Assembly: GCF_902459745.1 (NCBI RefSeq)
Contig: NZ_CABPSJ010000010.1
Coordinates: 16,920 to 80,919, forward strand
From: Pandoraea communis
Lineage (GTDB): Bacteria > Pseudomonadota > Gammaproteobacteria > Burkholderiales > Burkholderiaceae
Reading direction: 5' to 3'
DNA: 64,000 nt
Position numbers and translations under genes: made by a program. The notes beneath the pieces were generated by a model. That model did no database searches and had not been told where the DNA came from. It saw nothing but the letters and a program-made list of their open reading frames with translations. Below are positions 1 to 64,000 of the stretch, piece after piece; positions within the stretch are counted from its first letter, which is position 1, and the number at the start of each line of letters is the position of its first letter.

Positions 1-75
1 GACGGCACGACGCTCACCGACGCTTGGTGCAACGGCGATGGCCGTTGCGAAACCTGCGAAATGCAGCGTTTCTAA
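1..75 (+). CDS. C-terminal end of an unidentified protein (partial)
   Basis: Frame 1 is open from the window edge to a TAA at 73-75 and gives 24 residues ending in ETCEMQRF. It contains three cysteines, two of them in a C-E-T-C pair (CxxC), and most third codon positions are G or C, as in the real genes nearby. This looks like the tail of a coding sequence whose body lies before the window. The family cannot be named from so short a piece. Confidence 0.35.
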   Translation, partial: DGTTLTDAWCNGDGRCETCEMQRF

Positions 76-387
76 GGGTTTCGGGGCCTTCGAGGTGGAT
101 AGCGATGCCTGATACGCGCACAAAAATCGCGTAAAAAAATCCGGCGAAACCCGCGAAGAAATCGCGCCAGGAATTCACGGCGACAGGAACGAATCGGCAC
201 GTTGCGAACGAAACGACTCGAAATGCAGCGCCGATCACCGCTCAGCCTTGTGCGGCAAGCGCGCAACATAATTCGCGCACTACTCTCACAAAGCGATTTC
301 TTAGGTAGAATCGTCGGCGCAGCAAGACGTATCATTCGGGTGGCCGTTCTCCGACGGCACTTTCTTATTCTCATCGATTGGATCGAT
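76..387. other. Intergenic region upstream of the HU gene
   Basis: No supported gene. The reading frames that cross this stretch are rich in Arg and Cys and look like antisense or out-of-frame noise. A TAGAAT hexamer at 306-311 could be a -10 box for the HU gene, but no convincing -35 box lies at the right distance. Confidence 0.4.
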
Positions 388-846
388 ATGGCAACGGCAA
401 AGAAAGCAGCAGCAAAGAAGGCCCCTGTGGCGAAAAAAGCTCCGGCAGCAAAGAAGGCTCCGGTAGCGAAAAAGGCAGCCCCGAAGGCAGCTCCCAAGGC
501 AGCCCCGAAGGCAGCCGCCAGCGGCAAGGTTTCGCCGATCAAGGAAGCGTTCAACAAGACCCAGCTCGCAGCGCACCTCGCCGAACAATCGGCTGTCGCC
601 GTGAAGGAAGTCAAGGCAGTGCTGGCCGCGCTCGAGAACACCATCGTCAGCTCGCTGCACAAGAAGGGCGCTGGCGAATTCACGCTGCATGGCCTGTTCA
701 AGGTCACGTCGCAACAAATCGCTGCCAAGGCGAAGCGTTTCGGCAAGGACCCGTTCACGGGTCAAGAGCGTTGGTTCCCGGCCAAGCCGGCTTCGGTGCG
801 CGTGAAGGTTCGCCCGCTGAAGAAGGTCAAGGACGCTGCCCAGTAA
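388..846 (+). CDS. HU-family DNA-binding protein with histone-H1-like Lys/Ala/Pro tail
   Basis: A nucleoid-associated, DNA-binding protein of 152 residues. Residues 2 to about 47 are almost only Lys, Ala and Pro in repeated KKAP, KKAA and PKAA units, like the tail of eukaryotic histone H1. Residues from about 50 to 145 form an HU/IHF-like domain (FNKTQLAAHLAEQ at the start, GEFTLHGLFKV in the middle, basic PAKPASVRVKVRPLKK near the end). An upstream in-frame extension exists from 202, but ATG 388 is chosen because the tail begins there and the upstream residues do not resemble the family. Such tailed HU proteins are common in Burkholderiaceae. A strong terminator follows, so the gene is probably monocistronic. 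The repetitive tail is prone to length variation between strains (inference). Confidence 0.9.
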   Translation: MATAKKAAAKKAPVAKKAPAAKKAPVAKKAAPKAAPKAAPKAAASGKVSPIKEAFNKTQLAAHLAEQSAVAVKEVKAVLAALENTIVSSLHKKGAGEFTLHGLFKVTSQQIAAKAKRFGKDPFTGQERWFPAKPASVRVKVRPLKKVKDAAQ

Positions 847-1185
847 GTCTTGCTGTCGCGCCGCCGTGGCATCTGCGGCAGCGCGAATGGCAAAGACCCG
901 GCAGGCAAGGCCTGAATACGGTGCCGATTTCCGGCACCGTTTTTTTTCGTCCTCATTTTGTTTTCGCTCCCTGCCTGAGGCTGATTTCGTCATCCTCATC
1001 ATTTTGGCGATGAAGCACCGCTCAACCGAAACTTAGGGTTTTCGCTGGGGTTTGTGCGGAGTGGACGCATCTTGTGGCGCCCGCTACCATCGCTCGGGGA
1101 CAGCCGTCAGCCAGCAAATGGATGCACGCCTTGCACGACGAACTGGCGTTTTCGGCGATGTCTTCGCGGCCTCAGGAGACCCAGC
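847..1185. other. Intergenic region between HU and the binding-protein gene
   Basis: Holds the HU terminator at 919-947 and presumably the promoter of the 1186 gene. AGGAG at 1174-1178 is a good ribosome binding site for ATG 1186. No gene is supported. Confidence 0.5.
919..947 (+). terminator. Rho-independent terminator of the HU gene
   Basis: CGGTGCC at 919-925 pairs perfectly with GGCACCG at 933-939 and is followed by an unbroken run of eight T from 940. It sits about 70 bases after the HU stop codon. Confidence 0.9.
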
Positions 1186-2118
1186 ATGACTCGCAAGTTA
1201 TCGCGTCACCCTGCGCAATCGCAACACGTGTCATCGCACCCCGCCAGCCGGCGAACCGTTCCGGGCAGCGTGGATATCAGTTCCCGCCGCGGTTTTCTCG
1301 CCACGCTCGGCGTTGCTGCCATGCCGGCCGCATTCGTCGGATCGCTCGGCGGCACACTCGGCGGACTGCTCACCAGCACGCTGTCGCTATTCTCCGCCCC
1401 CGCCCACGCGCAGACCGTTGCCGGCATCAAGAAGAAGGGCACGCTTAACGTCGGCATGCTTATCGACTTCCCGCCGTATGGCACGACGAATGCGCAGGCG
1501 CAGCCGGACGGTTACGACGCTGACGTCGCGAAACTGCTGGCCAATGATCTGGGTGTGAAGCTCAACATCATGCCGGTGACCGGACCGAACCGGATTCCGT
1601 ATCTGCTCAGCGGCAAGGTAGATGTTCTCGTCGCCTCGCTCGCAATCACGCCCGAGCGTGCCAAGCAGGTCCAGTTCTCCAAACCGTACGCTGCCGCGAC
1701 CATCGTGCTGCTCGGCAAAACGGGCGCGCCCATCAAATCGGCCGCCGATCTGAAAGGCGTACGTGTCAGCGTTGCGCGTGCGAGTACACAGGACATGGCG
1801 CTCACCAAGACGGCCCCCGAAGGCACCGAGATCCGCCGTTTCGACGACGATGCTTCCGCGATGCAAGCGCTACTCACCGGACAGGTTGACGCCATCGGCT
1901 GCTCCGTGACGGTCGCGAACGCGATTCGTCAACGCGCGCCGGGCCAGTTCGAGCCGAAGTTCAATTTGCTGCAACAGGCGATGGGCATCGCGATGCGCCT
2001 CAATCAGCCGGAGTTACTGGCCGCGGTCAACGACTTCGTCACACGCAATACGGTCAACGGCGAGCTGAACAAACGATATCGCAAGTGGCTCGAGACCGAT
2101 CTTCCGAAGCTGGAGTAA
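1186..2118 (+). CDS. Tat-exported amino-acid-type solute-binding protein
   Basis: A 310-residue periplasmic solute-binding protein of family 3 (polar amino acid ABC uptake). The N-terminus has a twin-arginine motif, SRRGFLATLG, then a hydrophobic stretch and an SAPAHAQ cleavage region, so export by the Tat route is expected. The mature part opens with KKKGTLNVGMLIDFPPYG and contains GYDADVAKLLANDLGV, the classic start of this fold. ATG 1186 is chosen over the longer frame because AGGAG lies seven bases upstream and the twin-arginine motif is then well placed. No permease or ATPase gene is adjacent, so it is an orphan binding protein; the ligand cannot be read from sequence. Confidence 0.85.
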   Translation: MTRKLSRHPAQSQHVSSHPASRRTVPGSVDISSRRGFLATLGVAAMPAAFVGSLGGTLGGLLTSTLSLFSAPAHAQTVAGIKKKGTLNVGMLIDFPPYGTTNAQAQPDGYDADVAKLLANDLGVKLNIMPVTGPNRIPYLLSGKVDVLVASLAITPERAKQVQFSKPYAAATIVLLGKTGAPIKSAADLKGVRVSVARASTQDMALTKTAPEGTEIRRFDDDASAMQALLTGQVDAIGCSVTVANAIRQRAPGQFEPKFNLLQQAMGIAMRLNQPELLAAVNDFVTRNTVNGELNKRYRKWLETDLPKLE

Positions 2119-2294
2119 GCACCGCCGGTGATTCGCGCACGTTGCGCGTAGCACGGCAACAGTCCCCCCGAACCGTTGAGTGCCACACCAAGTCCGGCGA
2201 TCTGGCACAACGAGCGAGCCGCATAAGACATAGCTCCCCATAGCCGCCGCGAGTCACTGCCCCTCAGCGGCCGGGTGCCGGGTACCGCATCGGC

Positions 2295-2318
2295 ATATCG
2301 AAACGCGCATTTCGATAT
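2295..2318. promoter_or_regulatory. 24-bp palindrome, candidate operator
   Basis: ATATCGAAA (2295-2303) and TTTCGATAT (2310-2318) are perfect inverted arms around CGCGCA. Eleven of twelve base pairs match. No T-tract follows, so it is not a terminator. The element ATATCG-AAAC recurs with one inserted base inside the larger dyad at 2420-2464, which suggests a shared binding protein. The target gene is unknown. Confidence 0.45.
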
Positions 2319-2419
2319 AGTTTCCGCACTTTTTCCTCCCTCCCAAATACCTCGCTCTCCCCGTCCGACAGGGATTTCACCCATTTTCCACAGGATCGCT
2401 ACGTAAGAAAATTTTGCTT

Positions 2420-2464
2420 TCGATGCAATTTAGATATATCGTAAACATGTCTCAATTACATCGA
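2420..2464. promoter_or_regulatory. 45-bp dyad, likely PadR autoregulatory operator
   Basis: TCGATGCAATT (2420-2430) faces AATTACATCGA (2454-2464), and AGATATA (2432-2438) faces CATGTCT (2446-2452). Both pairs share one centre at 2442, and sixteen of twenty-two positions pair. The dyad ends two bases before the AAGGAG ribosome binding site of the padR gene. PadR-family repressors bind such dyads as dimers and often repress their own genes, so autoregulation is the simplest reading. Confidence 0.6.
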
Positions 2465-2478
2465 TAAGGAGTCGCATC

Positions 2479-3126
2479 ATGCGTGGATCACGTGGCGATT
2501 TCATGGGCCGTGGCCCGCTGGACCTGGACAAAATGGATTTTGGCGACGAGCGGCGTGGTGCACGCCACGGACGGCGCGGCGCTGGCGAAGGCTATGGTGA
2601 CGGCCGTTTCGGACGTGACGATGAAGTCCGAGGCGCACGAGGTGGCCGGGGCGGACGCGGCGGCGGCCGCCTTTTCAGTCACGGCGGCTTGCGACTCGTG
2701 CTGCTGCATCTGATTGCCCAACAACCGCGTCACGGTTACGAACTCATCAAAGCCATCGAAGAGAGCGTGAACGGGACGTATAGCCCGAGCCCAGGCGTTG
2801 TCTACCCGACGCTCACGTTGCTCGAAGAAATGGGCTACATCCGCGTGCAGGAAAGCGCGGGCGACAGCCAGCGCAAGTCTTACGAGATCACCGACGCCGG
2901 GCGCGAGTATCTGGCCGAAAACGAAGACTCGATCACGGAACTGCTCGCGCGGCTCGCAACACGCCGCGAACGCTCGGAAGAGATGCCGCCACAAGTCATG
3001 CGCGCGCTGCATAACTTCAAATATGCCGTGCATTTGCGTCTGGGCGGCGAGCCGCTCACGACCGAACAAGCCAACGCGTTCGCCGCGATTCTCGACGCGG
3101 CCGCGCAACAACTGGAGCGACTCTGA
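2479..3126 (+). CDS. PadR-family transcriptional regulator (YqjI-like) with Gly/Arg-rich N-terminus
   Basis: A 215-residue PadR regulator. The winged helix covers about residues 70-150 (LRLVLLHLIAQQPRHGYELI, then SPGVVYPTLTLLEEMGYI), followed by a C-terminal dimerisation region. Residues 1-67 are an unusual extension full of Gly, Arg and Asp with RGG-like repeats. E. coli YqjI, a nickel-responsive PadR protein that controls the ferric reductase YqjH, also has an N-terminal extension, but that one is His-rich; this one has very few His. AAGGAG at 2466-2471 supports ATG 2479. The stop overlaps the next start (ATGA at 3123-3128), so the two genes are co-translated. The downstream partner supports a role in iron or metal homeostasis. 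Confidence 0.85.
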   Translation: MRGSRGDFMGRGPLDLDKMDFGDERRGARHGRRGAGEGYGDGRFGRDDEVRGARGGRGGRGGGRLFSHGGLRLVLLHLIAQQPRHGYELIKAIEESVNGTYSPSPGVVYPTLTLLEEMGYIRVQESAGDSQRKSYEITDAGREYLAENEDSITELLARLATRRERSEEMPPQVMRALHNFKYAVHLRLGGEPLTTEQANAFAAILDAAAQQLERL

Positions 3127-3965
3127 TGCAAAACAACGCTGCACCGAACGCCATCCCCGATCGCACGCCGCAACGGGTGCGCCACGAACTTCGCATGCGG
3201 CTGCTCGAAGTGCGCAGCGTCGAGTCGCTCACGCCGCACATGGTGCGCGTGACGCTCTGCGGCAACGACCTCGAAGGCTTCACCAGCCCCGGCTTCGACG
3301 ACCACGTCAAACTCTTCTTCCCCAACCCCGAGACCGGTGAACTGGCACTGCCGCAGATCGGTGCCGAGGGCGTGGCCAAACCGGCGCCCGGCGACGCACC
3401 GCGGCTCATGCGCGACTACACGCCGCGCCAATATGACGCGGCGACGAAAACGCTCGTGATCGATTTCGCCATGCATGAATCGGGGCCGGCCACCCAGTGG
3501 GCGCGCACGGCCAAACCGGGAGACCGCATCGGCGTGGGCGGCCCGCGTGGCTCGTTCGTCATTCCCATGAACTTCGACGGCTACGTGCTCATCGGCGACG
3601 ACACGGCACTGCCGGCGATTGCGCGACGCCTGACCGAGCTACCCGCCGGCGCACTGGTGTTCGTCTTCGTTGAAGTCGACAGTCCGGCCGACCGTCTGCG
3701 CTTCGCGAGCAACGCCGATGTGGTGGTGGAATGGATCTATCGTGAAGGCAAGCCTGCTGGCGAAAGCACGGCCCTGCTCGACGCGCTTCAGGTCGCCACG
3801 TTGCCCAGCGGCGATATCCACGTATGGGTCGCGGCCGAAGCTGGCGTGGCGAAGGCCGTGCGCCGCCATCTCGTCGACACTCGCGGCCTCAACCCGAAAT
3901 GGGTGAAGGCGGCCGCCTACTGGCGACGCGGCGACGCCGCCGTGCACGAGAATCTGGACGATTGA
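3126..3965 (+). CDS. Siderophore-interacting protein / ferric-chelate reductase (YqjH/ViuB family)
   Basis: A 279-residue cytoplasmic FAD- and NAD(P)H-dependent reductase of the siderophore-interacting family, which releases iron from ferric chelates by reduction. The FAD domain contains the family signature RDYTPRQYD, and the NAD(P) domain contains GPRGSFVI and IGDDTALPAIARRL. The C-terminus WVKAAAYWRRGDAAVHE is also typical. It overlaps the end of the padR gene by one base, matching the YqjI-YqjH regulator/reductase pairing, although those two genes are divergent in E. coli. The dyad at 2420-2464 probably controls both. Confidence 0.88.
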   Translation: MQNNAAPNAIPDRTPQRVRHELRMRLLEVRSVESLTPHMVRVTLCGNDLEGFTSPGFDDHVKLFFPNPETGELALPQIGAEGVAKPAPGDAPRLMRDYTPRQYDAATKTLVIDFAMHESGPATQWARTAKPGDRIGVGGPRGSFVIPMNFDGYVLIGDDTALPAIARRLTELPAGALVFVFVEVDSPADRLRFASNADVVVEWIYREGKPAGESTALLDALQVATLPSGDIHVWVAAEAGVAKAVRRHLVDTRGLNPKWVKAAAYWRRGDAAVHENLDD

Positions 3966-4024
3966 AGGCGTGGCAGCGCGTGTATGCTTTCTATCCTCTG
4001 CTCAAGAGAGAACGCTTAGTACGT

Positions 4025-4375
4025 ATGGATACGCCACCGTTGCCCGACACGAACCTCTTTGCCGGCCTGCCCTCGCACCCCGATCCGAAGGCGGCCGAGC
4101 AGTTCGACACATTGCTCGCCCGGCCGGGGCTGCGGGTCGAGCGCATCGTCTCGACCGGACAGGCATCCCCCGCGGGCTTCTGGTACGACCAGGCGCAGCA
4201 TGAGTGGGTCGTGTTGCTCACCGGCGCTGCGGGTCTGGCTTTCGCCGATACGCCCGGTCAGACGCTTGTGCTGACAGCGGGCGACGCGGTGACGATTGCC
4301 GCCCATCGGCGTCATCGTGTGGCCTGGACAGCCCAAGGCGAAACCACCGTCTGGCTGGCGATTCACTACGATTGA
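4025..4375 (+). CDS. Small cupin-domain protein
   Basis: A 116-residue single-domain cupin. The beta-barrel motifs are visible as GFWYDQAQHEWVVLLTGAAGL (first motif, with a shortened histidine pattern) and LTAGDAVTIAAHRRHRVAWT (second motif, with the conserved GD and H). The ORF is open upstream to 3824 but would then overlap the reductase gene in another frame, so ATG 4025 is used. No strong ribosome binding site is visible. It lies 60 bases after the reductase on the same strand and may be its co-transcribed partner. Such cupins are often annotated as phosphoribosylaminoimidazole-carboxylase-like; no activity can be assigned. Confidence 0.75.
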   Translation: MDTPPLPDTNLFAGLPSHPDPKAAEQFDTLLARPGLRVERIVSTGQASPAGFWYDQAQHEWVVLLTGAAGLAFADTPGQTLVLTAGDAVTIAAHRRHRVAWTAQGETTVWLAIHYD

Positions 4376-4528
4376 CGCCGGTCCGTCCGTCCCCTTTGGA
4401 GAAATTCCCTGCCGTATTTCGGAATTGCCTGATAGAAATGCCAGGAACAAATTCCGACTATGAAAACGCGCCCGGGGATGTCGAATCTCGGCACCCGGAG
4501 GGCGGTTCACCCAAGGGGGTACGACGAC

Positions 4529-4876
4529 ATGGAGCAACGCAAAAGACACGACGGCTTCGAGCGTTGGGCAGCGGGCGCGACAGCGCGTCAGATAGGGCGG
4601 GACGATGCTCGTTGGCGCGTGTTTCGCGCACCGGAGCAGGCAGACTTTCACGGGTTCGTCGTCTGGTGTTACACGCAGGGCGTATTTCTCGGTCAGGAGT
4701 TTGACCGGCGTACCGACACCATCACGCATTGCTACGTGCGTAACGGTGCCTGGGCCGTGCAATTCGATTCGTATGGGGAAGCTTGTGAGCGTGCTTTCGA
4801 CATTCACACGCCGACACTGATTCTGTACGCACCGGAGCGCAACGGCAGCGTTTTCATCACCAGCACCGAGCAGTAG
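4529..4876 (+). CDS. Hypothetical protein, 115 residues
   Basis: I do not recognise this protein. ATG 4529 is preceded by AAGGGGG at 4513-4519, and the frame then runs to a stop followed 36 bases later by a strong terminator. The protein starts MEQRKRHDGFERW, is soluble with no membrane segment or signal peptide, and mixes aromatic and charged residues (WCYTQGVFLGQEFDRR, DSYGEACERAF). The frame is open to 4460 but lacks a ribosome binding site there. A longer antisense frame exists from 4016 to 4888, but it also runs against the cupin gene and lacks recognisable features. Confidence 0.55.
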   Translation: MEQRKRHDGFERWAAGATARQIGRDDARWRVFRAPEQADFHGFVVWCYTQGVFLGQEFDRRTDTITHCYVRNGAWAVQFDSYGEACERAFDIHTPTLILYAPERNGSVFITSTEQ

Positions 4877-4912
4877 GCAGCGCGTCACACCGCTGTCGGC
4901 TGCACCAAGACG

Positions 4913-4948
4913 GCACCGGCCGGCAGTACGCCGGCTGGTGCATTTTTT
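4913..4948 (+). terminator. Rho-independent terminator
   Basis: GCACCGGCCGGC at 4913-4924 pairs with GCCGGCTGGTGC at 4930-4941 (eleven of twelve pairs plus one G-T), followed by A and six T. It closes the rightward unit that ends with the 4529 gene. Confidence 0.88.
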
Positions 4949-5005
4949 GGGGGGGCTTCACCCGTCGCGCAGGTGGCGGCAAGCACTCGCGCCCGGCAGG
5001 CTGGA

Positions 5006-5761
5006 TCAGGGGTAGTGACGGATGTCGTCGATCTCGGTCTGGCCGAAATCGTCACGCTCGGTCAGCGCCAGAATGCGGCGAGCCACATCTTCCGGCGAAG
5101 CGAGTTTGCCGCTCGCCTTGAGGTCCTGAAAACGTGCCAGTGCCGGAAAACTCTCCGCGCTGCTGCTGCGAATGGTCTCCTGCATACCGGTATCGACCAC
5201 GCCGGGGGCCAGCGACACCGCCTGCACACCGTGTTCCCGATGTTCAGCGTTGACCACCCGCGTATACATATCCAGCGCTGCCTTGGTCGAGCAGTAGACC
5301 GCCCAGCCAGCGTTCGGATTGCGGCCGGCGCCCGACGAGATATTCACAATCTGCCGTTTGGCGGCCAGCCCTTGCGTGGCGGTAAGAAAGCGGGCTGTGA
5401 GCAACATGACCGAGGTCACGTTCAGTGCGAATGCCGCACCGATGGCGGCCGGGTCCGTCAGGGCCGAGCTGTTGGCAACCGGGTTGACCGTCCCAGCGTT
5501 GTTGATCAGCAGATAGCGGCCGGCGTCGCGCGGCAGCGCGGCGAAGATTCGATTGGCGACCTGCGCCGTAGCCTGGGTATCGGCCAGATCGACGGCGATT
5601 TGTTCGAGCGTGACACCTTGCGCGCTCGCCAAGGCGGCGAGGTCGTCGTCCGTGCGACGTGCCAGCGTCACGAGATGGGTGCCGGGGGCGAGCAAACCGC
5701 GTGCGAGCGCCGCGCCGAGACCACGGGATGCGCCGGTAAGGATGGCAATCGTTTGGGACAT
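5006..5761 (-). CDS. SDR-family NAD(P)-dependent oxidoreductase (benzil-reductase-like)
   Basis: A 251-residue classical short-chain dehydrogenase. The cofactor motif TGASRGLG lies at residues 9-16, NNAG near 90, and the catalytic Y-x-x-x-K in YCSTKAALDMY, followed by SLAPGVVDTGM. The sequence resembles the (S)-benzoin-forming benzil reductase / sepiapterin-reductase branch (YueD-like). The start is taken at 5761, where the cofactor motif is correctly spaced; the open frame continues to 5869. The gene is transcribed away from the phosphonate operon. The substrate is unknown, and no partner gene is adjacent. Confidence 0.82.
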   Translation of the reverse strand: MSQTIAILTGASRGLGAALARGLLAPGTHLVTLARRTDDDLAALASAQGVTLEQIAVDLADTQATAQVANRIFAALPRDAGRYLLINNAGTVNPVANSSALTDPAAIGAAFALNVTSVMLLTARFLTATQGLAAKRQIVNISSGAGRNPNAGWAVYCSTKAALDMYTRVVNAEHREHGVQAVSLAPGVVDTGMQETIRSSSAESFPALARFQDLKASGKLASPEDVARRILALTERDDFGQTEIDDIRHYP

Positions 5762-6149
5762 GGGGAGATGTGCGGTCGGATAACACCGCAAAAAGGGACT
5801 AACGGGAGCGCCATTATCCGCGCATCGACCCGGCACCGCTATCCCGGCCACTCGCCATTTGCCGGTCAAGCCGGGCGTGAAGGTTTGTGCGGACCGCTAC
5901 CGGTGCGTCGAAACGACACCGGGTGCCGGCAAGCGAAACGGAGTATTGCGGAATATAATTGCAAATTCATTGCGCTTATAACCTAAGGTAGTAAAAACGT
6001 ATTTGGCGAGGCCCCGGAACGATCGGCACGCTAGCGCGGCGAGACGTTTATCGCGCGTCAATTCCCCGAATCGTCAAGGTTGTCGCGGTAAGTACAGGTC
6101 TTTTAGGTGCACTGCACATTACCGCCTTATGGGTATATATTCCCCCCTC
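5762..6149. promoter_or_regulatory. Divergent intergenic region before the phosphonate operon
   Basis: About 390 bases between the leftward SDR and the rightward phosphonate operon. It contains an AT-rich island at 5944-5999 with a perfect TATAAT at 5954-5959 and a second -10-like TATAAC at 5977-5982. No -35 box is clear for either. A further TATATAT lies at 6133-6140, just before the operon's first likely start codon. Candidate promoters only; I see no gene. Confidence 0.35.
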
Positions 6150-7661
6150 ATGGAAACGATACCGAAAATCATTTCGGCGCCTGCTGCTGCGCCGGCCACA
6201 AGCAATACCGCACGTCCCGTGCCGCCGCGCCCGCGCCAATACGATGCGCGGCTTGCGCGCTGGATGGTCACGCCGCTCGTCGACACCCGAGTCAGCCCGA
6301 ACCACCTCACAACGCTTCGCCTGATCGTCGGGCTGGCCTGCACCTGGGCATTTGCGCAAGGTAGCTACGCGATGGCCAATCTGGGCGCCGTGTTGCTCGT
6401 GCTGTCGAACTTCATCGACCACACGGACGGCGAACTGGCGCGCATCAGCGGTAAGACGAGCCGCATTGGCCACCTGTATGACCTGGCCTCGGACGCCTTG
6501 GTCACCGTGCTGCTGTTCGGCGGTATCGGCATGGGCGTGGCGGCTGTCGCCCCGGACCCATACCCGCTGCCCGTGCCGCTCTCGGCATCCGCGCTCGGCT
6601 GGATTGCCGGCATTGCGGTGGCCCTGGTCTTCTTCCTGCGCATGCGCATCGAAGACCGCGTGGGCAAGGCCGGCACGAAGCAGGCATCCGTCGGCGGCTT
6701 CGAGACGGAAGATGTGCTTTATCTGATGCCGCTCGTCACGCTGTTCGACGGCACGCGCGGCTTCCTGATTGCCGCCGCCATCGGCGCGCCGATCTTCGCG
6801 CTGCTCGTGATCGCCGACTACGTGCGCGTCATGCGCCGCGCGCTGCCGGTCGAAGCCGGTGAGTCTGCCGCCACGGCCGAGGCCGCCACCGCCGTCGAGG
6901 CAGCCCAGCCGATGGCGCCTGCGGCGTTCGCGGCAGACGCCGAAATCGAACGTGCACTGGACGCCATCGACTTCGACGCCGCGACCCGCGAGTTCAAGTC
7001 GCAGGACGCATTCATCTATCTCGAGAAGTTCCTGCCGAAAGCGGTCACGGAACAATTGATCGCCGTGGTTCGCTCGGTCACGCCGAACGTCAATCGCAAC
7101 TACCTTCCCGGTCACAAACAGGGCGGCAGCGTGAGCCGTCATACGCTCGACGAGCTTGCCCCGTTCGTGGCCGAGTTGTACCGCTCGCCCGCCCTGATGC
7201 GTTTCCTGGAGCGTCTGGCCGGTGAAAAGCTGTTGCCGTCGCCGCAAGACGACCCGCACGCATATGCGCTGTATTACTACACGCGTCCGGGCGATCACAT
7301 CGGCTGGCACTATGACACGTCCTACTACAAGGGCCGCCGCTACACGCTGCTGCTTGGCGTGGTGGACCAATCGAGCTGCAAGCTCGAATACCGGCTTCAC
7401 ACCCGCAACCCCGGCGTGGCGCAAGTCGAAGGCGCAGTGGCGTATCCACCCGGTGCGCTGGTGTTCTTCGACGGGGACAAACTGCATCACCGGATCACAC
7501 CGCTCGGCGAAAATGAGGAGCGAATCTCGCTCACGTTCGAGTATGTGACCGACCCGCGCATGGGCACATGGCAGCGCTTCATCTCGAACATGAAAGACGC
7601 CATCGCCTACTTCGGTTTCCGCCAAGTGTTTCGTCAGCTATTGGGACGGACGAAACGCTAA
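6150..7661 (+). CDS. CDP-alcohol phosphatidyltransferase fused to a 2OG-Fe(II) oxygenase
   Basis: A two-domain enzyme of about 503 residues. The N-terminal half is a membrane CDP-alcohol phosphatidyltransferase with the full signature DG-x2-AR-x8-G-x3-D-x3-D (D93, G94, A97, R98, G107, D111, D115) and several hydrophobic helices. A low-complexity Ala/Glu linker (about 230-265) leads to a C-terminal 2-oxoglutarate/Fe(II) dioxygenase domain: HYD at 387-389 supplies H and D, HH at 446-447 the second His, and R459 the likely 2OG contact. In this operon the first domain would transfer a CMP-activated phosphonate to a lipid alcohol, and the second could hydroxylate the head group (inference). The start is uncertain: ATG 6129 or 6150 fits, neither with a good ribosome binding site. 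The next gene starts at the base after the stop. Confidence 0.8.
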   Translation: METIPKIISAPAAAPATSNTARPVPPRPRQYDARLARWMVTPLVDTRVSPNHLTTLRLIVGLACTWAFAQGSYAMANLGAVLLVLSNFIDHTDGELARISGKTSRIGHLYDLASDALVTVLLFGGIGMGVAAVAPDPYPLPVPLSASALGWIAGIAVALVFFLRMRIEDRVGKAGTKQASVGGFETEDVLYLMPLVTLFDGTRGFLIAAAIGAPIFALLVIADYVRVMRRALPVEAGESAATAEAATAVEAAQPMAPAAFAADAEIERALDAIDFDAATREFKSQDAFIYLEKFLPKAVTEQLIAVVRSVTPNVNRNYLPGHKQGGSVSRHTLDELAPFVAELYRSPALMRFLERLAGEKLLPSPQDDPHAYALYYYTRPGDHIGWHYDTSYYKGRRYTLLLGVVDQSSCKLEYRLHTRNPGVAQVEGAVAYPPGALVFFDGDKLHHRITPLGENEERISLTFEYVTDPRMGTWQRFISNMKDAIAYFGFRQVFRQLLGRTKR

Positions 7662-8684
7662 ATGAACCGGACTGCCATCGTATCTCTCACCCTAGGTTTC
7701 GCCCTTTTTGTCGCCCTGCTCATTTGGCAGGGCACGGGATCGGTGATGTCTACGCTGGCGGTCGCCGGCTGGGGACTGTTGCCCATCGCCGCCTTCCACC
7801 TCGTGCCGCTGGTGCTCGACGCCGCCGCCATTCAGGTGCTGGTGGCGAAATCCTGTTCGCTGCGCCGCGCCACGCTCACGCGCTGGGTCGGAGAGTCGGT
7901 CAACAGCCTGCTGCCGGCCGGTCAGATCGGCGGGCCGATCGCGATGGTGCGTCAAATGAAGCAACGCGGGTTGGCCGGTCGCGAAGCGGCGGCCGCCATC
8001 ACCGTCAGTACGACGCTACAGGCGGTGGCGCAGATCGTTTTCGCGCTGTTGGGATTGGCCGTCTTCGGGATCAGCGCAACACAAGGCGCCGGTGACAGCC
8101 TGTGGCTGCCGATGCTGCTTGCCACCGCGCTCATCTCCGCCCTGCTATACGCGTTCTACGTTGCGCAACGGCGCGGCATCTTCGGCTGGGCATTCCGTAT
8201 GCTCGCCAGAATGTCGTCCAAGCGCGACTGGTCGTCGCTGCTCGACCGGGCGGACGCCGTCGACGAAATCGTGCAACGCATGTATGGCCAGCGCCGTCAG
8301 GTGCTCGCGAGCTTTTTGCTCAGCCTTGTTGGCTGGATCGTCGGCACAGTGGAGGTCTGGCTGATTCTGCAATTCATCGGCTACCCGGTGAGTTGGATCG
8401 ACGCGATGCTGCTCGAAAGTCTCGGGCAGGCGATTCGCGGCGCTGCTTTCTTCGTGCCGGGTTCGCTCGGCGTGCAGGAAGGCGGTTACCTGCTGCTCGC
8501 CCCGCTCGTGGGCCTGCCGGCCGACGCCGCGCTGGCTCTCTCCCTGGCCAAACGTACGCGCGAGCTGCTGCTCGGCGTGCCGGGCCTCGTCTATCTGCAT
8601 TTCTCCGAACGTGGCTGGCGCCGCCGGCGTGCCTCGCAACAAAGCGTGTCGCTGCCTGCCGCCACGGACTCTGCACCGCTCTAA
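7662..8684 (+). CDS. hpnL: HpnL-type / flippase-like polytopic membrane protein
   Basis: A 340-residue integral membrane protein of the lysylphosphatidylglycerol-synthase-TM / UPF0104 group, with about eight hydrophobic segments. The stretch SWIDAMLLESLGQAIRG followed by FFVPGSLGVQEGGY is characteristic of the HpnL family found in hopanoid clusters. The biochemical role of HpnL is not established; relatives are suspected of lipid flipping. It starts directly after the phosphatidyltransferase stop, so it is co-translated and may move that enzyme's lipid product across the inner membrane (inference). Confidence 0.72.
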   Translation: MNRTAIVSLTLGFALFVALLIWQGTGSVMSTLAVAGWGLLPIAAFHLVPLVLDAAAIQVLVAKSCSLRRATLTRWVGESVNSLLPAGQIGGPIAMVRQMKQRGLAGREAAAAITVSTTLQAVAQIVFALLGLAVFGISATQGAGDSLWLPMLLATALISALLYAFYVAQRRGIFGWAFRMLARMSSKRDWSSLLDRADAVDEIVQRMYGQRRQVLASFLLSLVGWIVGTVEVWLILQFIGYPVSWIDAMLLESLGQAIRGAAFFVPGSLGVQEGGYLLLAPLVGLPADAALALSLAKRTRELLLGVPGLVYLHFSERGWRRRRASQQSVSLPAATDSAPL

Positions 8685-8699
8685 AGAAGGATATTCATC

Positions 8700-9464
8700 A
8701 TGCGGGCCATCATTCTCGCAGCAGGCATGGGCCTGCGTTTGCTACAGCCCGAAGATAAGCAGTCGCCCAAGTGCCTGCTGCCGTTCGACGGCATGTCGCT
8801 ACTCGAGCGCCATCTGCGCATGCTTGCGGCGGCGGGAATCACCGATGTCGTGCTGGCGCTCGGCTTCCATCACGAGCAAGTGAGCGAAGCCCTCGATCGC
8901 CTGAACTGGACACCGCGTCCGCAGATCCGTCTGAACCCGGCGTTCCATCTGGGCAGCGTGCTGACCCTGCACACGGCCGCCGACGCGATGACCGCGGGCG
9001 GCGACGTCCTCGTCATGGACGCGGATGTGCTCTACGACCAACGCATTTTCAACGCCCTGGTGGCGGGTGAGACGGCGAACCGTCTGCTCATCGACCGCGA
9101 TTTCGAAGTCGGTGATGAGCCGGTCAAGCTATGCCTGCGCAACGGCGTACCCGTCGAACTGCGCAAGCAGGTGATGGCAGGTCTCGAATACGACACCGTG
9201 GGCGAATCGGTCGGCTTCTTCCGCTTCAACGAAGCGACGGCGACACGTCTTGCGGAAATCACCCGCGATTACGTTGAATCGGGCCGCGCCAAGATGCCGC
9301 ACGAAGAAGCCGTGCGCGATCTGCTGCTCGAGCGCGGCGCGCAATTCGAAACGGCCGATGTCACGGGCTTCCCGTGGATCGAAATCGACTACCCTGAAGA
9401 TGTAAAGCGCGCCACCGAACAGGTGCTGCCGCAACTCGAACCGCTCACGATGGTGTCAGAATGA
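8700..9464 (+). CDS. Nucleotidyltransferase, candidate CTP:phosphonate cytidylyltransferase
   Basis: A 254-residue stand-alone nucleotidyltransferase. It has the nucleotide motif LAAGMGLRL (residues 6-14) followed by [10 protein letters not shown], a metal-binding DAD in VMDADVLYD, and a second acidic site in [13 protein letters not shown]. An AAGAAGGA ribosome binding site precedes ATG 8700. Nucleotidyltransferases of this type (PntC-like) activate 2-aminoethylphosphonate to CMP-aminoethylphosphonate in phosphonolipid and phosphonoglycan pathways, which fits its position between the phosphatidyltransferase and PEP mutase genes. The last four bases overlap the next start (ATGA). CTP rather than another NTP is inferred from context. 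Confidence 0.78.
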
Positions 9465-11170
9465 ACGCTCCCGACGCATTCACCCCGCCGCCGACCGCCA
9501 CGCGCGCGTCGCAACTGCGCGCCATGCTGCGCAGCAATCAACTCGAATTCCTGATGGAAGCCCACAACGGCCTGTCCGCACGTATCGTGCGTGAAGCGGG
9601 CTTCAAGGGCATCTGGGCATCGGGCCTCGCCATCTCGGCGCAATTCGGTGTGCGCGACAACAACGAAGCCAGTTGGACGCAGGTTGTCGAGAACCTCGAA
9701 TTCATGGCCGACGCCAGCGATCTTCCGATCCTGCTCGACGGCGATACCGGCTACGGCAACTTCAACAACATGCGACGCCTCGTGCGCAAGCTCGAGCAAC
9801 GTGGCGTGGCCGGCGTGTGTATCGAAGACAAGATCTTCCCGAAGACCAACAGCTTCATCGGCGGCGAGCGCCAGCCGCTCGCGGACATCGACGAGTTCTG
9901 CGGCAAGATCAAGGCAGGCAAGGACTCGCAGGCCGACGACGACTTCTCGATCGTGGCGCGCGTCGAAGCGCTGATCGCGGGCTGGGGCATGGAAGAAGCC
10001 CTGCGCCGGGCGGAGGCCTATCGCCAGGCCGGTGCCGACGCCATCCTGATTCACAGCAAACTCAAGCGTGCCGACGAAATCGTGCAATTCGCCCGCGAGT
10101 GGGATAACCGCTGCCCGCTGGTGATCGTGCCGACCAAGTACTACAGCACGCCCACCGACGTGTTCCGCGAAGCCGGTATCAGCGTCGTGATCTGGGCGAA
10201 CCACCTGATTCGCTCCGCCACGTCGGCCATGCAGGCCGTGGCCGCCGAAATCCACCGCAGCGAGACCCTCGTCAACGTCGAAGACCGGATTGCGACCGTC
10301 GATGAGATCTTCCGCCTGCAAGACGCCGACGAATACACCCAAGCGGAAGACCGTTACCTGTCCGCCGCGAACGCACCGCGCTCGGCCATCGTGCTCGCCG
10401 CCAGCCGTGGAAAGAACCTCGAGAGCGTGACGACCGACCGTCCGAAGGTGATGCTGCCCGTTGCCGGCAAGCCCTTGCTGCGCTGGCTGGTCGACGGTTT
10501 CAAGAAGCAGAATGTGAACGACATCACGGTCGTGGGCGGCTATCGCGCCGACGCCATCGAGACCGCCGGCATCACGCTCGCCGTCAACGAACGGTACGCC
10601 GAAACCGGCGAACTCGCCTCACTCGCCCGCGTGGCCAATGCCTTCACGCACGACACGGTGATCTCCTACGGCGACCTGCTGTTCCGCAGCTACATCGTGC
10701 GCGATCTGGTGGAAAGCAACGCCGACTTCACCGTTGTCGTCGACTCGACGGCCGCGACCACGGCCAATGCTGCCAACGCCAGCGTGCGTGACTTCGCGTA
10801 CTGCTCGGCCGGCGACGACCGTGGGCTGTTCGGTCAGCAAGTGCTGCTGGAGAAGATCAGCGGCAACGCCGCAGACGCCGGGCGCGCGCCCAATGGCCGC
10901 TGGATCGGCTTGCTCGGTGTGCGCGGCGACGAAGGCCGTGCGCAACTGCAACGCGTCTTCACGGCATTGCAGGCACGCCCGGACTTCGATCAGCTCGGCA
11001 TGCCCGAACTGATCAACGCCCTCGCGGCGGACGGCGCCAAGATAGAGGTGCAATACGTGCACGGCCACTGGCGTGGTGTGAACGACATGGAGGAATTCCG
11101 CCGCGCGGCAGACTTCGCCCATGGTCAGACGCCGTTTAGCAGCGCCGCCCCGGAGGCCCAAGGTGATTGA
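9461..11170 (+). CDS. aepX: Phosphoenolpyruvate mutase fused to a second nucleotidyltransferase domain
   Basis: A 569-residue bifunctional protein. Residues 1-300 are PEP mutase, which converts phosphoenolpyruvate to phosphonopyruvate, the entry step of almost all phosphonate synthesis. They contain DGDTGYGN (93-100) and the diagnostic [11 protein letters not shown] (from 122), which separates mutases from isocitrate-lyase-like relatives. Residues from 307 form a nucleotidyltransferase domain with LAASRGKNL and [14 protein letters not shown]. Its usual LAAGxG loop reads LAASRG, with Ser in place of the first Gly, so this domain may be altered or specialised. Fused mutase-nucleotidyltransferases are known in phosphonate clusters. 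The start overlaps the preceding gene by four bases. Confidence 0.9.
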
Positions 11171-12350
11171 GGCCGGACAGTTCGTCGAAGCCGCGCGCAA
11201 GCACGGCTTCACCTGGTACACCGGCGTGCCGTGTTCGTTCCTCACGCCGTTCATCAACTACGTGCTGCAAGACCCGACGCTGCACTATCTGTCGGCGGCC
11301 AACGAGGGCGACGCCGTCGCCATCGCGGCCGGTGCCACCCTCGGTGAGGGCAGTGGCGCACGCTCGGTCACGATGATGCAGAACTCGGGCCTCGGCAACG
11401 CCGTGAGTCCGCTGACTTCGCTCACATGGACCTTCCGCCTGCCGCAGTTGCTGATTGTGACGTGGCGTGGCCAGCCGGGCATTACCGATGAGCCGCAACA
11501 CGCACTCATGGGCCCGATCACGCCGGCCATGCTCGATCTGATGGAAGTGCCCTGGGAGCTGTTCCCCACCGAGCCCGAAGCGATTGCGCCGGCGCTGGAG
11601 CGCGCGGTCCGTCACATGGACGAGACCGGACGACCCTATGCACTCGTGATGCAAAAGGGCAGCGTAGCGCCCTACCCGCTGCAACCGGCCGAGCGCCCGG
11701 CGCGTCCGGCCCAGCCCGCGCCGGTGTCGCTCATGAAGGGTGTCGCCCCGTCCGAGATGCCCACGCGTCGCGACGCGCTGGCCCGTGTGATCGCCCACAC
11801 GCCGCTCGAAAACACCGTCGTGCTGGCGTCGACTGGCTTCTGCGGCCGCGAACTGTATGCGCTCGACGACCGCGCCAACCAGTTGTACATGGTTGGCTCG
11901 ATGGGCTGCGTGACGACGCTGGCGCTGGGCCTCGCCTTGGCGCGCCCCGACCTGCGCGTGGTCGCCCTCGACGGTGACGGCGCCGCGCTCATGCGCATGG
12001 GCGCCTTTGCCACGCTGGGTGCGTACGGCCCGTCGAATCTCATCCATCTGCTGCTCGACAACGCATCGCACGACTCCACCGGCGCGCAGGCCACGGTCTC
12101 GCCGACGGTGTCGTTCGCGGGCGTAGCCGCCGCAAGCGGTTATGCGCTCGCGCTCGAAGGCGATACGCTCGACGTCGTCGAGTCATTGTTCGACAGCCAC
12201 ACCGCCAGCCTGAGCGAGGGACCGCGTTTCGCTTGCCTGACGACGCGTCCGGGCACGCCTGACGGGCTGCCACGCCCGAAGATCACGCCGGAAGCGGTAA
12301 AGGCACGCCTGATGGACCATATTGCACGACGCGCACCGGCTTCGGCCTGA
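11163..12350 (+). CDS. aepY: Phosphonopyruvate decarboxylase
   Basis: A thiamine-diphosphate enzyme of 395 residues that decarboxylates phosphonopyruvate to phosphonoacetaldehyde and so pulls the unfavourable mutase reaction forward. The N-terminal pyrimidine-binding half includes [14 protein letters not shown] and [13 protein letters not shown]; the C-terminal half has the diphosphate-binding [10 protein letters not shown] and DNASHDSTG. The start is taken as GTG 11163, because GGAGG lies at 11152-11156 and it gives the natural N-terminus [16 protein letters not shown]; an ATG at 11121 lies inside the preceding gene. The start overlaps the aepX stop by eight bases, indicating translational coupling. 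Confidence 0.9.
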
Positions 12351-12391
12351 GCGTCTCCCCCATTCACGAAATCTGCCGAGGAAGCTTCGCC

Positions 12392-13465
12392 ATGCTGTTA
12401 CTGAATCCGGGCCCCGTCACCCTGACCGAGCGCGTCCGCAAGAGCCTGCTGCAACCCGATCTGTGCCACCGCGAGCCCGAATTCTTCGATCTGCAGGAAG
12501 AGGCCCGCGCACGTCTGACGGCGGTCTACGGCCTCGATCCGGCTGTGTGGGCCCCCGTGTTGATGACCGGCTCGGGCACCGCAGCCGTCGAGAGCATGAC
12601 CGCAGGTCTCGTGCCGGAAGGCGGGCGCCTGCTGATCGTCGAGAACGGCGTGTATGGCGAGCGCATCTCGCAGATTGCGAAGCAGTACCGTATCGATCAC
12701 GACGTCATTCACTTCGAATGGATGCAGGCACCCGATCTCGCGCAGATCGTCGACCGGCTCGACACGGCGGGAGACCGTCCGTACACGAACGTGGCGATCA
12801 TCCACCACGAGACGACGACAGGCCGCCTGAACGATCTGACCGGCATCGCCGCCGCCTGTCGCGAGCGCGGCATCGATCTGCTGGTCGACGGCGTGAGCAG
12901 CTTCGCCGCCGAAGCCATCGATTTCGACGATTCGGGCATCGTGGCCGTTGCTGCGACCGCGAACAAGTGCTTGCACGGCGTGCCGGGCGTGTCCTTCGTG
13001 ATGGTGCGCAAGGACGCTCTCGCCAAGGCCGCCAGCCGCACGTATTACCTTGACATCGCGCGCCTCGCCAAGCTTCAGGCCGAGCGTAATACGCCGTTCA
13101 CGCCGTCTGTGCACGCCTACTACGCGCTGGTCGAAGCACTGCGCGAACTCGACGACGCCGGTGGCTGGCAACAGCGCCACGCCCATTACGGCGCGCTCGC
13201 CGAGCAAGCGCGCGCCGGTCTGGCCGCGCTGGGCATCGACAGCGTCTTGCCGCCGGGTGAGTCGTCGGTGGTGCTGCGCGCCTACAAGTTGCCCGCGGGT
13301 GTCGACTATGTGCGCCTGCACGACTGGCTCAAGGCCGACGGTTTTGTGATCTACGCAGGGCAAGGCGGTTTGTCCAAGTCGTTGTTCCGTATCTCGACGA
13401 TGGGCAACCTCACGGCCGCCGACATCGACCGCCTGCTGGCTTCCGTCGCCAGACTGGTGAAGTGA
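12392..13465 (+). CDS. phnW: 2-aminoethylphosphonate aminotransferase (phosphonoacetaldehyde amination)
   Basis: A 357-residue class V PLP aminotransferase. It opens [15 protein letters not shown] with [11 protein letters not shown], typical of 2-aminoethylphosphonate:pyruvate aminotransferases, and has [10 protein letters not shown] for phosphate binding, VDGVSSF with the cofactor Asp, and the PLP lysine in ATANKCLHG. It follows the decarboxylase by 41 bases with a GAGGAAG ribosome binding site. In catabolic clusters this enzyme removes nitrogen from aminoethylphosphonate. Here, next to PEP mutase and the decarboxylase, it should run in the biosynthetic direction. No phosphonatase gene (phnX) is nearby. 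Confidence 0.9.
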
Positions 13466-13487
13466 GCGCAGGGACGGACGTTCAGCC

Positions 13488-15404
13488 ATGAAAGATCTGC
13501 TAGCCAGCATCCAATCCCCATCCGAGTTGCGCGCGCTCTCGCGCGCCGACTTGCGTCGCGTGGCCGATGAATTGCGTGCCTGTGTGCTCGACAGTGTGTC
13601 GCGCACCGGTGGCCACCTCTCGTCGAATCTGGGCACCGTCGAACTGACGATCGCACTGCACTACGTTTTCGACACACCCAACGACCGCATTGTGTGGGAC
13701 GTGGGTCATCAAACCTATCCGCACAAGATTCTCACGGGCCGCCGCGACGCCATGCCGACCCTTCGGCAATGGCAAGGCCTGTCGGGCTTTCCGAAGCGCG
13801 ACGAATCGCCCTACGACACGTTCGGCACGGCGCATTCGAGCACGTCGATTTCGGCAGCGCTCGGCATGGCGCTGGCCAGCAAGGTCAAGGGCGAGAAACG
13901 GCACGCGATTGCCGTGATCGGCGATGGGGCGATGACCGCCGGCGAGGCCTTCGAGGCCCTGAACAATGCCGGCGTCTACGAAGACCTGCCGTTCCTCGTT
14001 GTGCTCAACGACAACGACATGTCGATCTCGCCGCCGGTCGGCGCGCTCAATCAGTACCTCACACGACTCATGTCCGGTCAGTTCTACTCGGCCGGCAAGG
14101 AGAGCGTGCGCAATCTGTTGCGCAATGCCCCCGCCCCCATGCGCGAACTGGCGCACAAGCTCGAAGAACACGCCAAGGCCATCGTCTCGCCCACGGGCAC
14201 GATGTTCGAGGAGTTCGGCTTCAACTACCTCGGCCCTATCGACGGCCACGATCTGGACGCACTCATCCCCGCGCTCGAGAACATCAAGGCGCTCAAGGGG
14301 CCTCAGTTCCTGCATGTCGTGACGCGCAAGGGCCGCGGCTACAAACTCGCCGAAGCCGATCCGGTGCTGTATCACGGCCCGGGCAAGTTCAATCCGAGCG
14401 AAGGGATTCGTCCGGCCGCGCCGGGCACGGTCTCGGCCAAGACCTATACGCAGATCTTCGGCGAATGGCTGTGCGACGCGGCGGCGGCAGACAAGCGTGT
14501 CATCGGCATCACGCCCGCCATGCGCGAAGGCTCCGGGCTTGTGGAATTCGAGAAGCGCTTTCCTGAGCGCTATTACGACGTCGGTATCGCCGAGCAGCAT
14601 GCCGTGACGTTCGCAGGCGGGTTGGCGACCGAGGGGCTCAGGCCCGTGGTGGCGATCTACTCGACGTTCCTGCAACGGGCCTACGATCAGGTGATTCACG
14701 ACGTGGCCCTGCAAAACCTGCCGGTCGTCTTCGCGATCGATCGAGGCGGTCTCGTCGGCGCCGACGGCGCAACGCACGCTGGGGCTTACGACATCGCCTA
14801 CCTGCGCTGCATCCCCAACATGGTGGTCATGGCCCCGGCCGACGAAAACGAATGCCGACAGATGTTGCAGACGGCGCTCGGTATCGACGGCCCCTGCGCC
14901 GTGCGTTACCCGCGCGGCACCGGCCCCGGCGTGAAGACCGAGGCCGGCTTGACGACACTGCCCGTGGGCCGTGCCCAGGTGCGTCGCCGGAGCGCTGCCC
15001 CGGTGGGTCGTCGCGTGGCTATTCTGGCGTTCGGCTCGATGGTGACGCCGAGTGAACAGGTGGCCGCCGAATTCGACGCGAGCGTGGTCAACATGCGCTT
15101 CGTCAAACCGCTCGACGACGCCACGCTGCTCGACATGGCCCGCACGCACGACCTCATCGTCACGATCGAGGAAGGTGTTGTGATGGGGGGTGCCGGCACG
15201 GCGTGTGTCGAAGTCCTCAACGCCAATGGCGTGCTGATTCCGGTGCTGCAACTGGGATTGCCCGACACTTACATCGATCAGGGCACGCCCGCGCAGCAGC
15301 TCGCGTCGGTCGGGCTCGACGCGCAGGGCATTGCGGCGTCGATTCGCCGGGCACTGACCGAGCGTCTCGGCGGCAAGGTCGAGGCGGTGCCGTCGGCCCC
15401 CTAA
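13488..15404 (+). CDS. dxs: 1-deoxy-D-xylulose-5-phosphate synthase
   Basis: A 638-residue thiamine-diphosphate enzyme, full length for DXS. It joins pyruvate and glyceraldehyde 3-phosphate to form DXP, the first step of the MEP isoprenoid pathway. Visible motifs are [15 protein letters not shown], the cofactor-binding [15 protein letters not shown], and [17 protein letters not shown] in the pyrimidine domain. It lies 22 bases after the aminotransferase on the same strand and so appears to belong to the phosphonate operon. That placement suggests dedicated isoprenoid supply for the hopanoid genes that follow, or a shared envelope-lipid programme. Whether a second dxs exists elsewhere cannot be seen here. 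Confidence 0.95.
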
Positions 15405-15734
15405 GCGAAGCGTTTCACCACACTTCCATATCCGTAGCAAAACGGCATCTTTTGATCTGATTTAGAGAGTCAGATCAAAATGCACAGGGCAAACTCCCAA
15501 AGTTCACGCTCCCCGAGAACCGGGTTCGGCAATGCCGATATCCGGGATTTCGGCACCTTTGCCGCCAATTAGCGCCGCTTCTGCAAAACTGCGTAACGCC
15601 GCCGCTCGACACAATCCCATCTCAACGCCTCAGAATCCGGCTACGCGATTTTGCGAGCCCTTCGCCATGTGCAGGATTTTCCCTTCCGTTCGTGTCGGCG
15701 ATCAGCCGCACCGACGTCTTTCCCGTACCGATTC
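15405..15734. other. Intergenic region between dxs and the copper receptor
   Basis: About 330 bases with no supported gene. The main feature is the perfect inverted repeat at 15450-15480. I see no strong ribosome binding site before the receptor start and no T-tract terminator after dxs. Confidence 0.45.
15450..15480. promoter_or_regulatory. Perfect 11-bp inverted repeat
   Basis: TTTTGATCTGA (15450-15460) and TCAGATCAAAA (15470-15480) are exact reverse complements separated by nine bases. The T-rich end is on the 5' side and the A-rich end on the 3' side, opposite to a standard terminator. It lies 46 bases after dxs and 254 bases before the receptor. It could be an operator or an mRNA 3' end structure. 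Confidence 0.4.
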
Positions 15735-17852
15735 ATGTCCTCCCAGTTCGTTCATCGTGCGCGCCCCCTCCGCGCGAAGCACCGCTGGCACGTGCACAGC
15801 GTGACCCTTCCCGCACTTGCTGCTGGCGCCTTCCATTTCTCATACGCATTCGCGCAACCGGTGGGGGCCGAGCAGGCCGGCGAATTCGCGCACGCGGAAC
15901 ACGTGTTCATGCTCCCAGCGATCGAAGTGGTTGCCGCTCCTGACACAATACCGCTGGAGGTCGTCACCGATCCGAAAAGACCACGCCAACCTCTGCCCGC
16001 GAGCGACGGTGCCGATTATCTGAAGACGATCCCTGGCTTCGCGTCGATCCGCAGCGGCGGCACCAATGGCGACCTCGTACTGCGCGGCATGTCCGGATCG
16101 CGGCTCCAGTTGCTGGCGAACGGCATGTCGACACTCGGTGCGTGTGGGGGTCGGATGGACTCGCCGACGTCCTACATCGCACCAGAAAGCTACGACAAGG
16201 TAACCGTCATCAAGGGCCCGCAGAGCGTGCAATACGGACCAGGGGCATCGGCCGGCACAGTGCTATTCGAGCGAACGACACCGCGCTTCAAGGCGCCCGG
16301 CATGCGTTTCGAAGGCAGTATGGTCGGCGGTTCATTCGGGCGCAACGATCAGAACCTGGACATCGCAGCGGGCACGCCGGACTTCTATGGCCGGGTGACC
16401 GCAAATCACGCGCATTCGCAAGACTATAAGGATGGCAACGGGCGCGTGGTACCGTCGCAATGGAGCAAATGGAACGCGAACGCGACATTCGGCTGGACGC
16501 CTGACAACGACACTCGACTCGAGATCACCACGGGCACAGGCGACGGGTATGCCCGCTATGCCGGGCGCGCCATGGACGGCTCGCGTTTCCGGCGTGAAAC
16601 CTTCGGTCTGAAGTTCGACAGGAAGCGCATCGGTGGCCCGCTCGACCGGATCGAGGCACAGGTCTATTACAACGTAGCCGATCATGTCATGGACAACTAC
16701 ACGTTACGAACTCCCGCTTCGACGGCAGGTATGCGCATACGCGTTGCCTCTGAGGTACGCCGGCGTATGGTGGGCGCGCGCACCGCCGCAACCTGGCGCC
16801 TGGACGACGCGATCCAACTCGTGACGGGGATCGATGTGCAATCAAGCCGTCTCGATTTGCGCACGGCACGAGGAATGCAAGAGCGTGGTGGACAACCATG
16901 GAATCCGCGCGCGAACCTTTGGAACGCAGGGGCCTTCGGTGAGCTAACGTGGCTGGCCAGTCACGAATCACGCGTGATTGCCGGAGCACGGGCGGATCGT
17001 GCGTCGGCGCGCGACGAGCGCGCAACAGCTAGCGGGCCGGTCCAGCCCAACCCGACGTTCGACGTAACGCGCTCGCGAGTGCTACCGAGCGGATTCATTC
17101 GCTACGAGCACGATCTCGCATCGGTGCCCGTCACTTGGTACGCGGGCATCGGCCATACAGAGCGTTTTCCAGACTATTGGGAATTGTTCTCGGCCGCCCG
17201 AGGGCCAAGCGGTTCGGTGAATGCATTCTCGGCAATCCGCCCCGAGAAGACAACGCAACTCGATGTCGGCGCACAGTACAGAACCGAGAAACTCGACGCA
17301 TGGGTATCCGCCTATGCGGGTCAGGTGCAGGACTTCATCCTCTTCAACTACGCGACGGGCCCGGCGAAGCAGGCGACTAACGTCAATGCGCAGATCATGG
17401 GCGGCGAACTCGGCACGGCGTGGCGCCCTTTTGCGGCGTGGCGCTTCGATGGTTCGCTCGCATATGCGTGGGGACGCAATCGCCAAAACGGCGGACCGTT
17501 GCCGCAGATACCTCCGTTGGAAGCGCGCCTGGGGCTGGAATACACGCACGGATCGTGGACGGCTGGTGGACGATGGCGCATCGTCGCACCACAGCGCCGT
17601 TGTGCGTTGAACCAAGGCAACGTTGCCGGCAAGGACTTCGGCCCGAGCCCCGGCTTCGGCGTGGTGTCGCTGCATACGCAATATAAGGTGAGCAAGGCCG
17701 TGCACATCTCGATTGGCATGGACAACGTATTTGACAAGGCGTATTCGGAGCACCTGAACCTCGCCGGCAATGCTGGGTTCGGGTATGCGGCGAACGTGCC
17801 GGTCATGGAGCCGGGGCGTTCGGCTTGGGTACGTGTGGGGGCGAAGATTTGA
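15735..17852 (+). CDS. TonB-dependent copper receptor (OprC/NosA family)
   Basis: An outer-membrane TonB-dependent receptor of 705 residues that takes up copper. A signal peptide ends at about AFAQ (residue 40), then a plug domain (RSGGTNGDLVLRGMSGSR, VTVIKGPQSVQYGPGASAGT) and a 22-strand-type barrel. In Pseudomonas OprC, copper is held by a C-x3-M pair in the plug and an H-x-M pair in the barrel. Both can be seen here, as C137-GGR-M141 and H317-V-M319. ATG 15735 is chosen because it gives a clean signal peptide, although no good ribosome binding site precedes it; the open frame extends to 15651. It converges with hpnN, with only six bases between the stops. Confidence 0.88.
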   Translation: MSSQFVHRARPLRAKHRWHVHSVTLPALAAGAFHFSYAFAQPVGAEQAGEFAHAEHVFMLPAIEVVAAPDTIPLEVVTDPKRPRQPLPASDGADYLKTIPGFASIRSGGTNGDLVLRGMSGSRLQLLANGMSTLGACGGRMDSPTSYIAPESYDKVTVIKGPQSVQYGPGASAGTVLFERTTPRFKAPGMRFEGSMVGGSFGRNDQNLDIAAGTPDFYGRVTANHAHSQDYKDGNGRVVPSQWSKWNANATFGWTPDNDTRLEITTGTGDGYARYAGRAMDGSRFRRETFGLKFDRKRIGGPLDRIEAQVYYNVADHVMDNYTLRTPASTAGMRIRVASEVRRRMVGARTAATWRLDDAIQLVTGIDVQSSRLDLRTARGMQERGGQPWNPRANLWNAGAFGELTWLASHESRVIAGARADRASARDERATASGPVQPNPTFDVTRSRVLPSGFIRYEHDLASVPVTWYAGIGHTERFPDYWELFSAARGPSGSVNAFSAIRPEKTTQLDVGAQYRTEKLDAWVSAYAGQVQDFILFNYATGPAKQATNVNAQIMGGELGTAWRPFAAWRFDGSLAYAWGRNRQNGGPLPQIPPLEARLGLEYTHGSWTAGGRWRIVAPQRRCALNQGNVAGKDFGPSPGFGVVSLHTQYKVSKAVHISIGMDNVFDKAYSEHLNLAGNAGFGYAANVPVMEPGRSAWVRVGAKI

Positions 17853-17858
17853 TGAGCG

Positions 17859-20492
17859 CTATGGCTTCGAAGGCGCTTCCTTCTCGCGCGGCTTGCCCAT
17901 GAGCACCGGCTGGAAGAACACCGCGCCGATCAGCGTGCACACGAGTGAGAGCGCCAGCAGCTTGCCCATGCTCGACGTGCCCGGATGGTGCGACAGCCAC
18001 AGACTGCCGAAGGCGATGCCCGTCGTTGCGGCAGAGAGCACAATCGCCTGCGTCAGACTCGAGGCCAGCAAGTGGGTCTTCCCCTCTCGCCACGCGATCA
18101 CGTAGTAGATCTTGAACGCCACGCCAACGCCAAGCAGCAACGGCAGCGCGATGATGTTCGCGAAGTTCAGCGGCAAACCGATCAGCACAGTGATTTCGAG
18201 CGTGACGGCGGCCGAGACCAACAGCGGCACCAGCGTACGCAGCACGTCGCCGAAGTTGCGCAGCGCTAGCCACAGCAACACAGTGATCGAAAGCAATGCC
18301 CAGAGGCCTGCCTCGATGAAGGCGCGGATAATCGTGTCGGCCGAGCGCAGGATCGAGATCGGGCCGCCAACGGCATCGGGTGCGCTCGCCAGCACGGCCG
18401 CACTGAACTTGCGCAGCATGGCGTCATCGCTCGGATCGGCGCCCTTCGCCACGTGCGGAGAGATGTTCACGAGCGCGCGTCCCTCGGCCGCGACCCATTG
18501 CGAAACGATGTCCTTGGGCAGCGATTCGCGCGTGACCTCACGCGGTTGCAACGCGTCGCGCAATTGGCCGAGGGCAAGCTTCAACGGCTCGGCGATCGCA
18601 CGATCCGCCCGGTCGCGGGTGGCAGCATCGGCCGCCGCAAGCTTGCGCAAGGCCGTTGCCAGACGCTGCGCTTCCTTGGCCCCTTCGCCGGGGTGATCGA
18701 GCGCGGCGTCTTCCAACTGGCCGGCCGCCGTCTTGAGCGACGACACCCGCGCCGCATCGGCCACCGGGGCCAACGGCGTTTGCGAGAGCACCGGCAGCAG
18801 CGACGCGGCAGCCGTACCGATCTGCGCGAGCTTGGCCGGCTGCTCCGCCGGGATAAACGTCGTGAGCGTGACCACGCGGCCGACCTCGGGCACAGCGCGC
18901 AGCTTCGCGGCCTCGGCATTGGCCGCGTCAAGATTCGGGGCGAGCAGTTGCACGTCGTTCACGCCGGCTTCCGGCGAATTGGCCAGATCCAGCAGCGTCG
19001 CCATCGACTCCGTTTTCGGATCTTTCAAATGCAACGGGTTGAAGTCGAAATGCAGATGCGCCAGCAGTGGCAAGCCCGCGATGACAAGGGCGAGCGTGCC
19101 ATACAGCAACGGCTTGCGGTACTTGTCGGTGAAATCGTCGACCGGACCGAGGCTGCGAAAGCCCGGCGGGCTCGCTTCGCCCTTCGGTTTGAACACGCTG
19201 ATGAGCGCGGGCAGCAACGTAATGGCCGACGGGAATGCCACACACAAAATGCCCACGCCGGCGATCAGCCCCAGCTCGGACACGCCGCGATAGTCTGTCG
19301 GCAGGAACGAGAAGAAGCTCGCCGCCGTGGCCGCCGCGGCGAGCGACAGCGGCATCGCAATCGCCTTGCCTGCCCCCGTGAGCGCGCCACGAAGCACGTC
19401 GTCGGCCGACGACTTGCCGTCGCTGTCCAGACGATGACGCTCGTCGCGGTAGCGCACGCCGAACTGAATCCCGAAGTCCACGCCGATGCCGACGAACAGC
19501 ACGGCAAACGCCACCGAAATCATGTTCAGTGCGCCAACCATCATCAGGCCGAGCGCAAACGTGACGACCAGCCCCGCCAGCAACGTGATGAACACCGCGA
19601 GAATCATCTTGCCCGAGCGTACCGCCAGCCACAGCACCACGAGCACGGCCAGCAGCGTGATGACGGCGTTCGACCCGGCGTCCTCGCGCACGGATGCGAA
19701 TTCCTCATCGGACAGTGGACGCGGGCCCGTCAAACGAACCGTCGCGCCATAGCGCTCGGCGAGCTTCAGGTCGGCAGCCGCCTCGCGAATGCGCGATGCG
19801 GCGTTGGCGCCGGCTTCGAGCGCCGCATAGTCCAGCACGGGCTGCACCTGCACGTAGCTGCGCGCCACGGTATCCGGCACGACGAGGGCCCGCCACGACA
19901 TGCCCGCCGGACGGCCCGCCAGCACCGCCTCGGTCGTATCGGCCGCGCGGCCGAGCAGGCGCGCCATGTCCGGCAGCTTCACCTGCCCGGTGAGCAGCGG
20001 CGTCTGCAACGTGACCGACAGGAGATTCGACAGGCCCGTGAGGCTGGGATCTTGTGCAAGACGGTTGAGCAGCGGCTTCGCGTCTTCGAGCTTGCCGGTG
20101 AGTGTTTTCACGTCGTCGAGCGACGCGAAGAGCAGCGCGTTGCGCGCAAAGAACTCGCCCGATCCCGGGCGGCTCACCGAGCGGAACACGTCCGTCTCGG
20201 TCGACAGCTTCTCGGCCAGTTCGGCGGCAGCCCGGTCGGCGAACTCCACGGCCGGGGCCTGCACCACGGCCAGCGTGATGTCGGCCTTCTGCGGGAAAGC
20301 GCGGTCGATTTCACGCCCGCGCTCGGCGGCGGGCGTGTTCGAATCGATCAGGCTCGAGATATCGGTGTTGATCGCGAAGTGCTTGGCGACGTAGACAGAA
20401 CTCGCGATAACGAGAAGCAGCGAAGCGAAGATGACTGGGTACGCGTGCTTCGCCGAAAAACGGACGATGCGCACGACGAGCGAAGTCAGCAT
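17859..20492 (-). CDS. hpnN: Hopanoid RND transporter
   Basis: An 877-residue RND-superfamily inner-membrane transporter. It has two related halves, each with a first transmembrane helix, a large periplasmic loop and a five-helix bundle. The first bundle includes [20 protein letters not shown] and [19 protein letters not shown]; the second includes [18 protein letters not shown] and [19 protein letters not shown]. HpnN moves hopanoids to the outer membrane in Rhodopseudomonas and Burkholderia. The length is normal for the family. It is divergent from hpnM across a 236-base gap that presumably holds both promoters. Confidence 0.93.
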
Positions 20493-20728
20493 GTAGCGGT
20501 TCCGGAAGAAAGTGGAGGCCGCCCTCGCCTTCGGCCGCCTGGATCCATAAGGTCAAACGTTATGTATCCGATGCGCCGGGGAACCAATCGTGGACAAATT
20601 CCGTCGATCAGTTCATGGAAAACGAGGAAACGGTGAATTTACGAAATCGCAGCAGTATACAAGGCCGCGTGAACTACACTACGGGCCTACTCGTTTTAAC
20701 CGACTAAAACCGACGAAGACGAACTGGT

Positions 20729-21376
20729 ATGAACAAATTTCTGGTGACGGCAACCGCCGCCGTCGCATTGAGCAGCATCTGTGGCGTCTCAGGTGCCTGG
20801 GCACAGGCAAGCAGCGCGAATCCGAACGATCTGGTGAAGACGGCAGTCGAGACGGTCGTCAAGAATGCCAAGGCCGACCCGGCCGCCCGCGACGGCGATG
20901 TCGCCGCAACCGCACGTGTTGTCGCCCGCGACTTTCTGCCCTACACCGATTTCCACCGCACCACGCGCTATGCCGTGGGCGCAAAAGCATTCGATGCCGC
21001 CACACCGGCCCAGCAGCAACAGGTCTTCGAGCAGTTTCAGCAGTTGCTCGTGAACACCTTTGCGCTGCAACTCTCGCAAGTACGCGGCACGCAGATCTCA
21101 TTCAAGTTTGCCCCGGCCAAACTCACCGCGAACAGCACCGATGTGGTGGTGGGCGCCACGGTCAGCGGGACTGGCGACAATCTTTCGGTCGCCTATCGTC
21201 TGGCCAAGACCGACAAAGGCTGGAAGATTTATGACATCAACATGATGGGCGAGAACGTGGCCGACGCATGGCTCATCCAGTTGTATCAGCCGCAGTTCAA
21301 GGCACGTATCGCTCAAGGCGGCATTGACGGACTGGTCACCTATCTGCGCGAGAAGAACGATCGTTTCGCCAAATAA
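20729..21376 (+). CDS. hpnM: HpnM / MlaC-like periplasmic lipid-binding protein
   Basis: A 215-residue periplasmic protein of the Ttg2D/MlaC (toluene-tolerance) family. A signal peptide ends at about GAWAQ (residues 22-26). The body carries the family pattern RDFLPYTDFHRTTRYAVG, QQQQVFEQFQQLLVNTFA and GWKIYDINMMGENVADAW. Members shuttle lipids between the two membranes; those in hopanoid loci are called HpnM and are thought to work with HpnN. It stands divergent from hpnN. No Mla permease or ATPase is adjacent, which supports HpnM over a phospholipid Mla system. Confidence 0.87.
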   Translation: MNKFLVTATAAVALSSICGVSGAWAQASSANPNDLVKTAVETVVKNAKADPAARDGDVAATARVVARDFLPYTDFHRTTRYAVGAKAFDAATPAQQQQVFEQFQQLLVNTFALQLSQVRGTQISFKFAPAKLTANSTDVVVGATVSGTGDNLSVAYRLAKTDKGWKIYDINMMGENVADAWLIQLYQPQFKARIAQGGIDGLVTYLREKNDRFAK

Positions 21377-21735
21377 AACAACAACTTAACGACGGGCATC
21401 GTGAACAGCGCGGCGCCTCCGGGGGCGTCGGTGTCAGCATCTCCCTCGACGGCTCGACCCACTTATCGGCAGATTCGGCCCAGATCCGTGGCAGATCGAC
21501 GCCGATTCGTCAACATTTATGCAACACTCGCTGGCGCCTTCCCACGGGAGGTCGTCAGCAACATTTGGCTGCCGCGGTTACAATCGCTGCTTGTCAAACG
21601 ACCGGACGGCGGTCCCCCCGAGGGTGTGCGCGATTTGCCATCGAAACTGGCGCCGCGCGTTCCATGAGGCCATGGCTTCTCAACATGGACACCCGATAGC
21701 ACCGCCATCCCGGCCGACCTGAGCCGGAGAGCTGA
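21377..21735. other. Intergenic region between hpnM and ispH
   Basis: About 360 bases. A GTG-initiated 88-codon frame (21401-21667) crosses it but has no ribosome binding site, no recognisable motif and low-complexity content, so I do not call it. A TACAAT at 21579-21584 may be a -10 box for the ispH unit, without a convincing -35. Confidence 0.35.
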
Positions 21736-22695
21736 ATGCAAGTCTTCCTTGCCCAACCCCGCGGGTTTTGTGCGGGTGTCATACGTGCCATCGAGATCGT
21801 GGAGCGCGCCCTGGAAAAATACGGCGCCCCCGTCTACGTCCGCCATGAGATCGTCCACAACAAGCATGTGGTCGATTCGCTCAAGGCCAAGGGCGCGCGC
21901 TTTATCGACGAGTTGTCCGAAGCACCTGCGGGCGCCGTGACCATTTTCAGTGCACATGGCGTCGCACGCGTCGTCGAACAGGAAGCGCAGACGCGCGGCT
22001 TGAAGGTGCTCAATGCCACTTGCCCGCTCGTCACCAAGGTGCACATTCAAGGCAAGAATTATGTGTCTGCCGGTCGTGAAGTCATTCTGATCGGCCATGC
22101 CGGCCACCCCGAAGTCGAGGGGACGATGGGGCAGATCGACGGTCCGGTGCATCTTGTGCAGACCGAAGAAGATGTCGACGCATTGCCGCTCGCCGACAAT
22201 ACGCCGCTGTCGTACGTTACCCAGACCACGCTGTCGGTCGACGAGACTCGCGGTATCATTGCTGCGCTGCAACGTCGCTTTACCAATATCGTCGGGCCGA
22301 ACACCAAGGACATCTGCTACGCCACACAGAACCGCCAGACCGCCGTGCGCGAGCTGTGCGAGCGTGTGGACGTACTGCTCGTGGTCGGGGCGACGAACAG
22401 CTCGAACTCGAACCGCCTGCGCGAAATCGGCTCCGAAATGGGGCTGCCGAGCTATCTCGTGGCCGACGGCACCGAGTTGAACCCCGAATGGGTGCGCGGC
22501 CAGGCCCGCATCGGCATTACCGCCGGGGCGTCCGCGCCCGAACGCATGGTCGAAGACGTGATCGACGCGCTGCGTCGTATCGACACCGTTGACGTGACCC
22601 TCATGGACGGCATTGAGGAAACCATCCAGTTTCGCTTGCCGTCGGAATTGATTAAAAACGAGCCGGTCGCCGCACAACACGCGGTCGCTGGCTAA
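21736..22695 (+). CDS. ispH: 4-hydroxy-3-methylbut-2-enyl diphosphate reductase
   Basis: A 319-residue iron-sulfur enzyme, the last step of the MEP pathway, producing IPP and DMAPP. Three cysteines expected to hold the cluster are visible in [23 protein letters not shown] and [11 protein letters not shown]. The substrate-binding motifs [26 protein letters not shown] and [11 protein letters not shown] are intact. It is the first gene of ispH-hpnH-hpnA-hpnB, 23 bases before hpnH, so isoprenoid supply is physically linked to hopanoid tailoring. Confidence 0.95.
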
Positions 22696-22718
22696 CGCAA
22701 CACGAACAGGAGCCGAAC

Positions 22719-23840
22719 TTGGCCATCCCCTTCCTGCAACAGGCGTATGTTGGCGCCTACCTGATGAAGCAACGCTTCAAGGGCAACAAGCGCTACCCGC
22801 TGGTGCTGATGCTCGAACCGCTGTTCCGCTGCAACCTCGCCTGCTCGGGCTGCGGCAAGATCGACTATCCGGATCCCATCCTGAATCAGCGTGTGTCGCT
22901 CAAGGACTCGCTCGACGCCGTGGACGAGTGCGGCGCACCGGTGGTCTCGATCGCCGGCGGCGAGCCGCTGCTGCACAAGGAAATGCCGCAGATCGTCAAG
23001 GGCATCATCGAGCGCAAGAAGTTCGTCTATCTGTGCACGAACGCCCTGTTGCTCGAAAAGAAGATCGACGACTACGAGCCGAGCCCGTTCTTCGTCTGGT
23101 CGATTCACCTCGACGGCGACCGTGAAATGCACGACGCCGCAGTGTCGCAGGAAGGCGTGTACGACCGCGCCGTGTCGGCCATCAAGCTGGCCAAGTCGCG
23201 TGGCTTCCGCGTGAACATCAACTGCACGCTGTTCAACAATGCCGACCCGGAGAAGGTCGCCAAGTTCTTCGATTCGACGAAGGACCTGGGCCTCGACGGC
23301 ATCACCGTCTCGCCGGGCTATGCCTACGAACGCGCGCCGGATCAGCAGCACTTCCTGAACCGCTCGAAGACCAAGCAACTGTTCCGCGACATTCTCAAGC
23401 GCGGCAACGGCGGCAAGGACTGGACGTTCAGCCAGTCGAGCCTGTTCCTGGACTTCCTCGCCGGCAACCGCTCGTACCACTGCACGCCGTGGGGCAACCC
23501 GACGCGTACCGTGTTCGGCTGGCAGCGTCCGTGCTACCTGCTTGGCGAAGGTTATGCCAAGACGTACACCGAACTGATGAACACCACCGACTGGGACAAG
23601 TACGGTGTGGGCAACTACGAGAAGTGCGCCGACTGCATGGTGCACAGCGGTTTCGAAGCCACGGCCGTGAACGAGACGCTGACGCGTCCGCTGCGCGCGC
23701 TGGGTGTGGCGCTCAAGGGCGTGCGTACCGATGGCCCGATGGCCGAAGACGTCTCGTTCGCCAAGCAGCGTCCGGCCGAGTACGTGTTCTCGAAGCACGT
23801 CGAGATCAAGCTCGACGAACTGCGCCGGGCCAAGGCGTAA
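22719..23840 (+). CDS. hpnH: Adenosylhopane synthase, radical SAM protein
   Basis: A 373-residue radical SAM enzyme that joins a 5'-deoxyadenosyl group to diploptene to form adenosylhopane, the start of extended (C35) hopanoids. The cluster motif C-x3-C-x2-C is seen in CNLACSGCG (about residue 39), followed by IAGGEPLLHKEM. C-terminal cysteines occur in CTPWGNPTR, RPCYLLGEGY and CADCMVHSGFE. The start is TTG 22719: AGGAG lies at 22708-22712 and the resulting AIPFLQQAYVGAYLMKQRF matches the family N-terminus. hpnA follows at the base after the stop. Confidence 0.95.
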   Translation: MAIPFLQQAYVGAYLMKQRFKGNKRYPLVLMLEPLFRCNLACSGCGKIDYPDPILNQRVSLKDSLDAVDECGAPVVSIAGGEPLLHKEMPQIVKGIIERKKFVYLCTNALLLEKKIDDYEPSPFFVWSIHLDGDREMHDAAVSQEGVYDRAVSAIKLAKSRGFRVNINCTLFNNADPEKVAKFFDSTKDLGLDGITVSPGYAYERAPDQQHFLNRSKTKQLFRDILKRGNGGKDWTFSQSSLFLDFLAGNRSYHCTPWGNPTRTVFGWQRPCYLLGEGYAKTYTELMNTTDWDKYGVGNYEKCADCMVHSGFEATAVNETLTRPLRALGVALKGVRTDGPMAEDVSFAKQRPAEYVFSKHVEIKLDELRRAKA

Positions 23841-24836
23841 ATGCGCTCGCGTGTGCTGGTCACCGGAGCCTCCGGGTTCGTCGGTTCTGCGGTGGCACGC
23901 ACGGCGCTCGCGCGCGGTCACGAGGTTCGCCTGCTGGTGCGTGGCACCAGCCCGCGCGCGAACCTCGCCGACCTGCCCGTGGAAGTCGTGGAAGGCGACA
24001 TGCGCGATGCGGCATCGATGCAACGCGCGCTCACCGGGATGGATGCCCTGCTCCACGTCGCCGCCGACTACCGCCTCTGGGCGAAAGATCCGAACGACAT
24101 CATGCGGGCCAACATCGTCGGCACGCGCACGGTCATGGAAGCCGCGCTGCGTGCAGGCGTCGAGCGGGTGGTATATACCAGCAGCGTTGCCACGCTGCGT
24201 GTGCACGACGCCACCGGCCCCGTCGATGAAACCTCCCCGAACGACGAAGCCACGACCATCGGCGTGTACAAGCGCAGCAAGGTCGCGGCCGAACGTCTGG
24301 TCGAACGGATGATCGCGAACGACGGTCTGCCCGCCGTGATCGTCAATCCGTCCACGCCCATCGGGCCGCGCGACATCAAGCCCACACCGACCGGGCGCAT
24401 CATCGTCGAAGCCGCGCAAGGCAAGATCCCCGCATTCGTCGATACCGGCCTGAATCTCGTGCACGTCGACGATTGCGCCGAAGGCCATCTGCTGGCCCTC
24501 GAACGCGGCCGCATCGGTGAGCGCTACATTCTTGGCGGCGACGACGTCCTGCTGCGCGACATGCTCGCGACCATTGCAGGCCTGGTCGGCCGCAAGGCCC
24601 CGACGATCGCCCTGCCGCGCTGGCCGCTTTATCCGCTCGCGATGGCAGCGCAAGGCGTCGCGCGCTTCACGGGCAAAGAGCCGTTCGTTACCGTTGATGG
24701 CCTGAAGATGTCGCGCTATCACATGTTCTTCTCGTCCGAGAAGGCGAAGCGCGACCTCGGCTACACCGCCCGCCCCCACCCCGAAGGCCTGCGCGACGCG
24801 CTCGCCTGGTTTGGTTCTGCCGGATTTTTGTCATGA
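23841..24836 (+). CDS. hpnA: Hopanoid-associated sugar epimerase / NAD-dependent reductase
   Basis: A 331-residue extended SDR of the HpnA family. The cofactor motif GASGFVGSAVA lies near residue 10, the catalytic region has TSSVATLRV and Y-x-x-x-K in GVYKRSKVAAE, and NPSTPIGPRD with LNLVHVDDCAEGHL are family hallmarks. The exact reaction is unproven; the family is regarded as acting on the sugar-derived side chain of hopanoids. It has no gap to hpnH and overlaps hpnB by four bases (ATGA), so it sits in the middle of a co-translated unit. Confidence 0.92.
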   Translation: MRSRVLVTGASGFVGSAVARTALARGHEVRLLVRGTSPRANLADLPVEVVEGDMRDAASMQRALTGMDALLHVAADYRLWAKDPNDIMRANIVGTRTVMEAALRAGVERVVYTSSVATLRVHDATGPVDETSPNDEATTIGVYKRSKVAAERLVERMIANDGLPAVIVNPSTPIGPRDIKPTPTGRIIVEAAQGKIPAFVDTGLNLVHVDDCAEGHLLALERGRIGERYILGGDDVLLRDMLATIAGLVGRKAPTIALPRWPLYPLAMAAQGVARFTGKEPFVTVDGLKMSRYHMFFSSEKAKRDLGYTARPHPEGLRDALAWFGSAGFLS

Positions 24837-26035
24837 CTGTTTTGGCCTGGATTGCCGCGTTGTCGCTGGCCATCTGGATCTATCTGCTGAGTTCTCAGGG
24901 CGGCTTCTGGCGCGCGCGTGAGCGCGACGATCTGGACGAAGACCGTCTGCCTGTGCCCGATGTCTGGCCCGCCGTGGCCGTTGTCATTCCCGCGCGCAAC
25001 GAGGCGGAGTCGATCGGACAGGTAGTCGAATCGCTGTGCCGTCAGGACTATGCAGGACGGCTGCGCATCGTGGTGGTGGACGATCAGAGTCACGACGGCA
25101 CGGCCGACCTCGCCCGCGAAGCCGCCGCACGCGCTGCGGCCGACGGTTTTACGCGACGCGTGGACGTGCTCGGTGGTCAGCCGCTGCCCGGTGGCTGGAC
25201 CGGCAAGATGTGGGCGGTGCGCCAGGGCGTGGCGTTCGCCAGCGATCCCGGCACGAACGACGGCGGCATCGCCCCCGACTACCTGCTGCACACCGACGCG
25301 GACATCGCGCATTCGCCCGAGAACGTGCGCCGGCTGGTCACGCGCGCCACGGGCGACCATCGCGTGCTCGTCTCGCTCATGGCGAAGCTGCGTTGCACGG
25401 CATGGTTCGAGCGCACGCTGATCCCTGCGTTCGTGTTGTTCTTCCAGATGCTGTATCCGTTCGCCTGGGTCAACGATCCGAAAAAGCGCATGGCAGCGGC
25501 GGCCGGCGGATGCATGCTGATCCATCGCGCCTCGCTCGAAGCCGGTGGCGGTATCGAAGCCATTCGCGACGAGATCATCGACGACTGCGCCATGGGTCGC
25601 CTGCTCAAGAAACAAGGCGCGATCTGGCTAGGCCTGACGGAGCGCGCGGTGAGCGTGCGTCCGTACGACAATCTCGGCGAGATTCGCAAGATGGTGTCGC
25701 GCACGGCGTACGCGCAGTTGCAGTACTCGCCGGTGTTGCTGGCGGGCACCATCGTGTCGCTGCTGCTTACGTTCATCGTGCCGCCGGCCATGACGATCTT
25801 CGCCTCGGGCATTGCCCAGTGGCTGGGGCTCTTCGCCTGGATAGCGATGACGCTGTCGTACCTGCCGATGCTGCGCTTCTATCGTCAGCCGTCGAGCTTC
25901 GGGCCGCTGCTGCCGCTCGTCGCTGCGCTGTACACCGTCTTCACGTTCGACTCGGCGCTGCAACACTGGCGCGGTCGTGGCGGCATGTGGAAGGGACGCG
26001 CTCAGGCGCGCGGACAGCAATCGTCGGACGCGTGA
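24833..26035 (+). CDS. hpnB: Hopene-associated glycosyltransferase
   Basis: A 400-residue membrane-anchored family 2 glycosyltransferase. An N-terminal helix precedes the GT-A domain, which contains AVVIPARNEAESIGQVVESL, the nucleotide-sugar site VVVDDQSHDGTAD and a metal motif LHTDADIAHS. The C-terminal third has three or more hydrophobic helices (LLAGTIVSLLLTFIVPPAM and following). HpnB proteins occur only in hopanoid clusters and are thought to add or modify a polar group on the side chain. A perfect-stem terminator follows. Confidence 0.92.
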   Translation: MTVLAWIAALSLAIWIYLLSSQGGFWRARERDDLDEDRLPVPDVWPAVAVVIPARNEAESIGQVVESLCRQDYAGRLRIVVVDDQSHDGTADLAREAAARAAADGFTRRVDVLGGQPLPGGWTGKMWAVRQGVAFASDPGTNDGGIAPDYLLHTDADIAHSPENVRRLVTRATGDHRVLVSLMAKLRCTAWFERTLIPAFVLFFQMLYPFAWVNDPKKRMAAAAGGCMLIHRASLEAGGGIEAIRDEIIDDCAMGRLLKKQGAIWLGLTERAVSVRPYDNLGEIRKMVSRTAYAQLQYSPVLLAGTIVSLLLTFIVPPAMTIFASGIAQWLGLFAWIAMTLSYLPMLRFYRQPSSFGPLLPLVAALYTVFTFDSALQHWRGRGGMWKGRAQARGQQSSDA

Positions 26036-26064
26036 TCCAGCACACACGGGCATCTGCCCAAAAT

Positions 26065-26104
26065 GAAAATGCCAGCCCGTCAGTTCAGACGCGCTGGCAT
26101 TTTC
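26065..26104. terminator. Bidirectional terminator between hpnB and hpnG
   Basis: GAAAATGCCAGC (26065-26076) and GCTGGCATTTTC (26093-26104) form a perfect 12-bp stem with A and T runs at its foot on both strands. It serves the rightward hpnB unit and the leftward hpnD-hpnE-shc-hpnG unit. Confidence 0.85.
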
Positions 26105-26149
26105 TTGGGCGACACCCGCGTTTGACCGGACGCGCGAAGTACCGCTCGC

Positions 26150-26845
26150 TCAGATGCCTGCGGCCACCGCACCGAATCCGTCCCCCAGCTTGAGGGCAAC
26201 GATCTCGCGCCCGTGACGCATGGCCTGCCTGGCGAGGCTCGCGTCTTTGCCGATGCGCAGCAAGGCAGGCAGTTGCAACGGATTAACGGCGAGCGAGCGC
26301 AGCACGCCGAAAATATCGGTAGAGCCGTCGCTGCGAAGTCCGGCGAGCGCCGCCGGGGGAAGCGAACGCTCCGCCGGGTCGATCACCACGCGGGCGGCAA
26401 CGAACGGCAGCCCGTGCGCCTGCGCCACTCGCGCCACGATATGCGACTCCATATCCGCCGCCGCCGCCCCGCTCTCGCGGAACAACTTGGCTTTGTCCCC
26501 GGCGGTCACCACGGGCGCGCTCACACCGGCCAGATCGGCACGTAAGGCGCCTGGCATGGCGCGGCGCAGCGCATCCGCCCAGCCAATCGCCGAGACATAT
26601 TCACGCGCCTGCTGAGGCATATCCAGCACCTTGTGCGCAATGACCCACTGACCGGGCTTCACGCCGGGAATCAGGCCGCCGGCCGTACCGAAGCTCACCA
26701 GGCCGCGCGCACCGCCCTGTGCCATTGCGGCCTCGAGGTCTGCGGCGAGCGTATTGTTCTGCGCGCAGACCACGAGCACGCCGTCACCGCGCGCAATGCG
26801 GGCTTCGAAGGGCATGCCGGTCACAACGATGATGGGCGGTGTCAT
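26150..26845 (-). CDS. hpnG: Hopanoid-associated nucleoside phosphorylase
   Basis: A 231-residue phosphorylase-family protein that releases adenine from adenosylhopane to give (phospho)ribosylhopane. It begins IIVVTGMPFEARIAR, as HpnG proteins do, and has the phosphorylase patterns GLVSFGTAGGL, AADMESHIVARVA (the M-E-S ribose-contacting site) and FVAARVVIDPAE. It is the last gene of the leftward hpnD-hpnE-shc-hpnG unit, 12 bases after shc. Its functional predecessor, hpnH, is on the opposite strand in the neighbouring unit. Confidence 0.92.
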   Translation of the reverse strand: MTPPIIVVTGMPFEARIARGDGVLVVCAQNNTLAADLEAAMAQGGARGLVSFGTAGGLIPGVKPGQWVIAHKVLDMPQQAREYVSAIGWADALRRAMPGALRADLAGVSAPVVTAGDKAKLFRESGAAAADMESHIVARVAQAHGLPFVAARVVIDPAERSLPPAALAGLRSDGSTDIFGVLRSLAVNPLQLPALLRIGKDASLARQAMRHGREIVALKLGDGFGAVAAGI

Positions 26846-26857
26846 GGCGTTCGCGTC

Positions 26858-28930
26858 TTACATGCCGCAGGGCACGGGGCAATCGTTGCGCACCGTCAGA
26901 TTCCGGTAGCGCGCGAGCGCCCACAGCGGGAAGAACTTGCGATAGCCGTGATAACGCAGATAGAACACGCGCGGGAAGCCTGTCGCCGTGTAGCGTTCCT
27001 CGTCCCACAGCCCGTCTTCGTTCTGGGTATTGAGCAGATAGTCGACACCGCGCTTGACCGCCGGATCGTTCGCCTTGCCTGCCGCCATCAGGCCGAGCAA
27101 TGCCCATGCCGTCTGTGACGCGGTGCTCGGTGCTGCCTCATAGCCCTTGTAGTCGAGTTTGTAACTATCGCCGTCCTCGCCCCAGCCGCCATCGGCGTTC
27201 TGGATCGAGAGGAGCCACTGCGCCGAACGGGCCAGCGCCGGATGCTCCGGCGGCAAACCCGCCGCCTGCAAACCGCACATGGCCGACCACGTGCCGTACA
27301 CGAAATTCATGCCCCAGCGGCCGTACCAGCTACCGTCGGCTTCCTGATCGTCGAGGATGTACTTCAACGCCAGGTCGGCAGACGCCTTGCGCGCCGGCGA
27401 CGACGGCAATTGCGCCAGCATCGACAGACAACGCGCCGAGACGTCCACCGTCGGCGGATCGAGCAACGCACCGTGATCCGAGAACGGGATGTTGTTCAGA
27501 TACAGATGGGTGTTCTCGGGCTCGAACGCGCCCCAGCCACCGTTGCCGCTCTGCATGCCGATCACCCACTCCGTGCCGCGATCGATGGCATGGCGCATCG
27601 GACGCGTGCTCGCATCGACCTTGTCGTTCTCGAAGGTGCCCGCGAGCTTCTCGTAGCGATCCATCGCCATGGCGACCACCGCGGTGTCGTCCACGTCCGG
27701 GTAATGGGGGTTGGCGAACTGGAAGGCCCAGCCGCCCGGCCGCACATTTGGACGACGCGAGATCCAGTCGCCCCGCACGTCCAGAATCTGAAGCGGGATG
27801 AGCCACTCGAGCCCCTTGCCAGCCAGTTCGATGGCGCGCTTGTCGCCGGTTTCGAGCAACGCGTGCGCTGAGAGCGCGGTGTCCCACACCGGCGACAGAC
27901 ACGGCTGCACGTAAGTCTCATGATCGGCCGGCGTCACCAGCTTTTCGACCGACTTGCGGGCAATCGCACGGCTCGGATGATCTTCCGGATAGCCGAGTAC
28001 GTCGTACATCATGACCGCGTTCGCCATCGCCGGATAAATCGCGCCAAGGCCGTCTTCGCCGTTCAAACGCGCTTCGACGAAATCGACGGCGCGCTTGATC
28101 GACTTCTCGCGCAGCGTCTTCGGAAAGTACGGATCGAGCGCACGCAGCACGTGATCAACACCCGAGAAGAACGTGAACCAGAAACGGCTCTGATGCGGGG
28201 CGCGCTTCGGCGGCCCCACGTCTTTGGGGTTGCCGATGAACAGTTCGTCGATGCCGATCCCCTTCGGATTGCGCGCGAGCGGACGCTTGGCCTGCAACAC
28301 GAGCAGCGGCACGATCACGGTGCGCGCCCAGTACGACACCTTCGACAAATGGAAGGGGAACCACTGCGGCAGCAGCATGATCTCGACGGGCATCATCGGT
28401 ACCGCACGCCAGGAGAGTACGCCATACAGCGCCAGCAGAATGCGAGTGAAGACGTTCGAATTCTGCGCGCCGCCACGCGAGAGGATGGCCTCGCGTGCCC
28501 GCACCATGTGCGGGGCGTCGATCGGCTCACCGATCATCTTGAGCGCGAAGTACGCCTTCACACTGGCGCTCATGTCGAACTTGCCATTGTGAAACAGCGG
28601 CCAGCCGCCATGTTCGCCCTGAATACGACGCAGGTAGGCGGCGATCTTCGCTTCGAGTTCGGCGTCGACCTTCTCACCCAGATGGTGACGAAGCAGCACA
28701 TATTCGGCCGGAATGGTCGAGTCGGCTTCCAGTTCGAACAGCCAGTGACCGTCTTCCTGTTGCAGGTCGAGCAACGCCGTGATCGAGCGGTCGATTCCCG
28801 TCTCGAGAGTTTGCGTGGCCATTGCCGTGCTCACCTTCTTGGCAAGCTCCGTATGCAGCTTCAGATCCACGGCCGTGGCGGTGGCCGTGCGTCGCGCTTC
28901 CTTTTCGGAAGCATCGCGTATCGTATCCAT
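26858..28930 (-). CDS. shc: Squalene-hopene cyclase
   Basis: A 690-residue membrane-associated triterpene cyclase (HpnF) that folds squalene to hopene and diplopterol in one step. The catalytic acid motif D-x-D-D-T-A is at residues 412-417 (DVDDTA). Repeated Q-W motifs are present, for example QQEDGHWLFE, QGEHGGWPLF, QSGNGGWGAF, QEADGSWYGRWG and QNADGGWGED. The N-terminal 45 residues before GIDRSITALLDLQ are a polar extension longer than usual. An internal ATG at 28822 would shorten it, so the true start is uncertain. The ORF is otherwise complete. Confidence 0.95.
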   Translation of the reverse strand: MDTIRDASEKEARRTATATAVDLKLHTELAKKVSTAMATQTLETGIDRSITALLDLQQEDGHWLFELEADSTIPAEYVLLRHHLGEKVDAELEAKIAAYLRRIQGEHGGWPLFHNGKFDMSASVKAYFALKMIGEPIDAPHMVRAREAILSRGGAQNSNVFTRILLALYGVLSWRAVPMMPVEIMLLPQWFPFHLSKVSYWARTVIVPLLVLQAKRPLARNPKGIGIDELFIGNPKDVGPPKRAPHQSRFWFTFFSGVDHVLRALDPYFPKTLREKSIKRAVDFVEARLNGEDGLGAIYPAMANAVMMYDVLGYPEDHPSRAIARKSVEKLVTPADHETYVQPCLSPVWDTALSAHALLETGDKRAIELAGKGLEWLIPLQILDVRGDWISRRPNVRPGGWAFQFANPHYPDVDDTAVVAMAMDRYEKLAGTFENDKVDASTRPMRHAIDRGTEWVIGMQSGNGGWGAFEPENTHLYLNNIPFSDHGALLDPPTVDVSARCLSMLAQLPSSPARKASADLALKYILDDQEADGSWYGRWGMNFVYGTWSAMCGLQAAGLPPEHPALARSAQWLLSIQNADGGWGEDGDSYKLDYKGYEAAPSTASQTAWALLGLMAAGKANDPAVKRGVDYLLNTQNEDGLWDEERYTATGFPRVFYLRYHGYRKFFPLWALARYRNLTVRNDCPVPCGM

Positions 28931-29050
28931 GGCGTTCTTGCCTACTCAAAGGCGTATGAGCGGCGCGTGGCACGCGCCGGTTAAACATTCACTCTTGCGA
29001 TTGCGCCGGGTTCTTCTGCCCGGCTGGCGCATAAGACGATACGGCAGGGC

Positions 29051-30304
29051 TCAAGCCGGACGCAGCGTGTCGGCCGCCCGGTTGCCGCTGCGCAGCGCAC
29101 CTTCGATGGTCGCGGGCAGCCCCGTGGCCGTCCAGTCGCCGGCCAGCACGAGATTGCGCCAGCGTGTCTGCGTGCCTGGGCGACGCTTGTCCTGCGCCGG
29201 TGTCGCTGCGAACGTGGCGCGCTTCTCGCGCACCAACTGCCACACCGGCATCGGCGTGGACGGCACCTGACAGGCGCGTGCGACTTCTTCCCAAATGCGA
29301 AGCGCGAGCGATTCCCGCGATTCGTCGAGCAAATGGTCCGCACCGCTGATCGTGACCGACAGTCGGCCGTCGAACGCGAAGATCCAGTCGCTCACACCGT
29401 TCACCACGCCGATCATCGGCGGGCAACCCGGCGGCGGCGGCACCTGAAAGTGCGCGTTGACGATCGCCCGGTATTCATCCGGTGTGGTCAGTTCCGGCAC
29501 CAACGCAGCCGCCACGTTCGGCGGTACGGCGAGCACTACGGCATCGTCGGCCGCCAGCGTTTGCGGTCCGTCGCCAAAATCGATCGATTCGACACGGCTG
29601 CCGTCCGGCGCATAGCCTAACGCGCGCACGCGGTGCTGCATCATCACGCGCGCGCCCTTCGCATCCAGGTAGGCCAGCGCGGGCGTGACGAACGACACGT
29701 CCAGACCGTCGCTAGCAATCAGCGGATGACAAGCCTTGCCGCCGGCCGCGAGCGTCTCGCGAATGACGGCGGCGGCCATCTGCGCCGAGCCTTCCGCCGG
29801 ATCGGCGTTGAGCACAGCGAGAAACAACGGGTGAATCAACCGCTTGTACAGCGTGGGCGGGCAATTCATGGCGTCCGTCATCGTCGCGTCGGGCCCTGCG
29901 CGCAGCAGCGGTGCGAGCGATAGATAGTCAGACCATTTCGTGCCCGGCACGCGAGCACCTTTATCGAAAATCCACCACGGCAGGCGCCCTTCCGACAGAC
30001 GCACTGTCCAGCGCGCATCGCCATCGAGGTCGATGAACGCGAACTCGGCGCGATCGGGGCCGCTCAGCGTGTGCTCGGAACCGATGGTGCGCGTGAATTC
30101 GCGCATCGTCGTATTGCCCGAGAGCACCAGATGATTGCCGTTATCGATCACGGCATTCAACTGCCGGTCGAAATACGAGCGGCAACGTCCGCCCGCCTGC
30201 GGCGCGGCCTCATGCAGCACAACAGGCACACCTCGCGTGGCGAGCCTTACCGCGGCGGCCAGCCCTGCAAGGCCGGCGCCGATGACGTGAACCGTGCCCG
30301 CCAT
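29051..30304 (-). CDS. hpnE: Hydroxysqualene dehydroxylase
   Basis: A 417-residue FAD-dependent oxidoreductase that reduces hydroxysqualene to squalene, completing the HpnCDE route. The N-terminal dinucleotide fold shows VIGAGLAGLAAAVRLA followed by EAAPQAGGRC, and the C-terminus has the FAD motif LVLAGDWTATGLPATIEGAL. Its start overlaps the hpnD stop by one base, so the two are coupled. A 120-base gap separates it from shc downstream. Confidence 0.92.
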   Translation of the reverse strand: MAGTVHVIGAGLAGLAAAVRLATRGVPVVLHEAAPQAGGRCRSYFDRQLNAVIDNGNHLVLSGNTTMREFTRTIGSEHTLSGPDRAEFAFIDLDGDARWTVRLSEGRLPWWIFDKGARVPGTKWSDYLSLAPLLRAGPDATMTDAMNCPPTLYKRLIHPLFLAVLNADPAEGSAQMAAAVIRETLAAGGKACHPLIASDGLDVSFVTPALAYLDAKGARVMMQHRVRALGYAPDGSRVESIDFGDGPQTLAADDAVVLAVPPNVAAALVPELTTPDEYRAIVNAHFQVPPPPGCPPMIGVVNGVSDWIFAFDGRLSVTISGADHLLDESRESLALRIWEEVARACQVPSTPMPVWQLVREKRATFAATPAQDKRRPGTQTRWRNLVLAGDWTATGLPATIEGALRSGNRAADTLRPA

Positions 30305-31152
30305 CAGAAGACCATCTGCCGCAGCAGCATCAGAATGAGGCGCCAGCGCGGCACACGCACGCGCTCGCGAGGCACGGCAAAACCGCGTGCGACGAGCTTG
30401 TCGAGAATCGCCCCGTAGGCCTTGGCCATCACGGCGGGTGCGACGACCATGCGACGCGGATGCCGCACCATGATCGCCCGCGCCCTTGCATAGTGCTCGC
30501 GCGCGCGCGTCACGAGCGGCGCGCAGGCACGGTCGAGCTTGGCAGCCACGACCATCTCGGGGGTCACGCCCACGAGACCGGCGTCGGCCAGCGTTTCACG
30601 CGGCAGATAGACCCGGCCGATGCCGGCATCTTCGTCGATATCACGCAGAATATTCGTCAATTGCAAGGCACGGCCGAGGTGATAAGACAGGTCGATGCCA
30701 TCTTGCTCAGGCATGCCGAACACCTTGACCGACAAGCGTCCGACGGCGCTCGCCACGCGATCGCAATACAGATCGAGCGTGGCGAGATCGGGCGCGACGA
30801 TGGGGCCGCAGGCGTCCATTTCCATGCCTTCGATGACGGCAAGGAAGTCTTCGTGCTTCAGGCCGAATTGCTTGACCACTCGGGCGAGTTTCACGAGCGA
30901 CGGCGCGGGGCGGCCGTCGTACAGATCGGCCAGATCGCGCCGCCAGACGGCCAGACGCGACATACGGCTCGCCGACGTGTCTTCGCCGTCGTCGGCAATG
31001 TCGTCCACGGCGCGGCAAAAGGCGTAGATCTCGAACATGCCTTCGCGTTGCGCAGGCGGCAGGATACGCATGGCAGCGTAAAAACTGCTGCCCGACGCCA
31101 CACGTGCGCTGCTTTGCTCAGGCGAAATATCGATGGGTTCGGCGACGCTCAC
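30304..31152 (-). CDS. hpnD: Presqualene diphosphate synthase
   Basis: A 282-residue trans-isoprenyl diphosphate synthase that condenses two farnesyl diphosphates to presqualene diphosphate. The two Asp-rich sites are visible as AVDDIADDGED and NILRDIDEDAG, with YCDRVASAVGRL between. The open frame continues to 31290, but GTG 31152 is preferred: a GAGGAG ribosome binding site lies a few bases upstream and the protein then starts VSVAEPIDISPEQ. It is divergent from hpnC across 177 bases that must hold both promoters. Confidence 0.92.
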   Translation of the reverse strand: MSVAEPIDISPEQSSARVASGSSFYAAMRILPPAQREGMFEIYAFCRAVDDIADDGEDTSASRMSRLAVWRRDLADLYDGRPAPSLVKLARVVKQFGLKHEDFLAVIEGMEMDACGPIVAPDLATLDLYCDRVASAVGRLSVKVFGMPEQDGIDLSYHLGRALQLTNILRDIDEDAGIGRVYLPRETLADAGLVGVTPEMVVAAKLDRACAPLVTRAREHYARARAIMVRHPRRMVVAPAVMAKAYGAILDKLVARGFAVPRERVRVPRWRLILMLLRQMVF

Positions 31153-31329
31153 GAGGCTCCTCGTCGTGCAGGGGAACAGGGTGACACCACGGAAAAAACT
31201 CTGGAGATTCTTGCAAGGAGGGAAGTATACCGGGGATTGGCGCGACTTTCCCGCCAGAATTTGCAACGATAGCATAGAATCTTGGGGCACTCAGCGCAGC
31301 CGCGTTGCCCCAATTGCCTCACCAGCCCG

Positions 31330-32193
31330 ATGACTTCCGACGCCAAGATCGAGCATTACGAGAACTTCCCGGTCGCCAGTATCCTGCTGCCGCGCGAGAT
31401 GCGCGCGCCGGTCGGCGTGATCTACAACTTTGCCCGCACCGCCGACGACATTGCCGACGAGGGCGATGCGACCAACGCCGAGCGGCACGCCGGCCTCGCC
31501 GCCTATCAGGCCGAACTCGACAAGATCGCCGCCGGACAGCCGACATCTCCCGACAAGCCGCTGTTCGCCGCCCTGGCGCGCGTCATCGCCGAGCATCGCC
31601 TCGCCGTTCAGCCCTTCTCCGACCTGCTCTCGGCGTTCGATCAGGATATCGAGGTCAAGCGCTACGCCACCTTTGCCGACTTGCGCGACTACACCCGGCG
31701 TTCTGCCGACCCGGTCGGGCGCATCATGCTCGGTCTGTTCAAGCTCGACACGCCCGAGAACGTCGCTCGCTCCGACGATATCTGCTCCGCCCTGCAACTC
31801 ATCAACTTCTGGCAGGACGTGGCAGTCGACTGGCGCAAGGCGCGCGTCTATCTGCCGCAGGGCGACATGGCCCGCTTCGGCGTGACCGACGCCGATATCG
31901 GCGCGCAGACGTTCGACGACCGCTGGCGCGCGCTCATGCGTTACGAGGTCGACTTCGCGCGTCAGATGATGCTGCGCGGCGCACCGCTCGCCAACCGGGT
32001 GCCGGGGCGTTTTGGGCTCGAACTATGCTGCGTGGTGCATGGCGGCTTGCGCATTCTCGACATGATCGAAGCGGCCAACTACGACGTCTTCCGCCACCGC
32101 CCGCAACTGGGAAAATCCGACGGACTGCGCGTGTTCTTGCGCGGCCTCGGTATGAAACTGAGCGGCACACCGCCCAAGGCACGCGCCAACTGA
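31330..32193 (+). CDS. hpnC: Hydroxysqualene synthase
   Basis: A 287-residue squalene-synthase-family protein that turns presqualene diphosphate into hydroxysqualene. It opens with HYENFPVASILLPREMR, the HpnC signature. The first Asp site is ARTADDIADEGD and the second INFWQDVAVDWRKARVYLP. ATG 31330 gives the expected N-terminus, though no clear ribosome binding site is seen; the frame is open from 31282. It is transcribed away from hpnD and stands as a single gene. Confidence 0.92.
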   Translation: MTSDAKIEHYENFPVASILLPREMRAPVGVIYNFARTADDIADEGDATNAERHAGLAAYQAELDKIAAGQPTSPDKPLFAALARVIAEHRLAVQPFSDLLSAFDQDIEVKRYATFADLRDYTRRSADPVGRIMLGLFKLDTPENVARSDDICSALQLINFWQDVAVDWRKARVYLPQGDMARFGVTDADIGAQTFDDRWRALMRYEVDFARQMMLRGAPLANRVPGRFGLELCCVVHGGLRILDMIEAANYDVFRHRPQLGKSDGLRVFLRGLGMKLSGTPPKARAN

Positions 32194-32365
32194 AACCGTT
32201 CCGCCCTGTCGCGGCCCTCAGCCGCGCGGGGTTCGGCGCACCGTGGCACCACCGATTGCCTCGCTTCTGGCGCTTCTCCGGCTTGCACAGGTGTCCTAAC
32301 GTGACGGGATAGCGCGTCCCGCCTGTCGCGGCACGCCCATCTGCAACCTACGGGAGCCCGTGCGC

Positions 32366-33316
32366 GTGAACCTGCCTGCCAGTCTCCAACGTCTTGCCTC
32401 GAATCGTTCCCCCGTGCGCTCGCACGCCGGTGTGCTCTTTACCATCGTCATCGTGGCGTGGGGCGTGAACTGGCCGGTGAGCAAGGCATTGCTCCTGCAT
32501 GTCTCTCCATGGTGGAGCGCGGCACTGCGCTCGGTCGTCGGCATGACGACGCTCTTCGTCATCTGCGCCCTCACCCGGCGTCTCGTGCTGCCGCGCCGGG
32601 GCGATCTGCCCGTCATCCTGAGCGTGGGCTTGTTGCACATGACGGTGTTCTCGCTGCTCGTCGCGTTGAGTCTTCAATACGTCAGCGCGGGACGCTCCGC
32701 CGTGCTCGCCTACACCACGCCCCTCTGGGTGATGCCAGCCGCACGCGTGTGGCTGGGCGAAGCGCTCACACCGCGCCGTGCGCTCGGACTCGCGTGCGGC
32801 CTGTTGGGTCTGGCCGTGATGTTCAACCCGCTCGCATTCGACTGGCACGACCGTCAGGCCGTGTTCGGCAACGCGCTGGTGCTGGCGGCGGCCTTCGCCT
32901 GGGCGGTGGCCATCGTCCACGCGCGAGCGCACCGCTGGGTCAACGGTCCGTTCGAACTCAGCCCGTGGCAGTTGCTGCTCGCCAGCGGTGTGATGTGCGC
33001 GCTCGCGCTCGTGGTCGACGGCGCGCCGCATATCAGCGGCTGGCGCGGGTTCTCGGGATTGCTCGCCTACGGCGGGGTGATCGGCGGCGGCATTGCCTAT
33101 TGGCTTGCCGGCGTAGTCACGCGTCGGTTGCCGGCGGGCGTCACTTCGCTCGGATTGCTCGGCGTACCGGTCGTCGGTACGCTGGCCTCGGCCCTCATCC
33201 TGCGCGAGTCGCTGGGATGGGACGTCTGGCTTGCCCTCGCCCTGATCGTCGGCGGCATCGCGCTCGGCACGGCGACGGGCACTGCGACGTCATGCCGCAC
33301 GGACGCCACCGCCTGA
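32366..33316 (+). CDS. EamA/DMT-family transporter
   Basis: A 316-residue polytopic inner-membrane protein with about ten hydrophobic helices arranged as two EamA repeats. The first begins VAWGVNWPVSKALLL and contains SLQYVSAGRSAVLAYTTPLWVM; the second ends with GVPVVGTLASALILRESLG. Members export metabolites or amino acids; the substrate cannot be predicted. GTG 32366 is preferred because CGGGAG ends nine bases before it; GTG 32360 is only three bases from that site. It is not clearly linked to the hopanoid genes. Confidence 0.8.
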   Translation: MNLPASLQRLASNRSPVRSHAGVLFTIVIVAWGVNWPVSKALLLHVSPWWSAALRSVVGMTTLFVICALTRRLVLPRRGDLPVILSVGLLHMTVFSLLVALSLQYVSAGRSAVLAYTTPLWVMPAARVWLGEALTPRRALGLACGLLGLAVMFNPLAFDWHDRQAVFGNALVLAAAFAWAVAIVHARAHRWVNGPFELSPWQLLLASGVMCALALVVDGAPHISGWRGFSGLLAYGGVIGGGIAYWLAGVVTRRLPAGVTSLGLLGVPVVGTLASALILRESLGWDVWLALALIVGGIALGTATGTATSCRTDATA

Positions 33317-33441
33317 GCCCCCCTGCGCTTGACCCATCGCAAGAACCGTTTGCCCGGCAGGTGCCAGACTGCCTTCTCGCGCGCGCAACGCCATCTCGGC
33401 GCCTTTGCGCGAGCGAGCCAACTTCGACGAACGGAACTGAC

Positions 33442-34617
33442 ATGAACGAGCAATGGTTGACGCTGGCCGGCCGCCGGCTGGTGCCGGTGGTGCAAGGCGG
33501 CATGGGAATCGGCATCTCCGCGCACCGGCTGGCGGGCACAGTCGCGCGGCACAACGGCATGGGCACGATCGCGAGCATCGATCTGCGTCACCATCACCCC
33601 GACCTGCTCGCCCAAGTCGAAGGCACGCGGGACAAGGCGGCCATCGAGGCCGTCAATCTGATCGCGCTGGATCGCGAAGTCCGCGCCGCCAAGGCAATTG
33701 CCGACGGCAACGGGCTAGTGGCGGTCAACGTCATGAAAGCGGTGAGCGCGCACGCGTCGCTGGTGCGCCAGGCGTGCGAGAGTGGTGCGGACGCCATCGT
33801 CATGGGCGCGGGACTGCCGCTCGATCTGCCCGAACTCACGGCCGAGCATCCGCACGTCGCCCTCATTCCGATTCTGTCGGACTCACGCGGCGTGAGTCTG
33901 GTACTGCGCAAGTGGATGAAGAAGGGACGCCTGCCGGACGCCATCGTCATCGAGCATCCGGCGCATGCGGGCGGGCATCTCGGCGCATCGCGCATCGAGG
34001 ATCTGGGCGACGCGCGCTTCTCGTTCGACCGCGTGCTCGCGGAGTGCCGCGAGATCTATGCCGCACTCGGCATCGACTGGGACAGCGTGCCGCTGATCGT
34101 GGCGGGCGGCATCCATCGTCACGAGCAGGTCCTGCATTGGCTCGACAAGGGTGCGGCCGGCGTACAGTTGGGGACGGCATTTGCCGTCACGGAGGAATCG
34201 GACGCCCATCCGGCCTTCAAGGAAGTGCTCGCTCGCGCCCGCCCCGAAGACATTGCCGAATTTACCAGCGTGGCCGGACTGCCTGCGCGCGCGGTGCTCA
34301 CACCGTGGCTCAAGAAATATCTGTCGCGCGAGACGGCCTTGCAGGCCAAGGCGAAGGTGCGGCAATGTCTGGAAGGGTTCGATTGCTTGCAGGCCTGCGG
34401 GTTTCGCGACGGCGTGGCGCGCATCGGGCAGTTCTGCATCGATCTGAAGCTTGCACAGGCGGTGCGTGGCGACGTGGCGCGCGGACTCTTCTTCCGAGGC
34501 CGCGACCCGCTGCCGTTTGGCGATCGCATACGTCCTGTGGCCGATCTCATGCGCTACCTGCTCACGGGCGAGCGGCCGGACGAGGGGAACACGGCAACAA
34601 CAGCGACAACGGCGTAA
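33442..34617 (+). CDS. Nitronate monooxygenase / 2-nitropropane dioxygenase family
   Basis: A 391-residue FMN TIM-barrel enzyme. It opens VPVVQGGMGIGISAHRLAGTVA, with the phosphate-binding loops VAGGIHRHEQVLHWLDKGAAGVQLGTAF. The HPAHAGGHLG segment provides the catalytic-type His found in this family. The enzyme class oxidises alkyl nitronates, but the family also includes enoyl reductase-like members, so the substrate is uncertain. The C-terminal third (from LTPWLKKYL) has several cysteines in CLEGFDCLQACGFRDG. It ends six bases before the convergent 34624 gene. Confidence 0.85.
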   Translation: MNEQWLTLAGRRLVPVVQGGMGIGISAHRLAGTVARHNGMGTIASIDLRHHHPDLLAQVEGTRDKAAIEAVNLIALDREVRAAKAIADGNGLVAVNVMKAVSAHASLVRQACESGADAIVMGAGLPLDLPELTAEHPHVALIPILSDSRGVSLVLRKWMKKGRLPDAIVIEHPAHAGGHLGASRIEDLGDARFSFDRVLAECREIYAALGIDWDSVPLIVAGGIHRHEQVLHWLDKGAAGVQLGTAFAVTEESDAHPAFKEVLARARPEDIAEFTSVAGLPARAVLTPWLKKYLSRETALQAKAKVRQCLEGFDCLQACGFRDGVARIGQFCIDLKLAQAVRGDVARGLFFRGRDPLPFGDRIRPVADLMRYLLTGERPDEGNTATTATTA

Positions 34618-34623
34618 TCCGGC

Positions 34624-35256
34624 TCACTTTATCGATGGTATGGACGGTGTGTCCACGGTGGCGTCCGGCGATGCGTCTGGCGCACGGGTGCCGTCCGGCG
34701 GGCTCGTGCCCCCCTTCTCCTCTCGCGCCGCCATTCGCCGGTCGAAAAACGCGGCCAGCGCCGGATCGTTCACTTTGAGATCGAACTGAAAATCGTCGAC
34801 GGCGTTGAAATAGCCGTCGCACAAATCGGCCTTCTCGGCCTCGGTCGGTTGATCGTCGATACTGCGCGAGTACACGACGAACTGACGCTCGACGAGCGTG
34901 GGCAACTGCGTGCGCAACAGGTCATCGAAACGCTCGCGTGCCTGCGCGTCGGTGTAAGCGGCCTGCAATTCGGCGCGCACGCGCCGGCCCTCGGCGAGAT
35001 AGTCACGGTGACGCGCCTGCCACGCGCGCAACGCCGCGTTGCCATGCGCTCGGGTCGGCTCTCCGTAGAGGCCGCATTTCTGCACCAGCCGCTCCAGCAC
35101 CAGCCCCACGCCTTCGGGTGAGGCAATCGCCGCCCCCATCAGTTCGGCGTCATTCCGGTATTGAGGCGGTTGCGCGGGCGCGGGCGCCGTCCACACGAAG
35201 CCCGCGCCCGCCATGGCACAGGCGACGAGGCGTCGCAATGCGTTGCCACGTAGCAT
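34624..35256 (-). CDS. Secreted hypothetical protein, 210 residues
   Basis: Not recognised. An N-terminal signal peptide (ALRRLVACAMAGAGFVWTA, cleavage near APAQ) predicts a periplasmic or secreted protein. The mature part is helical and charged, with two well-spaced cysteines (VQKCGLYG and KADLCDGYF) that could form a disulfide. The last 30 residues are rich in Pro, Asp, Ser and Thr and look disordered. It converges with the nitronate monooxygenase gene. Confidence 0.6.
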   Translation of the reverse strand: MLRGNALRRLVACAMAGAGFVWTAPAPAQPPQYRNDAELMGAAIASPEGVGLVLERLVQKCGLYGEPTRAHGNAALRAWQARHRDYLAEGRRVRAELQAAYTDAQARERFDDLLRTQLPTLVERQFVVYSRSIDDQPTEAEKADLCDGYFNAVDDFQFDLKVNDPALAAFFDRRMAAREEKGGTSPPDGTRAPDASPDATVDTPSIPSIK

Positions 35257-35389
35257 CGTTCCAGCTCAAAGGGATGGCGTGCTCGGACGGCTACGCTCTT
35301 GGAGATATCGCATCGGCCACGACGTCGATGGCAGCATCTTAGCCCAAGTGAAGGCAAGACGTGCCACCGCCTTCCGCGCGGCCCGGCCA

Positions 35390-36328
35390 TCAGGCCGACG
35401 TCGCGGCCGGGCAGGCCTCGGGCCCCAGTTTTGCGACCATGTAACGAACGAAATCGTCGAGCTTCGACGACACGAAGCGTCCGGCAAGATGCACGAGGTG
35501 CATGGGCTCGCTTAGTTGCACATCGGCCTCGAGCACGCGCACCAGCCGTCCCGCTTGCACTTCGGGCGCGAGCAGATACTCCGGCAATAGCGCAATGCCC
35601 ATGCCATGCACGGCCGCCTGCAACTGCGCAAGCGGATTGTGGGCGATGAGCCGGGCGTCGCGAACCGTGCCGCCACTCGCCCCGGCTTGCGTGAACACCC
35701 AACGGCCCAGCACGTCGTCATAGCGGAACCCGAGACAATCGTGTCCGGCCAGATCGACGGGTTGCCGGGGCACGCCGCGCCGCGCCAGATAAGCAGGCGA
35801 CGCGCATGCCACACGCGTCACGCCGCGCAGGGTATGCGCCACCAGCCCCGGCACGGGATTTCCGCCCGCCTGAAAGGCCGCGTGAATTCCCTCTTCCTCA
35901 AGATCGACAACGCGATCCTTGAGTGCGAGATCGAGTGCGACGTCCGGATGCGATTGCAGGTACTCGGCAAAGATCGGCATGAGCAGGTGCGAGCCCACGG
36001 TTGTCGGTGCGCTCACGCGAAGCTGACCGACGGGCCGTGAAATTGCCCCTGGCATCGACGCCCCCGCGGGCCCGGCATCGCCCAGCGCATCGGCGTTCTC
36101 CACCCGCGCGAGCACTTCCGCACACTCGGCGAAGTACCGCTGGCCCAACGCCGTCGGCACCTGGCGCCGCCCGTTACGCCGCAGCAGCGGCTGCCCAAGG
36201 CGCGCCTCGAGCACCTGTACGTGACGCGCGGCGGTGACTGCCGACATGCCACAGGCCGCCGCGCCAGCGGACAAACTGCCGGCGCGCACGACCTGTACGA
36301 ACACCTCCATGCATTTGAGGCGATCCAT
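35390..36328 (-). CDS. LysR-family transcriptional regulator
   Basis: A 312-residue LysR regulator. The helix-turn-helix is at about residues 18-40 (GSLSAGAAACGMSAVTAARHVQVLEARLG), followed by the inducer-binding domain (LRVSAPTTVGSHLLMPIFAEYL, then VALDLALKDRVVDLEEEGIHAAF). ATG 36328 is chosen over a TTG two codons earlier. It begins two bases after the cyoD stop on the same strand and so may be transcribed with the oxidase operon. The target genes are unknown. Confidence 0.88.
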   Translation of the reverse strand: MDRLKCMEVFVQVVRAGSLSAGAAACGMSAVTAARHVQVLEARLGQPLLRRNGRRQVPTALGQRYFAECAEVLARVENADALGDAGPAGASMPGAISRPVGQLRVSAPTTVGSHLLMPIFAEYLQSHPDVALDLALKDRVVDLEEEGIHAAFQAGGNPVPGLVAHTLRGVTRVACASPAYLARRGVPRQPVDLAGHDCLGFRYDDVLGRWVFTQAGASGGTVRDARLIAHNPLAQLQAAVHGMGIALLPEYLLAPEVQAGRLVRVLEADVQLSEPMHLVHLAGRFVSSKLDDFVRYMVAKLGPEACPAATSA

Positions 36329-36330
36329 GA

Positions 36331-36702
36331 TCAATCGCGCAGCTTTGCCCGTTCGATGGACATGTGCGTGGGCATCATATTGGTATTGGCGTTATGCATC
36401 ACCCAGAGCGAGCCGGCGACGATGATGGCGATCAATCCTGCGGTACACAGGAAGATGGCCGAGTTCTGACGCTGGCTGCGCTTCGCGCCGATGTGCAGGA
36501 AGTACACGAGCTGCACGATCAGCTGCGCCACACACAGCACGACGATGCTCGCCAATCCCATGCCCGCCGGCACCAGCTTGAGCATGACCGCACCGAACGA
36601 CGCGAACGTGAGCACCAGCGAAAGGAAGAAGCCGATGACGTAATCGCGCAGGTGACTTTGCGAGGCATACGCCGCATGGTCGTGGACTTGAGCGCGCGTC
36701 AT
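36331..36702 (-). CDS. cyoD: Cytochrome o ubiquinol oxidase subunit IV
   Basis: A 123-residue membrane protein with three helices ([62 protein letters not shown]). CyoD helps assembly of the bo3 quinol oxidase. ATG 36702 is used; it overlaps the cyoC stop by four bases. The longer open frame to 37008 lies inside cyoC and is not real. Confidence 0.92.
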
Positions 36703-37334
36703 ACGAACTCCCGCAGATAGACGAAGGTGAAGACACAGATCCAGACGAGGTCCAGAAAGTGCCAGAACAAGCTCAGGCATTGCAGGCGGCGGCGCACCAC
36801 GGCGTCGAAGCCGAAGCGCCCGATCTGGTGGATCATCACGACGAGCCACAGCAGACCGCACGTGACGTGCAGGCCGTGTGTGCCCACAAGCGTGAAGAAC
36901 GCCGACAGGAATGCGCTGCGTCCCGGCCCGGCGCCTTCGTGGAGCAATGCCGAGAATTCGTAGATTTCCATGGAGACGAACGCCGCACCGAGCGCGAACG
37001 TCACCCACAGCCAGCGCTGGACGATGGCCTCGTTACCCGGGCGCATGGACAGCGACGCGAGGCCGAACGTGAAGCTGGAGAGCAGCAGCAGCATGGTCTC
37101 GCCGAGCACGAACGGCAGCTCGAACAACTCGCGGCCGGTCGGCCCGCCAGCGGTGTTCTGCACAAGCACGCCGAACGTGGCGAACAGCACGCAGAAGATG
37201 AGACAGTCGCTCATCAGGTAGATCCAGAAACCAAGCGTCGTGGTGGCGCCGGTGTCGTGATGACCGTGAGCGTGATCGTCGGACGGCGCGTTGGCGCCGT
37301 GCCCGTGATGAGGATGAAGGGATGCCGAGGACAT
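36699..37334 (-). CDS. cyoC: Cytochrome o ubiquinol oxidase subunit III
   Basis: A 211-residue heme-copper oxidase subunit III with five hydrophobic helices. A His-rich head ([20 protein letters not shown]) precedes [23 protein letters not shown], and [21 protein letters not shown] is the family hallmark. It overlaps cyoB by one base upstream and cyoD by four downstream. The His-rich head is probably a loose, metal-binding tail (inference). Confidence 0.93.
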
Positions 37335-39340
37335 CAGGCGGCCTTTTGCAGGGATTGACGCGCAGGAAGCGCTGCACGCAGGTCGGCAAAGCGGGCGTTT
37401 TCGATACGCTCCACTTCGGCCGCCGGCACGTAGTAATCGACGTCGCGGTCGTAGGTACGCCACAGGAAGACGGCAAGCGTGGCGACGAGGCTCGCACCGG
37501 CGAGCCACCAGATGTGCCACACGAGCGCAAAGCACATGACACCGCTGAACACCGAGACGAGGAAACCGGTGCCGGTGTTGCGCGGCATATGGATGTCTTC
37601 GTATTGCTTGGGCTCACGCCATGCGAGGCCGCGCGCTTTGTCGTCCCAATGCTGCTCGAGCGAGTCGATGTGCGGCACGTGCGCGAAGTTGTAGAACGGC
37701 GCCGGCGACGACGTTGCCCACTCCAGGCTGCGTGCGTCCCACGGATCGCCCGTCAGGTCGCGGTTGGCGTTGCGGTCGCGAATGCTCACGGCCAGTTGCA
37801 CGATGAACGCCAGAATACCCAGTCCAATCACCGCCGCGCCCACGGCGGCCACGATCAGGTACGGCTGCCAGTCGGGTTGCACGTAGTGGTTCATGCGGCG
37901 TGTCATGCCCTTGAAGCCCAGCACGTACAGCGGCATGAAGGCCAGATAGAAGCCCACCAGCCAGCAGGTGAACGAGATCTTGCCCCAGCGTTCGTTAAGC
38001 GTGAAGCCGAACACTTTCGGGAACCAGAACGTAATCCCCGCGAGGCACCCGAAGACGACGCCGCCGATGATGACGTTGTGGAAGTGCGCCACGAGGAACA
38101 GCGAGTTGTGCAGCACGAAGTCGGCCCCCGGCACGGCGAGCAGCACGCCGGTCATGCCGCCGATGGCGAACGTCACCATGAATCCGATGGTCCAGAGCGT
38201 GGACGAGTGGTATCGGATACGGCCCTGATACATGGTGAACAGCCAGTTGAACAGCTTCACGCCGGTCGGAATCGAGATGATGGTCGTCATGATCCCGAAG
38301 AACGCGTTGACGTTGGCCCCGGAGCCCATGGTGAAGAAGTGGTGCAGCCACACGAAGAACGACAAAATGCCGATGGACGAGGTGGCGTAGACCATGGACT
38401 TGTAGCCGAACAGGGGCTTGCGCGAGAACGCGGCGATGATTTCGGAGAACGCGCCGAACGCCGGCAAGATCAGGATGTACACCTCGGGGTGACCCCATAT
38501 CCAGATGAGGTTCACGTACATCATGGCGTTGCCGCCCAGTTCGTTGGTGAAGAAGTGCATGCCCAGGTAGCGGTCGGCGGTGAGCAGCGCGAGCGTGGCG
38601 GTCAGCACCGGGAACACGGCGACGATGAGGATGTTGGTGATCAGCGCCGTCCAGGTGAACACGGGCATCTTCATCAGGTTCATGCCGGGCGCACGCATGC
38701 GCAGGATGGTGACGATGAAGTTGATGCCGGTCAGCGTGGTGCCGAGCCCCGATATCTGTAGCGACCAGATGTAGTAGTCCACCCCGACGGTCGGGCTGTA
38801 CCCCAGTTCGGACAGCGGCGGATACGCGACCCAGCCGGTGGCGGCAAAATCGCCCACGAACATGGACATCATGACGAGCACGGCGCCCATGGCGGCGAGC
38901 CAGAACGACAGGGAGTTCACGAACGGGAAGGCGACGTCGCGCGCGCCGATTTGCAGCGGCACGATCACGTTCATCAAGCCAAGCACGAGCGGCGTGGCCA
39001 CGAAGAAGATCATGATGACGCCATGCGCCGTGAAGATCTGATCGTAGTGATGCGGCGGCAGATAGCCCGCCTCTCCTCCGGCGGCAACCGCCTGTTGCGC
39101 GCGCATCATGATGGCGTCGGCAAAGCCGCGCAGCAGCATGACCAGCGCGAGCACGATGTACATCACGCCAATACGCTTGTGGTCGACTGAGGTGATCCAC
39201 TCTTTCCAGAGGTAGCCCCATTTCCGGTAGTACGTGATGGCGCCCAGAAGCGCCGCGCCACCCATCAGCACCACGGCAAGCGTGCCCATGATGATGGGCT
39301 CGTGCAGCGGAATGGCGTCGAGATCGAGTTTTCCAAACAT
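37334..39340 (-). CDS. cyoB: Cytochrome o ubiquinol oxidase subunit I
   Basis: A 668-residue catalytic subunit that reduces oxygen to water using quinol and pumps protons. It has the normal length and about fifteen helices. Visible hallmarks include [19 protein letters not shown] (heme ligand region), [22 protein letters not shown] (copper-B His and the cross-linked Tyr region), [10 protein letters not shown] (two further copper-B His) and [13 protein letters not shown] (high- and low-spin heme ligands). A GGAG ribosome binding site precedes ATG 39340, three bases after cyoA ends. Confidence 0.96.
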
Positions 39341-39343
39341 GAC

Positions 39344-40426
39344 TTACTCCGTGAACGCGCGCGGCGCAGCAGGTGGCACACCGGCTTCGCGCTCGGGACG
39401 CTGCGCGAGAAGCGCGCGGCGATCCAGTGGGCCGAGTTGGCCGTCCACACGGCAATTGGCGGCGGCGATGATGTCGTCGAGGGCACTGCCCGCGACACGC
39501 ATGCCTTGAGAGGTGCCGTCCATGGGCCCCATGTATTTGCCGACGATGGCGTCGAACAGCCCCGGCATGACGTTGGCGTAAATCGCGACGGGCGCACCGG
39601 TGCCCGGCTGTTCGAGCTTGACGTAGGTCGGTGCGTCAAGCGCGTCGGGCACGGCCTGCGCTTCCCTGACCCATTTGTCGAAGTCACCGCGCGAAGTCAC
39701 ATGCGCCTTGAAGTGCATGTCCGAAAAGCCCGCCCCGCTGTAGGCGGACGACATCCCGGCATACGTGCCGGTCTGGTTGGCGATCAGGTGCAGCTTGGTC
39801 TGCATGCCCGACATGGCGTAGACCATGCTCCCAAGCTGCGGGATGAAGAAGGCGTTCATCAACGACTCGGCCGTGAGCTTGAACTCGACGGGCGTGTCGA
39901 CCGGCAACACGAGCTTATTAACGGTGGCGACGTGGTAGTCCGGATAGATGAAGAGCCACTTCCAGTTGAGCGCCACGACTTCGACTCGCACGGGCGGCTT
40001 GTCAGACACAACGGGCTCGATGGCACGGTACGGATCGAGCTTGTGAGTCGTCTCCCAGATCATCACGGCAAGCGCGACGACGATGACGACGGGGATACTC
40101 CACACGACCACTTCGATCTTGGTCGAGTGCGCCCATTTGGGCGAGTAGGTCGCAGCGGTGTTGGTCTCGCGATAGCGCCAGAAGAACACGAGCGTGAGCA
40201 CGATCACCGGAATCACGACAAGCAGCATGACACCCATGGCGATCAGGATCAGATGCTTTTCCTGCTCCCCGACACTGCCCTTCGGGTCAAGCAGCTCCAG
40301 CGTGCAACCGCTCATGGACACCACCGCCATCGCCGCCGCAACCCGCGCACACCACATGCGCCAACGCGCGACAGGTGTCGTGTCTGCCCTTCCCCTCTCG
40401 GTGGGCAAGACGTTATGCATGGACAT
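39344..40426 (-). CDS. cyoA: Cytochrome o ubiquinol oxidase subunit II
   Basis: A 360-residue lipoprotein subunit. The lipobox reads VSMSGC, followed by two transmembrane helices and a periplasmic cupredoxin-like domain (VEVVALNWKWLFIYPDY, NAFFIPQLGSMVYAM). The copper-A cysteines of cytochrome c oxidases are absent, as expected for a quinol oxidase. It is the first gene of cyoABCD-lysR. Its promoter region carries the nested dyad at 40438-40493. Confidence 0.93.
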   Translation of the reverse strand: MSMHNVLPTERGRADTTPVARWRMWCARVAAAMAVVSMSGCTLELLDPKGSVGEQEKHLILIAMGVMLLVVIPVIVLTLVFFWRYRETNTAATYSPKWAHSTKIEVVVWSIPVVIVVALAVMIWETTHKLDPYRAIEPVVSDKPPVRVEVVALNWKWLFIYPDYHVATVNKLVLPVDTPVEFKLTAESLMNAFFIPQLGSMVYAMSGMQTKLHLIANQTGTYAGMSSAYSGAGFSDMHFKAHVTSRGDFDKWVREAQAVPDALDAPTYVKLEQPGTGAPVAIYANVMPGLFDAIVGKYMGPMDGTSQGMRVAGSALDDIIAAANCRVDGQLGPLDRRALLAQRPEREAGVPPAAPRAFTE

Positions 40427-40437
40427 TTAAAGCCTCT

Positions 40438-40493
40438 ATGTATGGATACACAATTTGCGTGACGAATGCTACGCATATACATATTCCATACAT
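40438..40493. promoter_or_regulatory. Nested dyad upstream of cyoA
   Basis: ATGTATGGA (40438-40446) and TCCATACAT (40485-40493) are exact inverted copies. TGCGT (40456-40460) and ACGCA (40471-40475) form a second dyad with the same centre, 40465.5. The cyoA start is at 40426, so the site lies where a promoter and regulator would be. The binding protein is unknown. Confidence 0.4.
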
Positions 40494-40623
40494 CGCGACA
40501 TAATGACGCAGGCCGGTACTTCGTAGTTTTGCTTTTCTTTTGGCTCTTTTGAGCTTGTTTTTTGCGTGGCTGAAAACCACCTTTTTCACCACGCTCAGGT
40601 ACTGATTACCCCAGCGGCACCAG

Positions 40624-40686
40624 ACCGGAGACCCCCTTCCGATACTCAAACAGTGACCCAACTCGTCTCGGAAGGGGGTCCCCGGT
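40624..40686. repeat. 19-bp near-perfect inverted repeat
   Basis: Arms at 40624-40642 and 40668-40686 match at eighteen of nineteen positions (core CCCCCTTCCGA / TCGGAAGGGGG) around a 25-base loop. There is no T-tract on either strand next to the arms. It may be an atypical terminator for the autotransporter gene or a dispersed palindromic element; only one copy is seen in this window. Confidence 0.5.
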
Positions 40687-40738
40687 CCGGCCTGTTACGC
40701 CCTCCCCCCCCGGTTCCCCCTCCTTCTTTCTCCGTTTC

Positions 40739-43700
40739 TTAAAAACGCCACGTTGCCGACACCGACCCCGCCACGTCCGCACTCCCCGCCTTGTAGAGGT
40801 TGCTCGACACCGCCGCACCAAACACAACGCGCTGCGCCAACCGATACGACACCCCCGCCTGCAACCCAAGGCTGTCTCTACCCACTACCTCACTACGCGT
40901 TGTGAACGCCGCGCCCGGATATCCCGCGAAGTACGCACTCTGTGTCACTGCGCCACCCGTCAACTCATGATTCCACGTGGCCTGCATACTCGCCGTCAAC
41001 GCATTGCCGGAAATCATCGGCAATTCGAAACGCACTTCACCTCCAAGACGACTCCGCAGCGAATTGAACGTCTTGCCGTTAACATGCAAACGCACACCGT
41101 CAGCATTGCCTTCGGTAAGACTCGGTCGATATAGCGCCGTGTAGTCGAGCGCCGCAATCGGCCCCGCACTCGTCGTGCCACTCAACTGCCAGCGCCAACC
41201 ACCACCCACGGTGGCCGACGCCGTCGCTCCCGTCCACGTCCCCCTCGGCGCCGCCGAATACCCGTTCACCGCAATCGAACGATCCACCCGGCCATCCTCA
41301 ACCCCCACCCGCGCCGACGCAAACGCATGCGGCCCAGCATTCAAGTCCGGCGCATACCTCGCATGCACACCGACATCGAGCGCCGTAGTCTTTCCAGAGC
41401 CAGGCGTCTGACCGTCCAGACGCGTCGACTGACCACTGATGGCACCATGCGCGCCCAACGTCCAGTCGCGCCCCTCACCCGCCACCCTCTCAACGCCAAA
41501 CACCACGCCGTAGGTATTGCCGCTCGCACCCGCCATGTCTCCAGCGCTTCCGCGCCAATATCCACTGCCGAAAGGCATCGCGAACGCACGCCAGTTGCCC
41601 TTGAGCGCGCCCTCACCCGCTCCCTTCACGCCATCGGCGCCAACAGCCGCCGCAACCATGTCGGTAATCTGACGCTCACGCAACAAACCACCCGTGTACA
41701 TGGCGCCATACGCGGCCGGAGTGAGTTGCGGCAACGCCCTGGCAATGCCGCTGCCGTCCGCCGCAGAAAAGTCGAGCGCCGCCACCAACGGCTGCAGGTC
41801 CGCACCGGCACCGCCCGCGAGCTTGTCGAGCGCCAATCCGACCCGCTGGCTATTGCCGTCGACACCGTATCGGGAATATGCACTCGCCGCGCGTGTGATA
41901 GCCACGCGGTAGGTGTTGTTGCCCAACGACGTGGCACTGGCGTTCAGCGTCGGTGATGCCAGCAAGGCCGTTACGCTGGCAAAGGCACCCGTGATGCTCG
42001 ACGCATTGAGCCACTGGTTCGATGTGACGCTGAAACCGCTCGCGTACCAACCGCGCTGCGGCGCAATCGCCAGCGTGCCGTCCAGAGTGGCATTGCCGGA
42101 GACGACCAGTTTGCTGAAAGTGCCGTCGGCCGCGAGCGAGCTCAGCAAGCGGCCCGTGCTCGCTTGTGTGTAGTCTCCGCCCACACTGATGAAACCGCCA
42201 GCCAGCAACGGCGCGACCGTGCCCGCGTTGACGAAGCGCCCGGCAGCATCGAGTTGATAGCGACTGTTGCCGGTAAGGGTTGCACCATTGGCCACATTCA
42301 CGTCGTAGACCGTGTGATCGCCGTTGATCTGTGTGGTGCCACCAACCATCGACAGCGACAGATTGCCGCCGACGATGTTGCCGTCGAAGCGCAAGTTGAA
42401 GGCTGCATCCGGCTGCAAGGTGGCACGGCCGTTTGCATCCGGCGTCAAACCGAATTTGAGTTGCGTCAACCGTAGCGCACCGCTGCTGTCGCGCTGCGAA
42501 TAGAACGACAGAATGTCGCCATAGAGCGCCGCCCCGCGCATGATGTTGATCTGCCCGACATAACCGCTCTCGGACATGTAGAGCGAAGCGTATTTGCCCG
42601 CGAGCCGGCCCGTGACGTCGACTTGCGATACCAATGGCCCGTTGATTTCGTCGGGCAACGGCAGCGGATTGTTCTGCTCCTGGCGGATGTACGAGCCCCG
42701 ATATTCGAAATCCTGACCGTCGCCGAGAGGGTTGTAGCCAAAGTCGAAGCTCGCCGCGATGCCATGCTCGCCCATTGCCTGGACGTCGCCACGCTGCACA
42801 AAGGTGTGATTCTTGCCGTAGGTGAACATCACGCCACGCCCATAGGCACCGTCGGCATACACGCGCGTTCCGGGAAGCACGACGACAGTATTCCCCACAC
42901 CGTCAACGCGAATGCCCGCGCCACCGGGCCCCGCGCTCAACAGATCGGCCAATTGCGAGACGTTGTTGTAGCTGCCGTAGATGTGTAACCCCAGGCCTTG
43001 CGTGGCGGTGTTGTAGACGTTCGGCAAGTAGGCCGTGCCGTCGGCGTTGCGGCCGAAGTACGGCCTGTCGTTAACGATGGTCAGCCCGTCGTTGTAAATC
43101 GAGCGGCCGAAGAAGTTGCGACGATCGATGTTGTAGCCAAGGTCCTGAAGCGCCGCCAGTTCGGCCTCCATGAACCCGGTGTAATTGCGATACTGCTGGT
43201 GACTCATCAAGCTGTTTTTCAACTCGATGTGCGACATGAACGGAAGGTCGGCCGCGTTGCTATCGAGTCCCGTCGTAACCACGGGAATTCCCTTCATCGC
43301 GCCCGCCAGCACTTCGCTCACGTGGTCGCCGGCGAAGTATCCCCCCTCCGAACTGACGTCGAACGGATTGGCCGACGGGGTATTCACGCAAACCGGACAA
43401 TGGATGACTTGTCCCGGCTGGGCCGGATTGCCTTTGCTGTCGCGCAAGTGGGAAGTCCAGACGTCGAGCTGCTGCGGGAAAGACGCAGCGTACGGCGCCC
43501 CGCCTGAGTAATTCATCACGATATTCGTGCCGATACCCAGGTTATGCGCCACCTCATGAAAGATCACCGCAGGCAGATCGGCCTGCCGATTGAGCGGTAT
43601 CTGCGACGGAATGTACGGCGCCGGCGAGAAATTCATGTCGGTAATGGTGATTTCTCCATGCGCCTTGAAGAAAGAAGGCGCCGGAGCCTCGCCTTTGAGC

Positions 43701-44083
43701 AGCGCTGAAACCACCAGTGTGTCGACGCCGTTACCGTCAGCACCAAACGGGCTGTCGGCATGGGTGCCGCCGGTCTTCGACAGGCCGATGTTGAGAACCG
43801 CAGGCACCTGCCCCTGCGGAAACCTGAGAATTTCGCCCCAGTAGCGCAATGCAGCCACTGTCTGCGCCCTTTGGATTGCCGAAATGGTGTCGCTCGACGG
43901 CACGCCCAGCCCCGTGGTTTCCGAGTATCGATAATCGCCAAAGGACGGCGTCACGAAGCGCGCATCGATGAACGGCACCCCGTTTCCGTCGGTGATGTGC
44001 TCGATATCGTCGGCTTCTGCCACTGGCGACATCATCATGCAAAGCGCCGCAAACGCGACGCCAGTCATACGAATCGTCATCAT
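40739..44083 (-). CDS. Autotransporter with HExxH-type metalloprotease-like passenger
   Basis: A 1114-residue type V secretion protein. A signal peptide ends near VAEADD (residues 21-26). The passenger has H176-E-V-A-H180-N-L-G183, an HExxHxxG zinc-protease motif within [14 protein letters not shown]. At the position where metzincins have a third His or Asp the residue is T186, so the third ligand is not obvious. A beta-helix-like stretch rich in Gly, Asn and Thr follows. The last 280 or so residues form the translocator barrel, ending VSATWRF with the terminal Phe expected for Bam insertion. GGAG lies eight bases before ATG 44083, and an inverted repeat at 44103-44132 may regulate it. The substrate is unknown. 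Confidence 0.85.
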
Positions 44084-44102
44084 TCAGTACTCCATACCCA
44101 TT

Positions 44103-44132
44103 TTCGTATTTCGTAATGATTTGTAATACGAA
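44103..44132. promoter_or_regulatory. Inverted repeat upstream of the autotransporter gene
   Basis: TTCGTATT (44103-44110) and AATACGAA (44125-44132) are exact inverted copies 14 bases apart, centred 34 bases upstream of the autotransporter start on an AT-rich patch. A half-like TCGTAAT lies between them. It is a candidate operator, possibly for the nearby LuxR-type regulator (inference). Confidence 0.45.
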
Positions 44133-44202
44133 GCGCATGGTACGGAGTGCTCGATGGAGTGTCACTGCGATTTATACGGGGTTTGGGCAAAACCACTCGC
44201 AA

Positions 44203-44229
44203 ATCCTTGTTAAACAAGGATTTTTTTGT
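44203..44229 (+). terminator. Terminator-like hairpin with no gene upstream
   Basis: AAATCCTTG (44203-44211) pairs perfectly with CAAGGATTT (44217-44225), with seven consecutive T at 44223-44229. It points rightward, yet no rightward gene precedes it; the autotransporter is leftward. It could end a small RNA or act as an attenuator in the leader of the tiny-peptide unit. Two copies of CACTGCGATTT (44165-44175 and 44238-44248) flank it. Confidence 0.6.
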
Positions 44230-44378
44230 TTTTCACACTGCGATTTCACGGGAAATCGGTCCGGCTTGTATTAATCACAGTTTCGCCAGGGTGGGGCAGT
44301 GACGATACTTCACTCACCGACTGACGCAACACAGCGGCAGCCGAAACCCGGACCCCGGACCCTTCAAGGAGAAACGAC

Positions 44379-44453
44379 ATGCCCGCCATCATCGCCTACG
44401 GCTTTCCCTCACTCCTCGGCCTCGTGGGCGTCATCGCCCCGATCTTCGGCTGA
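44379..44453 (+). CDS. Tiny hydrophobic peptide ORF A (24 residues)
   Basis: A 24-codon ORF with an excellent AAGGAG ribosome binding site eight bases before ATG 44379. The product starts MPAIIAYGF and has a hydrophobic core SLLGLVGVIAPIFG with no charged residue. Twenty-one of 23 sense codons after the start end in G or C, like real genes here. It is first of three consecutive small ORFs that end at a strong terminator. The composition resembles the 25-residue ORF at 52213-52290. It could be a membrane-active or signal peptide; no family is recognised. Confidence 0.6.
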   Translation: MPAIIAYGFPSLLGLVGVIAPIFG

Positions 44454-44492
44454 GCCGCCCCTCACCCCGACCAGAACCCGGAGAACGACATC

Positions 44493-44597
44493 ATGAGCCA
44501 CCTCTTCGACTTCATCGACAGCCTGCTGACCAACGAAACGTGCGTCGAAACCGGTATGCAGTGCGCCGTGACCATCGGCCACTTTTTTGCCTACTGA
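44493..44597 (+). CDS. Tiny peptide ORF B with two cysteines (34 residues)
   Basis: A 34-codon ORF 39 bases after ORF A. CGGAG lies 11 bases before ATG 44493, a slightly long spacing. The product starts MSHLFDFIDSLLTNE and contains C17 and C24 (ETCVETGMQC), so an internal disulfide or other modification is possible, then ends VTIGHFFAY. Most third codon positions are G or C. It is acidic in the first half, unlike ORF A. Not recognised. Confidence 0.55.
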   Translation: MSHLFDFIDSLLTNETCVETGMQCAVTIGHFFAY

Positions 44598-44639
44598 TAC
44601 GCGGCACGATCGCCGCCCCCCAGATCAAGGAGAAACAAT

Positions 44640-44714
44640 ATGCCCGCTGCCCTCTATTGCGCCGCCACGGAACTGTTCGAGAAATTCGGCCACCTTCTTC
44701 CTTTCAATCTCTGA
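44640..44714 (+). CDS. Tiny peptide ORF C (24 residues)
   Basis: A 24-codon ORF 42 bases after ORF B. Its leader CAAGGAGAAAC is identical over 11 bases to that of ORF A, which argues for real translation and perhaps duplication. The product starts MPAALYCAATELFEKF and ends HLLPFNL, giving an amphipathic helix pattern with one cysteine. Codon bias is weaker than in ORF A. A perfect 15-bp terminator starts 17 bases after the stop. Confidence 0.55.
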   Translation: MPAALYCAATELFEKFGHLLPFNL

Positions 44715-44730
44715 ATCACCCTGATTGCCA

Positions 44731-44765
44731 CGAAGAAAGGACCGCCCCAAGCGGTCCTTTCTTCG
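44731..44765 (+). terminator. Terminator closing the tiny-ORF unit
   Basis: CGAAGAAAGGACCGC (44731-44745) pairs perfectly over 15 bp with GCGGTCCTTTCTTCG (44751-44765) around loop CCCAA. The T-rich right arm acts as the tract. It separates the tiny ORFs from the response-regulator gene. Confidence 0.8.
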
Positions 44766-44894
44766 TTATGCAACACGGTGAACCCATCGCGCATAACCGA
44801 TATGCCACCAACGCGGAAATTAAGAAGAACTTCGTCGTCCGGCAATTTTTTAGTACGATTTCGGCATTCACATACAAAAATCGGGGCCAGAGGG

Positions 44895-45497
44895 ATGTCA
44901 TCTCCCACCAAAGTATTCTGCATCGAGGACGATCATGATTCAGCCGACCTGATTCGCGAAGACCTGACGGATCGGGGCTACGTCGTCAAGGTGGCGCACG
45001 ACTTTACGACGGCACTGGCGACGCTGGCGTCGTTCATGCCGGACGTCATCCTGTGCGACATCAATGTGCCGGGCATGACCGGCTTCGAGTTTCTGGAAAG
45101 CGCCCGCAGCATCATTCAGGGCGAGCGAAAGATTCCCTTCATCTTCCTCACGGGCAACGCCGACAAGGCGTCGATCATGCGCGGGCATAGCACCGGCGCC
45201 GACGAATACATGCTCAAGCCGGTCGACTTCGACGTGCTCGACACTGTCATCCGCAAGTACACCGAGCACGACGAAACGCCGGATGACGCGCCGCTGCCGT
45301 TCGGCCTGACGAAACGGGAAGTGGAAGTGCTGCAATGGTCGGCACGCGGCAAGACGTCCGCCGAAATCTCGATCATCCTCGATCTGGGCAAACGCACGGT
45401 GGACTTCCATATCGATAACGCCCGCGAGAAGCTCAATGTCGCCACGCGCACGGAAGCCGTGGTACGCGCCGCGCTGCTCAACATCATCCAGCTTTGA
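44895..45497 (+). CDS. LuxR/NarL-type response regulator
   Basis: A 200-residue two-component response regulator. The receiver domain has the acidic pocket EDD (11-13), phospho-acceptor D55 in VILCDINVPGMTG, T86 and K108 in YMLKPVD. The LuxR-type helix-turn-helix covers about 139-200 (LTKREVEVLQWSARGKTSAEIS, then KRTVDFHIDNAREKLNV). ATG 44895 is used; GAGG lies only two to three bases upstream, so translation may be weak, and the frame is open to 44778. The partner histidine kinase follows after 36 bases. Upstream lies the tiny-ORF unit, a possible target or input. Confidence 0.9.
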   Translation: MSSPTKVFCIEDDHDSADLIREDLTDRGYVVKVAHDFTTALATLASFMPDVILCDINVPGMTGFEFLESARSIIQGERKIPFIFLTGNADKASIMRGHSTGADEYMLKPVDFDVLDTVIRKYTEHDETPDDAPLPFGLTKREVEVLQWSARGKTSAEISIILDLGKRTVDFHIDNAREKLNVATRTEAVVRAALLNIIQL

Positions 45498-45533
45498 TCG
45501 CATCAGACTCTCTTTCCGCGACGGATCGCCCGC

Positions 45534-47117
45534 ATGGCTAAAGCGTCTTCATCACCCAACAAGCAACTCCCGATCCGGCGCAGGATGTATTTACTGCTCG
45601 CCCTCAGCCTCATCGCCATGGTCGCGGTGGGCGTTGTGGTGCACCGCAAAGTCGATGCATCCCAGCGCCGCGCCATCGAGGCCGAACGCACGCAGATAGA
45701 ACACCTCAGCGTGCTTGAGGAACTCAACGATTACATCTCGGACTTTCGCACCGTAGAATCCGAAGCCCTCGCCCCGATGTCGCCCAAAGCGCTCGCCGAT
45801 ACCCGCGCCGCCGCCGCCGAGTTCGACGACAAGATCAAAACGGCCTCGGAGCGCTATCAGAAGGTGCTGGTGCACGACGAATTCCGTCTGGCATTCTCGA
45901 AATTCCAGACGCAGTGGGCTCAGTATCGGCGCGCTTCGAATCAGGTGTTCCAGCTCGCCCAGAGCGGCAAGCTGAACGACGCCGCCAAGCTCTATCGCGG
46001 TGAGTCGAACAACAAGTACACGCAGGCGAATAGCACCTTCGGCTCGCTGGTGTTTCGCAGCACCGAAGCCCTCATCAAGGAAGTCGAAGCCAAGAACAAG
46101 GCGGCTCGCAACCGTCTCCTGCAAATCGACGGCCTCATCGCCGCGATGATTATTTTGACGCTGCTCTGCCTGGTCTACGTGGACACGGCCATCCTCAAAC
46201 CGCTCACGCGCCTGATCCGGATGTCGGGCAACGCGGTGTCGGGTAAGGAAAAGCTGCGACTGCCCTGGCTTGCGCGCGGTGACGAAATCGGCACGCTGTC
46301 GCGCTCGCTCGCCAAGTTCCAGGAAAGTACGTCGTCGCTGGTGCGCAATCAGAAGCTCGCGACAGCCAAGAACACGATCCTGCAACGTGCACTGGCCAAC
46401 GAGGAACGCCTCAACAACTTCCAGAAGACCTTCCGGTCGATGGCCACGCACGAGTTCCGCACGCTGCTCAATGTGATCGACGGCCACGCGCAACGCCTGC
46501 TGAGCCCGCGTAACGAGGAAACGGATTCGAGTCCGCGCTATACGAAGATTCGCGAAGCCGTCGCCAAGCTCAACCATCTGATTCAGAACTGGCTGGATGC
46601 CGCGCAAAGCGCATCGCTCGACGACCCGAAGTTCGGCAAACGCGCCGAGTTGTCGCTCGTTGCGCTGCTCGAAGACGTGCGCGGCGTCGGCTCGGATATG
46701 TTCCCGAACGCGACGATTACGGTGCAAGCCCCCCAAGGTCTCGACAGTCGCATGATCGGCGACAGCAACGTGCTGTTCCACGCGTTCATCAACCTGATCA
46801 GCAATGCCACCAAGTACACGATGGTGGCGCCCGCGATCGATATCGGCGTGTCCGATACGGGCAGGGCCTTGTGCGTCGTCTTGCGCGACAACGGCACGGG
46901 CATTCCGGAGGACGAACTCAGGGAAATCTTCCAGATGTCGTTCCGCTCACGCAGCAACGCGGTGCTGGAGGACGGCTCGGGCGTGGGCCTCGCGGTGGTC
47001 CACGCCGCCATCGAATTCCATAAGGGAACCATCGATGTGACGAGTCAGGTCGGTGTTGGCACCACGTTCACGATCACGCTGCCGAAATCGCTGGGCACCA
47101 GCGAACCCGCCGCCTGA
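45534..47117 (+). CDS. Membrane sensor histidine kinase
   Basis: A 527-residue sensor kinase. Transmembrane helices at about 19-37 and 200-220 enclose a periplasmic four-helix-bundle (MCP-like) sensor. A HAMP linker follows, then the phospho-accepting H306 in THEFRTLLNV, and an ATPase domain with N box LISNATKY, G1 RDNGTGIPEDEL and G2 GSGVGLAVV. The H box has Leu where most kinases have Pro (HELRTPL type), an unusual variant. It is coupled to the response regulator upstream and ends before a strong terminator. The stimulus is unknown. Confidence 0.9.
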   Translation: MAKASSSPNKQLPIRRRMYLLLALSLIAMVAVGVVVHRKVDASQRRAIEAERTQIEHLSVLEELNDYISDFRTVESEALAPMSPKALADTRAAAAEFDDKIKTASERYQKVLVHDEFRLAFSKFQTQWAQYRRASNQVFQLAQSGKLNDAAKLYRGESNNKYTQANSTFGSLVFRSTEALIKEVEAKNKAARNRLLQIDGLIAAMIILTLLCLVYVDTAILKPLTRLIRMSGNAVSGKEKLRLPWLARGDEIGTLSRSLAKFQESTSSLVRNQKLATAKNTILQRALANEERLNNFQKTFRSMATHEFRTLLNVIDGHAQRLLSPRNEETDSSPRYTKIREAVAKLNHLIQNWLDAAQSASLDDPKFGKRAELSLVALLEDVRGVGSDMFPNATITVQAPQGLDSRMIGDSNVLFHAFINLISNATKYTMVAPAIDIGVSDTGRALCVVLRDNGTGIPEDELREIFQMSFRSRSNAVLEDGSGVGLAVVHAAIEFHKGTIDVTSQVGVGTTFTITLPKSLGTSEPAA

Positions 47118-47141
47118 TAGCTTCAGACATCGACGACGCCA

Positions 47142-47180
47142 GAAAGCAAACAGGCCGGCATTGCCGGTCTGTTTGCTTTC
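47142..47180. terminator. Bidirectional terminator between the kinase and exporter genes
   Basis: Arms at 47142-47160 and 47162-47180 form a long, nearly perfect stem (GAAAGCAAACAGGCCGGC against GCCGGTCTGTTTGCTTTC). It lies between the stops of the convergent kinase and outer-membrane-factor genes and can serve both. Confidence 0.88.
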
Positions 47181-47204
47181 CTGCCGCCTCGTGGGCCGTC
47201 CCGA

Positions 47205-48653
47205 TCAGGCGGGCGGAACAACCTCCGAGGTGTTGTCGGAACCGCCCAGCGCCTTGTAGAGCGCCATGCGATTGTTCAGCCGGTTCAGCCGCACCTGCGC
47301 ATCTGCGGCCTGTGCGTCGCGCAAGCTCTTTTGCTGATCGAGCCAGGGCTGAATGTCGATGGCGCCGGCCAGATAGCGCGAACGCAAAAGGGCTTCCGCG
47401 CGCTGCGCCTGCGCCAGCGACAGCGCACGCTGCTCCCCTTCCCTCGCCAGTTGCTCTCGCGCCGAGAGCGCATTCTCGACTTCGCTCAGGGCCGTGAAGA
47501 GGCTCTTACGGAAGGTCACAGCGGCTTCGTCAAACTGTGTCTGCGACACTTTGATCTGCAATTGCATGGTGTTCCACTCGATAAACGGCAGCGCCAGTCC
47601 CAGCCCCAACGTCCCAAACGGATTGGCCAGCACGCGTTCGAGCGACGAACTTGACGTCCCGAGCGTTCCCGTCAGCGTGAACGTCGGATAGAAGCTCGTC
47701 CGCGCCACGTCGACGTTAGCGAGCATCTCTCGCAGCCGCAGTTCCGCAGCGCGCAAATCGGGCCGTCGACTCAGCAGCTCCGCAGGCAGCCCCTCCGGCA
47801 CGGCAGGCAACGCCCGCGTGGGCAGTGCCGACGGCTCCGCAGCGGCTTGCTGCGGCGGACGGTCAAACAGAATCGCCAGTGCGTTACGGTTCTCGGTACG
47901 CTGTTGCAACAGCGTCGTGAGCGTCGCTCGCTGATCCGACAGCGCCTGCTCGGCTTGCGCCACATCCAGCGAAGAGACCGCCCCTGCGGCATGACGCGAA
48001 CGAACCAACGCCAAAACACGTTCGCTGTACGCGATGTTGCTCTCGGCGTAAGCGATCACCTGATTGAAATAGCCAATCTGCCAGTAGTACTGCGCCGTCT
48101 GACTGATCACCGCCAGACGCGCCGCCTCCCGGTCAGCCTCGGTGGCTTCGAACTCCCAGCGGGCGGAATCTCGCTGTGCCGCCAGTTTGCCCCACAGATC
48201 CAGCTCGTAGTTCGCCGTCGCCGTCAGACCGCTGGTCCGTGTCACGAAGTGGTTGTCCAGTCTGCGCGACACACTCCCCTTGCCCTGTACCGTCACGCCG
48301 GGAGTGAGATTGGTATCCGCCAGACCGGCTTGCAACTGCGCGCGATAGGCCCGGATACCCGCCGCAGCGAGATCGTTGTTGACGGCCAGCGCATCGGCGA
48401 TCAGGCGGTCGAGCACCGGGTCGCCGAACGCGCGCCAGAAATCGGGGGCTATCGTGCCGACGGGGGCGGCGGGAGCCGCCGCTGCGGTAGCGGACGCAAC
48501 CGGCGCACCGGTCCACTGCGCCGGAACCGGCACCGCCGGCAGCGGCTCATGGCGCACACCCGCGCACCCGGCCAGCAACGTGGCCGCGCTCGCCAATGCG
48601 AGCACCGTACGGGTCAGCGTCGGAATACGAATCGTAGGAATGACTTGGGTCAT
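47205..48653 (-). CDS. Outer-membrane efflux lipoprotein (NodT/TolC family)
   Basis: A 482-residue outer-membrane channel protein. The signal peptide ends in lipobox LLAGC, so it is a lipoprotein. Two outer-membrane-efflux repeats are visible: DFWRAFGDPVLDRLIADAL and NYELDLWGKLAAQRDSA in the first, SRRPDLRAAELRLREMLANVDVART and FIEWNTMQLQI in the second. It forms the exit duct for the MacAB pump and follows macB by 11 bases. ATG 48653 is chosen for the lipobox; the frame is open into macB up to 48875. Confidence 0.92.
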   Translation of the reverse strand: MTQVIPTIRIPTLTRTVLALASAATLLAGCAGVRHEPLPAVPVPAQWTGAPVASATAAAAPAAPVGTIAPDFWRAFGDPVLDRLIADALAVNNDLAAAGIRAYRAQLQAGLADTNLTPGVTVQGKGSVSRRLDNHFVTRTSGLTATANYELDLWGKLAAQRDSARWEFEATEADREAARLAVISQTAQYYWQIGYFNQVIAYAESNIAYSERVLALVRSRHAAGAVSSLDVAQAEQALSDQRATLTTLLQQRTENRNALAILFDRPPQQAAAEPSALPTRALPAVPEGLPAELLSRRPDLRAAELRLREMLANVDVARTSFYPTFTLTGTLGTSSSSLERVLANPFGTLGLGLALPFIEWNTMQLQIKVSQTQFDEAAVTFRKSLFTALSEVENALSAREQLAREGEQRALSLAQAQRAEALLRSRYLAGAIDIQPWLDQQKSLRDAQAADAQVRLNRLNNRMALYKALGGSDNTSEVVPPA

Positions 48654-48664
48654 CAGGCAGTACC

Positions 48665-50758
48665 TCAATCGCGTGCCAGTGCTTCGACCGGGTCCAGCCG
48701 CGCCGCATTGCGCGCAGGCATGAAGCCGAACACAACGCCGATGAGCGTCGAACACAGGAAGGCCGTTACAACGGAGCCCATCGAAAACACCATTTTCCAT
48801 TGGGCAACGAACAGCGAGAAGATGAAACTTGTGCCAAACGACAGCGCAATGCCGATGGCCCCCCCCATCAGACACACCATCACCGCCTCAACCAGAAACT
48901 GCTGCATGATGTCGCTCTGCCGCGCGCCCACCGCCATGCGGATACCGATTTCCCGAGTGCGCTCGGTGACCGACACGATCATGATGTTCATCACGCCAAT
49001 CCCGCCCACGACGAGCGAAATCACCGCAATCAACGAAAGCAACAGCGTGAGCGACTGACTCGTCTTCTCGACGGTCTTCACCACGCTGTCCATGTTGTAG
49101 GTGAAGAAGTCCTTGCGCCCGTGACGCTGCGTCATGAGCGATTCCAGACTCTTCTCCGCCGCTTTGCTCGGCTGACCCTCTCGCACGCGCACCGTAATGC
49201 TGTCGACGTTGCGCTGCCCGAACAACCGGCCAGCCGCCGTGGTGTACGGCACCCAGATGTTCAGACTCTTCATGTCGCCGAAAGCGCTCTTCTTCTCGGC
49301 CGTCACGCCGATCACCACGCACGGCAGGTTGCCGACGAAGATCACCTCGCCCAGCGGGTTCGGGTTCGCGCCAAACAACTTGCGGCGCGTGTTCTGGTCG
49401 ATCACCGCGACCTGCGCCTGACGGCGCACCTCGTCCGGCCCGAAGGCGATGCCCTGGGCAATCTTCATGCCGCGCACCTGAAAGAAGTGCTCCCCTACAC
49501 CGGTCACCATCGCGCTCGCGTCAATGTTGCGATACCGCAGCAGCAAGCTGCGCGCGGTCTCCGGTGTCGCGCTGTCGACATAAACCTGTTCGGACAGCGC
49601 GCTCACGTCTTCCGGCACGAGCGTCTGAATCGTGGCGGCGCGATTGTCGCCCCAGTCCTTGCCGGGATAGATGTTGATCGTGTTCGTGCCGATGCTGCCG
49701 ATCTCGGCGAGCATGTAGCGCTTCGCCCCCTCGCCAATCGCGACGATCGAGACGACAGACGTAATCCCGATGATGATCCCGAGCATCGTCAGAAACGTGC
49801 GCAGACGGTGCGACACCAGCGCGATCCACGCCATGCGGAACGCTTCGGCAAAGCGGTCGATGCCTCCTGCCCAGCGGCGCGGCGGCAACGCCCCGCCATG
49901 GCTGACGTCCGCGGCGGCAGGATCGGTCGAACGTGCGACGGGCGCGGCAGGCGTGCGAATGGCAACGACACCCCCGTCGCCACCATCGCCATCGGCGGCA
50001 GCAACCGGCATCGCTTCCGGCACATCGGCCACCGGTGTATTCGTCCGGTCGTCCACCACCTCGCCGTCACGAATCTCGATGATGCGGCGGGCGTGCGCGG
50101 CAACGTTCTCGTCGTGGGTCACGATGATGACCGTGTGTCCGAGCGCGTTGAGTTCCTTGAGAATGCGGATGACTTCCTTGCCGCTGCGCGTATCGAGGGC
50201 GCCGGTCGGTTCGTCGGCCAGAATGACTTCGCCGCCGTTCATCAGCGCCCGCGCAATACTCACGCGCTGCTGCTGACCGCCCGACAACTGGCTCGGCCGA
50301 TGGCCGGTACGGTCGGCGAGCCCCAGCCGTTCGAGCAACTGCACCGAACGCGCGCGACGCACCGCGTGGGGCGTGCCGGTGTAGACCGACGGCATCTCGA
50401 CGTTGGCGGCGGCGTCCAGATGCGGCAACAGGTGGTAGCGCTGGAAGATGAAACCGAAGTGCTCGCGACGCAATTGGGCCAGCGCGTCGGCGTCGAGATC
50501 GCGCGTCTCGCGTCCCGCCACGCGGTAGTTGCCCTCGCTCGGGTGATCGAGACATCCGAGAATGTTCATCAGCGTCGACTTGCCCGAGCCCGACGCGCCC
50601 ATGATGGCGACGATCTCGCCCGCCGCGATGGTGAGATTCACGTCGCGCAGCACGACGACATCGCGATCCCCCGACGGAAAGCGCCGGGTGACACCCGTCA
50701 GCTCGAGCATGGGGGGCGAACTTGCGTTCAGGGGAGATTGGGCCATGGCGCTCGACAT
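48665..50758 (-). CDS. macB: MacB-type ABC transporter, fused ATPase and permease
   Basis: A 697-residue inner-membrane protein. The N-terminal ATPase has Walker A GASGSGKST (54-62), signature LSGGQQQR and Walker B VILADEPTGALD. A linker leads to the MacB permease with one helix, a large periplasmic domain and three C-terminal helices (SLIAVISLVVGGIGVMNIMIV, with GIRMAVGARQSDIM). The family uses a mechanotransmission mechanism to expel macrolides, peptides, siderophores and lipopeptides from the periplasm. GGGAAG precedes ATG 50758, 12 bases after macA. Confidence 0.95.
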   Translation of the reverse strand: MSSAMAQSPLNASSPPMLELTGVTRRFPSGDRDVVVLRDVNLTIAAGEIVAIMGASGSGKSTLMNILGCLDHPSEGNYRVAGRETRDLDADALAQLRREHFGFIFQRYHLLPHLDAAANVEMPSVYTGTPHAVRRARSVQLLERLGLADRTGHRPSQLSGGQQQRVSIARALMNGGEVILADEPTGALDTRSGKEVIRILKELNALGHTVIIVTHDENVAAHARRIIEIRDGEVVDDRTNTPVADVPEAMPVAAADGDGGDGGVVAIRTPAAPVARSTDPAAADVSHGGALPPRRWAGGIDRFAEAFRMAWIALVSHRLRTFLTMLGIIIGITSVVSIVAIGEGAKRYMLAEIGSIGTNTINIYPGKDWGDNRAATIQTLVPEDVSALSEQVYVDSATPETARSLLLRYRNIDASAMVTGVGEHFFQVRGMKIAQGIAFGPDEVRRQAQVAVIDQNTRRKLFGANPNPLGEVIFVGNLPCVVIGVTAEKKSAFGDMKSLNIWVPYTTAAGRLFGQRNVDSITVRVREGQPSKAAEKSLESLMTQRHGRKDFFTYNMDSVVKTVEKTSQSLTLLLSLIAVISLVVGGIGVMNIMIVSVTERTREIGIRMAVGARQSDIMQQFLVEAVMVCLMGGAIGIALSFGTSFIFSLFVAQWKMVFSMGSVVTAFLCSTLIGVVFGFMPARNAARLDPVEALARD

Positions 50759-50770
50759 CTTTGACTTCCC

Positions 50771-51961
50771 TTACCGACCTGCGTTGGCCGAAGTGTCGGC
50801 GGCCGACACGGAGTCGCTCGCCTCGCCGATCACCACGCGCTCGCCCGCCGTGAGCCCCTCGCGCACTTCGACCTGCACGTTGTTGTTCAGGCCAATGACG
50901 ACCTGACGCGTCACGGCTTTGCCGTCGCCGCCCAACACGCGGACCTCGTAGCGCTGGGCGCCGGCTTTCTTGCCGAGCGCCGCCACGGGAATGCTCAACG
51001 CCTGCTTGGCGGTGCCGAGCAGCACGTTCACCTGAGCCGTCATCGAAATGCGCAGGCGGTGATCCGCGTTCGGCACTTCGAACAGTGCGTTGTAAAAGAC
51101 GGCCGTATTGTTGCGCGTGGCACCGCCACCAAGCGTACTCTGCGTATCGAGAAAGTTCTGCGGTGCAGGTTCGATCGCGCGCAGCTTGCCGTAGTAGCGC
51201 TTGTCGGGATCGCCGAGGATCGTGAAATACGCCGTCTGCCCGGGCGCCACGCGGATGACGTCGGCCTCCGAGACCTGCGCCTTCACGGTGATCGTGTCCA
51301 GATCGGCGAGCTTCAGAATCACCGGTGCCTGCTGCTGCGCGATCACGGTCTGGCCTTCCTGCGTAACGATCGCAACGACCTCACCGTCGATAGGTGCGTC
51401 GATACGCGTGTAGCCGACGTTGGCCCTGGCCGACTCGATGGCCACACCGGCCTTGCGCAGTTGGGCGTCGAGGCCCGCGAGCGTGGCGCGCTGAGAGTCG
51501 AGTGCGGCCTGCGCCGACTCGAAATCCTGACGCGAGGTCGAATCGTCGGGCAGCATCTGCCGCTGACGGGCGAACGCCAGTTCCGCCTGCTTGAGCTGCG
51601 CGATGGTGGAGCGCTTTTGCGCCTGGAGGTTCTGCTCGTCGGCCTCGGCCTGCCGCAGACTGTTCTGTGCCAGCACCGGGTCGATCTGCGCGAGCCATTG
51701 TCCCTTCCTGACCTTATCGCCAAGCTTGACTTTGAGCGACTTCAACTGCCCGGAGACCTGCGCGCCGACGTCGACCTGCTGGAACGCCTGGAGCGTGCCG
51801 GTGGCGAGGACGGTGTTTTCGATATCGCTGCGCTCGACCTTGGCGCTGATGTACTGCGGCGGCTTGGGAGTCGCGAGACTGCGCAGACCGAGCGCCACGA
51901 GAACAACGAGCACGACGAGGCTGGCGACAAGATAACGTCGGCGGCGAATGAACTGGATCAT
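50771..51961 (-). CDS. macA: MacA-type periplasmic adaptor protein
   Basis: A 396-residue membrane-fusion protein. One N-terminal helix (YLVASLVVLVVLVALGL) anchors it. The halves of the lipoyl domain are GAQVSGQLKSLKVKLGDKV and RIDAPIDGEVVAIVTQEGQTV, split by a coiled-coil hairpin, and the beta-barrel domain includes PGQTAYFTILGDPDKRYYG. It links MacB to the outer-membrane factor and is first of the macA-macB-OMF operon. Two tiny coupled ORFs lie 102 bases upstream on the same strand. Confidence 0.94.
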   Translation of the reverse strand: MIQFIRRRRYLVASLVVLVVLVALGLRSLATPKPPQYISAKVERSDIENTVLATGTLQAFQQVDVGAQVSGQLKSLKVKLGDKVRKGQWLAQIDPVLAQNSLRQAEADEQNLQAQKRSTIAQLKQAELAFARQRQMLPDDSTSRQDFESAQAALDSQRATLAGLDAQLRKAGVAIESARANVGYTRIDAPIDGEVVAIVTQEGQTVIAQQQAPVILKLADLDTITVKAQVSEADVIRVAPGQTAYFTILGDPDKRYYGKLRAIEPAPQNFLDTQSTLGGGATRNNTAVFYNALFEVPNADHRLRISMTAQVNVLLGTAKQALSIPVAALGKKAGAQRYEVRVLGGDGKAVTRQVVIGLNNNVQVEVREGLTAGERVVIGEASDSVSAADTSANAGR

Positions 51962-52063
51962 GGAACGAAGTGGGGGGTCAAAGAAGCACGTCGAAAAATA
52001 CGCTGCGCAAAATCCGTTGCCACCAACTGGCAGGTCGCTCTGCCGATACCACGCACCGGCAGA

Positions 52064-52213
52064 TCACCGCCCCGAGGCACCGTTCGGGGCACGAAAAGTT
52101 GAGAGTTTAAGGCGTTTGGCAACGTTGGAGACCATCCGTCCCAACGACCGCAGCAAAGATAATCCGCCAACGACGACAACGAACAGACTGTGAACCTGAA
52201 AGAGGACTCGCAT
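52064..52213 (-). CDS. Small peptide ORF upstream of macA (49 residues)
   Basis: A 49-codon ORF whose ATG shares one base with the TGA of the preceding 25-codon ORF (TGATG), a typical coupling arrangement. The product has a hydrophobic N-terminal segment (LFVVVVGGLSLL) followed by a basic, possibly amphipathic helix (RSLGRMVSNVAKRLKLSTFR). It lacks its own ribosome binding site, consistent with coupling. It ends 102 bases before macA. Not recognised; it could be a membrane peptide, an export substrate or a leader. Confidence 0.5.
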   Translation of the reverse strand: MRVLFQVHSLFVVVVGGLSLLRSLGRMVSNVAKRLKLSTFRAPNGASGR

Positions 52214-52290
52214 CAACGGGTGCCGACGAAAGGGAACACGGCCACCAGACCCGCAAGGAGGTTGGAAAGCAGACCGGGAATGTAGGGCAT
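52213..52290 (-). CDS. Tiny hydrophobic peptide ORF upstream of macA (25 residues)
   Basis: A 25-codon ORF with a strong GAGGAG ribosome binding site six bases before its ATG (complement of 52297-52302). The product starts MPYIPGLLSNLL and ends GLVAVFPFVGTR. It is uncharged except for the last Arg. Length, the MP start, the LLxGLVxV core and the Pro-aromatic end resemble tiny ORF A at 44379-44453. The overlap with the 49-codon ORF and the exporter genes downstream make it worth testing as a real peptide gene. Confidence 0.55.
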   Translation of the reverse strand: MPYIPGLLSNLLAGLVAVFPFVGTR

Positions 52291-52501
52291 GACGGACTCC
52301 TCGATAATTGGCAAAGGCCACTGGCTTCTGACGCCCGGCGTACGGGGCACCTGCCTGCATACGTCGTTTCGTTGGAAAGAGTGTCGCATCGCGCGGCCCC
52401 GGTGAAAACTTGTACAAATCACAGGGCAGGCCACGGGGCGGCGTCACTATCGGGGAAATCTCATGAAGTGATATATTTCCCCCGGCACCTGAAGGGACTT
52501 T

Positions 52502-53137
52502 ATGAAAACAGAGATCTTCTACGCCCTCTACCTGATCGCCATCGTGACCGAAGCAATGTCGGGCGCGATCATGGGGATGCAACGCGGCATGGACCGCTTC
52601 GGACTCGCCTTCATCGGCATGGTGACGGCGCTGGGCGGCGGCACTATTCGCGACGTGCTGTTCGGCCGGCACCCGCTGGTCTGGATCGCCCACCCGGAAT
52701 ATCTGCTGCTCACGCTGGGCGCGGCCACGCTCACCTCCATCGTTGCGCGCCACGTGCACCGGCTGCGCATGACCTTCATCACCGTCGACGCCATCGGACT
52801 CGCGGCGTTCACCATCCTCGGTTGCGACATCGGCATGACCGTCAGCACGAGTCCGGTCATTGTCGTGCTGGCCGGCGTACTCACGGGGATTGGCGGCGGC
52901 ATGCTGCGCGACCTGCTCTGCGGTCAGGTGCCGCTGGTGCTGCGCCGGGAGATGTACGCGAGCGTGGCGTGCATCGCAGGGGCGATGTACGTCGTGATGC
53001 TGCGTCTGGGTGTCGAGAACGGTATCGCGACGGGTATCTGCTTCGCCGCCGGCTTTGTCATCCGGATGCTGGCCGTGTGGTTCGGCTGGCGCTTTCGCAC
53101 CTTTGAGAACGAAGCACCGGCCGAGCCGATGCACTGA
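52502..53137 (+). CDS. TRIC cation channel / UPF0126 family membrane protein
   Basis: A 211-residue inner-membrane protein with about seven helices and two internal repeats, each with a glycine-rich kink motif: GGGTIRDVLFGRHP and GGGMLRDLLCGQVP. These are the marks of bacterial TRIC-type trimeric cation channels (YadS/YicG relatives). The physiological ion in bacteria is not settled. It is divergent from the tiny ORFs/macA unit and convergent with the sigma-factor gene. Confidence 0.88.
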   Translation: MKTEIFYALYLIAIVTEAMSGAIMGMQRGMDRFGLAFIGMVTALGGGTIRDVLFGRHPLVWIAHPEYLLLTLGAATLTSIVARHVHRLRMTFITVDAIGLAAFTILGCDIGMTVSTSPVIVVLAGVLTGIGGGMLRDLLCGQVPLVLRREMYASVACIAGAMYVVMLRLGVENGIATGICFAAGFVIRMLAVWFGWRFRTFENEAPAEPMH

Positions 53138-53159
53138 CGGGCCGGTGTTCCCGGTACGA

Positions 53160-53903
53160 TCAGACGCCGGCGTGTTCGCAGGGAGGCGATGACGAGACGG
53201 GCGCCGCCGGGGCGGAAGTCGATGCAGCGCGCTTTGCCGGACGACGTGATTCGCCAATACCGCCGGATGCCATCCGGCCGGTCTGCGTGGCGCAGTAGTC
53301 GAGTGTCTGGCGCAGCAGCGTGTCTACCTTGCGCAGCGACAAGCCATGACGCGCGGCGACTTCTTCGCGTGTCAGGTCATCGACCCGCAACTCCATGAGC
53401 ACGCGCCGGTGATGTCCCGACATCTCGTCCAATGCGCGGGAGAGCGCCGCAAGCTCGGAGCGCGCACCGGCCACCGCCTCCGGGCCGGGCCCCCGGTCCG
53501 GCAGGACGTCGAACACTTCGTGCTCCTCGCCAAGCGATTCCCACATGCGACGACCGCGCATCTGGTCGACCGCCAGGTTGTAGGCCATCCGGAACACATA
53601 GGTCTCGGCGCTGTGCACCGCGTCGGGCAACGTGGCGCTGCCAAGGCGCACCCACGCCTCGTGCAGGCTGTCGCTGGCGGTATCGGAACAGCCGATCCGG
53701 CGCGACAGCCGGCGCAGCAAGCGCTCGTAGTTCGACTCCAGGCACTCGCGCAGCACCTGAATGGCCGCGCCGGTCTGCCCGGCCCCGCCGAGTTCGCGCG
53801 CCTCGGCGGCTGAGACGGCGTCGGCAACGCTGTTTGCCGTGCCCAGATCCACTTCAGCGCCTCCCGTGCTCCGTGCTTCCCCGTACTGTCCACGCGCGAA
53901 CAT
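53160..53903 (-). CDS. ECF-type RNA polymerase sigma factor
   Basis: A 247-residue sigma-70-family protein of the ECF group. Region 2 is seen as ASDSLHEAWVRLG and YVFRMAYNLAVDQMRGRR; region 4 as MSGHHRRVLMELRVDDLTREEVAARHG followed by KVDTLLRQTLDYC. It has an extra 55-residue N-terminus and a Pro/Ala/Ser-rich C-terminal tail of about 30 residues. A G-rich ribosome binding site precedes ATG 53903. It lies about 120 bases downstream of the giant surface-protein gene on the same strand. No FecR-type anti-sigma gene is next to it inside the window. Confidence 0.82.
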   Translation of the reverse strand: MFARGQYGEARSTGGAEVDLGTANSVADAVSAAEARELGGAGQTGAAIQVLRECLESNYERLLRRLSRRIGCSDTASDSLHEAWVRLGSATLPDAVHSAETYVFRMAYNLAVDQMRGRRMWESLGEEHEVFDVLPDRGPGPEAVAGARSELAALSRALDEMSGHHRRVLMELRVDDLTREEVAARHGLSLRKVDTLLRQTLDYCATQTGRMASGGIGESRRPAKRAASTSAPAAPVSSSPPCEHAGV

Positions 53904-54021
53904 TGTTTCCCCCCCCGATCCCCATGAACGCTTCTGTCTGCCATTTCGTGCAAGCCTCAATGACATGACGGATATCGAAGGGCAAATCCGCAGATTATTT
54001 TTTGTAACGCACCGGCTGCCG

Positions 54022-57000
54022 TCACAGATGTGCCTTTTCCTCCCGCGTGAGCTGCATCTTCTGTGCTTCGGTCAACTCTCCATTCCCAACCAGTTGGAAT
54101 GCGCTCGACGGGTCGTAACTCGCCCTTGCCTGCGGCGCGAGCGATGCGCCCTTCTGGTCGGCGTTGGGGGCGGGCGTATCCGAGCCCCCGCCCAGCATGC
54201 GGATCGAGAAGATCGACGGCGCGTTCTGACGCTGCGCCGCCCGGTCGCGTGCCATAGCGTCCTGCGCGGCGGTGGCTGCCTGCGCGGCCGTGGCGCTCGC
54301 ATTGGTCAGCGCGCCGACATTGACCGCCGCAATCACCGGCAACCCCGTCGACTTGCCCTGCACCTGAACGTTGGCGGCGTTGACGATCGCCAGCGCTGCG
54401 AAGTTGACGTTGCCCGACACACGAATCCCGGCTTCGCCCGCGTCGATGGTGCCCAGCGGCGCGACCAGGTCGATGTCGCCGCCCGGCACCTCGGGCAGCG
54501 GCGCCAGCGTGGCGATACCCGCACCGCTGGACGGCACCGACGGCGAGAGCGCCACGTCGCCCACGTTGTCGTACACGCGCTTGGGCGGGGTGTAAAGCAC
54601 CGTCGTCTTCGAGCCACGACCGGCGTTGATGTCCCCTTCGGCCGACCACGCCTGAATGCCGCCGCCAAAGGTCGTCATTACCCGCGACAGACCGAGCAGG
54701 ATGCTGTCCCGGCTGTAGAGCTGAATGTCGCCTTCGCCTTGCGTAACCACACCTGCGGTCGCGCCGGGCGTTACCCCTTCGACACCCACCAGCGTTCTGC
54801 CGCCCGGGTTCAGCATCTGGATGTTGCCGCCGAAGTTGGTGCGTACACCGGCATCGGTCGTGACAGGCGTCGTCACACCGTTCACTGTATTCGTACCCGT
54901 CACGCTGCTGAACATCGTGATCGCGCCGTCGTAGTTTTGCGGATTGCCCTGCACGTCGTTTGCCGGGAACAGCGTGGCGATGGCGCTTCGACCGCGCAGA
55001 TAGCTGCCGTAGCGCGGGCTGCTCGTGTCGTTGTACTCGCGTCCGCCGAGCAGCAACTCCTTGAAGTACACCTCACGCACGAACACGCCCTGCTGCACCT
55101 GCGGCAACGCGAGGAAGTACCCGAGTGCATCGGCCGACGTTCCGGTGTAGCCGAAGCGATCCTTGAGCCATGCCGTCAGTTCGTCGCCGTAGGCGTGCAC
55201 CACCTTGCCACTGCCGGCCAGCGCGCTGCCGCCGGCCAACTGGTTGGCGGGATCGAAGTACAACCTGGCGAAGCGCGTGTAATCGGGGCCGTTGGCGCCC
55301 ACGCCGGCGAGCACCGAAATGTCTGCGCCGCCGGTGGTGTTCGACGGGTGCATCACATCGCCCACACTCGTGAGCATGCCGACATAACCCTGATACAGAT
55401 TGCGTCCCGCCTGCGTTTCCAACAGGCCCGGTCCGACAATGTTCGCCGACTGATAGATGATGTCGCGCCCAGCCTGCATGAGCGTGACATCGCTGCCGGT
55501 CAGGTTCGCGAACGTGTCCGGCAACGTGCCGACACCGACGATGTCGCGCCCGGCCATGACCTCGAAAGGCTTCGCGGCGACGTACCAGACGCCGTGCGTC
55601 GGGACAAACTGCGCCACAGGGTCGTTCAGGCTGACAAGCGTCTTGCCGATACTCAGATCGTCGATATCCACGCCGGCATAGATACGGGCAGGCACACTAT
55701 CCTGCCCGTGCAGCGGCGACGTTATGGTGTCTTCGCCATACGCAAGCGGATTGGCCGCAGCCTGACGAATCGCCGCGTCCGGCGACGCGCTGTTGAGGTT
55801 TGGCCCCTTGATCGTCTGGAAGAAGGGATGCTGCGGCGTGGCCAGGCTCGCCATGTCGGCGCCGGACATTGAGACCGTCGCGCCCTGCCCATAGATCGTG
55901 CCCGCCGCAAACATTTCGAGTTGCCCCACTGGCGAGGCGATCAACTCGAGATTGGTTCGCGGATCGTCCGGCGTCATCGCCGTATTGAACCGGATGTCGC
56001 CATTGGCGGCCGTCACGCTCAGGCTGCCCGGGAAGAAGCTGCCGCCGTTCGCGGTGCCATTGCCCGCATATCCACCGTCGATGGGCATGACATCGCCGCC
56101 GGCCGAGAACAGGCGAATGGCGGTGGCCGGACGGAAGAGCGTGAACTGCGTGTTGCCGCCCTTGGTCAGGGAGCCCGTGGCAGTCGTGTAGAAGGCGCCG
56201 TCGACGTTCTGCGACGCCGTCATGCCCGCGTCGCCGACCCCGCCCAGCACGAGATCGCCCCGCGCACTGACGCTGACCGTGCCGTCGCCGGGGATCAGCA
56301 CCGGTCCGCGCGTCTGCGTCACACCTTTGATCGTCGTGAGCGCCTGTGCGCGCGGATCGTAGGACTTCCAATAGCTGCCGTTGGCATACGCCGCCGTCGC
56401 ACCGACCGAGCCCGCGTCGATGGTGGCGTCGCCGCGCAAACTCGTCACCGAACCGAAGTAATCGCCAGGACGGTCCGACTGCCCCACGGACGGACGTCCG
56501 TTGAGCATCCCGCCGACCTTCACGCTCAGATCGCCACCGCCCGTCTGCACCAGGCTGCCGTCGGGCAGCACACGACCGGTCGAGGCAACAGCGAGGTCGA
56601 GGCCCGTCGACTGGAAGTTGTTGCCGGACGTCATCACGCCAGCGTTGCGTCCGGCCATCAGCGTCAAATTGCCACCACCAAGCGTGCCGATGCCCTGGAA
56701 ACCGATGATTCCCGGAGCGATATTGTTTGGATCGAGCACGGCCATCGAGCCGAAGTTGATCCCCCACGCGGTCGGGTCCGTCGTGAGTCCCGCCCCGCCC
56801 TGGCGCCACAGCCAATTCGACGTGAGGTTACTGTCGACGAAGCGCTGCGAGTTATCGGCCATCTGGATATTGCCGGTCACATCCTGCTGTGCCGATATCA
56901 GCACGTCGCCACCATGCTCCGGATACCAGACCTGAACACCGCCGCCCGAACCGGCTGCCGGCAGGTTATACGGATTGGTACCGTCCACCGCGAGTATCGG

Positions 57001-60000
57001 CGCGGAATTCGTACCGGCCGTATAGACGCCATACGGCGTGGCTTCGCTGAAGTTGCCGCCGGCAAGAATCTCGAGATTGCCCGTCCCGGTGCGCAACACG
57101 CTGAAGGACTTAGCGCTCAGCGAGTTGTTGTACGCCGCGTCGTTCAGCGTGACATTCCCTTGTCCCGCGAGCGCACGTGCCGCCTGCAACCCACGCGGGT
57201 CGGCAGAGGTAACGTCTGCGCCACCGACAAGGCGAATCGAAGCGGAGGACGAACCGGGCGCGAGCATTGGCGCCATCGGCGACGTGGGTGCCGCCCCAGC
57301 AACGCCGGGCGTGACCACAGCTCCCAGGGGCGGCAAAGTTGCGACATCGAAGACGAGATAACCGTTCCCCCCTAAAGAAGGCCCGGGACTGAGTGTGGTA
57401 CCCGCCGGGATCATGCTACCCGGCCCATAGGCATGGCCAGCAATATCGACAAAGGGAACGCCATACCCCGAGACCATGTCCTGATAGAACTGATCGTTCG
57501 GCACGGTCCAGTCATTCATCAGTGTCACTGCACTGGAATAAACGTAGCTGGAATTATTCAGACCGGTGTCACTAGGCGACCATAGCTGCGCATTAGGATC
57601 CGTCGAGATGTCGATCGGAGTGTAGACCGCTGGCGTGCCAGAGGACGACTTGAACCCATCCGAAATGCTGCCCCCGATCGTCAGATTGCCGCCCGCGCGC
57701 AAGACCAGCGCCATCGGTTCGCCCGCGCCATACGTTGCCGAATTCGGATCACGATCCGCCCCTGCGCCGTAGCGGTACTTCGACAGATCGATGTCGCCGA
57801 TCGTCGACAGATCGCCAACGGAGGCGATCTGCACGCCGGGGCGCAGGTGGTAGGCGCTGCCGTAGGCCGAGAGACCGGCCGTGCGCGCCGCCAGCGCACC
57901 GTTACCGGCAGCGGCGTTCATGAACGCAGTGCTGGCCGTGTCGTAACCGTCAAGCGTCGCCTGCGAAATCGCGCCGCCTGCCGCCAGGTTATACGTCCAG
58001 AAGCCATTGAGCGCGACGCTGTTGGCACCGCGTATCGTCAGCGGCCCCGGTGCGTTGATAGCGATGTCGCCCGACGTCTCCCCCGTTCGCATCGCGTTGA
58101 GGATGACCTCGCCGTAGCGCCCGCCGCCCGGTGTGCTGAGATCGAACACGGCGCCCGGCGAGAGCGTCATCGTGCCACCCGACGTCGTCAGTTCGATATG
58201 ACCGCGATTCTTCGATTCGATGGGCACGCCGTAGCTGTCAACCTGAAGCTTCGTGCCGTGCGCGTCGAGTACCGCACCGCCACCGAGCGTAAGCCCGTTG
58301 CCGGCCGACAAACGGATCGTGCCCGGCGACGTGCCGGAAGCGTCGATCGTGCCGTTGACCGTCAGACTGCCGCTGTCGACCGAGATGCCGACGTTATGCG
58401 CCTTCACGCCGTCGCCGACGACCAGATCGCCCTGTTTCTGCACGAAGCTACGCGAATCGAAGAAGCCCCCCTGCGTGAGCAGCGCGTTCAGTCCGGCAAA
58501 GTCGGCGAAAGTGCCGGCTGCTGCCCCAAAGTCGGCGCTGACAAACCCCGGGTTCGCGCTGCCGCGCAACAGGCCGTTCAGAGTTACCGTGCCGGCACGA
58601 GCGTCGATCGTAATCGCCCCCGCATTGCTGTTTTGCGCAGAAACATCGACGATCGAGCCAGGCGACTGTGTCACGCCGCCCTGCGCGCTCGAGAACGTCG
58701 CCGTGCCGCCGAAGCCGTAGACGGTGTGCGCCCGAATCTGCGAGGTCTGACCGCTCAGATCGATGCGGCTGCCGTCGGCGAGTACGACGTCGTGCGTGGC
58801 GTCCACGGCGAGCTTGCCGCTGGGCAGCAGGACGGTGCTGCCAATGCGCACGTTATCGCCCGTCAGATCGATCTCTGCACCGGCAACCGTCGACGTTGCC
58901 GTGCTTGGCGTCGTTCCCGCCGGGGCCACGACATTGAGCGCGCCGCCCGCCGTATAGCCGATGATCGATTTCTGCGTACCGGTGAGCAGCGGCGTCGCCA
59001 ACGTGAGGTTACCGCCCGTGCCGCTCTGGCCGAAGACCGCGCCGCTTTGTGTGCTCGGCGCCTGAAACACGAAGAGCTTGCTGTTGCCGGCCGACATGAT
59101 TCGGTCGCTGGCCGTCAGATCGACGTCGTTGAAGCCGTAGATGGTGCGCGTGACGCTGGTCGTATCCACCGGCACGAACTGGCCGATATCGATTTCCTTC
59201 GCCACCAGGCTCAACGCGCCGCTGCCCGGCCCCCCCGTCAATAGCGGCGGTGCCGATGCCCCCGCCACGCCACTCCACGTCAGCCGGTCGGCAGCAATCG
59301 TTGCGCGATCGCCTGTCGCGCCATAGCCGTAGATCGCCGGGGACTTCAGAACGACATCCACGCCCGAGCCACGCGTATCGAGACCGCTGCTGCCGAACAC
59401 GTTGATCGCCCCGGCGGCGCCCAACGTGATCTTCTCGAGGGCAGGTGCGCCGCTCGACGCGTCGCCATGCATCAGCGTCGAGAGCATGGCCTGATTGAAC
59501 AGCATGCCTGCCGGGTTCCCTGCGGCAGCCACCTGCGACGCGTCGCCCACATTGAGCGAGCCCACCGCGAGCGTGATATTGCGCGCGCCGAAGCGTGCCG
59601 TCGAATCGAGCGTCGACGAGCCATTGGTCGAGAAGACCAGCGTGCCTTCGGAGAACAGGCCTGAGCCCGCGCCTATCGTGATCGCGCCGTTGCTCGATTG
59701 CGTGCCAGCAAATGCTATCTCGCCGTTCGACAGGCCAAGCACCGTGTTATTCCCGGCGACGTAGGGCAACCCCGTCGTCGCAGTGTCGAACGGTGCCGCG
59801 CCCTTGCCAACAGTCGTCAGCGTCACGTTATTGCCCAACGTGATGTTGGTGCCGATCAGATAGATCTCGCCGGCAGACAAGGTGACGCCGTCGCGCAAGT
59901 AGAGATCGTTGACGCCGCTGTTGTAGATGCTGTATCGCTGTCCCAGCGTCGGAGCCGCGTAGCCGTTAATGCTCAGGCGCGGCGCGTTGATCGCGCTCAG

Positions 60001-63000
60001 GTCGTTTGCCGCAACCGACAACCCCGTGAATCCCGGCGTTGGGGTTCCCGTAGTAATTTCGCCGACGTTCTCCACCGCGACCTGTCCCGCGACACCGCCC
60101 TGCGCAGCGCGGAACAGCGCCTTGCCGTCGAACGTGAAAGCCGGCGTCGTCGGCGCCTGGTCGGGCATGACGAACACAACGTCGAGCGCACGACCGTCGC
60201 GCGGCAGCATCGGCGTAAGGTTCCCGAACTGCGCCGCCTGACTCGAGAGGAAGTCGCTGTAGCTCTGTTCGTTGAACTGAGAATATTTGCGCACGGCCGT
60301 GCCCGGCGTGACCAACAGGGTCGACGGCAGTTGGTTGACTACCGGCGTGTTGGCGATACGCAGATACCCCGCAGTCAAATAGGTGTCGTTGCCCGCCGCC
60401 GTCGCGATGGCCGGCAGATTCTGGCCCGTACCGCCGATCTCGACGCGATAGGCCCCAGGCAGCAGTGCGTAGTTCGACGGCAGCAACGTGTAGGTGCCGG
60501 CAGGCAGGCCCGGCACACCGTTGCCGATGGTGACGCGCTGCCCGACGACCGGATCGCCCGCACCGCTCTCCGGCGCCACCGGCGCATAGTTCGACGCGTA
60601 GCCCGGCAAGATGGCGTAGACCTTGTCGCTCGCCTTGCTGAGTTTCATGGTCGGGTTTGCATTGACCAACGGCGTGTTGAGCACGTTGACCGAACCGCCT
60701 CGACCCGACACGAATCCCGCGCCGGTGAGCGAGCCGCCGCCCGAAAGATCGACCACCGCGCCACCGTCCACCGCGATCGACTGTCCCTTGAGCCGGATAC
60801 CGGAACCGATGCCCCAGCCACCCGCCGTGAAGCCGCCCGCATCCAACGGCGAGATGCTCGCGCCGTTGTAGGTGTACGTCACGCCGTCGAAGGTGCCGCC
60901 ATAAGGCATGGTGAGGCCGTCGGTGGACACCGATGTCACGCTGCCGGGCAACAACGCAATGTTCCGGGTGATGCCCCCCGAACCCGGTACGTTATCGACC
61001 TGTCCCAAGATCAACGTCCCCAAGGGCGCACGCACCACGCCGCCCTGTTTGATGTTCGGCGCCGACATCAGCAGCGAGCCGAACGCGGACATCGGCATAT
61101 CCGGCACGTCCGCCGTCGTGCGGCCCAGTGTCAGGGTGGCGTTGTAGTCCGGGTTGTTTGCTCCCGCGACGATGTTCGCTCTGGCCCCCGTCGTCGGATA
61201 AATCTGCGCCCCTTCGAAATCCAGGTCCCAGGGCGAGCCCAACGACGTTCCGGCCGCCAACGCCGTTGTCGGAAGAAAACGAATATCGCCCTGACTCACG
61301 AAGCGTGTCGTCTTGAAGCCCGCGGCGGGGGTCTGGACCCACTGGCTGAGATTCGTGTCCCAGTAAGAGGTGTTGGAAGAGAAACTGACTGGCCCCTGAA
61401 TGTCGATGAGGTTCGCGTCGACCTCGAATGTCGCTGTGGTCGGTGTCTTAGCCGGCTGCACGTTGCCGATGGCCCCGGTCCGATAGCCGTCGCGATAGAC
61501 GGCTGGTGTAGCGCTGAAGCTCACGTAGGGCGCGGCCAGCCGCACGGTGTTGCTCGTGGGCACCGGTATGCCCGCCTGGGGCAGATTCGACGTGATGGCG
61601 TTCGCCATGAGCTTGAGGCTCTTGTCGAGCGAGAGCGACACATCGCCATTGAAAATCAGAAAGTCGGTCGACAGCAGAGATGCCGAACTGAAACCACCGC
61701 CCTTGATCTGATCGACGCTCACCGTCGCCTGCCCGAACGCCAACGAGGCCGCAGCGGAAGGTCCGGTGAGCGCGGCCGGAACGCCGCTGTGCTGTGTGAC
61801 CACGAACTTCCCAGGGACTAGCACTGACATCGGAATCAGATTGGCCGGATCCTGATATTGCGCTGTTGTCAACGACAGCGACAGATCGCCGCCCGAGGTA
61901 CCTGCGCCGCCTGACTTGGCATGCGCGTTGCCGTCGAACATCAGACCGCTCATCGAATTCAGCGCGATCGCCCCGCCGTTGGAGGCCAGCGCCATGCTGC
62001 CCGGAGCGTTCGACGGCTGCCCCGGCACCGTCGCCGTACTCACCTTCACCGCCGCGCCATCGGCGTTCAACTCCGCGCCCGGACGAACGATCACGAACGA
62101 TACGCTGCCGTTCAGCGCGATGCTGCCGGCGTCCGACACGGTGCCGTAGGTGCGCCCGGAGGCGTCGACCGCCGTGTAGCCAAAGCCGGAGACATCGAGC
62201 AAGGCCGTCGGCCCCAACCAGATCGCCATGCCAAGGTTGTTGCCGGCAGCGTCGAAATTGCGGGCACTGGGCAATGCGCCATCGGCTTGTGCATTCAGTG
62301 TGATCTTGCCGCCGCGGGCGGTCAGCGCGCCATCGACAGTGATCTGCCCGAACGAATCGAGCGTGATGTTCTGGCCTGGATCGACAACGACCGATGCGCC
62401 CTGCCCGATGCTCACCTCACCGCCCGCCTTGTTGCCCTGATAGTCCTTGGTGATCGAACGCAATGCGAGGCTGGCCCCGGCGCGCTGTGTGAGCATGGCA
62501 GTCTGCGCGTTTTCCGCAAAGAGTTGCGGCAGCACCACCTCCATGACCTTCGACGGATCGCTGCCGGTGGGGGCGCTCGCGCTGTTTGCCGTGAAGTGGT
62601 ACACAGGCATGACCGGCGCGAGCTTCACGCTGTTGTCTACGCGCACGCCCTGCCCGCCATTGATGTCGTAGCTCGAGAACCCCGCGCTGAAGAACGGCGT
62701 ATTGCTGCCCGACGCGCCCGCGTTGAACGTCGGCACCGGCGTGACGGCGACGTTGCGCGCGAGCGTCGTGCCGGCCGGGATGACCACCCCTACGGGGTAG
62801 GTCACGTCCACGTTGCTGATCGTGCCCGCCGTGTACACGATACGGTATGGCAGGATCGAGAAGCCGGTGGGGAACACCTTCGACGGAATGACGGTGCCTG
62901 CGGGCAGGTTGCCGCTGCCGTCCGCGCCAAACATATTGAAGATCAACTTGCCCTTCGGCAGCGTGTCGCCGGGATAGTATCTGCTGTATCCGGAATTGAC

Positions 63001-64000
63001 GTCCGTGTTGTAAGCGAGTATTCCCACGCCAGCGGGTACGACCCAATCGGCTGCGGTGGGGGTGCTCGGCGCCACGTCGAGCTGAATCGGCACCGGGAAC
63101 GGCACGTCCATGATCAGCTTGGTGTGCGCATCGACCGAGGAGAACGGCAGCGGCGTGCCTGCGGGAACGGTGTAGGGCTCGGCGAGTTTCACCGCGACGT
63201 TCGCCGACGTTCCTGCCGCCAGTTCGCCACCGGCCAGCGCCGCGTTCGCACCGATCATGACGGCGTCCGGCGTCGAGATCGTGAGTTTGCCGCCGCCGTT
63301 CACGCCATACGCGAGGATCGTGCCGTTCATCGTCATCGTGCCAACGCTGACGTTCACATTGCTCGCCGAGTCGCCGGCGATCAGCGTGACGTTGCCACCG
63401 GTGCCGCCCCGGGTCTTGCCGTTGGCGAGCATTGCGCCGCCAGACGACACGTCGATCACGCTGCCGTCGCCGATGGTCAGATCGCTGGTGGAATCGAACG
63501 TGACGTTGCCGCCGTTCAGGAAGGCAACCTTGGAGAGCGAGTCGGGATCGGTAGCGCCGTTGACCCAGAGCCCGCGCACGTCGATTCGCGCGCCCGGCGA
63601 CAGCGTCAGTCCCACCGTGCCGTTGGGCTGGAACAGTGCCACGGGGTATTGCTCGCCCGCGCGCAGATAGGTGTTGGAGATATTGACCGTGCCACTCGGC
63701 ACGATGATGTTGCCGCTCACCTCGACACCCGGCGACACCAGATTCAGACGGCCGCCGTTATCCAGACGCAGGTCGCTGCGCACGTTAATGTCGCCAGACG
63801 TCACGAGGTCCAGCTCGCCGTAGCCGGTGGCATTCAGACGCGCCGCATCGAGCCAGAGCGTATTCGTGCGTGTCGCGTCGAGCGCATCGCCCGCTTTCAT
63901 CTGCGACGTGATGTCATCGATCGCGCCGATCACGACATCCGTCGCGAAGGCCCCTGTGCGGCCCACGCCCGTGTACTGGCCAAGCGTAAGCGAACCGGCA
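54022..64000 (-). CDS. Giant filamentous-hemagglutinin-like surface protein, 5' end outside the window
   Basis: More than 3300 residues are encoded without a stop; the frame remains open to the window edge, so the N-terminus is missing. The body is made of short Gly/Asn/Thr/Val-rich repeats typical of a secreted beta-helix (for example GGNVTFDSTSDLTIGDGSVI, GSIALNGSVSFVIVRPGAEL). The C-terminal 250 or so residues, with YTPPKRVYDNVGDVALSP, GGDIDLVAPLGTIDAGEAGI and VSGNVNFAALAIVNAANVQV, match the DUF3739 end of filamentous-hemagglutinin-family outer-membrane proteins. Such proteins act in adhesion or contact. The signal peptide and two-partner-secretion domain should lie beyond 64000. The sigma-factor gene follows on the same strand. 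Confidence 0.88.
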   Translation of the reverse strand, partial: AGSLTLGQYTGVGRTGAFATDVVIGAIDDITSQMKAGDALDATRTNTLWLDAARLNATGYGELDLVTSGDINVRSDLRLDNGGRLNLVSPGVEVSGNIIVPSGTVNISNTYLRAGEQYPVALFQPNGTVGLTLSPGARIDVRGLWVNGATDPDSLSKVAFLNGGNVTFDSTSDLTIGDGSVIDVSSGGAMLANGKTRGGTGGNVTLIAGDSASNVNVSVGTMTMNGTILAYGVNGGGKLTISTPDAVMIGANAALAGGELAAGTSANVAVKLAEPYTVPAGTPLPFSSVDAHTKLIMDVPFPVPIQLDVAPSTPTAADWVVPAGVGILAYNTDVNSGYSRYYPGDTLPKGKLIFNMFGADGSGNLPAGTVIPSKVFPTGFSILPYRIVYTAGTISNVDVTYPVGVVIPAGTTLARNVAVTPVPTFNAGASGSNTPFFSAGFSSYDINGGQGVRVDNSVKLAPVMPVYHFTANSASAPTGSDPSKVMEVVLPQLFAENAQTAMLTQRAGASLALRSITKDYQGNKAGGEVSIGQGASVVVDPGQNITLDSFGQITVDGALTARGGKITLNAQADGALPSARNFDAAGNNLGMAIWLGPTALLDVSGFGYTAVDASGRTYGTVSDAGSIALNGSVSFVIVRPGAELNADGAAVKVSTATVPGQPSNAPGSMALASNGGAIALNSMSGLMFDGNAHAKSGGAGTSGGDLSLSLTTAQYQDPANLIPMSVLVPGKFVVTQHSGVPAALTGPSAAASLAFGQATVSVDQIKGGGFSSASLLSTDFLIFNGDVSLSLDKSLKLMANAITSNLPQAGIPVPTSNTVRLAAPYVSFSATPAVYRDGYRTGAIGNVQPAKTPTTATFEVDANLIDIQGPVSFSSNTSYWDTNLSQWVQTPAAGFKTTRFVSQGDIRFLPTTALAAGTSLGSPWDLDFEGAQIYPTTGARANIVAGANNPDYNATLTLGRTTADVPDMPMSAFGSLLMSAPNIKQGGVVRAPLGTLILGQVDNVPGSGGITRNIALLPGSVTSVSTDGLTMPYGGTFDGVTYTYNGASISPLDAGGFTAGGWGIGSGIRLKGQSIAVDGGAVVDLSGGGSLTGAGFVSGRGGSVNVLNTPLVNANPTMKLSKASDKVYAILPGYASNYAPVAPESGAGDPVVGQRVTIGNGVPGLPAGTYTLLPSNYALLPGAYRVEIGGTGQNLPAIATAAGNDTYLTAGYLRIANTPVVNQLPSTLLVTPGTAVRKYSQFNEQSYSDFLSSQAAQFGNLTPMLPRDGRALDVVFVMPDQAPTTPAFTFDGKALFRAAQGGVAGQVAVENVGEITTGTPTPGFTGLSVAANDLSAINAPRLSINGYAAPTLGQRYSIYNSGVNDLYLRDGVTLSAGEIYLIGTNITLGNNVTLTTVGKGAAPFDTATTGLPYVAGNNTVLGLSNGEIAFAGTQSSNGAITIGAGSGLFSEGTLVFSTNGSSTLDSTARFGARNITLAVGSLNVGDASQVAAAGNPAGMLFNQAMLSTLMHGDASSGAPALEKITLGAAGAINVFGSSGLDTRGSGVDVVLKSPAIYGYGATGDRATIAADRLTWSGVAGASAPPLLTGGPGSGALSLVAKEIDIGQFVPVDTTSVTRTIYGFNDVDLTASDRIMSAGNSKLFVFQAPSTQSGAVFGQSGTGGNLTLATPLLTGTQKSIIGYTAGGALNVVAPAGTTPSTATSTVAGAEIDLTGDNVRIGSTVLLPSGKLAVDATHDVVLADGSRIDLSGQTSQIRAHTVYGFGGTATFSSAQGGVTQSPGSIVDVSAQNSNAGAITIDARAGTVTLNGLLRGSANPGFVSADFGAAAGTFADFAGLNALLTQGGFFDSRSFVQKQGDLVVGDGVKAHNVGISVDSGSLTVNGTIDASGTSPGTIRLSAGNGLTLGGGAVLDAHGTKLQVDSYGVPIESKNRGHIELTTSGGTMTLSPGAVFDLSTPGGGRYGEVILNAMRTGETSGDIAINAPGPLTIRGANSVALNGFWTYNLAAGGAISQATLDGYDTASTAFMNAAAGNGALAARTAGLSAYGSAYHLRPGVQIASVGDLSTIGDIDLSKYRYGAGADRDPNSATYGAGEPMALVLRAGGNLTIGGSISDGFKSSSGTPAVYTPIDISTDPNAQLWSPSDTGLNNSSYVYSSAVTLMNDWTVPNDQFYQDMVSGYGVPFVDIAGHAYGPGSMIPAGTTLSPGPSLGGNGYLVFDVATLPPLGAVVTPGVAGAAPTSPMAPMLAPGSSSASIRLVGGADVTSADPRGLQAARALAGQGNVTLNDAAYNNSLSAKSFSVLRTGTGNLEILAGGNFSEATPYGVYTAGTNSAPILAVDGTNPYNLPAAGSGGGVQVWYPEHGGDVLISAQQDVTGNIQMADNSQRFVDSNLTSNWLWRQGGAGLTTDPTAWGINFGSMAVLDPNNIAPGIIGFQGIGTLGGGNLTLMAGRNAGVMTSGNNFQSTGLDLAVASTGRVLPDGSLVQTGGGDLSVKVGGMLNGRPSVGQSDRPGDYFGSVTSLRGDATIDAGSVGATAAYANGSYWKSYDPRAQALTTIKGVTQTRGPVLIPGDGTVSVSARGDLVLGGVGDAGMTASQNVDGAFYTTATGSLTKGGNTQFTLFRPATAIRLFSAGGDVMPIDGGYAGNGTANGGSFFPGSLSVTAANGDIRFNTAMTPDDPRTNLELIASPVGQLEMFAAGTIYGQGATVSMSGADMASLATPQHPFFQTIKGPNLNSASPDAAIRQAAANPLAYGEDTITSPLHGQDSVPARIYAGVDIDDLSIGKTLVSLNDPVAQFVPTHGVWYVAAKPFEVMAGRDIVGVGTLPDTFANLTGSDVTLMQAGRDIIYQSANIVGPGLLETQAGRNLYQGYVGMLTSVGDVMHPSNTTGGADISVLAGVGANGPDYTRFARLYFDPANQLAGGSALAGSGKVVHAYGDELTAWLKDRFGYTGTSADALGYFLALPQVQQGVFVREVYFKELLLGGREYNDTSSPRYGSYLRGRSAIATLFPANDVQGNPQNYDGAITMFSSVTGTNTVNGVTTPVTTDAGVRTNFGGNIQMLNPGGRTLVGVEGVTPGATAGVVTQGEGDIQLYSRDSILLGLSRVMTTFGGGIQAWSAEGDINAGRGSKTTVLYTPPKRVYDNVGDVALSPSVPSSGAGIATLAPLPEVPGGDIDLVAPLGTIDAGEAGIRVSGNVNFAALAIVNAANVQVQGKSTGLPVIAAVNVGALTNASATAAQAATAAQDAMARDRAAQRQNAPSIFSIRMLGGGSDTPAPNADQKGASLAPQARASYDPSSAFQLVGNGELTEAQKMQLTREEKAHL

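Follow-up and report, generated by a model that had tools for sequence, protein, structure and literature searches.

The question raised by this locus is what a single protein that joins a lipid head-group transferase to an oxygenase would make, and on which lipid it would act. The protein is encoded in the window, the whole stretch of 64,000 nucleotides of Pandoraea communis DNA that was analysed here. In Pandoraea two neighbouring enzymes are now one protein, whose probable function is to provide a membrane lipid with a hydroxylated phosphonate head group; judging by the surroundings of the gene, a hopanoid is more likely to be this lipid than an ordinary phospholipid. Hopanoids are bacterial sterol-like molecules, which are used as molecular fossils and which shape bacterial membranes. 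If the reading is true, it would add a lipid class, a role for HpnL, a named biological source of hydroxylated 2-aminoethylphosphonate (hydroxy-AEP), and a use for a gene that 243 of 398 Burkholderiaceae genomes carry. According to the available text of PMC12583986, no function has been established for hpnL, and that of PMC8154272 calls information on the natural abundance of hydroxy-AEP limited.

The fusion protein and its operon

The gene at 6150..7661 (+) encodes 503 aa, with a CDP-alcohol phosphatidyltransferase domain, a linker and a HalD/BesD-type 2OG-Fe(II) oxygenase. The N-terminal domain matches PF01066 (43.3 bits against the Pfam cut-off of 22), shows the helical membrane fold of this family, and contains the full CDP-alcohol phosphotransferase motif D-x2-DG-x2-AR-x8-G-x3-D-x3-D at residues 90-115 (6417..6494, +). 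It is followed by an Ala/Glu-rich linker predicted to be disordered (residues 234-259; 6849..6926, +; pLDDT <50) and by the oxygenase domain (6927..7610, +). The H-x-D...H...R residues of the latter are H387 (7308-7310), D389 (7314-7316), H447 (7488-7490) and R458 (7521-7523), all on the forward strand. The original prediction of one open reading frame with the transferase motif, an Ala/Glu linker and this dioxygenase set is confirmed.

The same prediction suggested an oxygenase of the PhnY type. The domain search assigned it instead to the HalD/BesD family (PF23169), with both the Pfam score and the jelly-roll fold of that family; the PhyH family (PF05721) gave no match in the window protein up to E 0.01, and the PhnY-type identity was rejected. 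In the halogenases of the HalD/BesD family, HxG replaces HxD at the halide site. The WHWG of HalD aligns with the WHYD of the window oxygenase. A halogenase was rejected on the presence of HxD, whose D389 is kept in 82 of 82 sequences. Homologues were checked for loss of the Fe ligands, and both HxD and the distal His are invariant in all 82 oxygenase sequences. R316 and K323 are likewise invariant in the 82 and are candidate phosphonate contacts.

The fusion gene heads an operon that continues with HpnL, NTase2, PepM-NTase, Ppd, AEP transaminase and Dxs. HpnL, a flippase-like membrane protein (7662..8684, +; TIGR03476, 351.6 bits, cut-off 195.65), starts at the first base past the stop codon of the fusion. 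The stand-alone nucleotidyltransferase NTase2 (8700..9464, +) has 6pd1, a nucleotidyltransferase/aminotransferase of T. denticola, as its best PDB match over residues 2-246 of 254 (E 4.2e-10), and it is probably a CTP:AEP cytidylyltransferase. PEP mutase (PepM; TIGR02320, 411.6 bits, cut-off 319.55) is fused to a second nucleotidyltransferase domain (9461..11170, +), the best match of which is LicC. The signature of this second domain (residues about 307-330) is the atypical LAASRGKN, in contrast to the usual AAGMGLR of NTase2; the fused domain may lack activity or have a specialised role. Phosphonopyruvate decarboxylase (Ppd; 11121..12350, +; TIGR03297, 442.6 bits, cut-off 312.5) probably has its true start downstream of 11121. 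2-Aminoethylphosphonate (AEP) aminotransferase is found at 12392..13465 (+; TIGR03301, 367.8 bits, cut-off 360.8). With PepM, Ppd and the transaminase all over their curated cut-offs, the phosphonate operon context that had been claimed is supported. Dxs (13488..15404, +) likewise follows the operon in loci of Pararobbsia and Mycetohabitans (L079, L081, L083, L086), and it lies close to the G116 cluster. As a side reading, its place in the operon may tie isoprenoid precursor supply to the hopanoid genes. A TonB-dependent copper receptor (TIGR01778) lies between the phosphonate operon and HpnN, at 15651-17852. The Rfam search of window bases 1-30000 gave nothing above the gathering score.

From gene content, domain families, conserved catalytic residues, synteny and co-occurrence, we infer the donor, the acceptor, the site of hydroxylation and the roles of HpnL and HpnN in the following route. 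PEP would be converted to AEP via PepM, Ppd and the transaminase, and AEP to CMP-AEP by the cytidylyltransferase. A CMP-phosphonate-type donor is proposed because a C-P head group would not arise from CDP-diacylglycerol and an alcohol. The N-terminal membrane domain would use the CMP conjugate as donor of the phosphonyl group and a lipid alcohol as its acceptor, and would release CMP; it is highly likely that this domain is a phosphonate head-group transferase. The C-terminal oxygenase would hydroxylate the AEP moiety, with C1 as the most likely site, either ahead of the transfer or following it. The acceptor would most likely be a hopanoid polyol supplied by the neighbouring HpnH/HpnG genes, such as bacteriohopanetetrol (BHT), and the finished lipid would be flipped by HpnL and exported by HpnN.

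Among 41 relatives searched, the full-length fusion was found in 22 of the 25 genomes of the same genus, the exceptions being G002, G014 and G023; an artefact or chance fusion was rejected on this count. Scanning of genome contigs with the oxygenase alignment gave 448 related places. The best 80 were examined, 16 from Pandoraea and 64 from other genera, nearly all of them named Burkholderiaceae. Within these best 80 of 448, the fusion, which was to be sought in other genomes, is present in 16/16 Pandoraea loci and in 0/64 others, where the halves are neighbouring genes. The order transferase, oxygenase, HpnL is seen in all 80 of these loci, and NTase2 comes next in 79, the contig of L106 ending before it. 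PepM lies within the fetched flank in 49 of the same 80 loci, leaving 31 without it. A Paraburkholderia operon without phosphonate genes, first seen at L036 (G278), was rejected for this genome, as its PepM, Ppd and transaminase are on another contig (L059).

Where the genes are separate, 58 of 64 loci offer an oxygenase start codon that would overlap the transferase stop by 4 bases, and 60 of 64 have the oxygenase in one other frame. These counts suggest that the fusion arose at the level of the genus, between adjacent genes whose translation was coupled beforehand. Separation of the halves in relatives had been named as evidence against the prediction, and formally it is what was found at every non-Pandoraea locus (64/64); yet the separate halves are adjacent and their overlap is mostly possible, and thus the functional link between them is strengthened.

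Hopanoid genes and the lipid acceptor

A hopanoid cluster at 17.9-31.3 kb of the window adjoins the phosphonate operon. It starts with the hopanoid transporter HpnN (17859..20492, -; NF052374, 1249.9 bits) and an open reading frame at 20729..21376 (+) that, by its position, we take to be an HpnM-like periplasmic protein; its homologue lies beside HpnN in L157, L158, L160, L162 and L165. Then come the adenosyl-hopene transferase HpnH (22719..23840, +), HpnA (23841..24836, +), HpnB (24833..26035, +), HpnG (26150..26845, -), squalene-hopene cyclase (SHC; 26858..28930, -), HpnE (29051..30304, -) and HpnD (30304..31290, -). The window therefore has an HpnL family member, SHC and HpnH/HpnG close together, as in a hopanoid biosynthesis cluster. 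The HpnH/HpnG route makes BHT. Elsewhere, the window encodes a 1114-aa autotransporter (40739-44083, -) and a 3314-aa filamentous-haemagglutinin-like protein (54022-63966, -; DUF3739).

In five further genera, the operon lies beside or inside hopanoid genes, in three local arrangements. Pararobbsia (G432, L156/157) and g164 (G459, L158/159) have the gene order of the window, running on into the same hopanoid genes. In g163 (G426), the transaminase adjoins HpnN and HpnM. In G116, which belongs to another family and has the PhnY-like variant described below, the phosphonate genes are followed by HpnL and HpnN, and beyond HpnN by SHC (in two frames), HpnH, HpnA, HpnB and HpnG. In g168 (G431), HpnM and HpnN are directly upstream of the transferase, and SHC is about 265 kb away. 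The operon and SHC are far apart in g170, and in the genomes of g21 and g22 that were looked at, SHC is either distant from the operon or on a different contig. Among the 80 named loci, many of which have short or early-ending flanks, only those of Pandoraea and Pararobbsia showed hopanoid genes besides HpnL within the 10-kb flank. HpnL directly follows head-group enzymes in HpnI-J-K-L (L149, L152, L153, L164), as it does in the phosphonate operon. In the HpnL tree, the sequences from phosphonate operons (18 rows) and those from HpnI/J/K operons (5 rows) formed separate clades (99/97, bootstrap not settled).

Co-occurrence was counted in 398 Burkholderiaceae genomes, and the counts are not independent and are confounded by ancestry. 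The 243 oxygenase-positive genomes (E up to 0.001) include a few broken or weak sequences; HpnJ is present in 217 genomes (E up to 1e-120; 214 over the cut-off) and SHC in 288. SHC is found in 241 of the 243 oxygenase-positive genomes, compared with 47 of the 155 oxygenase-negative ones, and 108 genomes lack both. The two genomes with the oxygenase and without SHC, G552 and G756, are both HpnJ-positive. The 288 SHC genomes comprise 171 with both systems, 70 with the oxygenase only, 42 with HpnJ only and 5 with neither, versus 12.2 with neither expected under independence (p 0.01); the complementarity of the oxygenase and HpnJ over these genomes is weak. For 32 Pandoraea genomes, the corresponding numbers are 27 with the oxygenase only, 3 with HpnJ only, none with both and 2 with neither (G002 and G014), these two being without SHC. 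In G481, a Pandoraea without the oxygenase, the hopanoid cluster is kept, and HpnI, J, K and L are found at another place. SHC-positive genomes of g20 are divided into 17 with the oxygenase only, 27 with HpnJ only, 11 with both and 1 with neither (p 6e-6). On a tree of SHC from 35 chosen genomes, which is blurred by SHC paralogues, the presence of the oxygenase can be explained with only about 6 changes, and well-supported branches force 3 of them.

Three features that the original prediction did not cover, the adjoining hopanoid cluster, HpnL in the operon and the HpnJ complementarity, are circumstantial evidence for a hopanoid acceptor, probably a polyol, which we somewhat favour. The same chemistry could also act on diacylglycerol, giving an AEP or hydroxy-AEP glycerophosphonolipid, and the hopanoid genes would then adjoin because of a shared effect on the outer membrane. 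In this superfamily, CDP-headgroup enzymes usually have diacylglycerol as acceptor, and the CDP-alcohol phosphotransferases of the choline/ethanolamine type use it. Such a product could have been overlooked: hydroxy-AEP has the formula of phosphoethanolamine, and its diacyl lipid is isomeric with phosphatidylethanolamine (PE; for 34:1, both are C39H76NO8P) and therefore easily missed. Moreover, 171 of the 241 SHC-positive oxygenase genomes are also HpnJ-positive, which indicates that the oxygenase system is not simply a replacement, and hydroxylated phosphonolipid head groups have been postulated for Burkholderia, as cited in the available text of PMC8154272 and PMC12723261. However, a diacylglycerol acceptor leaves unpredicted the HpnL gene in the operon, the adjacency of hopanoid genes in six genera, the near-restriction to SHC-positive genomes and the exclusion of HpnJ in Pandoraea, and we regard it as the less likely acceptor, though a serious rival. 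The products of a hopanoid acceptor would have distinctive masses, with calculated [M+H]+ of 670.4806 for hydroxy-AEP-BHT and 654.4857 for AEP-BHT. The +16 Da difference distinguishes the hydroxylated lipid from the AEP lipid, but the diacyl form of the hydroxylated lipid is isomeric with PE.

The oxygenase reaction

The three more distant Burkholderiales operons L040, L041 and L042 have a PhyH-family gene in the oxygenase slot, between NTase2 and the transferase (L040:7808-8608; L042:8621-9382; L041 within 8559-9812). The gene of L041 was assigned by eye. Those of L040 and L042 have the methylphosphonate hydroxylase PhnY as their best NCBIfam match (E 6.6e-59 and 1.4e-56), at 199.5 and 191.9 bits, below the equivalog cut-off of the model (500 bits). 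Since two different 2OG-oxygenase families occupy one slot of the phosphonate operon, the step is argued to be phosphonate oxidation. A Rieske oxygenase and a second CDP-alcohol transferase are encoded beside the phosphonate operon of G105 (L040:9818-10897 and 10894-11796).

In 48 hand-chosen genomes, PepM over the cut-off was found in 40 of 41 oxygenase-positive versus 0 of 7 oxygenase-negative genomes. The lone oxygenase-positive genome without it is G542, whose oxygenase match is weak. G014, an oxygenase-negative Pandoraea outside the 7 and without SHC, has PepM over the cut-off in another kind of cluster (L060). This cluster contains an ATP-grasp protein and an MFS-like open reading frame, and possibly makes a small phosphonate natural product.

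The proposal of a phosphonate head-group transferase joined to an AEP-hydroxylating oxygenase is supported in its first part, and the second part is probable: the PhnY-like gene in the same slot is its best support, and hydroxylation of the AEP moiety is likely. If the target were instead, for instance, a free amino acid, an acyl chain or the side chain of a hopanoid, the head group would be plain AEP. The nearest solved relatives of the oxygenase are HalD, HalB, HalA, BesD and a lysine hydroxylase, several of which were crystallised with lysine or ornithine according to the structure titles. In addition, a distant HxD homologue of 33% identity is encoded in G190 (L043:9328-10038), where no PepM is over the cut-off, so the family is not bound to phosphonates. 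Such a target is nevertheless improbable, as it does not fit with the PhnY-like gene taking the same slot, or with the oxygenase being joined to the presumed phosphonyl transferase, or encoded next to it, in 80/80 of the best 80 of 448 loci. Transfer of the phosphonate to a glycan or lipopolysaccharide, with the membrane domain acting on a lipid-linked intermediate, is very improbable: phosphonoglycans or phosphonolipids are the predicted products of most PepM clusters (PMC6697681, available text), but no LicD or glycosyltransferase family was reported among the scanned operon proteins and the transferase is of the membrane-embedded CDP-alcohol family.

We give a probability of roughly 0.45 to the whole reading, in which (hydroxy)AEP is moved to a hopanoid alcohol by a second head-group system beside HpnIJK. 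Chances are about even that Pandoraea and many other Burkholderiaceae make phosphono-hopanoids, with a (hydroxy)AEP head containing a C-P bond, either in place of the HpnIJK head group or alongside it, and that the steps are channelled in one protein in Pandoraea.

Comparison with known systems

The oxygenase of the window differs from the HalD/BesD family (PF23169) members in its HxD, which is of the hydroxylase and not the halogenase type, and in its linkage to phosphonate genes. The PhnY-type phosphonate hydroxylases belong to a different 2OG family, although the presumed reaction is the same and the oxygenase position is taken by a PhyH-family gene in the three operons above. Compared with AF2299 and other CDP-alcohol phosphotransferases, the Pandoraea protein adds a C-terminal oxygenase, and its substrate presumably differs. 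The HpnIJKL operon likewise consists of head-group genes followed by HpnL in hopanoid producers, but its HpnL falls in a separate clade. The HpnIJK head group is formed by amino-sugar/cyclitol chemistry, where the phosphonate operon uses phosphonate. In B. cenocepacia, hpnIJKL/ompA is described as one cluster in the available text of PMC5472815.

The Pnt (phosphonyl tailoring) pathway of T. denticola and A. rimae, as far as given in the available text of PMC6697681, has in common with the operon PepM, the activation of AEP by a nucleotidyltransferase, and the occurrence of both fused and separate nucleotidyltransferases. Unlike Pnt, the Pandoraea operon has the CDP-alcohol transferase and the oxygenase in one chain, HpnL, and a hopanoid cluster. 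A sphingophosphonolipid with 1-hydroxy-2-aminoethylphosphonate is known from Bdellovibrio stolpii (Watanabe 2001, cited in the available text of PMC8154272); its head group is the one proposed here, but the lipid is a sphingolipid.

In the Burkholderia flavophos paper (PMC12871164), the cluster has another composition, and the words "lipid" and "hopanoid" were not found in its available text. A report of a phosphonate hopanoid head group was not found in the literature searched, outside which Yu 2013, Bartlett 2017 and Li & Horsman 2022 lie. The available texts of PMC8154272 and PMC12723261 credit Yu 2013 with a Burkholderia lipid head group that is a hydroxylated phosphonate. The original prediction was of an undescribed or rarely described lipid; its head group is not without precedent, as it had already been postulated, and the link to hopanoids was not found in the literature searched. 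The phosphonolipid clusters predicted in Burkholderia by Yu 2013, as far as the citing papers describe them, probably represent the same operon family in its separate-gene form, and the cluster-level prediction is not new. What sets the present operon apart from those clusters as known through the citing papers, and is new as far as the literature search shows, is the fusion in Pandoraea, the assignment to the HalD family, the PhnY-like replacement and the association with hopanoid genes.
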